Source: Acholoe squamosa (lineage: Eukaryota; Annelida; Polychaeta; Phyllodocida; Polynoidae). Taken from it: 64,000 nt of DNA. Positions 1 through 64,000 of this stretch are shown here, piece after piece. The position numbers and the translations under genes are program-made. Position 1 is the first letter of the stretch, and the number at the start of each line of letters is the position of its first letter. Where the stretch lies: contig OX439044.1 of the NCBI GenBank assembly GCA_949317995.1, positions 30,638,733-30,702,732 of the forward strand, in the 5' to 3' direction. The notes under the pieces were generated by a model. The model saw only the letters and a program-made list of their open reading frames with translations, made no database searches and was not told where the DNA came from.

Positions 1-3000
1 AGGGGCAAGGGATTAATTTCACATGTGGAAAAAGAATCGAAAATATTGGCTTCGTCCTGCCGGAATTGTTCATTCTACTAGTGGGTGGCCCAGTATCTGG
101 TAACAAAAACGATAACCGGGTAAATAGCTTTTCGACACATTTCTGTTAAATCATCAAAATTTAACTAAAAATGTCCCACTTCTTGTAAGGACGGCTCACA
201 ACAACCCCCTATTTTCCACCCTTGTGAACTCCTCATTACAGCACAGAATCTTTACCACACCGGTTCTATACGATATGTAACTAATATAGATATATATCAT
301 CGTTACTTTGGGGGTATTCTGACAGGTTATTTATACCCATACCAGCTGCCCAGAAACTTCCCAGTTTCTTATATTCATTCCATCCTCATAAGACCCAAAA
401 GCAGCCCTGAGCCACCATTGGCCAGCTGCGTTGGTGAGCCTTACATACTTCCAGGCCTTAAACCTTTAGGGACGAATGATACTTGAATTGTTCAGCTTTA
501 TCTTGAATTGTTGTCATGATGTATGCACGGCCAGTGAGTTACCTGCAATACACCTGTGGTTCATGCTGAATCCTTAGGAGTGTATCAGTAGCGCATGTAT
601 ACACCCTTGGGCCCTTCTCCTCCATCATTATCTGGACAAATTGAGTGATAAGAAATTTTGGACTATAGAGTCGGGCTACCATATGCTCCAGCAAAGGCGG
701 GCCCTTCTTAGTAGGTGGCTGATATATGACAGATTTCTATGGAATAGGAAGGGATATTCCATCATTCTGTATTGCGCTATACGTGTATAATATGTGAACA
801 TAAGGAGGTTTAGCAACGACCACAGACAGACCTAATCAACCATGAAACTGGCAGTGGAAGCCTAGAATCTGCTCCAACACTAGGACTAGGTGCACTTTTA
901 TCACCTACATCTTGATTAAAATACGATATAGATATATACTTGATACAGTGTGTAGTTAAGGTCTATATCTTTCCATCAATGAAAGGGAAAAATAACTGTT
1001 GTATGGAGGGTTAAGCCATATGAATATGATACGTCAGAGGATGTGTGAAGGGCCATTTTCACGTTATAAACATACGTATACTCCCTACGTACACATGGGA
1101 GAGGAGCCGAGTTGCTTAACCTCCCTAATCAACAGAAAACCACAACCTCAGCATATAATTATGATATTGCTCTGCTTAAACGCAGAATTTTGAATGATCG
1201 CTAGTCCCATAATTATAGGCCCCAGCGTAAAAAAGGTCGGGGAACTAAGCTTCAACACTAAATCAGATGTTGATGTAATAGTTCAACTTTTGTATAAGGG
1301 CCTGCAGGGCATTTCCCAACAATGCTAAATAACACAACTTAGAAATGCCACCCATGGGTAATTACACCAGATTAAGCTCCTATTCACCACGATAATTAAG
1401 GTATGACTTATGTGTATTTAAATATCGTATAATTGGACTGCATCAAATATCTCTCTATTATCTTGGCCGGCCTGTGGAACTCAATTGGATGTTTAGCCAA
1501 TCGACCATCCAATGAATTACTAACGTAACTAGTTTGTCTTGACTTTTTACAAAATATTGATAAGATTGTAATCAGGAAAGTCTTTGGCCTTTCCGATGGC
1601 CAGATACTTAATTTCAATCACAGGATATGTCTTTTAAAGTTGTGCAGCAGCATTAATTTGCATTTAGGTCCTCAATGATATGAGAGAAATATCCCAAATG
1701 ATCACCTGATCAGTTTGGCACCTGTCCCTGCCTTGGTGACCAAGGTCAGGGGCCGCAGTCACCTAAGCTAATCTAATAAATCTCCATGAGATTATGTATA
1801 CAGGAACCAGCAGATAGCAAGTTAATCAACAGGTGGGTGTTGGGCCAGATGGTACGTGTAGAATAATCCTACTATTTTGACAGATCTGCTTCCCACATTG
1901 TAGCCCTTTTCAGCGTCGGTAGGGGGCAGTGTCTCCACTACCAGAAGAGTCAATCACTACATACGTCATTGATGAGATGATATGGACTATTGATATGAAA
2001 CCCGGTATGAATTAGGCCACATATTTATTCTACTCAAGTGTTTTGGCTGCTATATTAGGACTGCCTGAGTTGATAGTAGACACTACCTTAACATTAGATT
2101 ACAAAATCAGCCTTATCAGGCTTCCAACAGCAGGAGTCAATTCTGACAAATTGCCAGCCTTCTTGGGTGACGTTGATGGCCTCTTTGCCAATCGCACGCA
2201 CCTCCTCCACATGGCCAATACAATAAGCTTTATCACCTCCCTTGCCACTTGTGGCTTGTTTGCTCTTATTATCGTCCAGTTGACACATTCTCATTGAGTA
2301 GTGTGCTATGAGGCCGGAAAGAGGCTATGGGAAGGCTGATGAGAGGGGTGGCTGGCCGAGGTGGTCAATTACGGATAACTTGATCAATTTACATCATCAA
2401 CTTGGCCAATATTTGGTCCAAGTGGTGCTGGGCGTTTATTTAAGAGGGCTGGGAGTTTGGGAAGAGCCAATTCAACATTTGACTTGAACTGAATAGCAGT
2501 ACCTGTGACCAGCATTGACTTTTGTTTTATTATAGATCTACAGTGAAGTGTTCCCATCCTATCCTGCAAGGAATTACAAGTGGTCTACTGCAAATCAGCT
2601 ATAGTGGTATAATCAGAAACACCAAACCAGGCTCTGTGAAAGGTTAAGGTAAGCAGAGAATTCCCTATTTCAACATTTCTGTTGTTTTGGCCTACATAAA
2701 AGAGCATCAGTGTGACCATCCTTTTAAAGTAAGGCATGAACTCCAGGATGACCGCCTTTAAACAGAGCCCAGCACTGCCTTATCCCTCTTTTCTTGAAGA
2801 GAATGCCGGGGGAGAGTCAAGCTATTGTAGACTCTTGCCAGGCAATGTCTGACCCTGGAGGAAATGTCCAGCATTTTCCAGCACCTCTTCAAAATGAAGT
2901 CTTGTCGTACTCCCAGAAACTAAAAGCGCATCCTGACCTGAAAGGAAAAGTGTAGCTTTGTCAAACTCCCCTTTCATAAAGCTAAGCCAGAAAAGGTTGG

Positions 3001-3770
3001 ATCCAGGGATTCTTTTTAAATAGCAATATATCCGGGTCTTCAAATACAGTCAGACTGACACCTTTTTCTCAATGACCTATACTGTTAAGACATATCACTG
3101 AAAGGAATGATAGTTTCAGTGTCCAGTAAATTTGGAACATGCAAAGATGTCTTCTTTGTTTTTGAAAGAAGTATACTTTGAATATATAGAGCATCATTGC
3201 CGATCTATCTAATGGTGGTGTATGGATATCCATTAATATTACTCTAATTGACAGACACAATATGACACTTAAAACTGGCCTTTAGTTAAGTCTTAGCCGC
3301 AATATTTAGGGGATGGTCCCAACAAGGAGGAGGGGTATATTTCATGTGCCCTTTGTGATTAAAATGGGATACGGGTGCAACGTAGTAAGGGTTATAGGTC
3401 ATGGCTAAAGATCACATATCAGCAGCGAATCAGATTATAAAGGCCTCCATGCACTATGTTTATTTTGGCCTCATGGGAGGTACATAGATTATTTACCATT
3501 TTGCATCATGCATACTCTTAGAGAGCACCGAGTCTATCTCTGAAGAGAAAACGGCATCGACTTTGGAGGGGCGACATATTAAATCTTCAATTTCTTTTAG
3601 ATAGTCAGGAATAATTCTGCCAATAATATCTAAAAATTCAAAACTCAAATTGTTTGGATGTGGATCTCGAATATAGAGAAATCTAGTGATTGCATAAGTT
3701 CGTTTTTATAGATGGTGAGATATTCTTCACTGATGGAAATGGAATAAACTGTTATCTGCCCAGGTAGCAA
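1..3770. other. Intergenic, no gene recognised
   Basis: Only short open frames (under 90 codons) occur, on both strands. They lack convincing splice signals, codon bias or recognisable motifs. The sequence is AT-rich with no obvious tandem repeat. I see nothing that supports a gene here. Confidence 0.6.
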
Positions 3771-3774
3771 AGGT

Positions 3775-5620
3775 GGTGTGGCCCTACTGTGGCCCACACT
3801 TTATTTGGTGTGGCTTCCGATGTGGGCCTCAATGGGCTAACCGATGGGCTGCTGACAGTTTCTGTCCTCAGTGAGGTGCGTGGGCCACACTGGGCTAGCC
3901 AATATGGGCACAGATCAGTCTCAGAGTGGGTTTGGGTTCAACATGGGTTTTTGGTGTTGCTGAAAGTGGGCTGACCACTTTGATTAGGTGGCGCCATCTG
4001 GGATAGATATTATAGAAAATCTATTTTTTCCACATATTCTAAAATTTTGAGCCCTGAAAATGCTCTGCTAGCCTCCAGGTGCTACCCCCTCCCCTTGGCG
4101 TGCATAGTTGGAGGGAGACTAAACATACTGTATTACTATCATCATAATACAGTAGAACCATCAATTCAAACTTACTTTGCCGAGGCATGTCAACCAGACC
4201 TAGTCCAGTAACATGCTAGACTTCAAGCTCATAGTGCCTCCGCTGCTTGAATTTTATCTCACCTCGTGCCTTCCTTACAGCCGACACTCAAGGGTGAGAG
4301 GTCCCGCGGGTTGTATCCACACCGAAGTGAGATTACCCTTGTGGCGTTGTGCCCGGACCCTAGTCTAATGGGGAGGGGGGATGATGGTGACCGGATCGAT
4401 GGGAAGATAGAAAGCACGCCCCTACACTTTTACCGAGGCAATGGTTCTTTAACATCCGTCACTACATAGGCATAGTGAGAGATGGACAGGCCTGTTTTAA
4501 GTCATTTGTCTGCCATGACCGCAGAGAGACTTTCCAGCACAGCCTAGCCAGAGCAGGGAGGAACTCAACCGACACCTTACGGCGACGTTTGGAACCACCA
4601 CTGTGCCCCAGCCAGGCCGGGAAACGAACCCACGACCTTACGGCCTGTGAGCGGACGCGCTACTGACTGCGCCACGCCTCCCGGCTAGTGCCTCCCAATG
4701 GGTAGCATACTTCAATATAAAATGATTACCACAGGAATGGTGTAGTCACATTAAAAACTGCTGACATCACCTAACTTTGCACATTTCAAATGTATTTTGC
4801 CAGTAGATCCAAACTCTGAGAAAATTTGTGTACTGTTATGATTTATGTGGCCCACACAACTTGCTGAGGACAAAAACTGTCAGGAGCCCAACAGTCTTAG
4901 TTCAGTGTGGCCCTGACTGGAAACCCACTATTTGCCCAACCTAAAACCATCCCAATGGGTAGCATACTTCAATATAAAATGATTACCACAGGAATGGTGT
5001 AGTCACATTAAAAACTGCTGACATCACCTAACTTTGCACATTTCAAATGTATTTTGCCAGTAGATCCAAACTCTGAGAAAATTTGTGTACTGTTATGATT
5101 TATATGATTCATTAGCCTATTTCTGTTATATCATACTAAAGAAAATCAATACTGACATGGGAGGAAAGCTGTACATCAGACAAAGTGGGGTCATCTAGTG
5201 TCAAAGTTCAGAACTCCTAGCTCAGTATGCCTTGTGCAAACCCATCCTCAGCCCTGTCTGGGGAATTATCTTTGGAACTGATCTATGCCTGATTCGGGGT
5301 GCCCACCTTGAAACCAATCTGTGCCTAAAGTGTTTGCCCATTTTGAAGCTTTTCTGTGCCCAAATCAGTTAGCCTTATGTGGCCCACACAACTTGCTGAG
5401 GACAAAAACTGTCAGGAGCCCAACAGTCTTAGTTCAGTGTGGCCCTGACTGGAAACCCACCATTTGCCCAACCTAAAACCATGAATAGTATTCTGCCCAC
5501 TCTGAACCAGCTTATCTGAGCTAAAACTGAATTGGCCCTACACTGAAAACTTATAGCTGTAGAAACTAATCAGTGTAGATCACTTTAGGGTGCTCAGTTT
5601 GACGCCGTCTGGGGGGAGCA
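3775..5620. repeat. Composite interspersed-repeat cluster with internal duplications
   Basis: A module of about 105 bp containing ctgaggacaaaaactgtcag occurs at 4846-4950 and again at 5377-5482. It also appears in inverted orientation near 3852-3900 (ctgacagtttctgtcctcag). A second module of about 155 bp, beginning cccaatgggtagcatac, is repeated at 4694-4849 and 4951-5103. The result is an A-B-A'-B' order with an inverted B on the left and a SINE between the arms. This looks like a foldback or inverted-end element that was later rearranged. No coding sequence is seen. Confidence 0.7.
4250..4686 (-). mobile_element. tRNA-derived SINE
   Basis: On the - strand the element starts with a tRNA-like head at about 4682 (gggaggcgtggcgcagtcag, an A-box-like promoter). 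It continues to gggttcgtttcc, a B-box-like motif. A unique body and an A-rich tail near 4250 follow. The same body occurs at 14.85-15.30 kb with high similarity, which confirms a dispersed family. A and B boxes with this spacing are the internal RNA polymerase III promoter typical of tRNA-derived SINEs. The family name is not determined. Confidence 0.8.
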
Positions 5621-8600
5621 CCTTGTCATCATTTGGGTAATCATATGTGATTACAAAGGGTCATCATATTGATTACCTTTTACAATATAGCTTACATGCT
5701 CAGATTGATAGGTGTACAGCCAAATTGGGCATTTTGTCAGGTTTCAAATATGTTTATAATTACCCCCCCCCCTCCTGGTACTGGTAGGTCTTTATCCTTG
5801 ACCCTCCTAAGCATCATGATTGGTCATATAATATATATCAATATGTATAACAAGCAAGAATTGATTCCCCCAGTTGTTACTATAATTTCAGAGACAGGAG
5901 AGATGTCTATGTGTAAAAAATTGCTAAATCATTTAATGTCATTGGAATTTTTGCCATTTTTTCTTTCTTGAATCAATTGAGTCCCTATGAGATGGTTTTA
6001 TGATGACCTTTCATTTCACAGACATTTATTGTCTGGATTAATGCAACTATTGATTCATAGATTACCTTTAGATAGTTCCTATTCTGTTTTTTTGTATAGT
6101 GGAGGCCCCTAGTGGCAGAAGTATACATGTCATCAAAATGATGACTCTGTGCCATCACTTTGACGAGATAGGGTAATCATTTTTAAATGATGAACAAAAG
6201 TCATCTTCAATGATTACTTTTATATATGCATAAGTTTTCAGTGTAAGCGGCCTTGCTACATGGGTGGTTTGATAACAGAGTTAAAAGGCACTGTCAACGT
6301 CAAAGTTACCTTAATGTCAGGAACGCCCAAGAGCAGTTCTTCGAAGATAAGAATTCGATCTTCATGCTAGGAAATTGGAATTCCTTAAATAACCCAAAGG
6401 TCAATCCGATGGCCTGGGATTTGTTCTTACCTTTTAGCTTGGTTAGGAAATTGATTAAGCAGCCTTTGTGACAGGTGGACGATAAAAGTAATGCTACATG
6501 TACTATAAGTATTTTTTGGTATTATTGCAATCACTTTAGGCCACACAAGAGGTATCTTCCACAAGAAATACTCCTGGTGGGCCTTGCCAAAGTAAGGAAT
6601 TCACCTACTTTTCATTATAAAACGTGGTATCTAAATGTACCCTGTGGCACACAAGTTCGAGTTGTCTTTCCAAAAGCAACCTATATAAGTATCACAATGT
6701 ATAGACATCAGCTGGTGATAAACTGTCTCGGCAAGACATGAAGACATCTTGACTTTGCAATACTATATGGACGGTTTTGAAGCACTATAAGATTTCTAAC
6801 ATATCATGCACTGTTAAGCTGGTGCCTATATATACATACCCTCCAGCTTATAACTAACACCAAGGGAATGTCCTGAAGTGTGCTATCGCCGCCTTGAATA
6901 CTGGTCCTCCTATAAATATCAAATACATGTGTAACTAACGGTAGACCTACATTTCCAATTGCATAAATACTTTCTCCCAGAACCAGTGATGGAAGTAATT
7001 AGGATCCCTGGGTATCTCAAGAGAGAACCAGTTTTTCAAAATGATATTGGTGACCGCTCGACCTAATACCTTAGCATCATTCGCCCAATAATGATAGTGA
7101 CGCTTCTATGAACTAAAGTGAAACTAGTTCTGAGAGACAACATACATCGCTATCAGTCATATACCGTATATGCGTCTCGGAGAATAATCCTATAAAGAAC
7201 ACCTAAAAACTGTCTCTCTTCGAGAGGGACGTGTCAAAATAAAGCCTAGATAACAACTTCGTAAAAACACAGGAATGTGTGTAACGTCAGAGGCTGGCCA
7301 TCATCAGATGCAGCCATCATCTCATGTAGCTTAAAGCACACCATCTATTGTTTTTCCCCTTTATGGGCGACTACAGAAGTGCCTGACATAGATATGTGCA
7401 ATTATGTGACTAGAGAAAGAGACAAAATAATCTGCGGAAGATATGTCCTCCCCCTCTGATTTTCTACTCACTAGAGTAGCTGTATCGTGACATGTTGATG
7501 CCTAATGATTATAATTAAATGGAGAATTATTCATTATAATAGCCAAGGTTTAAGAGAGAAAGATTGCAGACATGAGTCAACCTATGTCATAGGAAGCTAA
7601 TACACAATACGTTAACCTTGCAGTAACAATAACACTTTGTTAAGGGTAAACAAACGCTTCCTTTTTGCTGATTTCGCGAATGTCGTCTGCATTGAACAAA
7701 GGCCGTGACCACAAACAGGATGGCGCGGACTCCCCGTCACCGCGCAGCTCTGACCTTTCAGGGGCCAGCATTCCCCAAAATGGTGGCATACCTGTGTTTT
7801 GTCAACAATCAAAAGTGCCCCACTTAGTGACAAATTCCTTCCACTAGAAAGTGGTAAAACGTTACAAAAGGTTGTTTCTTCTGGTAATCGTTCCCCGCGC
7901 TTTTGCAGGCCGTCAAAGTGAAATCGACAATTGTCGTCTGCGCGAACGTTCTATGTTGTGCCGCTTTGTTGACAAACAATTCAAACATCATTATTCAAAA
8001 TTGATAATGGTCAGAATTCAGGCACACCTACTTTACTGGATAATTGCTGAAAGTTTTTGAGCTATTACTTTAGGCCACCTCCCACACATTTTGGGACTTT
8101 CGCTCACTTCTTTTAATTAATGCCAAAAAGTCTGTGGCTTCCCTCAATTCCGGGATGGCACGTGCTTGTCGCAACGTCGTCTTTTTCCAGCAGTTTTTAA
8201 TTATTGCTCATATCTCGTTACTTCCAAATACGAAGTCTGAGGATTTGGAATTTTCTGATAGTTCTGAGTGCAAGTCATTTGACATTTCTATAAGGACAAA
8301 ATTGACATCGTCAAAATACTGTTCACAATGCCAATGATATTCTCCAGAGAATTCTGAGCACAGGAATTCAAAGAAAATAACCAACTCTGCAATGTTCAAA
8401 TACGACCTCGCCTGATGCATAATATACGACATAAATAAATAACATACTAGAAAGCAAGAAAAATAGAATGAAAAAAAGATAGAATTTAGTAAACTGAAAG
8501 GTGCACACTATATTGCATGTGAGGCAAGACAGGCATCTTTCAGGACTCATGGGATAGGTAGATGAGAGGAAAAAAGCCCCAATGGTGGGACAGGGACTCG

Positions 8601-9730
8601 ATTCATAAAGATTGGAGGGTTGGGGGTACTGAAACCCAACACCAGGTTTCGCAGGAGGCAATATGAAGCAGCCAATCCTCGCTCACAGATGTCGCTTCGG
8701 CGATAACACAATAAACAAGACCGGAAGTCAGTGACAAAGCTCACCAGAGGGCGTCCAAGTCACAGACATTATTTCGTGATAACGCGCATGCGCCACCGAC
8801 GTTTCCTTCCTTCTCTGCTTGTTATCTTTGGTCTTCCTTGTGGTCTACTACAGGCAATAACATTTGGAAACTTACATTACTTATTTGACGATCTGGCTAA
8901 AAATCAAACCACTAAACCTGGGAACCAATGCCAGCATCGCTTTACAAAAAAAAACAAAAAAAAAGAAAAAAGAAAACAACAACAACATTTTATTCCATTT
9001 CCATCAGTGAAGAATATCTCACCATCTCCGAGGAATTCTTCTTCCCTGTCTAGGGTTCAAGACGACCTCATTATTTCGCTGCCAGCCGAAATTGAAATTT
9101 GAGATAGCACCAAAGTCTTTTTCATCTTCAAATTGAAAGTAAAGTTGAGCACTATCGCTGCGTCTGATATTTAGAACACGCAGTGCGTTGGGAACAGATG
9201 TGTGTGAAAACAGGTCCTGGGTTCCCACACATTGTTGTAGGGTAACCGTTATAGCCCATATAGTTCTTACTTTTTTGACCTATTGGATTTTCGGCTTATC
9301 CACCAATGTTTTTTTTAAAGATCTTGTAGCAATAGCGTTCTACTTTTGATGTCCTATTCAGAACACCAGGGCATGCGTGACTGATGAATGCATCTTAGTT
9401 AATATTTTACTGAAATTACTTTTGATTGTATTAACCTTTTAACATAATGTGTAAGTATTCGGAGAGGAGATATACATACGTGCCATGCATTGAAAATACG
9501 TAGGCAGCCACATTATCAGTTCATTGCATGATTAGCTTTTTTATTTTTATATCCCCTATGATATATCACATGAGCAAGATGTCATGACCCTTTCTCTTGT
9601 GTGGTGAGTGGTTTATTATTGTTCTATTCATAAAACACAGACTACTTATTTTTTTGTAATCGTGATAACTGTGTCAAATTAAGAATATGAAAAATTTATT
9701 CTTAGCTGATTTATATCAGCAATTAACACA
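5621..9730. other. Intergenic, no gene recognised
   Basis: There is a C-tract at about 5763-5772 and an A-rich low-complexity stretch at about 8945-8990. The longest open frame here (8731-9102, +, 123 codons) is partly made of that A-rich stretch and shows no family motif. I see no supportable gene, RNA or clear transposon boundary. Confidence 0.55.
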
Positions 9731-9735
9731 ACTAT

Positions 9736-9776
9736 GAAATCTCTCTATCTATCTCTCTCTCTCTCTCTCTGTTTGT

Positions 9777-9846
<70 letters not shown>
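9736..9846. repeat. (CT)n microsatellite
   Basis: A CT dinucleotide run of about 110 bp, interrupted by a few other bases (a TCTATC start, a gtttgt interruption and a cctc slip). Confidence 0.97.
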
Positions 9847-9851
<5 letters not shown>

Positions 9852-10587
9852 TATAAATCATCATTCCCAAACCGATTTTCTTCTAAAAGAAAAAGCCACG
9901 TAGCCTGACATAATTCTTGGTGTACAATTAAAAGTTTACTTGCGGACCCTTATCCAATGAGAAAGACAAAAACCGACTGTCATTAGTCGACATATTAACG
10001 ACTGATAAACAAATTTTACACAATCTACTTTTTTTGCGACAATTAACATTAAAGGCAGTGTGACCTATGGCTCCTCCAGTAGCTTTTAAGTGTGTCCATG
10101 GTTGGCAGGTTACTACTTAAACTGCACAGTTAGGATCTTCCATCATACCTGTGGGAGACAAACTGGTCTGCCATACTTTGAACTTTTAGGGGCTGCCTAG
10201 TGCATACAATTAATGCACTATAGGCAGCCCTTAACCAGACATTTTTATACTTGGTGAAACAATGTAACCCTGATAGCTAACTCCCTAACATTGCATCCTT
10301 ACATGATGGGAACTCTATAAAGATTGGCACACTCCCAAAGGATTGGGTGAGTTCCTCATCACTCCTGCATTGGTCCCGCATCAGGTCATTCTCAGCTCAG
10401 AGGTCCTGCTGCCTTTTCTTTATACATGTAGCTTTAAAATGGTTTCTTCTTTTTCCTGCATTCTTTCATGTTGAATACAGATTTTAAAGTTGATCTGTCA
10501 CTCTCAGAGGGTTTAAAGGCAGAGGAACCCGCAATGGCCAGGTCAGGCATTGTTTGTGGGTACATGTGATACTCTGCTGTAGTCGTG

Positions 10588-10638
10588 AACCCTGATGTGG
10601 CCCATATATTATTATAATATATGGGCCACATCAGGGTT
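10588..10638. repeat. Near-perfect short hairpin
   Basis: The left arm is 24 bp (10588-10611, starting aaccctgatgtggccc) and its exact reverse complement lies at 10615-10638. Only 3 bp separate them. It could form a very stable cruciform or RNA stem. No neighbouring gene explains it. It may be a minimal inverted-repeat element. Confidence 0.85.
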
Positions 10639-11469
10639 TCTGATATATACCCTGGGTGGGAAATGTCAGTGAGACAAGGCCTTCCGCCCTCACTATTTCC
10701 TTCTTCCTTGATCGCACTGGAAGTCTGCTTCCGACCAGCTCCAAAGGCTTGTTTTGGAGCTACGCATTTATCATTCATTATCCCGACCTCCATCGATGGA
10801 GCTTGCCCTAGCAGATGTGGTAAATCATAAGAAGTAGTCAAGTGTCGAGTTACAATCGACTACCTTCATCAAGGTGTTTTACTGTGTACGTCTTCTAGTC
10901 TTGATCATGTGTTCTGGTTTAGTTTGGCAATGGCTATTTTAGTATTATTCTTTTAACGCCAGGCTGGCAGTTGATGTCAAGGCTTTATTGGTTTTTTGTG
11001 GGTTTTCTTATCATTTTTAATTGTGGTTCTGATGGTTTTATGCCTGGTGGTGGGTAGGACGATGTACTCTACTACTGATACGTGCCCCCCCCCCGCCCTC
11101 CCTACATACTGATAAGGATAGTTTTAGGTAGGTAGATGTAATACCCAATAAAAAAGGGTTTTTGCAGTCACTTCTTCTAAACTTTCTACCCTGATAGTTA
11201 CTATATCTCTAATTAGTTTTGTAACTCGCAGTGGAATCCCGTGGGGGCTACGCCTCCGCCTCGCAAAATGACATTTATCTGCCACTTCATACTAGCCTCG
11301 AGCAGTATCCAGCTCTGATACACAGACCAAATTGTGGCTACTCCACACAGACATCGGTCATAGCTAGAGGATAGAGTTGTGTTCATCAAGGGATCTGTTG
11401 TGGAAGACTCGCAATGGGTAAGCTTACGTTGGGTCAATGTTCGTTATTATGATGTAGACAAACATTTAG

Positions 11470-11900
11470 GCCATCAACAGTTGATGCAAGGTTGAAATGT
11501 GGTTGAATCAGAAAGTTGACTTAATAGAATCAAATCATCTCTGATTCGACATCTACATAATGATTTACATGTCAGTGAGTGCTGAGTAAATGCTTTATGT
11601 TGATTAATAATGGATGAATATGACAATGTGTCAACGTTGATGATCGGTAGTTGATTCAATGTTGACATATCAACAGTATATCAATAGTAAACATGTCTGT
11701 GTTGATTCAATAGTGATAAAATCAATGTTGGATTTGGATCATACTTTCAGTTTTGATATGTCTACCATTAATCAGATGTTGAAATGTGTGATGATTGACA
11801 AGATTGAAGTGGCATCATTGGAAAGATGTTGAAAGCGGGTTGATAAACATTATCAACACATATCAAACAGTTGTCAACGTTGATTCAACACTGAACTCTT
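11470..11900. repeat. Degenerate GTTGAT/ATCAAC-rich repeat
   Basis: Over about 430 bp the motifs gttgat, atcaac and tgttgattcaa recur many times in both orientations at irregular spacing. This resembles a decayed array of short palindromic units. No open frame of interest is present. Confidence 0.6.
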
Positions 11901-12759
11901 TGGCTAGTACCAGGTTCGGCAGGGCCCTATATATAGCCATACAATACTACAAAATGGAAAGCGAGATGCATCCTGGGAGAAACACACATTAACAAAATAT
12001 TGTTATTTATTCATTCGTTTCAATAGATTTTCTATGAAGCATCTGAGAAAAACGATTTTCTTGATATTCAAAATTATAACCTTTGTAGCCAGTTTGTTCC
12101 TTTGTCAACCCCTTTGTTTCAAAAGTCAATTTGTATTGGTTGAGAAAATGTTCGCCTATCTAGATCCTGTGATGCCAGTTGCGTCATCAATTTGCTGACA
12201 TTTGTGGCAGGGACTGAAGTGACATGGTCGTTTTGACAAAAGACTGTAAATTTCCGAGACCACAAACCAAGATGGCGACTGAAGGTCACCTTGAGATCTT
12301 AAATGATTACTTTTTGGTTGGATAGAAAACGTCTTCAATATGCTTATTATACTCTTCAAAATAATATTGCTGGATGTAGTTAGATGTTGTATTTTCACTA
12401 CCTTATGAATTCATGCACATATTGGTTTTGATTAAGAGCTATTCAATACGAATGTAATGTAATCGCATATAAGGCATATCCGGCCTTCAAGAATTGCTAT
12501 TCAATGCCATTTGAACAGCTGTGGTCATATTCATATCGGGAAGAAAATACATAAGACATGAATCAATGGATGAACATTATGTATTTCCATGTCTGTTCAT
12601 CGGTTTTGTCGACACACACAGGGGACAGGATTGGTGGTTTAATGATAGTTGGTTTAAGGTGAGTCACTCCCATGGACTAAGAGTAACTTAATCTTCACAA
12701 AATCTTCGCCACAGTTCCCAAATTTGATCCACTTTTTGATGTGGGTGTCCCGTGTAAGG

Positions 12760-13110
12760 GCTTTAGCTGGCAAAATCGACTGACATGGGTGTTTTACTCA
12801 ACAAAAGGTGCTTTAAAGCACAAAAGTCTTTATCTGAGAAAAGGCTTTAGCCCACAAAGGCCTTTACCTAACAAACCCAATACATAGTCACAGAATAGGT
12901 AATCTTTAGGTAATCTTTATTCTGTGACATAGTCCTTAGGTACCAAAGTAGGCTGGGAAATCGACAAGTCTTTAGCTAACAAACCCTGTGCAGAAGTTTT
13001 AAATACCAAACTAGGCTGGGAAATTGACCAGTCTTAGCTAACAAACCCCATATACCGTTTTAGGTAACAAACTAGGCTGGGAAATCGACCTCAGCCTAAG
13101 GCAGCCGCAG
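12760..13110. repeat. Degenerate tandem repeat of about 60-70 bp
   Basis: The phrases taccaaa-taggctgggaaatcgac and cagtctttagctaacaaaccc recur about three times between 12930 and 13100. Related fragments (tttagcccacaaaggc, ttacctaacaaaccc) lie just before. The copies differ by substitutions and small indels. Non-coding. Confidence 0.65.
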
Positions 13111-13710
13111 GCCTTTATGCCGGTATGCCATTGCTAGAAGACCCTTCTCCTCATGGACCCCCAATGAAGCTATACTGCTACTTCATGCCCTCATCACAAT
13201 ATGAACGTTCACAGGGAGAAAGGGAGACAGGAAAGATGAGGGAGGTTAGGGAAGCCCCCTGGCCTCAGTAATGTATATCCTCCAGGCTGTACACTGAAAT
13301 AGGTATTTAAAATATAAGTTACACCTGGTGTTTAGAGATAGCTTTCAGGCGATGATGAGGTAGGAGTTAGGGAAGCCTTGTCTGTATATGCAATTGAAAA
13401 CAAATTACCGCAGTGGAGATTATTCAAAGTACACATATGTGGCCCAACGGGGGAGAATGCACCTCCAGGGGGCAGTATATGGGTAAAATAGGAGTATTCC
13501 ACCAAAACCGATAGTATTGCCGGGCCGATTAGCATTTTTCCTCATCCGCGATGATCATCATGTATGAATCTGGGATGAAAATTGTCGGCCCGATTTGCCC
13601 ACAGGGTCAATCGGATGCCCTTTTCTGCCCACTTTCATCGCTCTTCCACCGGGGACAGGGTGACCAATGGATACCATCTGCGATAGAGGTGTTTTACTAT
13701 ATAATTTTTT

Positions 13711-14700
13711 TAAGTCACAAAATGGGTGTCAGAGCACCAGTTGTTTCATTATTGTGCATAAGTAGTAATACCACATAGTTTACCTGCTTAGTTCTTTATT
13801 GTTGGTATTATGTGTGTGTCTTTTTATGTGAAATTGTGAATTAAATGAACACTATAACATTGTAAAACCCAAGAATGGCAGATGAGATACACAATAAGTC
13901 AATTCTACAAGAGTGCTGCCACCTAGTGCACACTATAGAGTACATACATAGGTCTCATGAATCCATTAGATTCCCTCTGTAGTTTAATATGGCTTCACAA
14001 CCCAACAATGTCATTAGAAAATGCTCGGATATAGGCCTGTCTGTTTCAATTCATGCATCATACAGAGGGAATCTAATGGATTCATGAGACCTATGTATGT
14101 ACTCTATACGCTTAGAAGAACAGGTGGTTCTCACCTTAACCACTAGGTGGTTATAGTACATCCACCTCGGCAAATGGCACATAGCTCGGGCAGCTTTCAC
14201 AGCTCTGCCTGGTCAGGCTATGGGGTACTGGGCACAAGGAGCAGTAAGTGTGGCATGGCTAACCTTTGATGAGCCTCCAGTGTCACTCACTTCTACTACA
14301 TATATACTTAAGATGAATAGAACAGCATTCCCACTCACCTTTAGTCTATTTGTAGTGTCGCTAACAGGACATAGCCATAGGCCTACAGTGGGGGAGGGGA
14401 TGTGCCCGAGTCACGTGACAGGATGTACTATAAGCGTCTAGTGCCAAACAGTTGCACCATCTGTTCATCCAGGCGTATAGTGTGCACTAGGTGGCAGCAC
14501 TCTTATAGAATTGACTTATTGTGTATCTCATCTGCCATTCTTGGGTTTTACAATGTTATAGTTTTCATTTAATTCACAATTTCACATAACAAGACACACA
14601 TAATACCAACAATAAAGAACTAAGCAGGTAAACCATGTGGTATTACTACTTATTCACAATAATGAAGCAACTGGTGCTCTGACACCCTTTTGGTGACTTT
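13711..14700. mobile_element. Foldback element with long inverted arms
   Basis: The left arm, 13711-13980, is the reverse complement of 14062-14108 joined to 14476-14700. The arms are about 270 bp and highly similar, with an 81-bp loop (13981-14061). No transposase frame is inside, so this is a non-autonomous foldback or MITE-like structure. The right arm is split by a separate insertion (14109-14475). Confidence 0.85.
14109..14475. mobile_element. 367-bp inverted-repeat element inserted in the foldback arm
   Basis: It interrupts the right foldback arm exactly. The flanks are TATA on both sides (14105-14108 and 14476-14479), a site that is single in the intact left arm, so TATA (or TA) is the target duplication. 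The ends are imperfect inverted repeats: cgcttagaagaacaggtgg on the left against cgcctggatgaacagatgg read from the right, about 14 of 19 matching. No transposase is encoded, so it is a MITE. Confidence 0.75.
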
Positions 14701-14733
14701 CAAGAATTAATAAGGCATAATTATCTACTCAAA

Positions 14734-14848
14734 CGACACCTTACGGCGATGTTTGGAACCACCACTGTGCTCCGGCCGGGCCGGGAACCGAACCCACGAC
14801 CTTACGGCCCGTGAGCTGACGCGCTACCGACTGCGCCACGCCTCCCGA
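14734..14848 (-). mobile_element. Truncated tRNA-derived SINE head
   Basis: On the - strand it begins at about 14848 with cgggaggcgtggcgcagtcg and includes gggttcggttcc. It then matches the first roughly 110 bp of the SINE at 4250-4686 and stops at gtgtcgttt. Only the tRNA-like head and its 3' flank remain. It sits head-to-head with the copy that follows. Confidence 0.8.
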
Positions 14849-14851
14849 CTA

Positions 14852-15296
14852 CTGGAGGCACCACCGAGGTGGCGGTAGCGTGTCCGCTCACGGGCCATAA
14901 GGTCGTGGGTTCGGTTCCCAGCCCGGCCGGAGCACAGTGGTGGTTCCAAACGTCGCCATAAGGTGTCATTTGAGTTCCTCCCTGCTCTGGCTAGGCTGTG
15001 CTGGAAAGTCTCTCGGTGGTCATGGCAGACAAATGACTTAAAACAGGCCTGTCCATCTCTCACTATGCCTATGTAGTGACGGATGTTAAAGAACCATTGC
15101 CTCGGTAAATGTGTAGGGGCGTGCTTTCTATCTTCCCATAGATTCGGTCACCATCATCCCCCCTCCCCATTAGACTAGGGTCCGGGCAACAACGCCACAA
15201 GGGTAATCTCACTTCGGTGTGGATACAACCCGTGGGACCTCTCGCCCTTGAGTGTCCGCCGTAGGGAAGGCACGAGGTGAGATAAAAATTCAATTA
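14852..15296 (+). mobile_element. tRNA-derived SINE, near full length
   Basis: The head at about 14854-14920 carries a degraded A box (gaggtggcggtagcg) and a B box (ggttcggttcc, 14908-14918). The body matches the SINE at 4250-4686 through to gaggtgagataaaaattcaa at the 3' end. The apparent open frames in it are on the opposite strand and are fortuitous. Confidence 0.82.
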
Positions 15297-15369
15297 ATCA
15301 ATCACAACAGGAAAATAATTACCACTTTCAGTAATGAGAGTGGTAGGAGTCTTAAACTGCCGGCCCGAT

Positions 15370-15640
15370 AGTTAGGCCTCAGCTGATTTTTTCTGCCAGA
15401 ACAGAAAAAATCGGATGACGGAAAAAATCATCGGGGACCATCGGCAACGGTTCCCGATGCGTTTCCGATGGTAACCGATTATTTTCTTGAGCTCTTCCAC
15501 TGAACCCGATTCCCGGCCGGTTCCTGGCCGATGATCCCCGATCTTGGCCCAATGGTCCAAAACTGTTGCCGATGCATCGGAAATGCATCGGCGATGCACT
15601 ATCAGCCAAGAATCGGTTTCGATAGAATACGGCCAAAATA
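15370..15640. repeat. CGATG/CATCGG-rich low-complexity repeat
   Basis: The motifs catcggggaccatcggc, cgatgcatcgg and related pieces recur within 270 bp in both orientations. Two overlapping - strand frames (137 and 85 codons) run through this repeat. Their being open in two frames points to repeat composition, not a gene. Confidence 0.55.
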
Positions 15641-16449
15641 CTGACAAATATACTAAAAAACCTTTAGACCAATTTTTAACAAGGAATCCAGTGGTATGCT
15701 TAAAATCATTCCATCTGCATTGAAAATGTTCCATTTTTGGAATGTTGGTTGCCATGGAAACATAGAAAATTGGTAGAAAAGGCAATTTCTGGTTGCCATG
15801 GAAACCACTCCCCTATTCCAATTGGAATTTTTTGCCACAAACCGTTATCAGAATTCCTTCAGGAACCCAGAACCAAAAACAGAGCTCAAAAGTTCCCTCT
15901 AGAACCAATTTTATGACAAAAACATCACATTTCTTTGGTTATTTGTCCACAAAACTGTATTTTTTGCATTTTTAGTTTTTATGATAGGATATAATGCATT
16001 TAGAGCTTATTTCCCATTTTCAGTTCTACACACCAACCTATGTTTGACAAGCAATTACAGCAAAACTACCAGGGATATTTTAGCTCAAGATATCTCATTT
16101 TAAAGTCCATGACTTAAACCTTAAAAAGCCATTTCCCCCCAGGAGGCATGTTTTCCCCCACTTGGCCACATATACAGCCTCTATTAGAGGACATTTAAAA
16201 TGAGAGTAAAACAATAATTACCTGGTGGTTAGATGCCATGTGGAGTAAAAAAAACTGTCCTTTAAGTCGGTTTGGTGACTTGTCCATCAGCTTACCTAAA
16301 GACCTTACCTGCAGAAAATGAAGAGGTTTTTACATGCTAGTTTGAGTCATGTGTGGGCACGTTACTGCGATGAAGACTCTGATAACAAAAATGGAGAAAA
16401 TGGGCTTCAGGTGAAGCTACTGCTGACCTCAAGTCCTGTGTGCGACTTA

Positions 16450-16622
16450 TAGGGGGCCATCCACAAATGACGTCATGCTAGAGGGGGGAGGGGGCAGTCT
16501 GGCCCGGTATGACGGAATTAATTTTCCATATACCTTCAGCATTGCAAATTTGGTGAAAGAAAATGACGAGGGTGGTCAAAAATGGTCAAATTTTGCATGA
16601 CGTCATTTATGGATGGCCGCTA
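16450..16622. mobile_element. Small inverted-repeat element (MITE)
   Basis: The left end, gggccatccacaaatgacgt followed by catgc, pairs with gcatgacgtcatttatggat followed by ggccgc on the right. This gives terminal inverted repeats of about 26 bp around a body of about 120 bp without a gene. The target duplication is unclear. Confidence 0.75.
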
Positions 16623-19600
16623 GGTCTAGCATTTAATATAGGATTTGGAATGTGGCTGACATTACGAAAATCTACCCTGCTCCCCACAGTATACCTAGGA
16701 CCATGTGGGTATGGTTTTTAGCCCATGGTCTGCTTTTTACTCCGCAATAGTTGTTGGGCGTTCGAGAAATAGGCTGACTAGTACAACTATAAAATCTGTT
16801 TATTACTCTGCTAGTAAAACGGATGAATTTCCACGTAAAAATGATGTAAATTAGACGAATTGTGCTAGCTGGGGTGTGAATTTGCATCAGTGAGTTGGAC
16901 TATGTAAATCCCGATCCCCAAAACCAATACATGGGTAATTAAAGGACGCTCGAGCGATGTCACGATCAGTCTCGTCCAGTCGGGATTCAGGGAACTCCCT
17001 CTCTCATGTTTGGGGATTGTGGGTCCCCATATTCTGAGGAATATTACTACGAACTGTACCTGCCTACATTTAACCACTACAGCAACCAGCGGCCAAAACT
17101 ACTTTTACCCAGAAACGCTGGTCACCAGAGACAACTCACGCTAATGGTCGAGCTGGGGCCAGACTGATGCTTGATATGCTACACACTGAGGGAAAAAAGA
17201 TTCAGTAACTATACGTTCCTAACTGGAGGTAGAGATAGACCCTATAGGCTATAGTTGACCATTCCAGAAATGAATAGCTTTATCTTCACTACTGTTCACT
17301 GGTTCCTTTGTGTATATCATAACAAATATCAGATTGAATTAACATAAGAAACGTGTACATGTACAAATCGGTGGACGTGAAGGTAGGACTGAGGTTTTCT
17401 GCTTTATGTGCATCATTTCGAACTGACCCTGCTGACTGCAGTCTCATACTGGCCTAGACGAGCAGAATAGGTAGGTCTGGGATAGAGCCTATGAATATGC
17501 TGCAATCGAGGTGTTCGTGGTATGGCCGAGGGATCAATGCTGGTTTGTAAGGCCACCCCCTATTGGTCCTCCCCATGTGGGTCAATGTTGATCCCCAAGT
17601 AAACTTACTACCCTTCCAAGCATAGTTAAGGACTGGTACATAGCCAGACCTGGCTGGTTTGGAAGGGGGTGGAGGGAACAAGCTAAGGTTGTGTAGTTAG
17701 CGTTCGAGGTCACCCCCACCCACAATGCACTGCATATGGTTAGAAAACCGCTGCCCGAATGCCTCGACCGTTATTGTTTGAGATGGGGGAGGGGGTCATT
17801 GCATGCAGTTTGACTACCGCTGCTTGTAGCATAACGTACACTTACTGAATTGTGTCTTATTATAGTCCTCTGCTTTAAAATCAAATTGCTCAAAGTTAAC
17901 AACCCTGGTTGTGCAGGGTAACCTACCCATCTACCTATCCATGCATGTCCATCACTTGAAGGCACTGACACTGTACCCAGATTGGCTCTACTGCATTGAA
18001 AAGTGATCGAGGATGTCTTTACTGGGACCAGTAGTGTAGGGTCTCTGCTGGAGAATAGAGTCCTTATTGCTAGTATCCAATCATGCAGAACGGAAAATAC
18101 CAACTACCTAGCCACAAGTAGAGTGTCATTCATTCATAGCCGGGCACAGTCACGTTTTCACGATTGTTTCTAATCATAGCCATCCATGGGCCAACATATG
18201 CCACGTGGGTACTGCATCATAACTAATTGGTCCATGTTGCACCCAAAAAATACGTATGGTATGAGTGACATTTTGTAATGTTAAGCCGAAATATTTCCAG
18301 ACTTCTCAGTGTCTTTTGACACATACAATTATGTATGTGTATGACATGGCGACCCACCGTGTTGCCATTATTGCAAAGAAAATATGATTGGGAAGTGAGG
18401 CACAGCACCACGTTGTGACGATGAATAGTGTAAATGGGGCCATTAGTATACTACTGTTGGACTCTCCTACCTATTGGAAGACTAGAAGATAGTGTATAGA
18501 CCGAGGGCAAATAATTAACCTTTGCTGCGGTTTGGGAAGTTATGTTGTCTATTGAAAATCAAGGACTGGTCGGACGGAAATAGGCTTTACACCTATATCA
18601 TTATGTAGGAGCTGGAAGATTTATGTATATCATTGGTAACCCGATACCAGGTTTAATATCAACCCATTGAGGCCTAGCTTTGACTATAGTCGACACCATG
18701 GTAGGCCTAGCATCGACTATAGTCGATGCCCATTATATAGGATTTGTGTAGGAATTGAAAATAGGCTCGTCCTCTAGGAATTATACTTTTTTCAGAGATC
18801 GTCCCCATAGCCAGGGTGACCATTTTTGCTATGCCCTTAAAGGCAGAATAAGTTAAGGCTTTCACGGATCATTATCACTTGTGTATGCTCTTAAACTAGA
18901 TGAGATATATGTAATTACCTTAAAAAATCCACATGGAGGCCAATTCGGTACATTGGTTTGTTTGCCCTCAGAGACACATAAATAGAAACAATCAGCACCT
19001 ATAACTCTCGCTATAGGCGTGCTCAAAGAACACAGTGGGATTCTGTTTGCATTGTTTTGATTGGGCCCATTCACCAAGCTGAGACAAATAGATAACCATT
19101 AGAAAGACACTCATTATTGAAAATGCCAATCGATGCGGCTCACCACAGGACTCCCACTCCCAGAAGTCGGTGCTTAATGAAACTATTTGTAGCTCTCCGT
19201 TGGCTTTGTCTTCCATGGTCACCGTCATCAAAAATAATGTGTCCTGTCCTCATTGTCAGTGTCTTCATTATATCAAAAATCTAAATAATTGCCATTGGTC
19301 CAAATAGTTAACAATGTATCAAACTGTGATTACACGTTTAAACCTCAGGCTATACCGCACAGCATAATTTATAGTATTAGACCCCACAACCACACAAATA
19401 AGTACGGTTATCTTGGTCTAGATATCAAATAATGCTGATTCATATTATTCTATAGCAGGAGTATGGACTCTTCGTAGACTTTCACCTTTGTGTGACCAAT
19501 GGAGACACTTTATACACGTTTCTCATAACATTCCCAAAATTACTAGAAGCTGGTAATAGAAAATGGCGTCCCTGAGCAGTTCATTAGCTGCTCTGTGAGC

Positions 19601-22600
19601 AGCTCAGAACCAAGAAGACCTGCTATAATAATCCTTTCAAGCCACCAACATTCCAAGATATAGCAGTAGCAAATGGAGGGGGCAGGAGGTACGGGGAGAG
19701 TAGACCGGGAGTAGACCTTCCCTGTAGAATACCTTTGACAAGGACCACCCTAGCTGCCCCTATAGCCCATATACGGGATTGTGCTGATTGCTGGGTTCTC
19801 CGACCAAACATTCTGGTAAAGGCTTGGCCGCTTGTACAAATAGCATTTGGTGGCTTCTAAGCCACGTCGCTCTTGGCAGGGAGATGTTTATGCAGCAGGT
19901 TTGTACAATTGTAGTGATCAGGTGATCGCAGAGCTTTGGATGGAATTAAAAGGTTTAAAGAAAGGCTGGGTAGATGAATTGTGCGTTAATTTGCAGTAAT
20001 GGCTTAATAGATTTTGTATGAAATAGTCACACAGTTAGGATTTAGCAGTGTGATCAGTCTAGTGGTGCCCTAACTTCCTGTTGGGTGGGGGTCCACTCTA
20101 TCCTTCCGACATAAAGGGAAATATCAAGAAATGACATTGCTGACAGCTGATCATTTGTGGAAGGACCCTTTCACTGCTTATAGCCAAAGAAAAACTGAAT
20201 AACTAAATGGGTCATTTATAGTTAAGCAACTTGTTAATAAGTGGATGGATAAGCAAAAATAATTCATAGTATATTTAACACTCTAAGTAGCCAGGTCGTG
20301 CATCAATGCATCAAATGATAGGAACGTTGCATTAAATATGTAGCGGCAAGGAGAAAGGGTTCTCCGTACTAAAAGTCAACTTTAAAATTCAAATCACAAG
20401 CTTTACAGTGATATATTGCATGAGAAGGTACTACTGTTAGTTTTGGAGGAATGGCTTGCTAAATATGGGTAGGTGTGGCCATTTTCTGAATGTCGATAAG
20501 CTCTACGTCTAATTAGTCATGAGATATATAGCAGCTAAATTAGCATAACATTTTATTCTTTTGCCCATAACTGTTGATCTATAAATGGCATTTTCATTCT
20601 GTTTTCACTAAGTAAACCTTGTGGAATGTTCCTTCAAATGGGATCATTGATTTTCCTATTTAGATTGAAAATCATGTTTCCATGGCAACAAAAATCAATA
20701 AAAATGCCTATTTTGGCCAAAAAAACATTCTTTGTACATGCCAAATTTGAAACCTTTCCACCCAAAATAGAACGTTTTATCAAAAACCATTGAATTCTCC
20801 ATAAAAATGTAGCCTATAACAGTTTTAGGCATATTTTTCCTATTCTAGCCCATAGTGCTGCCCCCCTGGTGGCTAAATCAGGTACTAAATCCCGCAGTAT
20901 CTGTCCGTTCTGCTTGCTGGCTGACTGATGTTGGTACTACATCCCTGCACCTTGCAAAGTTTACAGGGTTGATATACTATTGATCAGATATTAATCTCAC
21001 TGCTTAATATGAGATATTTGACAACACCCCCAAAGGACCATACCCCATCTCTACATGCACCACATAGTTATCTTTGCTGTAAAATGCTCTCTACAAATTC
21101 TGTACATAACCACTATGGGCCCAATCCCCCAGTTTGCCCCCAGCTCCCAAGAGGCCAGATGAATCACTACTCCAGCGTTGTAACACCTTGCAGATTTATA
21201 TATGCAGCCGGCGTCCCAATCTATGGGGTCCACCATCTGTTTGTCAGGACGTACAGATTAGCTATTGCAGGTAATCCACGTCTATCCCGGACACCGTGAA
21301 GTAGGTGTGTCCTCCTATCTACAGATTATTAAATAGCTCATAATGGACACTGGATAGGGCCAGCTTGCAGGTGTTTGTATGAGGTACTTAGAAAGGCAGT
21401 TGGGGTGAGATGGCCAAGGTGGCGGCAAACAGAGCGGTGGCGGTGGTGGTGGTGGTGGACTGGGAGAGTGGACTTCTGATCCTAGCAACGCAGACTGACG
21501 TGGTTATGACGTTAATATTATGCTCGATACGTCATAGAATGGCGAAGGCCAAATCAGGGTACAATGTGAACACTGAGAAGTTATGCTGCGGGTTAGATAC
21601 AACATAAAGGGAAAAACGAAATAATAAATTACTATCTTTAGTATTGGGGAGGGCAGATCTGGACGAAAGGCAAGCCTATGGTCAGTAATACTAAAACTGG
21701 ACGAAAACGAAGGAAATATGTATGAACTTTACACCAAAAAATGGGGATTGTGTGGACCATATGTTCTGAGGGTGGCACTGCAAGGATAGTGGACTACATT
21801 AAAGGGTTATAGATTGTTAAAATTCAAAGGCGTTATAGATTGTCCAAATTCATTAAATGAATCTATGCCTACTAACATAATTGTTACGTTCTCTAAAACC
21901 AATCTGTAGTGTTAAAGCAGCAAATCTCGAGTTATCGCTGTTGGTCATTATTCTGCCCCCCCCCCCCCACCATCATCGTTAAAGATACAAACATCTTAAG
22001 AGGAAAAAATAGTCATACCGCTATTTTACACAAACATGTTGTGTCCTAAGCTTGGCAGGGAGCCAGGCACCAACTGAACCCCTGGTAATCACAAGGAAAA
22101 CACAAAATGTGGTATGTTACCTAAGAACCGCCAGCTCCTGCCAAGGCCTTCCTCTTTCTGCAGAAGAGCAGCTGAATTGAAGTAATGACTGTCCCAATTG
22201 GAAGTGAATGGACATGTTTGTTGTATGTTCTTACATGTAGCCACATTTTAAATCAATCTCGTGGCCCATTCAGTGTAATTCCGGGGGTAAAGTGAATCGT
22301 AAGATAAACACTATAACCTGTATTTTATATGGAGTCTCAAAGGACGCTTACTAGGTGTGTTTTGCATCACTGACAGTCTGTCTATAGGGATCTCTGGTAT
22401 AGCATACTCTGTGACATAGATATCAAGCCTTTGACAGTGCGATGTCATCTTCGCCGGAGTAACTCTAAGGGAAAATGAAATTCCCTTGCTGAATTATTAT
22501 AATTCTATGAATATGATGTGTCACGACGGTGACAAGGAGTATATGCTATCTTTATGAAGGGTGAAATGAGATACTATTATCCGAATTCCAATATACCGCA

Positions 22601-23350
22601 CTGTAACGAGTTGGGGTTATATAACAGGATGGTTCTATGTAAATCAACAGGGGAAAGAGCAGTATTCTCAAATACACTGAGTGTCACTGTTTAGTGACAA
22701 GCTTCTACCTGTAGACACATGTGTGCAGTGGGTTGTCCTGTATAATTACCGTCATATACCCTAGCTAAGGCTAGCCAGTCACTCTGCACCAAAATGACCC
22801 ACAAAGGCTTTACCAAAATAGCCGTACCTGTATGTTCTGCTACTGGGGGGCAGCAGTATCTACCATTTGTTAAGAATGTATATGCTTATAGTGCCACCTC
22901 AATCCACCTCAATGTCCCCAGAGCTTATCAATTAATTGTGATACAATAATAATTTCAATGGGTTCAATCTAACATTGTGTACAATAAATAATGTATAAGG
23001 TTATCTGAGAAGAAACAAGGAACAACCAGTAATATACAACAAAGACACCACACCTGTGTCTAAATTGTATATACAAGTGCCTGGACTCTGAAATTGAAGC
23101 TAGCATAGTCCTACCTGCCTTTAGGCTAGTCCAGTGTTAAACTGACTGACCATGAAATGGTTTGGGAGAGATGGTTGTCTACTTCTCTCACTCTCAGTGA
23201 TGGCACTTCACTGGGATTGGAGACATTCTTGTCTTCATCAGGCATGCACAGTTTATAGTATCAATGCATGCACAAAGTGCATACATAAAAAATATTATGG
23301 GGATTGTATAATGGTCTCACCTCACTGGTAGAGTATATATAGGAATGTAA
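16623..23350. other. Intergenic, no gene recognised
   Basis: Only scattered short open frames occur (up to 110 codons at 17771-18103, -), without motifs. Small features are an 18-bp palindrome, catcgactatagtcgatg (18711-18728), inside a duplicated aggcctagc unit, a short GGT-rich stretch at 21439-21460, and a C-tract at about 21955-21968. I see no splice-supported gene. Confidence 0.55.
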
Positions 23351-23354
23351 TATA

Positions 23355-23462
23355 TAATGGTTAGACTTGAAGTCGTTGGCTTCAGGGGATGATAAAAGCA
23401 TGAGCCGGAGGCGAATGCTTTTATCAAACCCATGAAGCCAACGAGTGCAAGTCTAACCATTA
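23355..23462. repeat. Hairpin inverted repeat, about 108 bp
   Basis: The left arm reads taatggttagacttg, gtcgttggcttca, then gataaaagcat. The right arm gives the reverse complement in the same order (atgcttttatc, tgaagccaacga, caagtctaaccatta) around a 13-bp loop. There are a few bulges. It is probably a tiny inverted-repeat element. Confidence 0.8.
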
Positions 23463-23909
23463 CATATTGCGTTTATAACATGGTTTCCACCATTAATTCT
23501 AAGTATTTACCTTTAAAATTGATAGAATCCATTGTTTTCTATTGCGAGTCGACGAGACGGCCCTCCGCCATCTTGGTTTCATGTTAACGTATGGTCAAGC
23601 TGGCGACCTGCTGCAACTCCCATTCTCATAGGCCTACTACCGTGAATACGTTGAGACAGCTGTGCCAGTCTATAGCCTAATCCATTCTGTACACACCAGG
23701 CGGTGCCACAGGTACTATTGACAGAATGGCGAAGAAGCACGGCCAGTCGTTTGCTTCGAAAGTTTACTCTTTTTTTATATTAAATACAGCCATAATATCA
23801 AGGAATCTAGTTGACAGGTAGAATATGGTTTCAACTATGTTATGTCCAACTATGTTATGTTATGACTCGATAACCATGATAATAATAGTGCCTATACATC
23901 CTATACAAT

Positions 23910-24250
23910 ACAGTTCCTGTAGATTAACAGCATCTCTTGCTGTAATTCTACACTCCTAGTTTCTGTAAATTTACAGCAATAGTTGCTGGAACCTCAGTTG
24001 CCAGCAAAAGTTTCTGTAAATTTACAGTATATTCTGCTGTTCATTTACAGAAAATGTTGTTATTTTACAAGACATCTTTATGTAATTCTACAACATATTT
24101 TGCTGTTAATTTACAACATATATTTCTGTAGATCTGAATGATCTTGCAGTATAGTAACATTGGTTATTACTGTATGATAACTGTGGATTGTGTTGTAGAA
24201 TTACAGCAAACCACCTCCTGGAGATTAACAGCAAAATGTATTGGAACCAA
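23910..24250. repeat. Array of short palindromic ctgtaaatttacag motifs
   Basis: The units ctgtaaatttacagcaa, ttgctgttaatttacaac and tgctgtaattctacac recur at irregular 30-60 bp spacing. Each is itself nearly palindromic. The copies diverge and no open frame is shared. Confidence 0.6.
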
Positions 24251-24335
24251 AGCTGCCAAAGGTTTTTGCTGTAAAATAACCCTGGCTACTACTAACAGTG
24301 CGGTGGCTGATTATATGTACAAATGTATAGCGTTT

Positions 24336-24442
24336 TGAGGGAGAGAGGGAGAGACAGAGACAGACAGAGACAGACAGAGACAGAGACAGACAGAGACAGA
24401 GAGACAGACAGACAGAGAGAGACAGACAGAGAGACGAACAGA
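24336..24442. repeat. GACA/GAGA microsatellite
   Basis: About 100 bp of imperfect gaca and gaga tetranucleotide repeats. It translates to a spurious Arg/Asp/Thr/Glu-rich frame. Confidence 0.95.
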
Positions 24443-25149
24443 CAGATGGACAGGCAGAGAGGAAGCTACAAAGAGATAGAAAGACAAACAGATGATATAG
24501 GGACTTAGATTTAGCTGTATGTTAAGACTTTATTCTTTCAAGTACATAGAATCACCCTTAGATACTTACTTCCATGGTAGACTCGCATAGCTTTAAAACT
24601 AAAACTTTAGCCTTGATACCAGTGACTAAGTCCGCCCATAAGAGGCTCTCCGACATCATGACTTTGAGTCACCAAGTGAAAGGTTCTGTCAGGGGCAGTG
24701 ACCATGAAATGAAGGTTGTGATTGGACAACCTGTAGCCTTCACACTGGGAGGCAGCTAATGAGTCTAGAAATTTAGAAAATAATTAAATAATTATCTACA
24801 GCGGGGCAATGCCTCTAACCACCTCATGATAAGCTTGATGACTGTGAGTGTGGTGCGGGTAAAGGGGGGCCTCCCCCGCAGTGAGAGAATTTCTCAAAAC
24901 ATCAATGTGATACCATGTGTACTGATGAATGTACTGATCTCAAAGTGCCATAAAAGCGTAGTGGCAATCCAAAGATTCCTAGGTATTCCACTTTTGACCT
25001 GATGTTAGAAATACCTATGATTCCCGTAGTGCTTAGCAGCAAGCTACACCGTATTCTAGCTTATGAAATGGAGAAAAAAATAAGATAGATCCACATGAAC
25101 GTAGTCAGAACCGATTTTGCGCAGATCGCCATGACAACCAAACTTTTAA

Positions 25150-26330
25150 CACACTGAAAACCTGGAAGATCCGAAACTTGGAAGATCCGAAACAAAGTGA
25201 CATGTATACCCATGTCAACTTGATTTGACACAGAGATCAACCGTCATTGGGACATGTGCACATATGCCACCATGACAACTGTAGCACACAGTAATCCTCA
25301 TATGATTTGACATGCCTTAAAATGCCACGTCATCTGTGAGTTGACTAGGGTCACAGCCATGTCGAAGGCACTTAACATGTGATGGTTTGACATACATAAT
25401 TGTTCTAGGATATTCCACTAGATGGGGCAAACCACCATTTTGGTACCAGGATTAATCACTACCAAGAAGTATTACCAACACTTGAGACATTTGATGTATC
25501 TGTGTCATTTTGTTTTCATGAAGAATAGATCACTAAGGTCTGTAAATACTATCAATGAATGGTAGTGAATTCTATTTCATTGTTAAATTTGCATTTGTTA
25601 TTGAATATCAAAATAGACACCCACCATCCTGCATACTTCAACTGGAGTGGTTAGACACCTTATCTGTAGGTCAGTGAACATACCAAAGGACTGTATTCTA
25701 ACTCACAATCTATAATCTCAGTATCTACAGTACAGGGAGACATATGGCATTGCCATGCACCTCCATGCCCTTGTCTTAAGGACTGCATAGAGGTCCTCAG
25801 TCAAGTAGAAGTTCTGTAGATAGGAAAAAGTGCCTTAGTGTTGCAGGCCTGTGGGACTATGATATCCCCTGCCTTCTATTATAGGCCGGCCTTAATTGAA
25901 CCATTGGTACATAGTTATTCACTGCTCTTGACCCATACATAATTGTCTCACAGTATTACCTAGCACTCAGGTGAACAGATCAGAAACATGTGACGCATGT
26001 CAAGTGGAGTTGACAAACCAAATATGAGAGCGTCAACCTCATTTGACATGCCTTCATACATGTCATGTGGGAGACAAATTGTGACCTGTGCAGTATGCGT
26101 CAAAGTTATCAGTGTTCTTCTCTCTGTGCAGTCATCCTGACAACCTAAGTCATCAGTAACACAATTCTGGATTGTCAGTATTGTCATACTAATGACTTAG
26201 GTCGTTAGGATGACGACCTAAAGTTGTCATTTTGACCACCTATAGTTGTAGTTTTAGGTATCGTCAAACTGAGGACCTAAAGTCGTCACCATTGACTAAT
26301 TTCGGATCATCCCAGTTTTCAGTGCAAGGT
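25150..26330. mobile_element. Non-autonomous element, copy 1 (about 1.2 kb)
   Basis: The left end, cactgaaaacctggaagatc, and the right end (reverse complement cactgaaaactgggatgatc) form inverted ends of roughly 25-30 bp. The interior from about 25195 to 26135 is closely repeated at 28597-29545. It holds no transposase frame, only short frames shared by composition. The inverted ends with a dispersed second copy indicate a DNA-transposon derivative. Confidence 0.7.
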
Positions 26331-28560
26331 GGTTTTTCACAGTTAGATCTGATCATTGCATGAAGGCCCATTTCAAGCCCATAAACACTAATAAACTTTC
26401 ACTGCTGTTATGATTTCAATTAAAAATATGCTGTGACTATGGAAACAATCCTCATAATCAGTGTGATATTAAATAGCCATGGTGCTGGCCCTTCTTTCCG
26501 AGTTCCTCTGAACTTTGGAGGGTTATTTGGCAAAGAAATGGACTAAATTAGGGGGGGGTTGACATCGTCAGAGAAAGAACTAACTGAAAAGAAATATCTA
26601 TTGTACACTCACTGTACTGAAATCCCAATGCCCAGTACCAGCTACCTGGAGTGCAAACCTTGTCTGAGGCCACAAAATCCACGCCCAACTGTTGACCCCC
26701 CCCCTCCCCAATAAATTCAATATGCAATTAATACCACCAAATGGCAATATTGATTCATCATTGAAATTGTTTCTATGCCCAATACGTGCCGTGTTACAGG
26801 AGGAGATGAGGGCCCTTTGTGAGATGGAAATCCGACCATGTCCTGGGAATTTTTCCATGACGGAGAAAAACCATATCTTGTAACTCATCCATGACGTCGG
26901 TGCGAGTTTCATCTGTCGTATTGTTACAGTCATTCTCTTGTTTCTTATTATTATCCCTACAGGTCTGGAGGGTGTTGCTCCTATAGTAAAAGGAAGGGCA
27001 GGCTAAAAATGCCCTCATTTCCAGTCCTTTCTTTTCATGTAGCTATAACTTGTCCCTTTTGTTGCTCACAAGTGGTCATTCAAGTACGGTGCTAAAAAAG
27101 GGGGATTTGAGTAGGTACCCAGTTGGGAGAAGTCAGTCAGTATAATAAACTATAGAGCGTGTGACATGAGTAGGTACCTGGTAGTGCAGCTCTCTCTATT
27201 TTAAACAAGGCAGATGACTTTTCAGACTTATGTGGTGAGTGCAAGTACTTAGGTGAAGCAGTGCATGACTTGTTTAGAAAAGAGGGCACATACTCACAGC
27301 TCTTTTTACAATAGGAGCAACACCCTCCTGAAGCGAATGCGCCTCAGCCCTGTGGCTTGTGTTTACCTCTGTGGCTGGGGAATCCTTAAGGTGGACCTCA
27401 CACTCATATCTTGCTCTTTTGAGACGCGTTACTGCTCGATGAATTATGCTGATCTATCCGTCGGGATCTATTTTAAGGGATTAAGGTCTGGACGGGTACT
27501 TACGATATACGTCCCAAGAAGTATATAGATGATATTGCAAATTTTCCATACTCACAGGACATGTTAAACACTTACTAGGTTCGACATGATGTATAATGCA
27601 CATGCAATTATTCAACTATGGAATGCACTTTATAGGTGCAGTGTACACTCTCAGCCCCAATTGTAAATGGGCTATAAAGACCACTGTAGTAGCTACAGAA
27701 CAACCCAAATCAGGTCATAGGATTTGTATTGACAGCAACTTACACTGTTTTCCAAAAATAGAAGCAATCTACTGCAAACCCCTTAGTGCAGTCTAACAGT
27801 GTGGATAGATTAGAAATTTGATGGCCAAAAAAGGAGGATATCAGGTATAAATTCTGTATAATGTGCGGCCAGGTTTTGTAAGCTTGTTTTCGTTTTAGAT
27901 AATGCGGATTCTTGTCAGAGTAAATCAGCAAGTGAAGCTATATCTCACTAGAAGATTTCAAGCACCATAGATATAGATCATAGGGGGCCTATATCCTGTG
28001 AGCAGCCAGTCAGAAAGGATCCTAAGTTTGCCCCTGCATAGGGCATCTTATCTCACTGACAGCTAAAGTGTTCTGTTTAGGTGCAAGACAAAGGAAGACT
28101 CTTTGATAAAGGCCTCTACTCACATTTTGGTCCCTAAATGCATTTATAAAGAAAAGGTTATTCAGCCATGCGTGGGCACATTTCTCGTGGACCACATAAT
28201 CGTCACTTCCTGCTTTCTGTAGGTATCAACTCTGTACACGGTTGACATCGTGGTTGATTTTCACAGGGCAATCTACTGTAGAGTCATTAGATTTGTACTA
28301 ACAGCAGGTACTAGTGTTTTCCAAAAATACACTGCATTGTGCTGTAAATTCGTGCAGTCTGAGAGTGTATGTACCTGTGAAGAGTGATAATTGATATTCC
28401 TCACATGTATAATGTTTTAGAGACACTGCTCAACAAATGAAGTAATGCCCCCATCAGGGCAATGTGTGAGGCGGGGTCTACATATTACAAAGGAAGTGCA
28501 ATTATCTATATGTGTACAGAAGTGCAAAATATGCTAGCCTTGTTTCAGCACGGCACATAT
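26331..28560. other. Intergenic, small inverted repeats only
   Basis: A segment of about 50 bp, ggagggtgttgctcctatag (26968 on), recurs inverted at about 27280-27330. A segment around 27630-27800 resembles 28260-28385 and carries inverted ends related to ctgagagtgtacactgcac. A further trace of that motif lies at 34556 in a calcitonin-gene intron. No gene is seen. Confidence 0.5.
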
Positions 28561-28565
28561 TTTAT

Positions 28566-29548
28566 GTGTACACTGAAAAAAGTCTTCCTGACAAAATGAC
28601 ATGTATACCCATGTCAACTTGATTTGACACAGAGAGCACACGTCATTGGGACATGTGCACATATGTCACCATGACAACTGTAGCTCACAGTAATCCTCAT
28701 ATGATTTGACATGCCTCAAAATACCATGTCATCTGTGAGTTGACTAGGGTCACGGCCATGTCGAAGGCACTTGACATGTGATGGTTTGACATACATAATT
28801 GTTCTAGGATATTCCACTAGATGGAGCAATCAACCATTTTGGTACCAGGACTAATCACTACCAAGAAGTACTACCAACACTTGAGACATTTGATGTATCT
28901 GTGTCATTTTGTTTTCATGAAGAATAGATCACTAAGGTCTGTAAATACTATCAATGAATGGTAGTGAATTCTATTTCATTGTTAAATCTGCATTTGTTAT
29001 TGAATATCAAAATAGACACCCACCATCCTGAATACTCCAACTGGAGTGGTTAGACACCTTATGTGTGGGTCAGTAAAAATACCAAAGGACTGTATTCTAA
29101 CCCACAATCTATAATCTCAGTATCTACAGTACAGGGAGACATATGGCATTGCCATGCACCTCCATGCCCTTGTCTTATAGACTGCATAGAGGTCCTCAGT
29201 CAAGTAGGAGTTCTGTAGATAGGAGGAAAAAGTGCCTTAGTGTTGCAGGCCTGTGGGACTATGATATCCCCTGCCTTCTATTATAGGCCTCCCTTGATTG
29301 AACCATTGGTACATAGTTATTGACTGCTCTTGACCCTTACATAATTGTCTCACAGTATGACCTAGCACTCAGGTGAATGGATCAGAAATATGTGACGTGT
29401 CTTCATTACGCATGTCAAATGGAATTGACGAACCAAATATGAGAGGGTCAACCTCATTTGACATGCCTTCATACATGTCATGTGGGAGACAAATTGTGAC
29501 CTGTGCAGTATGCGTCAAAGCGATCAGTGTTCTTCTCTCTGTGTACGT
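28566..29548. mobile_element. Non-autonomous element, copy 2 (right end missing)
   Basis: It starts with cactgaaaaaagtcttcctg and matches copy 1 from tgacatgtatacccatgtc to gtgttcttctctctgtg, with scattered substitutions and small indels. It then diverges at about 29545, so the right inverted end seen in copy 1 is absent. Same orientation as copy 1. Confidence 0.75.
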
Positions 29549-32500
29549 GTCAAACTGAACAGACCAAAGATCGTGAAAAGGAATTATCCATATTTGTTTT
29601 CCAAAATTCGTTTTACTCTGGAGAAGCAAATAGTTGTGGGCTATGGATGCAGTTCAATACAAGTGGAATATTCTTTTCTCATGCTGATTTATGGACATGA
29701 GAAGGTCAGTGTTCTACAGGCTAGTGTTGGTCTTTCTCGAAAAGATCGTGTGACACAGATAGATATGGGCTGTCTTAATCCATTAGGTTTTAAGAAGAAA
29801 ACGGATGTTTAACGTCAAAAGAAAAAGCTCCAGGCTAAAGTAAACACATCAAAGGCTAAGAATCTTGATGATAACACCCTCCTTTGGTGTTACATGCAAA
29901 GACCTGGCCCTTGACATATATCCCTCTACTGCTTCCACCCGGTATATATACATGGACAGATTGCAAGAGAGCTTCTCCAATACACAACATAATATGTACA
30001 AAAAGGAATGTACACATCCTGCTCTGTCAGTATACGCCATTGATCAAGATATTTCTGAATGAACAGTGGTTCCTTAGGATTTCATGCAGGATAATATCTG
30101 AGTATTAAAAGTGGGCCAGAATTATGATAAAAAAATTTCTTACGATATTAAAGTATAACAGTTCTGTCAAAAATAATATATCTATATATTGATTGAAACT
30201 AGATCTTAAATATACCGATTCAAATGTGCGTGGACTGAAAGACATGACATTGTTCTTATCCAAAATATTCTGATAAATATGATACGCTTTCTATGATACT
30301 ACTATTCCCGTCTAGATTATCACAAAACAGTTGTAAACACTTGTGAACTTGTACTTATTTATAGGGTATATATATGACATACACCTACTCCACCCCAAGG
30401 GTAACCCGATATACAACTCCTACAGAAAAGAGAGGAGAATTCAAGCCTTTGCACAGGTGACGCTTTGGTGTTTGAGCTTGGGCCTTAGGGCGTCAAGGAG
30501 CATCTTTAAAAGCAAAAGAAAATGACTAGCAACTCTATAGAGATACGGTGAATGCACCTGCTATATTATATTAGACACAGTAGAAGCACAAAATTATGGT
30601 CAATATTCTAGTACTAAAGTTAAGGAGCTAGCGGAGCGTCTCTAAGGAACTGCCCGCAATTTTTAAGTCTAAATCATAGGGTAAATATGGTAAGAGTGGT
30701 ACATTGCACTATAAAAAGGAAATGAGTTCATTGAAGTTTTAAATTTGAATTAAAGCGTGTTAAGGTCCATCCCAAAAGATATTTACCATCAAACAACCTC
30801 AAAGAGAGAGTTGAAGCGGTTGTTCTTCAAATAATGCGCTCAAATCAAAAGCCAGGGGTCCACCAGGGCGACACAGGCGCCTGGATTCCCTGAATTTCCC
30901 TTGTTCAAGGGGACACTCGCGCTACATTCAAACGATATTATCATGATTTTGACGCAAAAAAAAGTAAAAAGAAAAAAGTAAAATAATGGAAAAGCAGTGT
31001 TGCAGTGGTGCCAATGTCGGTGTCCCGCTATATTGAAACTCAGCCTTAGGCAAAACTGAGGGCTGTTAATAGTATAAGGAAAAGTGTTTCAATCCCCGTC
31101 ATTGGTTGTGATAAATATTACATGATAACTTTGGTTGATCATTTCCTTTATCCTTTATAAAACCAGCCTTGGTGGTGGTGTAAATATAATATGACATGAC
31201 GTATGGGCAACAAGTCCCTCCTACACATGTTTGCGGCCAAGTCATTACTGGCAGACAATCAGGAACATGGATATAAAAAGTGCATGAGGCCACGCCCCAA
31301 AGCCACTAAATTGGGTAGATAGACCCTTTGAGCCATTGTGGACATTATCATAGGAAGGACACAATAATTGACGTAGTTGCCAAACAAGCTATGACGTACT
31401 ACGTCATAAGGACTGATCTGATACCAGTTCATGACTGGTGATCAGCTTTCTATATGCGGCTTGTTATTTGTCTCATCTTTCTTGTGTGTTGATCGGTTCG
31501 AGAGTTTTATAATATTACCCCAGTACCTCGCATAATGAGCAGCCGCTTATATGTGACATTTATAGGATCAGCTCAAAGTTCATATTGGCATAGATCAGTA
31601 AACAAAATCACCCCCTAGATATTTCTACGTGAATGTCTCAACATGTTTTCTTTAAGCCTTATGAACAGTGCCCAGCAAATTGTCGTCATCTGTCGCCATG
31701 ATTGGTCATCAATGGTGACTCCTTTTTGAGTGATAACTCATTCCGTCATCTTTCGCCACTGTGTGTTAGACTCGCATGGCATAGCAATTGCTATTCCTGG
31801 TGATCTTGTGCTATAACGACATCGTGTTCCATCTAGCGACATGTGTGAGCCACTTCACACAGGTTGACGAGGACTCACAACAATTTGCTGGGTGTTCACG
31901 TGCCTGACATCTCGTCACTATAACGACTTCCTCTGGTTAACCTTATGCGGGCTTCATTAGAAAATACTCCTGAGGAGGCTGAGAAACAAATATTTACCAT
32001 ATACTTACGGGTATCTAGGAGAGGGTATCACTTGTGAACCCTTTACCTACCCTCAACTGTTGTGACTATGGTATTCAGTACGTTTGGGGAAAAAAAGAAA
32101 CGGCATAAGTCACCAAAATAACATAGCTCTTATAGTTATAAAACTGGCAGAAACCCCATCAACCCTAGTGATACTGTTCTACGCTATACGTGGTCAGTAG
32201 AATATTTTAACTTACTTCCTGAGTTCGTTTTTTATCACATGGCCCTGGTATTTGTTAGCTTCCTGTGGAGTATTTACCAAAAAGAAGATCCCCCTTAGGT
32301 TTAATCAAGGCTAACGAATATTCCTCAGGCACGTGAGCAACTGTTCACATGTGACTTTCTTTAGAGTGAAATGTCTTGAATAGACAATTCCGAACACCTA
32401 TACAATTTATTTCTGGCAACTTATACACCTGGGGTCATATGTAATTGGCTTAGCCACTGTGCCGCTCCTTGGTCGCCATGATACACCAATGCAGTGCTTG

Positions 32501-32959
32501 CCAATTCTGGGTTTGGCGCATCATGACAGCCCTTACAGAATGCATCAACCGTGTGGGGTCAGCACTGCAAGGACTATGCATTATTGCAATATGCGACCCG
32601 TAAAGGTTTTACTTAAGCTTCAACAGGTCAACTTGCGTCTCCTTTCTAACAAGCATTACGGACTCTACCCATAATTTCTAAAAGTATTTAATCCCAGTCA
32701 CTAGCATTTCTATAGAAGAACAGAGAGAACAAAATCCGAGCACTTGTTGTTCTGTTTTAACTTTTTCTTTTACTGTCACTATTAAATTTTGTTAATGTTT
32801 AGAGTCGCAGCTCCAAGTTAATGAGTGATGTTGATCATGGATAAATCCTTATCTTTATCCCAAATGTTGTCTGCCAGTCTTAAACACATATTGTGTTCAT
32901 CATTGTAGTGGAATTAGTTTATGGGGTAAAAAGACATTAAAAACAATGTTCGTGAATCA
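29549..32959. other. Intergenic, no gene recognised
   Basis: AT-rich. Open frames reach 110 codons only where they start inside the repeat copy (29480-29812, +) and show no motif. No microsatellite or inverted element of note. Confidence 0.55.
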
Positions 32960-32960
32960 G

Positions 32961-33154
32961 ACTGGGGAGTACGTGGCCGATTGTCATGAGTTAAGCCCAA
33001 GTTTTACCAAAAAGAAATGATTTTGTAGTTTGCCTTAGTTGTAACCTAATGCATTTGGCTGGGGAGTACGGGGCCGATTGTCATGAGTTAGGCCCAAGTT
33101 TTACCAAAAAGAAATGATTTTGTAGTTTGCCTTAGTTGTAACCTAATGCATTTG
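32961..33154. repeat. 97-bp tandem duplication upstream of the hormone gene
   Basis: Two adjacent copies begin ctggggagtacg(t/g)ggccg and end taatgcatttgg, differing at very few bases. The second copy ends about 315 bp before the predicted transcription start. It could duplicate regulatory sites, but no known factor motif is evident. Confidence 0.92.
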
Positions 33155-33299
33155 GCCGTTTAGAATGTATTACATCTATGTGTACAACATTATTTGTAAC
33201 ACTAGTTAGGGGTCTATGTTTCCCCCAATAAAATGGTTTCACTGAGTTGTGAAATAATAAGAGTAATGCACAAAATTGGCCAAACTTGTGAGAACTGAC

Positions 33300-33475
33300 C
33301 ACGTGTCCATGTGGGTGGTTAGATGAGTGGGTGGGTTAGTGATTGGTATGGATGCGACGATCCAATCAGAACGCGCGGTAGCATTTGCCAGCAAGACTGG
33401 GAGACGCCGCCGTGCGACGCGCCACCTGGGAGGGGAATGTGTATAAAAAGGCTGGGCAGTTGCCTGTGCATTCTT
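33300..33475 (+). promoter_or_regulatory. Core promoter: E-box, CCAAT box, TATA box, initiator
   Basis: A canonical TATA box, tataaaaa, lies at 33442-33449. A CCAAT box (ccaatcag) lies at 33362-33369, about 80 bp upstream of it, and a palindromic E-box cacgtg at 33300-33305. An initiator-like gcAttct places transcription start near 33470, 28 bp from the TATA start, which is the usual distance. The local rise in GC content and the downstream 5'UTR exon and signal-peptide exon support this as the hormone gene's promoter. Confidence 0.75.
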
Positions 33476-33545
33476 TACAGAACTCCCCGCCTCCAAACCG
33501 CGCACATAGACGACAGGAACACCAGTAACAAGTGATTAGTAACAT
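33470..33545 (+). other. CT: 5'UTR exon 1 of the calcitonin-type gene
   Basis: It runs from the predicted start downstream of the TATA box to a strong donor (gtaagt at 33546). No start codon used by the hormone frame lies in it. The 538-bp intron ends with ttgttgcag at 34083. The exact start site is inferred. Confidence 0.6.
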
Positions 33546-34083
33546 GTAAGTGATCAACACGCATCATTTCTTCTACACCAGCGGCCGTGACTATAAAACT
33601 GCACCACACAAAGCTACGAAAATATACTCAGAGACTTAACATATATCATTGGAAGTTGGCACTGGGAACAGGTGCCAAGATCGCTCTAGTCTCTTCATCG
33701 TGTATCCAGACCCATCACTTCAGTCAGCCGCCGCGTGGAACTACATTCACCTGCGACTATAAACGCACATATTCATCCGCGAAGCCAATTCATCCTTCTC
33801 TAAGATAACCAACGCCTGACTTGCAAAGCTCTTTTTCTATCTGAATACAACACATTTTTCTTTGGGCTTGCTTTTTCTTGGAACTATCTTGGGCCTTCCA
33901 AAGCAAAAGAAGCTTACTTACTTAAGCCCCGCGCCGGTACTACTTTCAAGCCAGCTTCCAAAGGGCCATACGGAGGGCCATATCAGTGCGCGGCAGAGAA
34001 GAAGGGGACTTTTGGGTTGTTATTATCGCTTGGGATAGCTGGGGTTTGGAAGAGAGTTCTGACTGGTGGTTGTGTTGTTGCAG

Positions 34084-34227
34084 GCGCGTGTTTGGCAGGA
34101 TGATGAGGTGTGGGGTGAGCTCCTTCCCCGTGCTGCTCGGCCTATGTCTGCTCTATGTGAGCAGCTCTATGGCACAGGGCTACGAGCGGAACTCTCAAGA
34201 GGAAGACAAGTACCAAAACGCCCTCAG
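34084..34227 (+). CDS. CT: Calcitonin-type precursor, signal-peptide exon
   Basis: Acceptor gttgttgcag ends at 34083 and donor gtaagc starts at 34228. Translation probably starts at ATG 34100 (or 34103). The N-terminus MMRCGVSSF is followed by a hydrophobic core, PVLLGLCLLYV, then small residues SSSMAQG, a typical secretory signal with cleavage near SMA/QG. After it comes a short hydrophilic stretch, YERNSQEEDKYQNAL, ending in AG of an Arg codon (phase 2). The exon sits directly downstream of the promoter and is the only secretory leader in the locus, so all hormone forms should share it. Confidence 0.85.
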
Positions 34228-34261
34228 GTAAGCCTCTATCTCATAGCTTATTGTATGAGGT

Positions 34262-34262
<1 letters not shown>

Positions 34263-34323
<61 letters not shown>

Positions 34324-34333
34324 TGTCTCTCTT
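34263..34333. repeat. (CT)n microsatellite in intron
   Basis: About 70 bp of CT repeats with two gtctct interruptions. It lies 35 bp downstream of the signal-exon donor. Confidence 0.96.
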
Positions 34334-35985
34334 CCACGCCCACTTACTCACTCCTACTACATGTACATGTTTGTACATGTATAGGATAAATGTAAAAGAC
34401 TCTCTCCCACATAGGAGACATAGGTATACATGCACTGTTAGACTGGGGCAAGGATTTTACAGTAGATTGCTTCTATTTTAGGAAAACAAATCCAATGCCC
34501 CGATGTGAATTGCCCTGTTCCCAGTACAGTAGTCTTTATAGCCCTTTTACAATCGGGGCTGAGAGTGTACTGTCCCCTTTCCACAGTTTAAGATGATGCA
34601 ATATGCCTCTTCCACAATCATAGGACATACAGCATATCCCTATACATAATATTCTAGAACATACATTTATCATTATTCTTTTTCTGTTTCAATGATTCGG
34701 ATCAATCACGATAAGTTTATGATTCCCTCTGGTACCTCTTGTAGATATTGCTTTAAAGGGGCAAAATAGGCACGATTGTCAAGAACACTTTATCCTGTTT
34801 AATTTTGAAGGCATACATACAGTCACCGTTATGTGTTTCCATGATTACAGAGTCAAGATTTAATGAAAACATTCTTTTTTTTTTCTGGTTGGGGGGTGGG
34901 TTGTGTAGCTTTGAACAGCACTAAGTGGTTAGAATTTCTGCATTATAAGTTTTGGTGAATTGTTCAAAAATGTCGGTCAGTGACATTTTCACCAAACCTT
35001 ATACATGTATCAGATCTCTATCCCAGAACTTTTAGATTTTTTTTTTAACAAAGAAACTTGATAGAGACGTTATATGTCATCATGATCATATCTATGTATA
35101 GATTTCTTCTAAATGGTGTGGACAAAAATGTTCTAGATAGTGAATCCTGCCCATTGTGCCTCATTTATGTGAACAGCCTCATTTGGCATATGGTGCTGGG
35201 ATGACGTCATGGCAGCCATTGTACATGTAATTTGTATGATATCTTGGTCATGGTGCAAAGAAAGCTAGTGTGATCCCACCTGTTAACAATAAAAGCTTTT
35301 CCAGCTATCAGGCAAGTTTGCTTCGGCTTCATATGGAAGAATAAAGCTCTCTGAAATGTTGTTATGCGGGATGCAGGGAGATATATCCTTAACCCATAAG
35401 CAATCTTCATCAGCTATTTTAGATATAAGAAACTTTGAGATAATTATGATGTTGACAACAGGAATGAATTGCTGCTAAACTTTAGCATATCTGAGTTTCT
35501 GTTGTCTAATGCCTGTCAGTGCACTTGAACACATGTATGTGCATACTTTGCATATGAATGCATTTGACGTTATGACTTATATTGGACAGAATCTAGTAAT
35601 GAAACCCCATGTCTACTATAACCAACGCAGAGAAAGAAAGCCCTAATTTGTGTAGCAGATAAATATTCCTGCTTCCATATTACAGTTAGTTAAGAGTGGT
35701 CAAAAGAACTGAGGTTTTCAAACATTTCATCAATCATAGTAGCTTTTTAGTTCTAAACTTACCTGACCTTTTAGTGAAATTCATTTGGATTTATCGCCGT
35801 CAACCAGCTATATACCTTGAAAACACCACCTTATTAAAATACTACTTTCCTTTATGAAAGGTCAGCCATTACTGAAAGTGCTGAATTAACCTTGGTAGTG
35901 GCCTGTGTTCCCGATGTGTTAAAGATGATGAGTATCTTACACATTAAGTGACCGTGTGTTGTGTGGTATGGGTGCGGTGCGTAGG

Positions 35986-36060
35986 TAGTGACCACACCCT
36001 GGAGGTGACCACATACTGAAGGTGGTGACCACATACTGGAGGTGGTGACCACATACTGAT
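35986..36060. repeat. Short minisatellite (ggtgaccacatactg)n
   Basis: Three to four units of about 20-21 bp (ggtggtgaccacatactgga) in tandem. Diverged copies of gtgaccac flank it on both sides. Confidence 0.85.
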
Positions 36061-37754
36061 GGCATTAAACCACATAACTGTGCCGTAGGTGGTCACACCA
36101 TACCCTGTGTTTTGTGACCACAGCTACAAATGTTTGTAACAAACTCACTCTTGAATACAAATGCATGTACAAGCAACTTTCTATAGAATTCATATTTTAA
36201 TCCCACGCTTATTTGGATACCCCCTGTATTGAGACCATTTTTTCTAAAGGAAAATATTTGTTAAACATTAAGGGAACTTCTAGATGCAAAGTAAAACTTC
36301 TGAAGAGTGTCTCACCTCTGGTCCAGGTATTCTGCATTCGAAATGAAAAATTCCCTATGCAAAGTTGGCACATAACTGATGCTTAATTTCAAGTTCTATG
36401 ATACCTTTGAAGCGTAATTTTGATCATGTGTACAAAGAATTGTTTGATCAGTGTGGCCCACAAAAGCTGAAATAAAAATTTACCATAAGACTTCTTAAGT
36501 TCCTGACATGAAATTAAATCATGTAGATATATTCCTTCCCTACCCAACTTCCTTGCCACATATCTGAATCTAGAACCACACAAAACAAAGATGTCCATCC
36601 CTGAACCACCTCAACACAGAATTTCACCTCAGGAGCACAAACATGTCCTTTGCCATGTCCTATTCTATCACCAACCGGTAGATTGGCCCCGAAGGAGGCT
36701 GTTTAAATAGCTAATAAATCCTCTTAGATACCACCTGTGCCTATTTGATACACCCTTTGTGGTAAGGCACTAGCAGAAGAGGTGCACCTCTTTGGTCACT
36801 GAACCCAATTAGTCAGTCCCTTGGGAATCTCACTAGAGACGGACCCGTGCTATTATACTGATTGAAAAAACTGATTTTCCATATCTATTTTCAAAGAGGA
36901 ATACACACATTTAAGCTGGGTCTTTCTATGTGAATTCTATGAGATGTGTAGGCGGTGAGTTCATCTTTGAAATGGGGAATAAGAGATAGACATAGTTCCC
37001 ATGACCATCCAAAGCATGACTCCTAAGTATTAGTTGATCACTGTTAGGGATCTCGCGGTCAGTATCAAGTTTGCGTAGGGGAGGATCGTAATAGAATCCT
37101 TCTGATCACATTACTGATATTGATACGTTTCACACGATCAGATTTAAGTAATTATACTCCAAACGGTACATGTAGGTAGCCCTGAACAAATGGAACCATG
37201 TTCTTCATTTACCTGCCATGTTTCATCTCAATTCACAGAAGTGAAAGAAGACTGACAGAAAGGCCTCTTTTCAATACTATTTAGAGCTAGTGTTGATTCA
37301 TACAAATCTTAGAATACGATGTGGCCCCTCGCCACAAAAATAGCTTTGGTGATCCAATGGTTATAAATTAAGCAAAAATACCTGATGTAGTCGGAAAAGG
37401 CCTTTTATAGGAGTCCAGACCAATAACAATTGGGTCCACCATTTTGATTTCCACTGAGTCTGCTAAACCCCTCTGGCAATGACACGCCAAGATAGGACCT
37501 CTGTCCCTGGGTAGCACCCACTTGAAGGGAGAGGCTTGTCCCCATTTACATTTTAGTATCCTATAAGAACAAGGTACACTTTGGGAAGCTTTCATATTAT
37601 TTGCACTGCTCCACATAAAGGGTATCTTTTTATTTAAATTCATAATGTTTACCAACTCCCATCCCCTCCCCGATAAGCCATGAGTTTTTTGCTCTAGAAT
37701 TAAACCTCTCTGCAGTGTTACACCTTACAATGTTTGTTTTTATTTTCTTCACAG

Positions 37755-37844
37755 ATTGCTGGAACAGTTAGTTGAAACAAGAAAAGGACTCTCAGCACTT
37801 CGTGGCGTTATTAAAGGGATAGACCAAGACCTTCTGGATACGCA
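37755..37844 (+). CDS. CT: Calcitonin-type precursor, propeptide exon A
   Basis: Exactly 90 nt, with acceptor ttcttcacag and donor gtgagt. Phase 2 at both ends: the incoming AG plus A gives Arg, then LLEQLVETRKGLSALRG, then VIKGIDQDLLDT, and the final CA needs one base from the next exon. Each peptide exon supplies A or G, giving Gln. The peptide is charged and probably helical, as expected for a spacer between signal and hormone. It aligns without gaps to exon B (48819-48908), sharing RKGL, a D-x-DL core and the terminal Gln. It has no dibasic site except RK in TRKGL. Confidence 0.82.
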
Positions 37845-40800
37845 GTGAGTGACATCTTTATCACTAGGAAAGTGACACACTGAGTCTGCGCATTCTCAGT
37901 CACTTCCGGTTACTGTTTACACAGTGCGCAGGCGCAAATCGTGAAATATACAGCGCCCCCTTCAATCTAGCATGCGCACTAAGTATTCTTTGTGTGCAGA
38001 GAGTCAGCGAATGTGCATGAACTTGTCTGGACTAATTTTCTACCATAACTAACCGCATATAGGGTGTCTATCATATGATTTGCAGGGAGAAATCATTTGG
38101 TGCATTGTCAGTTATATTTTGACCTCCATTTCGAAACAGCTATACCTCGAGCATAGATTGTTTATAAACTAGGAAAATCACAAAGTTATCCCAATGGGTT
38201 TAAAAAGCTTTCTGTTTACAATGGTTTAAACATAGATTATCCCCCTATTCACGAGGAAATGTAATCACTTTTTAAAATTGTATATGAGATAGGGAGTAAA
38301 TGAAAGTGCAGTTTAAAAAACAGACTCCCTGCAAAGACACCAACAATGGACACCCTACCCACCTGTCATGAATTATTCAGACTGGATGCTGTCCGATATG
38401 TGGGCACGGTATTATCTGAGTTATGTTGGAGCCGGTTGTCGTCTGCTTTAGCCAACCCCCCTTCCCTCCAACCCTGCCACCTGGAGGATGTTTCAACACA
38501 TTCATATTGTATTTTAAGAAGTTATGTCATTCAAATATGCCAGTCTAAAGTTTTGCACATCTACAAAGTTGATTTCCAATGGCCCTAGGGCGAATGATAA
38601 ATGGTATTCAATAATTTCCATATACTGACCCGGATTTGAAACATGGACCCACTCGTCTATACATATATTTGTATTTGATGAAACCCCTCCCGGTAGACAT
38701 TGATCACATCAATCAGACTGTAATACATCTATTGCCCTCGGCCATCATTGGGGCAATGGGAGTGTGGATGGCTATGAGGCACAGTATGGTCCCCCATGAT
38801 CTATACACTGTGCAGAACATCAAAAAGCGTCACACTCACAGTTGTGACAAGAGTCACTATCACATTGTCACTGGATGCACAGCTTTTGACATCCAAATCC
38901 AGGATCTGGGTGAGTCAACGAGCAACAAACCAATCTCCCTTTGATCTAATAGGCCAATGAATAACACCTACTACCTTTCAGTTGAGCCTGTTGATTGTAT
39001 AGTTTGAATGTATGGAATAATATTTAATGTAGAGGGATGGGTTCAGTTGGTAGATAGTGGTTATAGGGGAACGCTGTATACATTTTCTCAGATAGTGGAT
39101 AGAGAGAAGTAATCAATTCTAATGGATGGATAGGACATGTGGCCTTCACTTTGTCAGAAAACACCAGCTTTTTGGGAAATTTAGCCATGGGTTATTTGAT
39201 GCCCCCCTCTACCTTGTTCTAACAAGTAATTTCTGCTTTCCACACTTCTTTAGTCTCTGTTAATTGATTATGTTTACCACACACAGAGCTCCTGGATATT
39301 TAGCTTGCTAAATTTATGGAACCATTGTGTGCTTTTGGCAGAGATGAGGTCTTGTAACTAATCCAGCTACAAAAGCTATATAAGCTACACTCTAGGTCTG
39401 AAAAGGGGGGAGGGCGTTTCTTTCTATTGTCTCTATGTGTAAAGCCCGCGTATAAGGCAAACCCTGGGTTTTGGATGCCACAAGAAATGGACTATAACCT
39501 GTGTCTCTTATTAACTTGTATGCTTGCCAACAACAATATAGGCATTTTAACGCTTTATAATTGCAGTAAACATTTTACTATCAGAATAAAATCAGATAGA
39601 TAAGGGTAGCAATAAAACATGCTACAAAATAGAATGTGCAGAGACACTTACAAGATCAATTATCCTATCATCAGAGTGGGTGGCCTAGCGTGCATCAGTA
39701 GTGAGCTGTACACAGGGGAGCCCTGAGTCGCTCGCTTAGTGCACAACTTGCAGAACCTATCAACAGTAAAAACCGTAGTCCACTTGGCGTCTGTCGCGCG
39801 ATTGAGCCATACATTTCCTATATATCAATTTCTGCGACAGAGGCCTAGTGGACTATCGACGTAAAACTCATAGTCCACTTGGCCTTTGTCGTGCGGTTGG
39901 GCTATACATTTCCGATATAATAGATTGCTGCGACAAAGGCCTAGTGGTCTATCGATATTACATCGAGAGTCCACTTGGCCTCTATCGCAGCAATTTACAT
40001 AGGAAATGTATGGCTCATTCGCCGGCGAAAAGCCAAGTGGACTGTGGGTCTTAAGTAACAAAGAATACTGATGGTCGTTCCACGTCATTCCATGAAGTCT
40101 AAGCTTAAAATTGTCAAACAGTTATCAAAATTTGAGCTTTATTAGGTATTTCATCCAAAATAAAGTTAGCCTGTTTGGAAATTGGCCGGTACTGACTACT
40201 AAAGCATCGAGACTTGAATGTACACTAGGCCTAAATGAATCACGTTGGCCATCGTTCCGAAAAGGGAACCATTGAACCAAAATATTGGCACATGTTGCTT
40301 TGAAACCGCCATCTTCTGGCTGACCAATTATCAAAAACTGTATTAATCAAACAGGAGTGCAATAGCAAAAACTTTAGTTTGTATCATTAGTCATGTATGG
40401 CAGAGGAAACTGAGGATCTTGTATCGCTATGTAGATAGATGATTACCATGGTAACCAGTTGGGATAAGAAAAAGTGGAATATTACGTAGGATGTCCCTAC
40501 TCTCTCAACCGTTTAATATTGGACGTTAGAAATTGACATCCCTCGTCAACTCATACTGTACGTGATTTGCAAGTGTACGTTTTCAGCCATTAGACCTTCA
40601 GAGATCAAAGGAGCTCATTTTCAAATGCCTTTTGCTCCCCTACTGCCATATGTCTATCCATTGCTACAGCATTGTCATTGATAAGCCCTGCGGTCCCGAA
40701 TGAGCACTGGTCTCAAGTTAGGGTTGAGCACCTGAGTAGAGTAATATTTAAATTAATTCGCCCTAAGGCACGTTATACAGGTCAGTGCATGGTAATCCTG

Positions 40801-41994
40801 AGTGGGTCCTCTCTTTGACACTAGCACAGAGCTCACATTCCGCCCCCTCATCCCCACTGTCCCTCAATACGTCACGTCCGCTACCACCCAGAAGGCCACT
40901 GTGCATTAGAGTGGTTCTTACTCCCAGAGAGAAAAGGCGCGAAGTAAGACAAAAGTCGTGTGCTCCACGAAGTGACTAGCATTTGTAATTTATGTCGGAT
41001 TCTTACAGCCTCACATGTGTTCACAATGTAATGGATTATGGACGAATTAACAAATAGTACTTCAACGATATTGTGTATACATAGATAATAATGATGATTA
41101 TATAGGTTTCACCTGAGAATCTACCCCCTTACTATAGTGAGAGAGAAGACAACAATTAGAACCACCAGCTGGAATAATATTTCCCTATGGGATCTGCCAA
41201 TATGACAAATACGCGTACGCTAATGCAGACGACCAGCTCGCTCCGACATAACAGTGTTGAGCTATAGCCCATGTTATAGTACTGGTTCTAACACTGTTCA
41301 GTGAATCTATCATTCTCTAAACTAAGTATGGTTTTGTTCTCTTTTTTTTTCTCTCAACAATTACATAAGCATCGTGTTTTGATATGATTCTAATTGATCT
41401 TTTTCAAGGTATATATTTTGCATTTAAGATTTATTCCTGTCTTGATTTAAGCTCGATTTCACATTAACGTTAGTTTGCACATTTAGAATTAAGATGTTAA
41501 GTGATGGTATTGTAGACCTCTAGATTACTAACAAGCTAACACAATAGAGCTAGAGATTTTGCATACGTTTCTTCTTGTAGATGCCTGCATTCGTGTTGAT
41601 TATTTCATTAACCAAAACATTTATTCCAGTGTTTGAGTGAGCTACGACACAGGAGGCTTAATAATTGTTGGAACTCCACAGGCCAGAAATACGTTTCTTC
41701 AGAGTTATTATCCAATTTTTATTACGGGACCAGACAAAGAGATTGTCAAAAAAATCCTTAACGTGGCACAAAGACGCTTGAACTCAGGCGCTGAAAATAA
41801 AAAGAACCAAATTCAAACATGGCGAAATGGATGAAAAGGGGCTAAAAAGGATGACGAGAAATGGTGTGCACGCATAATAGGTGTAAAACTACCAATGGAC
41901 ACCACTCGTAAGCCTCCTGTGTGATGTCACTGAGCTCGCTACCTTTTCAATTTTTTGCTGACTCATGATGCACCGGATGTGGTTTGCGCTGCAG
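37845..41994 (+). other. Intron between propeptide A and peptide a exons
   Basis: It contains three tandem hairpins at 39775-40044 and a T-tract near 41340. The short open frames at 38346-38588 and 38636-38944 lack splice or motif support. It ends with tttgcgctgcag. Confidence 0.65.
39775..40044. mobile_element. Three adjacent hairpin repeats
   Basis: The units are 39775-39856, 39871-39956 and 39965-40044. Each starts with agtccacttggc and ends with its reverse complement form (gcc(a/t)agtgg-ct). The interiors of units 1 and 2 share gccatacattt-like sequence in the same orientation. Unit 3 has that interior inverted (gaaatgtatggctca). Each unit can fold on itself. No gene. Confidence 0.8.
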
Positions 41995-42174
41995 AAAGCG
42001 GACCTGCGCAGTAGGAGGTGGTATGAGCCACCATTGCGCAGCGGCCTTGCTAGACAGTCAGCTCGTAGCAGCTGATTGGTTAAGGAACGGATATAGTCCC
42101 GGCAAGCGATCAGCCAATGGGGACGCGCAGTTCGCGGCGGCAGAACGCAGCGGCGCTCACAGCGAAGTAGACAG
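41995..42174 (+). CDS. CT: Calcitonin-type peptide a exon
   Basis: 180 nt, phase 2 at both ends, with acceptor tttgcgctgcag and donor gtatgc. After exon A it reads Gln-Lys-Arg, a convertase site, then TCAVGGGMSHHC, AAALLDSQLVAADW and LRNGYSPG-KR. The mature form should be 33 residues with a Cys2-Cys12 disulfide ring (nine residues between) and a C-terminal prolinamide from SPG-KR. A 22-residue C-terminal spacer (SANGDAQF ... HSEVDR) completes the exon. The exon is GC-rich against an AT-rich intron. Ring size is larger than the five residues between the cysteines of vertebrate calcitonin. Confidence 0.87.
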
Positions 42175-42499
42175 GTATGCAGCAGCAAATGGTTACCATA
42201 GCAACGACAGCTGCCAGCGTTGCCATGGTTACATGTGGCTTATACCATGGTGACAGCAGCTTTTGGTTACTATGACCAGAGTCGGTAACCCTGTGGTTGT
42301 GTTACACGTGGTGAACATCACTGCCAAGTTGTTGCACATACTTGGTAGTATCATCTCCTGTATTTTGACAAAGTCCTCGAGTTCGTGTTCCCTCCTATCT
42401 CCACCCCCTTGCCTTCTATCTACTCATCCACCATCTAGGCCTATACCTAATCCACATTCCACTAAGAACCTCCAGAAGTATCATTCGCCCCTATGAAAA

Positions 42500-43210
42500 G
42501 TAGTTTGGGAAAGTTGTTTAATTTGGACCAGCTCATAAATTGAACCACCCTTGTTTCTCCCAGTGGCAGTGATAGAAACTAGGTTCCAATGCTGCCATTT
42601 CTTAGGCAATATCACAAAATTTCCAAATAACTTCAAAAACATAATTTTTGGCTTATTTCATGCCCATTTTCCACAAAAATGTTTTTTGGACCTCTTGATC
42701 TTATTTGCATAATTGCTTACTTAAGCCCTTCTGGTTGCTAGGCAACATTTCTTTGTTCAAAAGCCTTTCAGAATTTTAGATATCCTATTAGACTAAAATG
42801 AAATTTGATAAAAACATTGTTATGTTTTAGAAGGCAAACTATCAATGAGAAAGATGTAAAGTTGTTTTAATTGGACCAGCTTGAGTTTCCTAAATTGGAC
42901 CATAGTTATTACATAAGGTCCAATTCAGTTTCCTAAATTGGACCACTAGGTGGGCCTATGCACAGTTTTCTAAATTGTACCGAAGTTTAACTTATTTCTT
43001 AATCCAGTACAGAGTGATTTAACTTTATATTGATGGAAATAACAAGAGGATATGTAATATCATATACATCAAAAGTTCCCTGATTTCATATATGTTTCAA
43101 TAATAAGGAAAATAATATTATGAGAAAATAGATAATAACAATGCACAATGGTCCAATTTAGGATACCAATTGGCCCAATTTAGGCACCTGGTTCCCTAAA
43201 TTGGACCATT
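42500..43210. repeat. Repeat region with aaattggacca motifs in both orientations
   Basis: cctaaattggacca or close variants occur at about 42889, 42933, 42970 and 43194. Reverse forms (ggtccaattta, ggcccaattta) occur at about 43149-43180, and an outlying copy lies at 42520. It looks like a decayed inverted-repeat element. Non-coding. Confidence 0.6.
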
Positions 43211-44917
43211 TGGCTTTCAATTTTAATTGCACACCCTGACTAGAGATGTTGGAATTCCTAGATTTTTATGCCATCACCAGAAAGCTATAAGGTATACCCT
43301 CACAAAGTGTATAAATTTCTACATTAAAATTCATAAAAACAATCACTAAACAGGAAAATGTTCTTAGGGGGTCCAAAAGAGGCAACTTTCCACTAAACTC
43401 TACTAGTAGTAGCGTTGCCATAGTGATGGCCTGACCACTGTGATAATGGTTATTATAACAGTTCTGAGATAACAGCATGAAAGCCTTGGCTGGATTTAGG
43501 ATTATTAATTACCTTATCGAAATGAGGAACTATCACCTAATACTGTAGATTATTAGGATAAGGCATGGGCGAGAATAGAGTGATTATTGGATCAATTTAA
43601 GTACACAATAGTTTGCCGTCAAACAATTTTTCTCTCAAAGTCCCTTACTATGGTTAATACAGGTTCAAAGGCCAAAGAAGTCTAACATTTTCAGCAGTTC
43701 ATTAAAAGTTAATCATCAGGTTGTTTCAAGTTTATTTTGAAAATAATCCTGACGTTGCCATGTGAGATGTTTGTCACTACTTTATTGAGCACTACTGTGG
43801 GATTATAAGTCATCTTTTATCACTTTGTAATCCAGAGTATACTTCTATATTGTCAATTGTAGAATTGCCAACCTCCATTGTGCACAGGAAAAAAAAACAA
43901 TAGTTTAGACTAAGTGCTAACTTTTGGCCAATTCCTGGAAGTAGTGATATATCTTGCTAACCTTGGAAGGTCTTCATTTCGGATTGGTTCATGCATATTT
44001 TCCTTTGCGTATCATGTCACTATTGCATTCAATCGATTCTAGCTCTTTCTCCTCATTTCGGATGTTATTAGATAATCTATTTTGATTTCCTTAGCAACCT
44101 TTGTTTGTGATCGGTTCATAGTTTATTTTCCCTGTCATGCAATAGATAACCACTTTTTAATCACTTTTTTAAAAACCGCTCCCCCGAATTGAAGATCTAT
44201 TGGTTCATGTAGGCAGAATCTTAAGCGATTGGCCAAAGGTTATACCTTAGCAAAACCATGGGTGCCCATAATTACGATAGAGTAGATCTTTTTCAGAGTA
44301 TACAAATACTCCAAGTCAGAACTAAAAACACCAAATGACAGCCTTGCTTTTAACCCTTTTTTGTCTGGGTGCAGTATACCATTTCATTTCATCGACATGG
44401 TGCATAAATGCAACCTTGCCTAGTAACTAGCCAGAAGTGCATTCGTGTACATCATTGATAGAGTCGATACCCTCCCAATGGTAGATTCCCTCTTATCCAG
44501 AAATGTCCTTCACCCCCAACCCATTCTCTCCGGTTGTCCCTCCAGTTGGAAGATTGTTATCTCTGTTATCTGTAAAGAACAAACACTTGTATAACTCACC
44601 CACCCACTGTCTCTCCCAATGTTTCCTTGTATAGCTCTACCAAAAAGGGTAAATTAATGTTTCTCTCGACTTTCTGTGACTGTACATTGCTTTCACTTTT
44701 CAGCAAGACAGAGCAGACCCGCGCTGTCTCACCCTTTGCAAATTTTCTGTCCTCTCATGACATTTCCATGTCACTCAGCCACTGTCGACACTGAATATAC
44801 TGATATGTCTTCCCTGTGCTCGCTCGCTGCGAAAGTTCTACCCTCTATTGTAATCCTTAACCCTTTAAGGGCCGCATGATGCATAAATGATCTATTCCCC
44901 TGATCGCCATGGTGTCC

Positions 44918-44984
44918 TGAGCACTGTGGGGATAGTGATGTCCGTAAAGCGCTTTACGGACATCGCTATCCCCGCAGTGCTGAG
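44918..44984. repeat. Long near-perfect palindrome without a loop
   Basis: The arms meet at 44950/44951 in gtccgtaaagc/gctttacggac. They extend through gatagtgatg against catcgctatc and out to tgagcactg against cagtgctga. Two or three mismatches in about 33 bp per arm. Weaker inverted similarity (gcatgatgcat, gccatgg) continues outside, suggesting a small inverted-repeat element of about 200 bp. Confidence 0.85.
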
Positions 44985-46478
44985 GCATCAACACAAGACT
45001 GGCCAGCACTGCATCGGTGCATCATAACGGCAAGGCGCCATGGATCTGGAGGCATCATGTGTCTCTTAAATGATCAGTACTGTTTCCTTATACCTTATGT
45101 CTTCTCAGCGTCAAGCAGGAAGAACCCTGATATTTCTGACGGAAGTAGTTTACAAAGCATGACACCCTATATATGCGCGAGCTAAATGCGTTTCAACGCT
45201 TTTTTGTATCTTGTTTGCCTGTTATCAGCCAAAGAACTTGAACTTCTTCCAATTCGAGTACTTTGGTTAACTGTCTAAATTCTTTTACTGGGAATAATGG
45301 CAGGTAAACTCGAAGCAAAAACGTTGCATACTTAAGTAGAACAAGTGAAATGGCAATGAAGACAACACATGTGCAGCCAATGGCTCCTCCACTGAATCGA
45401 AAGGGAACTTTGATGGTGTATGATTTTGGAGAATAAAAGGAAGAAGAATGAATTTGAATTTGTAGAGTACGACTTCTCACCAGAAGTGACTCCAAGATAT
45501 CAATGACAGGAATTCAGAAGTATATAAAGTAAGCCTGTGATAGTACATTTATTTTGCAAGTGGAGTATGCAAGCATAGTATATGTGAAGTCTTATTGTCA
45601 GATACTGTCTATTTTATTTCAAACGACATATTATGTGCAAATTATAGATTATGAAAAAATGTTGTACAGATAATGGACAGAACGGACTGGTAACAGTTTG
45701 ATTCTTAAGCATCTTTTGTTTTGTGAACTGACGTAGCGCCTCCCTGACGTAGAAGAGTACACCTAGAGACTACCATTAGGACGTAACTGGACCAACCCTC
45801 ACAGACTGCGTTTTGATGAATTAATGTTCAAAGCAATCATAAATGTTATCAAAATTCACTTGAAATCTAATTTGGAGCTAGCGTTCATCATAGGTCTCAA
45901 CTTTGTCCAGAATACTCAAGAGACAGTTACTATAAAACTTTGTGATATTTTTGCCATTATTAGAAAAGTTATCCTCTGACAGAATTTACTCTGAAATGAA
46001 CACTATCTCATCGATACACAGTGACTTGACTGATGAGAGCTACATGTGAACCTGGGACCCAGGCCTAAAACTAACTACACTATATAGACCATATAGAAAC
46101 CGCTCCTTCCTTGTCCTATAGATTCAGCGTTTGTGTTCTTGTCATCAGCACCATAATGACTTATATTTGTTTTGAAAGCACTAACTTTGTATATATTTAT
46201 CATCACCACGTATTTCAATAAGTTCAACTTCCTTGTGTTTTATTGATCCTTTTAACCAACCGCCAATATGATTATGATTATTTCCTGTGAGTATGATTAT
46301 GATATTGTCTCATTATGTTCGTTTTTATCAGTAGACCAGGCCGTGTGTGATCAGCCTGCACATGGGGCCTGGCCACTGGCACCCCCAACTCCACCCCACC
46401 TTATTAATTAATTATCGTTACTTAATTAATGTTGTTGGTTGGCACACCTGTGGTTTACGTTGGCCCTTTATGTTTGAG

Positions 46479-46631
46479 GAAGCGCTGGTCCTCCTGTGCA
46501 ATAGGGCTGGGTATGAGCGGTTATCAGTGCCATCTGGCCTCACTCCACGACAACTCTGATCGCAAAGAGTGGGTAACCAACCACCGCCTCAGTCCCGGCA
46601 AGCGGGGATACACGTCTGAGGATGTGGCCAG
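46479..46631 (+). CDS. CT: Calcitonin-type peptide b exon
   Basis: 153 nt, phase 2 at both ends, with acceptor ctttatgtttgag and donor gtaagc. It reads Gln-Lys-Arg, then WSSCAIGLGMSGYQC, HLASLHDNSDRKEW and VTNHRLSPG-KR. The predicted mature peptide is 37 residues with cysteines at 4 and 15 (ten residues between) and a C-terminal prolinamide. A nine-residue tail, GYTSEDVAR, follows. The spacing from the second Cys to Trp (13 residues between) equals that of peptide a, supporting paralogy. An internal Arg-Lys might be an extra processing site but is followed by Glu. If the intron is retained, the donor itself supplies a TAA stop. Confidence 0.83.
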
Positions 46632-48818
46632 GTAAGCATGACGACTAGAAACTGACCAATCAGGGATCAGCGAGTGGTCAAACCGAGGTCGCTTGGAGGT
46701 CGCGCGAGATTTCGCGAGACCTCGTCGGACCTCGCGAGACCCGCTGACACGATTTTTGATTATGACATTTAAAACAAAGACCAGACACTACTGGACTAAT
46801 TTGAACGATTTTGTGCATTATATGTTTTATCTAATTTTATCAGTGATCATTGTAAGGACAAACTGAGCATTGAGTTATCTTATTTTCAAGACGAATATTT
46901 ATTATTTATTATAACTGATTGCTACTTACCTGACTTAGAACATTGACCTGCATGTAGGTCGACCTACCAATAGCATTAGGACCAAAGGACAAAACTGAAA
47001 TAAAAAATAATAATATTAGAGAGAATTCACTTCCCACAGACCTGACTTTTTTTTTCTTTCTGACCCGTCTAAGACTTGCCTTTCTGAATCATTGAATATA
47101 GGCATCAAACTGAATAGAAGCCTATAGTTCACACTTTACCATCAATGTGCGCTTCGCTTTGATCGCTTACATTGAAATTGATGATAACCGCATTTATACA
47201 TTTATGGTCATCATGAGAAAATTGACAGATGTTGATGCACACTCCTAATGTCCCTTTGCGCTTGTCTCTATTTAATATTCTACTTCTTCTATCTATTTCT
47301 CATGGATTCGCATGCTATGATGTCTGTTCTTTTTTATTAACACTAGTATTAGACTGGTATGGCGAAAGACTTTTTGAATAAACTAACCAGTGAATGAAAT
47401 GCATGTTTGAAGTGCTTCCATGACGGCTCTAGATGAATAGTTGACTTTTTTGTTGTTGATACTCTTGAAGCGACAATATCGCATTTCATAACTCTGCCAT
47501 AGATCATTACCCCTTCGCCAGTGGCGCATCGTCCATGCGATTTGTTTAAAACCAGATCTATTTGTTTTAATGAAACCGTCACCCCTATTCTATACAGTCC
47601 ATCCCTATCATGTAATCATCTTCCATGATCCTGTGTGCTACTATTGAAGGATAATACAATGAAAAACATAAGCCCTTTGTTACTATGAAGGCCATTGCAT
47701 GCTACATGCAATATCATAGCCTCTCTCATAGAGAATGTTACCCCTTGTCCCTGTGATCCCTAAAGGTTTTATCCCAGCCTAGATGAGAAAAAAAGAAGAG
47801 GTAGAAAAAGAATTACCGGCGCAGTTAACATAAGCCCCCTTTGTTACGAATGCTTTTAGTCGGATGCATAGGAAATGGGGATTAGAAAGAGCATTGATAT
47901 ATAAAATAATAGTTCCTTTAAGAAGATATTCAGAAGATACTGGATTATGTGTATGCCACTGTAAAGCAGGATATGTAACCTTCATGCTTTGGTAAAGGGC
48001 TAAGATAATGTCTGTTGAAATTTAGAAAGGGGAAATAATTAAAAGTCACAATCTTGTCTTGATAAATCTAAGCGTTGGGCTGTTTTATACGGGAAAAGAA
48101 GCTCATCAGTTGAACGATCTATTATTTCAAAAAGCTACAAATAAAAAGCCTAAAGGGATTGTGCTAGTTGCCTGATGGCACTATGCGACTATCAATTAAA
48201 CCCATTGAACCTGTTAATAATGGTATGGTAATATCCTCATGGCATAGGGGCCTATAATGGCGTCCTACATTGAAAGGATATAAAAAGGAGGAAATTGTCA
48301 GTATGTCAAATAGAATATAGTCATTCTAGAACGATACGTCATTTCTTATGGAGAACTAAACTTTGGCGACCCAACCAGAGTCAATGTATAATTATTGTTT
48401 ATGGTTTACATTTGCAGTTCAAAATGTGTGACTTGACACATGTATTCATGGTAATGAATTGCCCAGAACAAATAGGACTCCCTAGTATCTAGCATGTCAT
48501 ACTATTATACTTAAAATTTAAATCGCGAAACAATCTGCACAATAATGGACATACTTAATGAAATCCCTCGTGAACACTTATTCTTTAACATAGACATACT
48601 CTTTGGAAACGTCCCCATGGATCCGACTCCTAAAGTAGATGAAGGGAATAGTGTACACTATAACGATCCACCTCTAAGAATCCACATACGCATGAATAAG
48701 CACTGTCAGTGCCAACACTGCAGTGCACATACAGGAGGTGTAGTTTCTGCTCTGTGGGTGCTTACCGAGGTGTAGTAGTCTCTAGCTGTGTGGATATATG
48801 TGATGAGCTTTGTTACAG
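46632..48818 (+). other. Intron between peptide b and propeptide B exons
   Basis: No repeats of note. An aataaa at 46999-47004 could end a transcript that stops in exon b. The open frames at 48295-48492 and 48545-48775 have no motif. The intron ends with gagctttgttacag. Confidence 0.6.
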
Positions 48819-48908
48819 AAAAGTAAAGGACCTCGCTCGTAAGAGGAAAGGTTTGGAGGTAATGAACAAGCTGGTGGACCAGATGGATGGAGATCTCGTC
48901 ACCGAGCA
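48819..48908 (+). CDS. CT: Calcitonin-type precursor, propeptide exon B
   Basis: 90 nt, the same size and phase (2/2) as exon A, with acceptor tgttacag and donor gtgagt. The translation after the shared Arg is KVKDLARKRKGLEVMNK, then LVDQMDGDLVTE, ending CA to be completed as Gln. About 9 of 30 positions match exon A, including RKGL and the DL near the end. Unlike A it carries a strong multibasic site, RKRK. It precedes peptide c just as A precedes peptide a, so it is probably a duplicated propeptide module. Confidence 0.82.
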
Positions 48909-49587
48909 GTGAGTATATGTTCCACCTTTGACAAATTGGATCCTATGTGATCCGATCGATGAATTAGAAACCCTGATTCCTTTATTCCTTGCAGGTGTGA
49001 GTCTCGGAAAACACTGATATATAATTTATTATTAAAACTATTCGTGCAACCGTTATGCCAGTCTGAGCTTCTGATTCTCAAGCTGTAATTTATTAGATCT
49101 AAACCTAATAGATTACAGCCTAATTAATTGGGACCTAATTATCTCTACAACACAGAAGTGGATATCAACAAGGTCCTGAAATGGGAACGGGAAATCTCCA
49201 CCTTAAAGGAATTGAACCAAATCATTCCAAATTATCATGTAGACTTGTTTTGGCCAAAATGAAATTGTATTCAGGTTCCATGCCCTGAGAATAAAGGTTA
49301 CAGGGTATTGTCAGTTTTCCTTCTTTTTTTTCTTTTTTTGATGACTTAAAAGTATGCAAGAATTAACTTGTAACTCATATAGTTCAGTAATGGTAGGACA
49401 TAATAACAAAAGAATGAACTTGCGGCGTTTGTCTCCATATTGTATTCTTCCCTTCCAGAAAATATACATGGAAATGCACTCAAAGGGTTCCCTCTCAAGA
49501 AGAAAATCTCCACCCCTCCCTCCCCTCACACTCCCTGCAATAATATATCGGTATTATCTCGTTAAATGTGCACCATTATGTCCTCAG
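48909..49587 (+). other. Intron between propeptide B and peptide c exons
   Basis: 679 bp, AT-rich, with a T/C-rich stretch near 49318-49340. It ends with accattatgtcctcag. No other feature. Confidence 0.75.
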
Positions 49588-49753
49588 GAAACGTACTTGC
49601 GCTGTTAACTTGGGCGGCCACTGCGCCACGGAAAGCGCGGCCTCATTGGCTGATCAGTGGCACTACCTCAACTCGCCCCTGAGCCCCGGCCGTAAGAGGC
49701 GGGACACCAGGATGTACCAGCGACTCATCAAGGGGAAGGTGAGCAGCTCCTGA
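49588..49753 (+). CDS. CT: Calcitonin-type peptide c exon (terminal as called)
   Basis: Acceptor tatgtcctcag ends at 49587. It reads Gln-Lys-Arg, then TCAVNLGGHCATESAASLA, DQWHYLN and SPLSPG-RKRR. The mature peptide should be 31 residues with a Cys2-Cys10 ring (seven residues between) and a C-terminal prolinamide, followed by a strong tetrabasic site. The C-terminal tail is DTRMYQRLIKGKVSSS, with TGA at 49751-49753. A good donor (aag/gtgagc) lies at 49739, so splicing there to a further exon in phase 0 is possible. The compact ring and SPLSPG end look to me most like molluscan calcitonins, an impression I cannot check here. Confidence 0.88.
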
Positions 49754-50208
49754 ATAGTTAAAATTACCCCCTTTTTTAGCAAGAAACCTCCATAATTATT
49801 CTTGTTTTAATGGCCTCAGAGTGCTTTAATGCTCTCCAGGGTTTTTTTTCTTGGTTTTTTTTTTCTTGGTTTTTTTCTTGGTTTTTTTGGGGTTTTTTTG
49901 GGGGGAGGGGAGTTAGTTTTGGATGAAGCTCTGGTATGTACGTAATCACCAGTGCTACATTAATAGTATGTAGTCCAATTGATACACTCCCAAATGGTTG
50001 GTATTTATATGTTCCAATGCTGTGCTGTTGGGAAGACTCATCAGGGAACATCAACCTGGTCTAAGCATCGTATGGTTTGTACAAAGTTAATTTTGCCAAC
50101 CTGATGTTAAGACAGGTAATAGGATAAGAGAGCCGACCGTAGTATCGCCCCCAGCTAAGGTGACCTTACCTATACTACTTGCATATTCAGTCATGGAGTG
50201 TTAGGCTA

Positions 50209-50214
50209 AATAAA
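50209..50214 (+). terminator. Candidate polyadenylation signal
   Basis: aataaa about 455 bp after the stop of peptide c, followed by an A-run. It is the first canonical hexamer on the + strand after that stop that I noticed. Not proven. Confidence 0.4.
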
Positions 50215-52155
50215 AAAAAATCAAAGAATTTGATACTTCCTTTGATATGTGCCCTAACATTTCTTATATAAATGTAAAAAAAAAAACTAAAAATAAATCC
50301 GACCTACCGACCCTCCCTTTTCAAGTCATGTAACTGGAAACACACCTTTATTTCTTTGCCCTAAGTAGTATACACTTATAGTAATTGTTACAGCGTGCAT
50401 CATTTTAGTATATTTCAAGGTAGTATAGGGAGTAGTGTTACTATAATACCAGGCAGTATTAAATAGCCATACATAGGGCACATAATTAAGTATTTGTAGT
50501 ATAAGAAGAGATCCTACAGCAGCAGACATAATATGATTCAGTGTAAGTAGTACAGGGAGAGACACTGCAGTACCAGGCACAGTCTGATACAGTCATACAC
50601 AAGGTTCTTCATTTAGTTTAAGTATATTTGTAGTACATTGTATAGGGAGAGTTTCTACTGCAATAGACGTATCATCTAGTGTAATTAATACAGGGAAAGC
50701 TACTACAGAACCAGCCATAGTCTGATATAGCCATACACAAGGTACCACTTTATTTAGTTTAAAGCTGGCACAAGACGTGAAGAATATAGATTTTTTGTTT
50801 TGGGTATATCTACAACCAGCCCACCTGCCTGTATGCACTGTTGACAGCTCAACCAATTCTGAGAGTTTTAACCATGCTAATCTCAAAGAAATAGATGTCT
50901 AGAAATAAAATGCTTCCAGAATTTTATCTCTGTTGACAAGCACTTAATTACATCAGCACAGTGGTGCCACCTGTAGTTAGGAAATCAGACTGTGGTGTTC
51001 TATGGCAATGACACCATCCCAAGGGAAGCCTGCAGGGTTGCAGACTGCTCAGTGCTGCCATGTAGGGACTTTGATAAGAACTAATTAACCAAAGCAGTTA
51101 ACCATCCCACCAATGCAGCAAACACAGTTGAACATTGAGTTTCCAACTGTATGTATTGAAACCCACTCCTTACTAGATTAAATACTGTGAAATTAATTGG
51201 AAAGTAATGCATAATCATCTGAAATAGAAATCAGAATAACTTAAATCATGTTTTGTAGCAGCTTTAAGTGATATAAGGAGAGTTTCTACAGCAGCAGACA
51301 TTACCATTCAGTGTAAGTAGTATAGGCAAAGCTACTACAGAACCAGGCATAGTCTGGTACAGTCATACACAAGACCGGTACTTAATTTAGTACTTATAAG
51401 TAGTACAGGAAGAGCTACTACAGTACCAGGTATACTTTGATACAGTCATACACAAGGTACTTTATTCAGTGTACGTAGTATAAGGAAAGATACTATAGTA
51501 CCAGGCATATCATTTAGTGTAGGCAGTATAGGGACAGCTACTACAGAACCAGGCATAATCTGATACAGTCATACAACATGTAGTTCATCTAGTGTAAGTA
51601 GTACAGGGACTACAACAGTTTCAGGCATAGTTTGATACAGTCATACATAAAGTACTTCCTTTATGGTAGGTAGTATAGGGAGAGAGGCTATAGTACCATG
51701 CATAACATTTAGTGTACAGAGTAGAGGGAGAGCTACTACAGTACCAGGCATAGTTTGATACAGTCATAGGTAGGGCACTTCAATTAGTGTAAATAGTACA
51801 GGGAGAGCTACTACAGTACCAGGCATAGTTTGATAGTCGTACACAAGGTACTTAATTTAGCATAAGTAGTATAGGGAGAGATACTATAGTACCAGGCATA
51901 TCATTTAGTGTGAGTAGTAAAGGTAGAGTTACTACAGTACCAGGAATAGTTTGATACACAAGGTAGTTCACTTGGTGTAAGTAGGAGTTACTTCAGCAGC
52001 AGATATATCATTTACTGTAAGTAGTATAGGGAGAGCTACTACAGTACTAGGCATAGTTTGATACAGTCTTACACAAAGTACTTTATTTAGAGTAAGTAGT
52101 ATAGGGAGAGGTACTATAGTACCAGGCATAGTTTGATACAGTCATATACAAAGTA

Positions 52156-52958
52156 CAGTAAAATTCCTTTACAACGAATCCTGTTACAACGAAATTTCGT
52201 TTACAACAAACTAATCTCATTGTCCCAAATCAGCCCCATACATTTCTATAGTAAAATAATCCCCTTATAACGAATTTTACATCATCTGAAATCGTTTATA
52301 ACAAATTTTTCATAGCTTATACAAACATTATCTGGTATCTGAGGGGTGTTAGGATGTGTAATAGGACCTCTACAGCCGCCTCTATTGAACTCAGGGCGGC
52401 AGAAGGGATAAGGGAGGTGGGGGGAGGGGGTGTTAGGATGTGTGATGGGGCTTCTACAGCCGTCTCTATTGAACTCAGGGCGGCAGAAGGGATAAGGGAG
52501 GTGGGGGGAAGGGGTGTTAGGATGTGTGATGGGGCTTCTACAGCCGTCTCTATTGAACTCAGGGGGGCAGAAGGGATAAGGGAGGTGGGGGGAAGGGGTG
52601 TTAGGATGTGTGATGGGGCTTCTACAGCCATCTCTGTTGAACTCAGGGCGGCAGAAGGGATAAGGGAGGTGGGGGGAGGGGGTGTTAGAATGTGTGATGG
52701 GGCTTCTACAGCCGTCTCTATTGAACTCAGGGCAGCAGAAGGGATAAGGGAGGTGGGGGGAGGGGGTGTTAGAATGTGTGATGGGGCTTCTACAGCCGTC
52801 TCTTTTGAACTCAGGGCGGCAGAAGGGATAAGGGAGGTGGGGGGTGTGTGTAGTTGGCCCCTAATGGTCTCATATTGTATGATTTGGTTAGAACGAAATT
52901 CGTTTATAACGAATTTTTTTCCTTGTCCCAAGCACTTTGTTATAACGGAATTTTACTG
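52156..52958. mobile_element. 803-bp TA-flanked element with pogo/mariner-like ends
   Basis: The ends are inverted repeats: cagtaaaattcctttacaac on the left and cagtaaaattccgttataac read from the right. TA is duplicated on each side (52154-52155, 52959-52960). Removing the element restores the minisatellite phrase aaagtacttcattt. The motif aacgaaattcgtt recurs near both ends. TA target duplication and CAGT-type ends are typical of Tc1/mariner-superfamily MITEs. There is no transposase. Its centre is an 84-bp tandem repeat. Confidence 0.85.
52340..52850. repeat. 84-bp tandem repeat, six copies, open in both strands
   Basis: The unit contains ggcttctacagccgtctcta, then ttgaactcagggcggcagaa and gggataagggaggtgggggg. 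Because 84 is divisible by three and no stop falls in the chosen frames, both strands carry long open frames (220 codons + and 204 codons -). The two frames lie over the same repeat, which argues for a repeat artefact instead of a gene. Confidence 0.9.
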
Positions 52959-53556
52959 TACTTCATTTAGCGTAAGTAGTATAAGGAGAGCTACTACAGT
53001 ACCAGGTATAGTTTGATACAGTCATATACAAAGTACTTCATTTAGAGTAAGTAGTATAGGGCGAGATACTATAGCACCAGGCATAGTTTGATACAGTCAT
53101 ATACAAAGTACTTCATTGAGTAAGTAGTATAGGGAGAGATACTATAGTACCAGGCATAGTTTGATACGGTCATATACAAAGTACTTCATTTAGAGTAAGT
53201 AGTATAGGGCGAGATACTATAGTACCAGGCATAGTTTGATACAGTCATACACAAAGTACTTCATTTAGCGTAAGTAGTATATGGAGAGCTACTACAGTAC
53301 CAGGCATAGTTTGATACAGTCATAAACAAAGTACTTCATTTAGAGTAAGTAGTATAGGGAGAGATACTATAGTACCAGGCATAGTTTGATACAGTCATAT
53401 ACAAAGAACTTCATTTAGAGTAAGTAGTATAGGGAGAGATACTATAGTACCAGGCATAGTTTGATACAGTCATACAAAGTACTTCATTTAGAGTAAGTAG
53501 TATAGGGAGAGATACTATAGTACCAGGCATAGATTGATACAGTCATATACGAGGTA

Positions 53557-53841
53557 CCATCATCTCTCGCGTATAAGGCGCACCTCGCATATAAGACGCA
53601 ACTAGAGTTTAAGAATATGCTCAAAACATTAGAAAAATTAATAACTTTTGTTCTACTAAATGGATTTTCAAAAGGCTACGTGTAGCTACAGCTACATGGA
53701 ACCTCCTGGAGCCTCCTATGTAATATTATTACTTAGGGGAAGTGTAATATATCAAAATGAAGGTCTTGATCTCCCCCTTGTGGATCCAGTGAGAACTAAA
53801 ACCCCGCGTATAAGACGCGCCTTATACGCGGGAGATTACGG
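53557..53841. mobile_element. 285-bp TA-flanked MITE
   Basis: The left end, ccatcatctctcgcgtataa ggcg, matches the right end read in reverse, ccgtaatctcccgcgtataa ggcg. TA lies outside both ends (53555-53556, 53842-53843). Excising it restores gaggtacttcatt of the host minisatellite. No coding capacity. Confidence 0.85.
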
Positions 53842-54020
53842 TACTTCATTTAGCGTAAGTAGTATATGGAGAGTTACTACAGTACCAGGCGTACTTTGAT
53901 ACACAAGGTAGTTCACTTGGTGTAAGTAGGAGTTACTACAGCAGCAGATATATCATTTTGTGTAAGTAGTACAAGGAAAGCTAATACAGTACCAGGTATA
54001 GTTTGATACAGTCACACACG

Positions 54021-56447
54021 ATAGGGCTGACATTGGGCAGACATTCCCAACTTTTAAATGAAGCTATGATTTCATGCATTACATGTATGCCATTTTCGCA
54101 ATGATTTTGTACAAATTAAGTCATGATTTTATATGAATGAGTAAGTCAGAACTGGAGTGAGTGAGTAATAGGTGTTTAACGCCATTTCGACAGCTAAGGT
54201 CATATTCACAGCGAGAACTACATTACACAATTTCACAGATGAATGTGTCAGTGCCCATGCATATGTGCACCACACACATCCTGAGGGGATAGGAAAGAGG
54301 AGAAATAGACCCTTTTAAGTGGGCTAGGGAGGCCCTCAAGTCAGAACTGATAGTGTGTGTTGACTGGGGAGGCACCCACTTTTGGCACTCCAAATTGATA
54401 GTTCCCCAAAAACACTGTCTTCAGGCATGCCTGAATGCTGGGCTAAATTCGGCAAATCATATACATGTAGAGGGTATATTTATATGGTGCAAGTTGTATG
54501 GTTGGCCTCTTGAGCACTAGTCACCGCTACACACACAGAGTAAGCCTACATCCATTAAAAAGTCTGCCTCAGTAGAAACTTTGCTTTTTTAGATTAGCAA
54601 TATGCATCCTCTGACAGGCCTGTAGTCAGGTAAAGTTGCAAAGAAGGGAGTGTGTGACATCTTACAGGATGTTATTCAGTATTTCTATACACATTATTGT
54701 GGTAGACTACACATGCTGAATAGATGAAGCTACTTGTGCATAACAAGTCGAAGTGTAGTTTTATATATGTCTATGTGTTCTGAGGGTTCTTGACACAGCA
54801 ATTTACCCTAGGTGTCGTCACCTACAGTATACATATGATTTGGACGGATGAAGATACTAATGTAAATCATGGACACTAGGGGGAACCATGGTGGTCTAGA
54901 TTGCTGACTGCCTAGAATGCAGCAGTTTTACATTGATGAATATTTTTATACGTATTTCACCTTTACCTGACCTGAATACATTATTAGATTTGAAATGAGA
55001 ATTGGAAGAGGGTAATTATGTTGAGAAATACAAATGGAATCAATATTCTTTGAATTTCAATATACTATAGTGGCCTTTTGGTAATAGTTCTCGTTTAGAA
55101 ATCATTAAGAGTGTATATTCCATGAAGACCATTCTTTCATACATTTCAGCTTTTCCAGTGAGATGAATTCATCTTTAATTACTGGAACCCCTGCAATCGT
55201 ACTGCCACTATGCCTACCGGCAATCACAGAAATTAGATAAGGAATCTCTACGCGTCTTGTCGGGAAAGTAACATCAAGATCGTGTCCAGAACAAAGAAGG
55301 AAGCTAAAACTATAGTCTTCAGATATTCTTGAGAGGTTGATAGAAGCCAGTCACCATCCCATACGAACACAGATGTATCTGATCTCGAAAATGAAGTCAA
55401 CAACTATTGCTTTACCTCCTAATTAAGCATAAAGGAAACCCTCCATTTGGTTCTTGTTATCATATATTTTGGGTTGAAAAAAACAATTATAATCATGTCG
55501 CAAATACGCAGATTCAGGAAGGGTTTTGAATTTAGTGATGAGAGGAGAATATTCATTTGTGGACACTCTGTTAAATGATTAGCCATTGAAGAACGATGGA
55601 CCCAAATCACTTGTTAACTGTGCATATATAATCTTTGCTATTTTGGAGAGTGATTACAATGTGTTCCTGTCTGATACCGCTATTTATTTCGCTTTAACAA
55701 TTAGATCGACTGAAAAAAAACAGCAAGTAATTATCTGTGGGTGTGCAACAAAACAATGGTAAATAAACTAGGTGACATGTTGGATATGCTGTAGTTAATA
55801 CCGTATGGGTAATGACGTCACGACCTTTGTTCCTCCCCCCTCATGTGCCTATAGACATTGCTATGACTTGGTAACCATGGAAACAGCCATCCCCCACTCG
55901 ATGCAAATAAACACGACATATTTCTTGCATAATCTGGCTATGGCTCAGTTTCTTCTTATCAAATAAAAAATGAAAGCTTGCAGCTAGTCTCTAGATGGCA
56001 AGCTTTTGCATAATTACATTATTATCGAAACCCAAATTATGAACATCCTAGTCTCCCCTAAGACAAATAGAGAGAGTAGAGGCCTAAAAGGATAAAGAAA
56101 CCATGTAAATATTGTTTGTATACCAATAAAGTTATCGTATTTTGTGTACAGATTGTTAGTTCCAGTGTCGTAAATTTCCATACAAATATGTCAAATTAAT
56201 ATAATTTCTTTCAAGTTTCCTTTCTTAATATACTCTTTCCTCTACCTATACATTTACAATAGTCTCTGTTTGTGTTTACGAAATATTTAATTCTATGAGC
56301 TATTTTTTTTTCAAACAAGAAGAGCAATCAGGGCTAACAAAGTAGGAGTTTAAATAGGGTCCTTTATTGCTTTATAAAGCAGTTGAAATGCCACAAGATA
56401 TACTATACAATGGATAAGGTACAGAGAGAATATACCAGATCTGAAAC

Positions 56448-56451
<4 letters not shown>
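54021..56451. other. Intergenic, no gene recognised
   Basis: AT-rich, with only short open frames. No tandem or inverted repeat stands out. It lies between the minisatellite and the AT microsatellite. Confidence 0.55.

Positions 56452-56527
<76 letters not shown>
56452..56527. repeat. (AT)n microsatellite
   Basis: About 75 bp of pure AT dinucleotides. It gives spurious Ile/Tyr-rich frames on both strands. Confidence 0.98.
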
Positions 56528-56529
<2 letters not shown>

Positions 56530-56999
56530 GATGTGGGACGTATGCAAGCACCACAACACCCAAATTATATCCCGTCTACTCTTGAACCACCTTAGGGATA
56601 CTATACATACATGTCAGTTCAGTATTGGCCAAACATCTGAAGATTATTTTGGGGGACTCATAAATGGGGTTTATACCCTATGTATCTCAACAAAACACCT
56701 AAAAATTGATGCTTTGGGATAGGGCACACCTTTACCAATAAGGAAAACTATGAAATAATCATCTAAAATTCTTTATACATTTTTTTTTCTATACTAAAAT
56801 ATCAACCTCAAACATCTGAAATGTTGCAGGCATCTGAAACTATGACATTTCTGACTATACGACTGAATAACTTCTTCAATTATTTCAGTATTACCACAAT
56901 TTCTTCTAATGAGTAAGATATCATTGTTATATTCACAAGGCCACATAAAATAGATAGGGATTTCATCGTTCATATTTCTTTATTATAGTCATCTACGTC

Positions 57000-59138
57000 A
57001 CTAAGTCGGTATACATATCACAGCATGAGAACTAATCATGACAATTATCGTTCACTTTAATTGAATGGCACTGAAGCATGGTACCAATATAAACTGATTT
57101 CAGAAATTTGTGTTTCTTCCCTTAAACCATGACATACTAGACCTACTATTTTATAAGAAGACAGAAATGAACTAAATAAAAAGAAAATAATCATAATACA
57201 TCAAAACTGAATCTTGTCATCTAGCATTATACATGTAAGTTGGCAATGCTTTTCGTGAATATTGGATCGACACTGGTGATTATTTCAATTCCCTGTTATC
57301 ATAGATATACATTTTTTGTAATTCTATACACATTATCACAAATTATCAAAACATCAATCAATTTCTGGACTCTAAGGGGGTCATTGAAAATTAATAATGC
57401 TTGGGGGAAAACACATGTCACAAACACTTAAAGACTTCAAACATGATGCTGCAGATAAGAAGAATGGATGTTGTGCCTCAAGTCTTCAAATGAACACTTC
57501 TACCAAAATAATAGGCACTAGCAAGTTAAGTCATCTTGGATAATTTTTTGTGTGGCATATCTAAATGGCTTAGGAGGCAAGGCAAGTATTTATATAAATA
57601 ACAACAGGGCAGTTGGCACATACATATATTGGATACCATAAGGCACTACTATTGTCACTAATACCACTAACAAGATACATTATAGCTCAAATCCAGTCCT
57701 TGTTTAGGTTCCTTATAATCTGTATTCATAGATATCATTTCACATTTTAGCCATGTATTCTATGGCTGTTGAAAAAATGGTTCCACATACAAACAGTTTA
57801 AATGTATTCAATTTAACAAAACCTGCCAATGAAGTTAACATTGGCAGATTACACATATAAATGACAAATGACATTTCTGTCCTTTAAATTATTTCTGGCC
57901 AGTGGATCCATATATCTAACTAGAATAATACTTGATAGGGTTAGACTAGAATAAGAGAATAGATTATAAATGTGATTCACATTCACATCTTGCCCCCTTG
58001 CATACAATTTAACTGCACAACTGTGGAGAAAAATGAATAGTCAAAGGCAATACCCAACAGTGAATAACACAGGAATCCTATCATATTCATATCTCATAAC
58101 TATGGGTTAAATCACTTAACCTCCATCCCTGCATATATCCCACCCCTAGTGGGTATTCTGTGAATCAATATTCACCACTGATCAGTGCCAGCATTATGGG
58201 AAGTGCTGACTAGTTCATGATTGAAAGTTCGCCACCTGTGCACTAGGTGGAGTCACGGTGCCTTTGGAGCATTGAGCAGTTTATAGCAACAGAGGACACA
58301 ATATAAAACGTCCTGGCGTTTTTCAATGTCTTGAGATTGAAGCTCAGATGCACATGTTTTGAAGAAGTATACAATTAATGTTGCAAACATATCAGGGCTA
58401 ACATCATTGAACTTTATTTGTCATTTATCACAGGAGTAGTTCACTTATATACATTATAAAAGCGTGATTCCAGTGAGTCAACATTGGGGCTATCACTTAA
58501 AACATTTATTTGGATAATCTTATTTTCAGTTACAAATTTTGATATATATCCTATAAAATCTTATTAGTAATCATCATCAAAATTTATGTTGGCAACTGGA
58601 ATAAAGTGATTCTCTGTGAAACCATAGGTCACTCTTATCATAAATGAATAGTTCATTTAGCTTCTTTTTTGCTGACGTTCAAGAACAGCAAAAAGTTCAA
58701 AACAACAATATGGCCTGCATTCATAAAAATATTATAGGCCTCCATATGCAATAACAAATCCTTTTTGGAGAGCAATGTTTGATTTTTTAGTATTTATAGC
58801 GACATCAACAACTGGATTTACAATTACTCCTGATGCATAGCAACAATACATTCATCAACAAGAGGTTATACGATATACACCTATTTCATACATGTATGTA
58901 TAGTATAGCTTCTTCTTAGCTAGCAATGTCTATGTATTTTTATAGCAATGCTGTAGAATCCATAGAAATAGGAAATGTCAGATAGCACTGTCCAAGGCTT
59001 AGTATAGAGGTCATAATGGTCCAGAGGTGCAATGAATGGTCTTGCTTTGAAACAAGTCTATCAATGTATTGTAGTGAAAAATATTCCGAAAGACAAGGTT
59101 CATTTTATCCAACAGAGAAATAGTCAATACATAAACCC
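57000..59138 (-). other. Likely 3'UTR of the coiled-coil gene
   Basis: AT-rich sequence directly downstream (- strand) of the stop at 59139-59141, without repeats or other genes. Candidate polyadenylation hexamers (tttatt on the + strand) occur at 58413-58418 and near 58505 and 56980. The 3' end is not determined. Confidence 0.4.
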
Positions 59139-61183
59139 TCACCATCCTTCTTCGCCACCTGAGGCGGTTATGAATGCTTTCCCTTCTGCTGGCAAATCGT
59201 CAAGCAGCGGATCTTTTGTAACTGACTCTGGTTCTGCCATACCATCATCGGATTCGGCTTGATTCTTTTCTGCTAAGCTTTCTTTTGCTTCAGCTTCTGA
59301 CTTTTGTTGTTCTGTCGTGGCTTCTTTTGCTTCTGCCTCCTTTGTGTCTGTTGTTGCTGCATCCGCTTTAACTTCCTCAGACGCAGCGGTAGCTCCAGGA
59401 TCTCCTGACTTGTTGGTTTCCTGACTTTCGGCATTTGCATCAGTAACTTGGTTGTCATCGGGCTGCTCTCCAACTTTATCTGTAGTTTCTTTATCAACAT
59501 CTGTTGAGGGGTTACTTTCTTGTTTCGATGAATCTGTTTCAGATTTTTCTTCTATTACATCTAACCCGGTTCCAGCTGCTTTGCCCAATTCTTGTTTCGC
59601 TGCTTCTTCCATCTTGGGTGTCTCAGTTTCTTTCACCTTTGATTCATCAGAGTTTGATGCGTCAGTTTGGACCTCATTCGCATTACTAGATTTTGCAGCT
59701 AGATCATCTGGAGCATCTGAACCTTGTGGCTCAGGTCGATCCATATTACGGTCTCCCTCTTCGTCCTCCTCTTTGTTAACATCCTTCCAGACATGGTCTG
59801 CAAAGTTATCCCAGGACTTTTGTTCATTTCTGACAGCTTGGTAGGCCTGGCCTTTTTCAAAATCCGGTGTAGGTGGTGCTGGAGTTGACTCACTTTGTTG
59901 TGGCTGAGGGACTGAGCTTTTTGCAGCTGCAGGCTTTGTTTTGTTAGGTGGAGTTGGCGTTTGTCCCTTCACTTTAGGCTTGCCGCTCTGCGGTCGGAGT
60001 TTTGAATCAGCGCCTCGAATGACATGTTTACCTTTTTCTTCTGTTGTTGTCTTTGATGCATCCCCCTCACTCTTTTTTGCTGTTTCGTCAGCAGCCTTCG
60101 CAGGCACTTCTTTTGTATTGGAATCTTCTGTTTTGACTCCCTTTGCAGAACTGTCACGCTTTGTTCTTAGCCAATCATCATATGTGATTCTCTTTTTATT
60201 CTCTTCTTCCTGCTCCTTTAATACTTTCTCCTTATGTTGTCTGACCTTCTCTTTTGCACCCTCACTAAATCTCCCTTTACGCCCAGACATGGGTCGTGTA
60301 AAAGGCACATTGGTTGCCGCCTGCCGACCCATCGCCCTACGTACTGAAGTAGGCTTGCCTTTTGCAGTCTCTGTTGCATCTTTCTTTCCCTCTTCCTCTT
60401 TGTCCCCATCTTCAGCTCTCTCATCGATCTTTTTCATCACTTCTTCTGGAACCTGAGATGGATCCACCTTTGCACCATGATCTCTCAAATCTAACATCTC
60501 ATCTATGACAATTAGATCTTCCCCTGACCCAGCCTGTCCGTGCTTTGCACCCATACGCTCTCTCCTTAGAAGACGCTTACACGGATGTTTTTTCATCCAC
60601 TCCTTCACCTTCTCTTCAGACTTTTCCTTCAACCTCTGTTTTTCCTCAGCTTCCAGTCTCTTCGCTTTACGCTTCTCTCTTCTTTCTTTTCTCTCCTTTC
60701 TTTTTTGTTCTTTGTGCAGCTTATCTTTCTGTTCCAGCCACTCTAGCAACTTCTCATTCTTTGTGTATTTTAGATGCAAGTCAACAGTCTTACCCTTTGA
60801 CTTTGGTGATGGTGACTTTGATCGGTCTGAACTGCTGTCGGAGTCAAAACTGTCCGAATAATAAGTTGATTTCTTGGCTTTGTTATTTTTTGACTTCCCT
60901 CTGGATGATGACCTGCTCGAGCTTCGTGATGAAGAACTACTTCGCGATGACTTGGGAGAGCGTTTGCGAGGTGTTGACTTCTGTGAAGATGCTTGTGAGT
61001 TGGTTTTGGATCCCCAGGCCTTTGCCGGTGGGGGCTTCTTTGCACTGGTTGCTCGCCTCGCCCGGTTTCTTCCTCGCGATGTACCATTCATGTGGCTACC
61101 AGCCAACTGCTGCCTCTCAGGTATGAACCGCACCTTGGTTGTTCTCACCATGGACCCTGTCCCATCAATGAGAATGTACTCAG
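59139..61183 (-). CDS. Ser/Arg-rich charged coiled-coil protein, last coding exon
   Basis: The open frame runs past the first Met (61151) up to an acceptor, tatgtctttgcag. The exon therefore starts at 61183 with a split codon followed by EYILIDGTGS-MVRTTKVRF, and that Met is probably internal. In residues from the Met: basic N-terminus 1-60; Ser/Arg tract about 60-85; acidic Ser/Asp patch 97-112; strongly charged helix about 128-200 including KNEKLLEWLEQKDK and VKEWMKKH; EDLIVIDEMLDLRDHG near 211-226; RITYDDWLRTKRD at 321-333; then a low-complexity Glu/Lys/Ala/Thr tail to 670. The W-containing charged motifs resemble those of cytoskeletal or ciliary coiled-coil proteins. I cannot assign a family. 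No signal peptide or membrane segment. Long uninterrupted coding with biased composition makes a real gene near certain. Confidence 0.88.
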
Positions 61184-63544
61184 CTGCAAAGACATAAAAT
61201 ATAGTCTATTAAAATCTAAACTTTTATACCCAGTTTTTTTTTTAGATTTGTAAAAAATAAACATTACAAAACCAATATAATTTGTAAAAATATTGACCAT
61301 AATTATGAAGTCTCTTTAATTCATTCAAAATTCAGAAATGTTCACAGGATCTTCCATCATCATAATCTGCATGTTCTACATTCCTGTCACGGATGCTTAT
61401 CTTTGGTGGCAAAACCAATTGATTTATTCTGGAGTTTCAGAGACATTGATTTCAAATAAATCGAACTTAGAGCATTGTGTGCTTTATTTTGCACTTTCTT
61501 TTGTGAATAAAGAAACAAAGATAAAATGTGAATTGTGTATTAAACTACACTGCAAGCCTGACCAAATGTTTGCGGCGTACATAGCAATAACACAGCAATG
61601 ATATGCCAATTCTAAATCTTACTTTATCCTACAATACCTTGAAATGTAATTAAGACTGTAAAATGTTGCTCCTTGCTTCCAATTTCTGAACAATAAATTT
61701 TGGTACTGGCATCCAGTCTCCAATTAATGAACACAAAATCTTTCACATATATCTCTGATTTCAAACCCTATGGTTCCTCTCGTATCTTTTTATAGTTGTT
61801 CAACATGCCCTGCATATATCCCGCACCCTGGAAAAAGGCAAGGTGCGGCTGGGACTTTATTTTCATAAGTTTAACCCCCATAACACGCATCCTGATATCG
61901 GAAAGACCATGTGCATGTGGGTTTAAACCACGCCTTGCATTTATATGGAGGGGATATTTTATACCAGTAAAGTAACTTGCCACTCATTTTGCAAAGAAAA
62001 GGAAGATGGACGGTAGAGAAATTGCTGAACACCACCACAAACAACACAGCATCAATAGACAGTTTTTTTCTCTTTCTCTGTTTGTCTTTAAAGCATCCAG
62101 GGAGTTCACTCTTTATATGTTTTGCCAATGCTGATTTAAGGTCGTGAAAGGTGCACATTAATTAGTGTATGCTTCAAAGGGGGAAAAAATCATTTTTGAC
62201 ACTGCTTACCTTAAAAGATTCTTTTCCATTTGGTTTTGAAATGATTTGGATCAGAACGTCCAAGATTTATGATAAAAAAAAAAGCATTTAAGAGCACAAC
62301 AATATAGGTAATATCATCATACGTTTTCTTTTAAAATTTTCTTTATCAAGAAAAACTTCATAGGAAAGGCCAGTTGTGCTATGTTATGCGTTTCATATTT
62401 ATTTATGTGATTTCAACAACCAGCATTGGGCTCTTTGAACATAGCAACCGGCTGACAGCCAATTTGAGATATAACATAAATGGATGGCCACGGGCTTTGA
62501 CAGACAATGGTACTGGGGCTTATTTCAATATCGCTGACAACTACATAGGCCTCAAATGCTCACAATGAAAATACTATGTGCCAACCATAGTGACCTATAT
62601 TAGTGTTTGCAATGCTACGATTACTCTAGCAAATCCTATGTGATGATGATAAAGGGGCCAATCTAGGGGACAAATATCTAACAGCATACCTCTCCAGTAA
62701 GGTAGCCAAATCGTCAGTCAATTTTCAGATCGTCAGCTATATTGAAATAACCCCCAGATATATAGGACTGCACAAGGCTTATATATGTACGTAGGGTAGA
62801 TTAACCTAAAGCCGTCCACATATCTCAAGGCATCCACCCCACAAAATGTCAGTGAAAATGCCTTTGCTACCTGAATCGACAATGCCAAATCGTTGGTTAG
62901 CATTGAATCAACCAGCTGGTAATGTTGATTTAGCAGTAAAACCCATATCAATGACGATTTTTGGGTGGACGTCTCAAGGTATGTGGACGTCTTTAGGTTA
63001 CCTTACCCTACTGATAATGCAAAGGTAGAGATCGACAAATCAACGTGGAACCAGGATTTGCACTTGGCACACAGGAACATCAAAGTTGTGTCCAGCAGGT
63101 AAATGTAATGTTCCAAGCCCTTTGACTCGATGTGTGGCACTGGCACTGGTCTCCACTAGACACAACTTGAAAAATAAGTTGTGTCCACAGGAACATTCCT
63201 TGTGTCTTACGCATTGGATGCGGGGATCTTTCTAGCCCAGCCCTTAAGGGAAAGGGTTAGAACAAAGAATCCACATGGACGGTTATACTTCCCATCGTTA
63301 TGACTCACGCAATAAAGAATGGGGTACCCGTAGTTATTATACTATCTCAAGCTTAATAAGTCAGTTCCATGGGTTTAACCTCTGTACCCCCCACCCCCAG
63401 TGTGATAACCCTACCCCGTATTGGTCAGAAATAAGTGTTGGTCCATTCTCGTGCACCTTTGTCTATCATTATGTATCTAAATTGCAATTCATGAACAATA
63501 TCAAAACAATTGTGTCCCTATAAATGGTATGGTGTAACACAAAC
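61184..63544 (-). other. Probable intron of the coiled-coil gene
   Basis: AT-rich, between the candidate exon ending at 63545 (donor gtttgt) and the acceptor at 61184. Both borders are phase 1, which is compatible. No intermediate exon or repeat is recognised. Confidence 0.55.
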
Positions 63545-63675
63545 CTTGATCAGAACGAGGGCTGGAGATGAAGCGGTTATCGCAGTCTTCAGAACCACTC
63601 AGTAGGTCAGGGACCCTGTGTCTTTTGTTTGCTGCCACACTACCAGGCACCAGACCCAGGGACTCCATCTGGTAC
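63545..63675 (-). CDS. Candidate upstream exon of the coiled-coil gene
   Basis: On the - strand an acceptor, ggtctttattgcag, precedes 63675, and a donor (caag/gtttgt) follows 63545. The frame reads YQMESLGLVPGSVAANKRH, then RVPDLLSGSEDC and DNRFISSPRSDQ, ending with G. That G plus CT of the exon at 61183 gives Ala and continues into EYILIDGTGS, so the phases agree. The ATG in YQM could be a start codon or internal. The exon's first half is repeated upstream (63676-63915), so its true 5' border is ambiguous. Confidence 0.55.
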
Positions 63676-63915
63676 CTGCAATAAAGACCATCATATATAT
63701 TGAGACTTTGTGTCTGTGCCACACTACTAGGGACCAGGCCTAGCGACTCCATCTGGTACCAGCAATAAAGACCATCATTTATATTGAGACTTTGTGTCTG
63801 TGCCACACTACCAGGGACCAGGCCTAGCGACTTCATCTCGTACCAGCAATTAAGACCATCATTTATATTAAGACTACCAGGCACCAGACCCAGGGATTCC
63901 ATTTGCTACCTGCAA
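63655..63915. repeat. 84/84/66-bp tandem repeat over the exon start
   Basis: About four copies of ccatctggtaccagcaataa, then agaccatcatttatattgag, spaced 84, 84 and 66 bp. All spacings are multiples of three, so the - strand frame stays open with 28-residue repeats (ESLGLVPGSV-AQTQSLNINDG-LYCWYQM). Only the outer copies keep a perfect tgcag acceptor; the middle copies read tgctg. An in-frame TAG closes the frame just upstream of 63902. Confidence 0.75.
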
Positions 63916-64000
63916 TAAAGACCATGATTTATATCAATAGCACAGGGCCCAATGCGTCAGAAATATCAAGAATAAACTGTACCAATTTGGTAGAGCGAGA

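Follow-up and report, generated by a model that had tools for sequence, protein, structure and literature searches.

A calcitonin-type gene in Acholoe squamosa with three related hormones in separate, frame-neutral exons

Vertebrate CALCA is described as having shared 5' exons and related hormones in separate 3' exons, with tissue-dependent splicing. One CALCA hormone exon serves as an alternative last exon. In the accounts of the sea cucumber Apostichopus japonicus consulted here, the AjCTP gene has four coding exons, of which exon 3 encodes CT1 and exon 4 encodes CT2, and transcripts with and without exon 3 are both reported and share a signal peptide (PMC12638048, PMC6586643). The arthropod calcitonin A/B gene is described as encoding two kinds of disulphide-ringed prolinamide hormones, and termite calcitonins A and B lie in different exons that are chosen by splicing (PMC4237046, PMC4888303). 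Capitella teleta is listed with one precursor gene for three different calcitonin-like peptides (PMC7200681). Two calcitonin/DH31 peptides printed for the scallop Patinopecten (Mizuhopecten) yessoensis are peptide 1, TCNIGVNSHFCALADLDSKIRSREWLNSIYSPamide, and peptide 2, TCAVEVGGTCRTEWASSIADQYYYLLGPHSPamide (PMC5996578). The calcitonin-type family is already known, and the gene described here is a further member with three hormones.

Gene layout and predicted hormones

The window is the whole 64,000-nucleotide stretch of DNA that was analysed. It holds one real, well-formed member of the calcitonin family, with three related hormones in separate, removable coding blocks. Table 1 gives the positions of the six coding exons (one for the signal, two for propeptides, three for hormones). 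Their ends are all GT-AG, and all five coding introns are in phase 2. The initial annotation had proposed one gene for three different calcitonin-type hormones in frame-neutral exons with phase-2 coding introns throughout, together with a signal exon and two propeptide exons, and each of these elements was recovered. The signal exon has its ATG at 34100 and its donor at 34227, and the propeptide exons are 90 nt long. Positions 34100-34227 encode a hydrophobic start, and the signal peptide was judged from its composition alone. Donors 33545, 34227 and 46631 agree with the consensus at 8 of 9 bases; among the 3710 GT sites of the + strand, 9 score this high. The hormone a donor matches 7 of 9 and the donor of each propeptide exon 6 of 9.

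Table 1. Positions of the exons and signals of the three-hormone gene within the window.
Feature	Position	Strand	Details
TATAAA	33442..33447	+	about 30 bases upstream of a likely transcription start near 33470; putative role and start
Probable non-coding first exon	33470..33545	+	donor CAT|gtaagt, 8/9 consensus; start placed from the TATA-like box
Signal exon	34084..34227	+	start codons 34100/34103; signal-like MMRCGVSSFPVLLGLCLLYVSSSMAQ; donor CAG|gtaagc
Propeptide exon 1, 90 nt	37755..37844	+	LLEQLVETRKGLSALRGVIKGIDQDLLDT; donor GCA|gtgagt
Hormone a exon, 180 nt	41995..42174	+	KR-TCAVGGGMSHHCAAALLDSQLVAADWLRNGYSP-GKR and spacer
Hormone b exon, 153 nt	46479..46631	+	KR-WSSCAIGLGMSGYQCHLASLHDNSDRKEWVTNHRLSP-GKR; GAG acceptor, previous AG 124 bases away
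Propeptide exon 2, 90 nt	48819..48908	+	KVKDLARKRKGLEVMNKLVDQMDGDLVTE; donor GCA|gtgagt, identical to that of propeptide exon 1
Hormone c, coding part of last exon	49588..49753	+	KR-TCAVNLGGHCATESAASLADQWHYLNSPLSP-GRKRR; the gene's only stop codon, 49751-49753
AATAAA	50209..50214	+	likely poly(A) signal of the last exon; putative use

The predicted mature hormones are TCAVGGGMSHHCAAALLDSQLVAADWLRNGYSP-NH2 (a), WSSCAIGLGMSGYQCHLASLHDNSDRKEWVTNHRLSP-NH2 (b) and TCAVNLGGHCATESAASLADQWHYLNSPLSP-NH2 (c). All three have two N-terminal cysteines, separated by 9, 10 and 7 residues in a, b and c, respectively, and all three end in SPG followed by KR or RKR, the predicted source of a prolinamide. The initial annotation described the hormone exons by Lys-Arg, two N-terminal cysteines, a central tryptophan and an SPG-basic end; these elements are present, and the tryptophan actually lies in the C-terminal half. 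The pattern KR-C-C-SPG-basic-basic with 5-9 residues between the cysteines occurs twice in the six frames of the window (hormones a and c) and in none of 100 dinucleotide shuffles. Hormone b falls outside this pattern with its 10 intervening residues. Widening the spacing post hoc to 5-12 residues gives three occurrences in the window (a, b and c), again with 0 of 100 dinucleotide shuffles. The hormone pattern is beyond chance.

Relationship of the hormones to scallop peptides and to each other

Twelve window-scallop peptide pairs were compared using 5000 shuffles each with Cys and SP fixed. Hormone a is identical to the printed scallop peptide 1 at 16 of 33 positions, and hormone c is identical to peptide 2 at 19 of 31 and to peptide 3 at 14 of 31; no shuffle reached the score of any of these pairs. 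Hormone b scored 42 against peptide 1, which was equalled in 1 of 5000 shuffles, and hormone c against peptide 1 gave 9 of 5000. The remaining seven pairs gave 314 to 2357 of 5000, and scallop peptide 4, as printed, matches none of a, b or c. Judged at the sequence level, the similarity to accepted calcitonin-type members extends beyond the cysteines and the SP end. Scallop peptides 1 and 2 are printed ahead of one semicolon in PMC5996578, which suggests that they come from one precursor, a point that the passage printing them leaves unstated.

Searching the 1.48-Gb genome with scallop peptide 3 returned hormone c as the sole match (E 1.3e-5), and genome-wide searches with c, and with b, propeptide 2 and c together, matched this locus alone. 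The pattern C..N[LF]G.HC was used to look for a second calcitonin gene. It occurs at 30 places genome-wide, and translation of all of them gave calcitonin at the window's own place only; the reversed pattern occurs at 14 places. The Pfam model PF00214 (Calc_CGRP_IAPP) did not match the two joined precursors at E<=1 or the genome at E<=10, and no control genome matched it either. No Pfam family reached its cut-off in the two joined precursors, 8 long ORFs of the window and 10 further ORFs. PDB sequence searches with a three-hormone profile and with hormone c gave weak unrelated matches only, neither an Rfam scan (gathering threshold) nor a tRNA scan of the window gave a match, and the letters of hormone c had no match in a literature search. 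The literature passages retrieved on oyster and abalone neuropeptides contained no calcitonin gene structure.

Within the gene, hormone b is a relative of a, with none of 5000 shuffles as good, and is probably an extra a-type copy derived from a. Propeptide exon 2 is probably a copy of propeptide exon 1. With propeptide 1 as the query, propeptide 2 is the best other match, yet at E 0.15, and at the DNA level 641 of 1000 shuffles were equally good, a weak duplication signal. When hormone c was the query within the window, a and b were not above noise (E 2.2 and 2.4). Self-comparison of 33301-51300 gave five repeat pairs, and no pair links one exon to another. With profiles built from the three hormones or the two propeptides, no other copy in the window passed the inclusion threshold; the known exons match these profiles by construction.

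Splice forms and competing readings of the locus

Each of the 16 ways of including or omitting the four internal exons leaves one open frame that is closed at its end by a single stop at 49751-49753, as expected from the initial proposal that any internal exon can be skipped in frame; the position of this stop and the start of the signal exon at 34084 are small corrections to the earlier description. KR opens every hormone exon and persists across the 16 open splice forms, and the rebuilding of a dibasic site at the hormone start, also proposed earlier, holds at every junction. The same annotation described a gene that picks its hormone by alternative splicing. The cassette layout part of that description stands, but the choice of hormone is not supported as worded. 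No stop codon precedes the donor of exon a or of exon b. Because the only stop codon is in exon c, every mRNA ending in exon c contains hormone c, and exon skipping can decide whether a and b accompany c but cannot remove c.

The reading we lean towards, as somewhat the likelier account of the exon structure, is a single calcitonin-type prohormone gene in which c would always be made and a and b would be included or skipped by tissue. The exons run in the order signal, propeptide 1, a, b, propeptide 2 and terminal exon with c, and splicing of the pre-mRNA would give precursors in which hormone c is always last. Inclusion of a and b, and perhaps of one propeptide exon, would differ between tissues, and cells would release c alone or c plus a and/or b. 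Prohormone convertase would cut at the KR sites, carboxypeptidase would then remove the basic residues, and the glycine would be converted to a C-terminal amide to yield disulphide-ringed prolinamide peptides whose predicted targets are calcitonin-type class B receptors.

The serious rival, drawn by analogy with other precursors, is a constitutive polyprohormone in which all six coding exons enter nearly every mRNA and a 268-residue precursor is cut into a, b and c. The full six-exon frame is open, and of the five coding donors, three agree with the consensus at 7 or 8 of 9 positions. Two-peptide precursors in mussel, oyster and limpet and the three-peptide precursor of Capitella also fit this reading, and the passages describing them mention no splicing (PMC7200681). 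The acceptors speak against it. The AG-free distance upstream of the acceptor is 60, 124 and 85 bases for a, b and c, unusually long stretches that are reached by 96, 4 and 29 of the 3949 AGs in the window; the corresponding distances are 27 for the signal exon, 39 for propeptide exon 1 and 11 for propeptide exon 2. The acceptor of b is also of the GAG type, which is unfavoured. Together these two features may be taken as a hint of regulated splicing, and no more. Alternative use of calcitonin cassettes is in addition reported for sea cucumbers, brittle stars, termites and decapods, and we regard constitutive inclusion as rather unlikely. Acceptor pyrimidine content does not separate the hormone exons from propeptide exon 2, and the Rbfox motif TGCATG is not enriched, with one copy (46949) within 500 bases of a hormone exon and a window mean of 0.28/kb. 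Symmetric phase-2 exons are also left by exon duplication and are no proof of skipping alone.

Optional inclusion of a and b could be taken further, to a lophotrochozoan combinatorial cassette array in which c is constant and a and b are independently controlled by tissue through acceptors with distant branch points, giving up to four hormone mixtures for different calcitonin-type receptors. This proposal is tentative, and we judge it unlikely.

A tandem pair of genes, with a and b in the upstream one, propeptide 2 and c in the downstream one and a separate signal exon for each, would account for the exon order propeptide-a-b-propeptide-c, and amphioxus is described as having three calcitonin-family genes in tandem. 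This arrangement is very improbable here, since a and b have neither a stop before their donors nor a clear 3' end, and signal-exon candidates often arise by chance (16 start sites on both strands of the window, two of which are the real signal exon). Candidates for a second signal exon were defined by a phase-2 donor matching at least 6 of 9 bases. The only one located between b and propeptide 2, with starts at 47229/47235 and its donor at 47356, was rejected; its junction makes a stop codon.

We give still less credence to a true selector as in calcitonin/CGRP, where read-through into the intron behind b (or a) and use of a poly(A) site there would end the transcript, and a/b and c would come from different mRNAs. 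Read-through past the donor of b meets an immediate stop (46633), an AATAAA lies at 46999, and two propeptide exons could serve as one propeptide per arm. However, any phase-2 intron with a GTAA donor gives such an immediate stop automatically, AATAAA/ATTAAA motifs are common (15 between 42174 and 51200) and the one at 46999 could well be chance, and the sequence holds no evidence of cleavage. By exon sequence, neither a nor b brings a stop codon and a poly(A) site of its own, as a hormone exon used as an alternative last exon would. That hormone b (or a) is a decaying, unused pseudo-exon is barely conceivable: b has the GAG acceptor and the weaker match to the a-type scallop peptide, but it keeps an open frame, an 8-of-9 donor, the starting KR, both cysteines, the SPGKR end and a length that is a multiple of three.

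Comparison with described calcitonin genes

The splice junctions of the three-hormone gene are defined to the single base. As in CALCA, shared 5' exons are followed by related hormones in separate downstream exons. Unlike in CALCA, exons a and b are internal, no stop codon comes ahead of their donors, and neither has a clear poly(A) site. The arthropod A/B gene is likewise one gene with more than one kind of disulphide-ringed prolinamide hormone, but arthropod A and B are reported from different transcripts, whereas here exon skipping alone cannot omit c. The predicted Cys rings of a, b and c are wider than the Cys1-Cys7 ring given for Ciona CT. Three different calcitonin-like peptides are encoded by one gene here as in Capitella teleta, which was compared at the precursor level. 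No b-type peptide is among those printed for the scallop, and the gene described here has one; the scallop also has a second peptide pair, whereas no second gene was found here in the genome searches with c, with b, propeptide 2 and c, with scallop peptide 3 and with the Cys pattern.

If a and b are truly optional, hormone-cassette splicing would occur in a lophotrochozoan besides arthropods, echinoderms and vertebrates, and this would bear on whether calcitonin cassette splicing is ancestral to Bilateria or arose repeatedly. By analogy of layout, the three-hormone gene resembles the sea-cucumber calcitonin gene and not the calcitonin/CGRP switch. Like AjCTP, it has a hormone in a skippable internal exon upstream of a hormone in the last exon, with exons a (180 nt) and b (153 nt) symmetric, in phase 2 on both sides and upstream of terminal c. 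A combinatorial array, if true, would add a third cassette to the two-hormone echinoderm design and would be additive, not either/or. Unlike AjCTP as described, with two hormones and four coding exons, the gene reported here, known from gene sequence, has three hormones and a second propeptide exon.

Gene layout and reading frame

On contig C10 (OX439044.1) of a 1.48-Gb genome in 63 contigs, the window spans 30.64-30.70 Mb. The exons proposed in the initial annotation are present and join in frame into a full-length precursor of 268 residues with its cleavage and amidation sites. The accompanying claims on phase and on keeping the frame when exons are left out were borne out: all coding introns are phase 2 (5/5), and all 16 joins of the four internal exons (propeptide 1, a, b and propeptide 2) stay open with one terminal stop. 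The single stop of the gene sits in exon c. Donors at 33545, 34227 and 46631 each carry 8/9 consensus bases, a level met by 9 of 3710 plus-strand GT sites; the hormone a donor has 7/9 and both propeptide donors have 6/9.

Features of the calcitonin-type gene
Feature	Position	Strand	Remark
TATAAA	33442	+	ahead of the first exon
Likely non-coding exon	end 33545	+	precedes signal exon
Signal exon	34084-34227	+	
Propeptide exon 1	37755-37844	+	90 nt
Hormone a exon	41995-42174	+	
Hormone b exon	46479-46631	+	
Propeptide exon 2	48819-48908	+	90 nt
Hormone c exon, coding part	49588 to stop at 49751-49753	+	
AATAAA	50209	+	3' of hormone c stop
AG-free stretches before exons a, b, c	41935-41992, 46355-46476, 49503-49585		unusually long; none before signal or propeptide exons

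A narrow hormone pattern (KR-x(0-4)-C-x(5-9)-C-x(8-40)-SPG followed by two basic residues, where x is any residue) was searched in six frames of the window. It matched a and c and had no match in 100 dinucleotide shuffles; hormone b falls outside it, with 10 residues separating its cysteines. Widening the spacing to 5-12 residues, a range picked post hoc once hormone b was known, captured a, b and c with 0/100 shuffles matching. The initial observation of three calcitonin-type hormones in one gene is accurate and well beyond chance.

Other elements flank the gene. Two near-identical 97-base tandem copies (32962-33156) lie ~300 bases upstream of its likely start. A G-rich 84-base minisatellite of six copies (52343-52844) falls within a 253-residue open frame, and the opposite strand also has long frames; a 75-base satellite (52958-53557) adjoins it, with more arrays from 51265. 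On the minus strand, 59142-61205 holds an open frame of 688 residues, low in complexity and rich in basic and acidic stretches; it had no Pfam match at E ≤ 1 and perhaps represents the large exon of a protein that is disordered or forms a coiled coil.

Family identity and kinship of the peptides

PMC5996578 prints four calcitonin-type peptides for the scallop Patinopecten (Mizuhopecten) yessoensis, numbered here in printed order. The 12 window-scallop pairs were scored against 5000 shuffles each, with cysteines and SP held fixed. No shuffle equaled a versus scallop peptide 1 (16/33 aligned positions identical), c versus peptide 2 (19/31) or c versus peptide 3 (14/31); b and c versus peptide 1 were equaled by 1/5000 and 9/5000, and the remaining 7 of these 12 pairs were not significant. 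These matches indicate that a bivalve also has a- and c-type peptides and that b is an additional a-type cassette. The Pfam calcitonin profile (PF00214) matched neither the joined precursors (E ≤ 1) nor the genome (E ≤ 10), a search in which no control genome matched either, and so says little. The locus is a multi-hormone calcitonin-type gene in which there are two a-type cassettes and two propeptide exons.

Judged by their residues, hormones a and b are relatives, and the tie of c to either is weaker. The a-b score was equaled by 0/5000 shuffles with the SPG tail included or removed. Shuffles were as good as c-a and c-b in 3/5000 and 7/5000 cases, rising to 40/5000 and 338/5000 without the tail, and a query of the window with hormone c met hormones a and b only at noise level (E 2.2 and 2.4). 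One of the two propeptide exons is probably a copy of the other: they share length, phase and an identical donor (GCA|gtgagt), and a search of the window with either one ranks the other first after itself (E 0.15 and 0.5). Their protein score of 42 was reached by 0/5000 shuffles, though the best shuffle scored 41. Identity is 10/31 residues and DNA likeness is no better than shuffles (641/1000 equally good), so any duplication is old.

Whole-genome queries with c, b+propeptide 2+c and scallop peptide 3 matched this locus alone; the single match of scallop peptide 3 was hormone c (E 1.3e-5). The queries scored only the best candidates, and a diverged second calcitonin gene may exist. All 30 genomic places with the pattern C..N[LF]G.HC were read, and the sole calcitonin was the window's own. 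Three of them (L023, L024 and L028, on contigs C13 and C15) are near-identical stretches (CIQNLGIHCYQKG... / ...YRKG...), perhaps a repeated element.

Predicted splicing outcome

The lone stop in exon c means that every mRNA ending there includes hormone c, so skipping only adds or omits a and b. The initial proposal that the gene picks its hormone is therefore too strong. Alternative splicing is plausible and, by exon skipping, would be additive and not a switch.

Long AG-free stretches accompany distant branch points, which have been associated with regulated exons, and GAG acceptors are a rare type. The AG-to-acceptor distances of hormones a, b and c are 60, 124 and 85 bases (reached by 96, 4 and 29 of 3949 window AGs) versus 27, 39 and 11 bases for the signal, propeptide 1 and propeptide 2 exons, a post hoc comparison of six exons. 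Exon b has a GAG acceptor. These features offer only a hint of regulated splicing of the hormone exons. TGCATG sites near them were not enriched relative to the window.

The chief alternative is that the gene makes a constitutive polyprohormone carrying all three peptides; PMC7200681 describes two-peptide precursors in mussel, oyster and limpet and a three-peptide precursor in Capitella. A second gene beginning ahead of propeptide 2 is unlikely, as the lone qualifying signal-exon candidate there creates a stop on joining. Among the best-ranked literature matches listed, no title or abstract opening dealt with alternatively spliced calcitonin genes in molluscs; subscription papers fall largely outside that coverage, so a claim of novelty would not be firm.

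Comparison with known calcitonin genes

The gene differs from the vertebrate calcitonin/CGRP switch to which it was likened in the initial proposal: its lone stop lies in exon c, and exon skipping alone cannot remove c. It also differs from the arthropod A/B genes described in PMC4237046 and PMC4888303. Its layout follows the sea cucumber gene, with hormone cassette(s) upstream and a hormone in the terminal exon. According to PMC12638048 and PMC6586643, that gene yields a longer transcript with both CT1 and CT2 and a shorter transcript that skips the CT1 exon, and the same is reported for brittle stars in PMC5627052.
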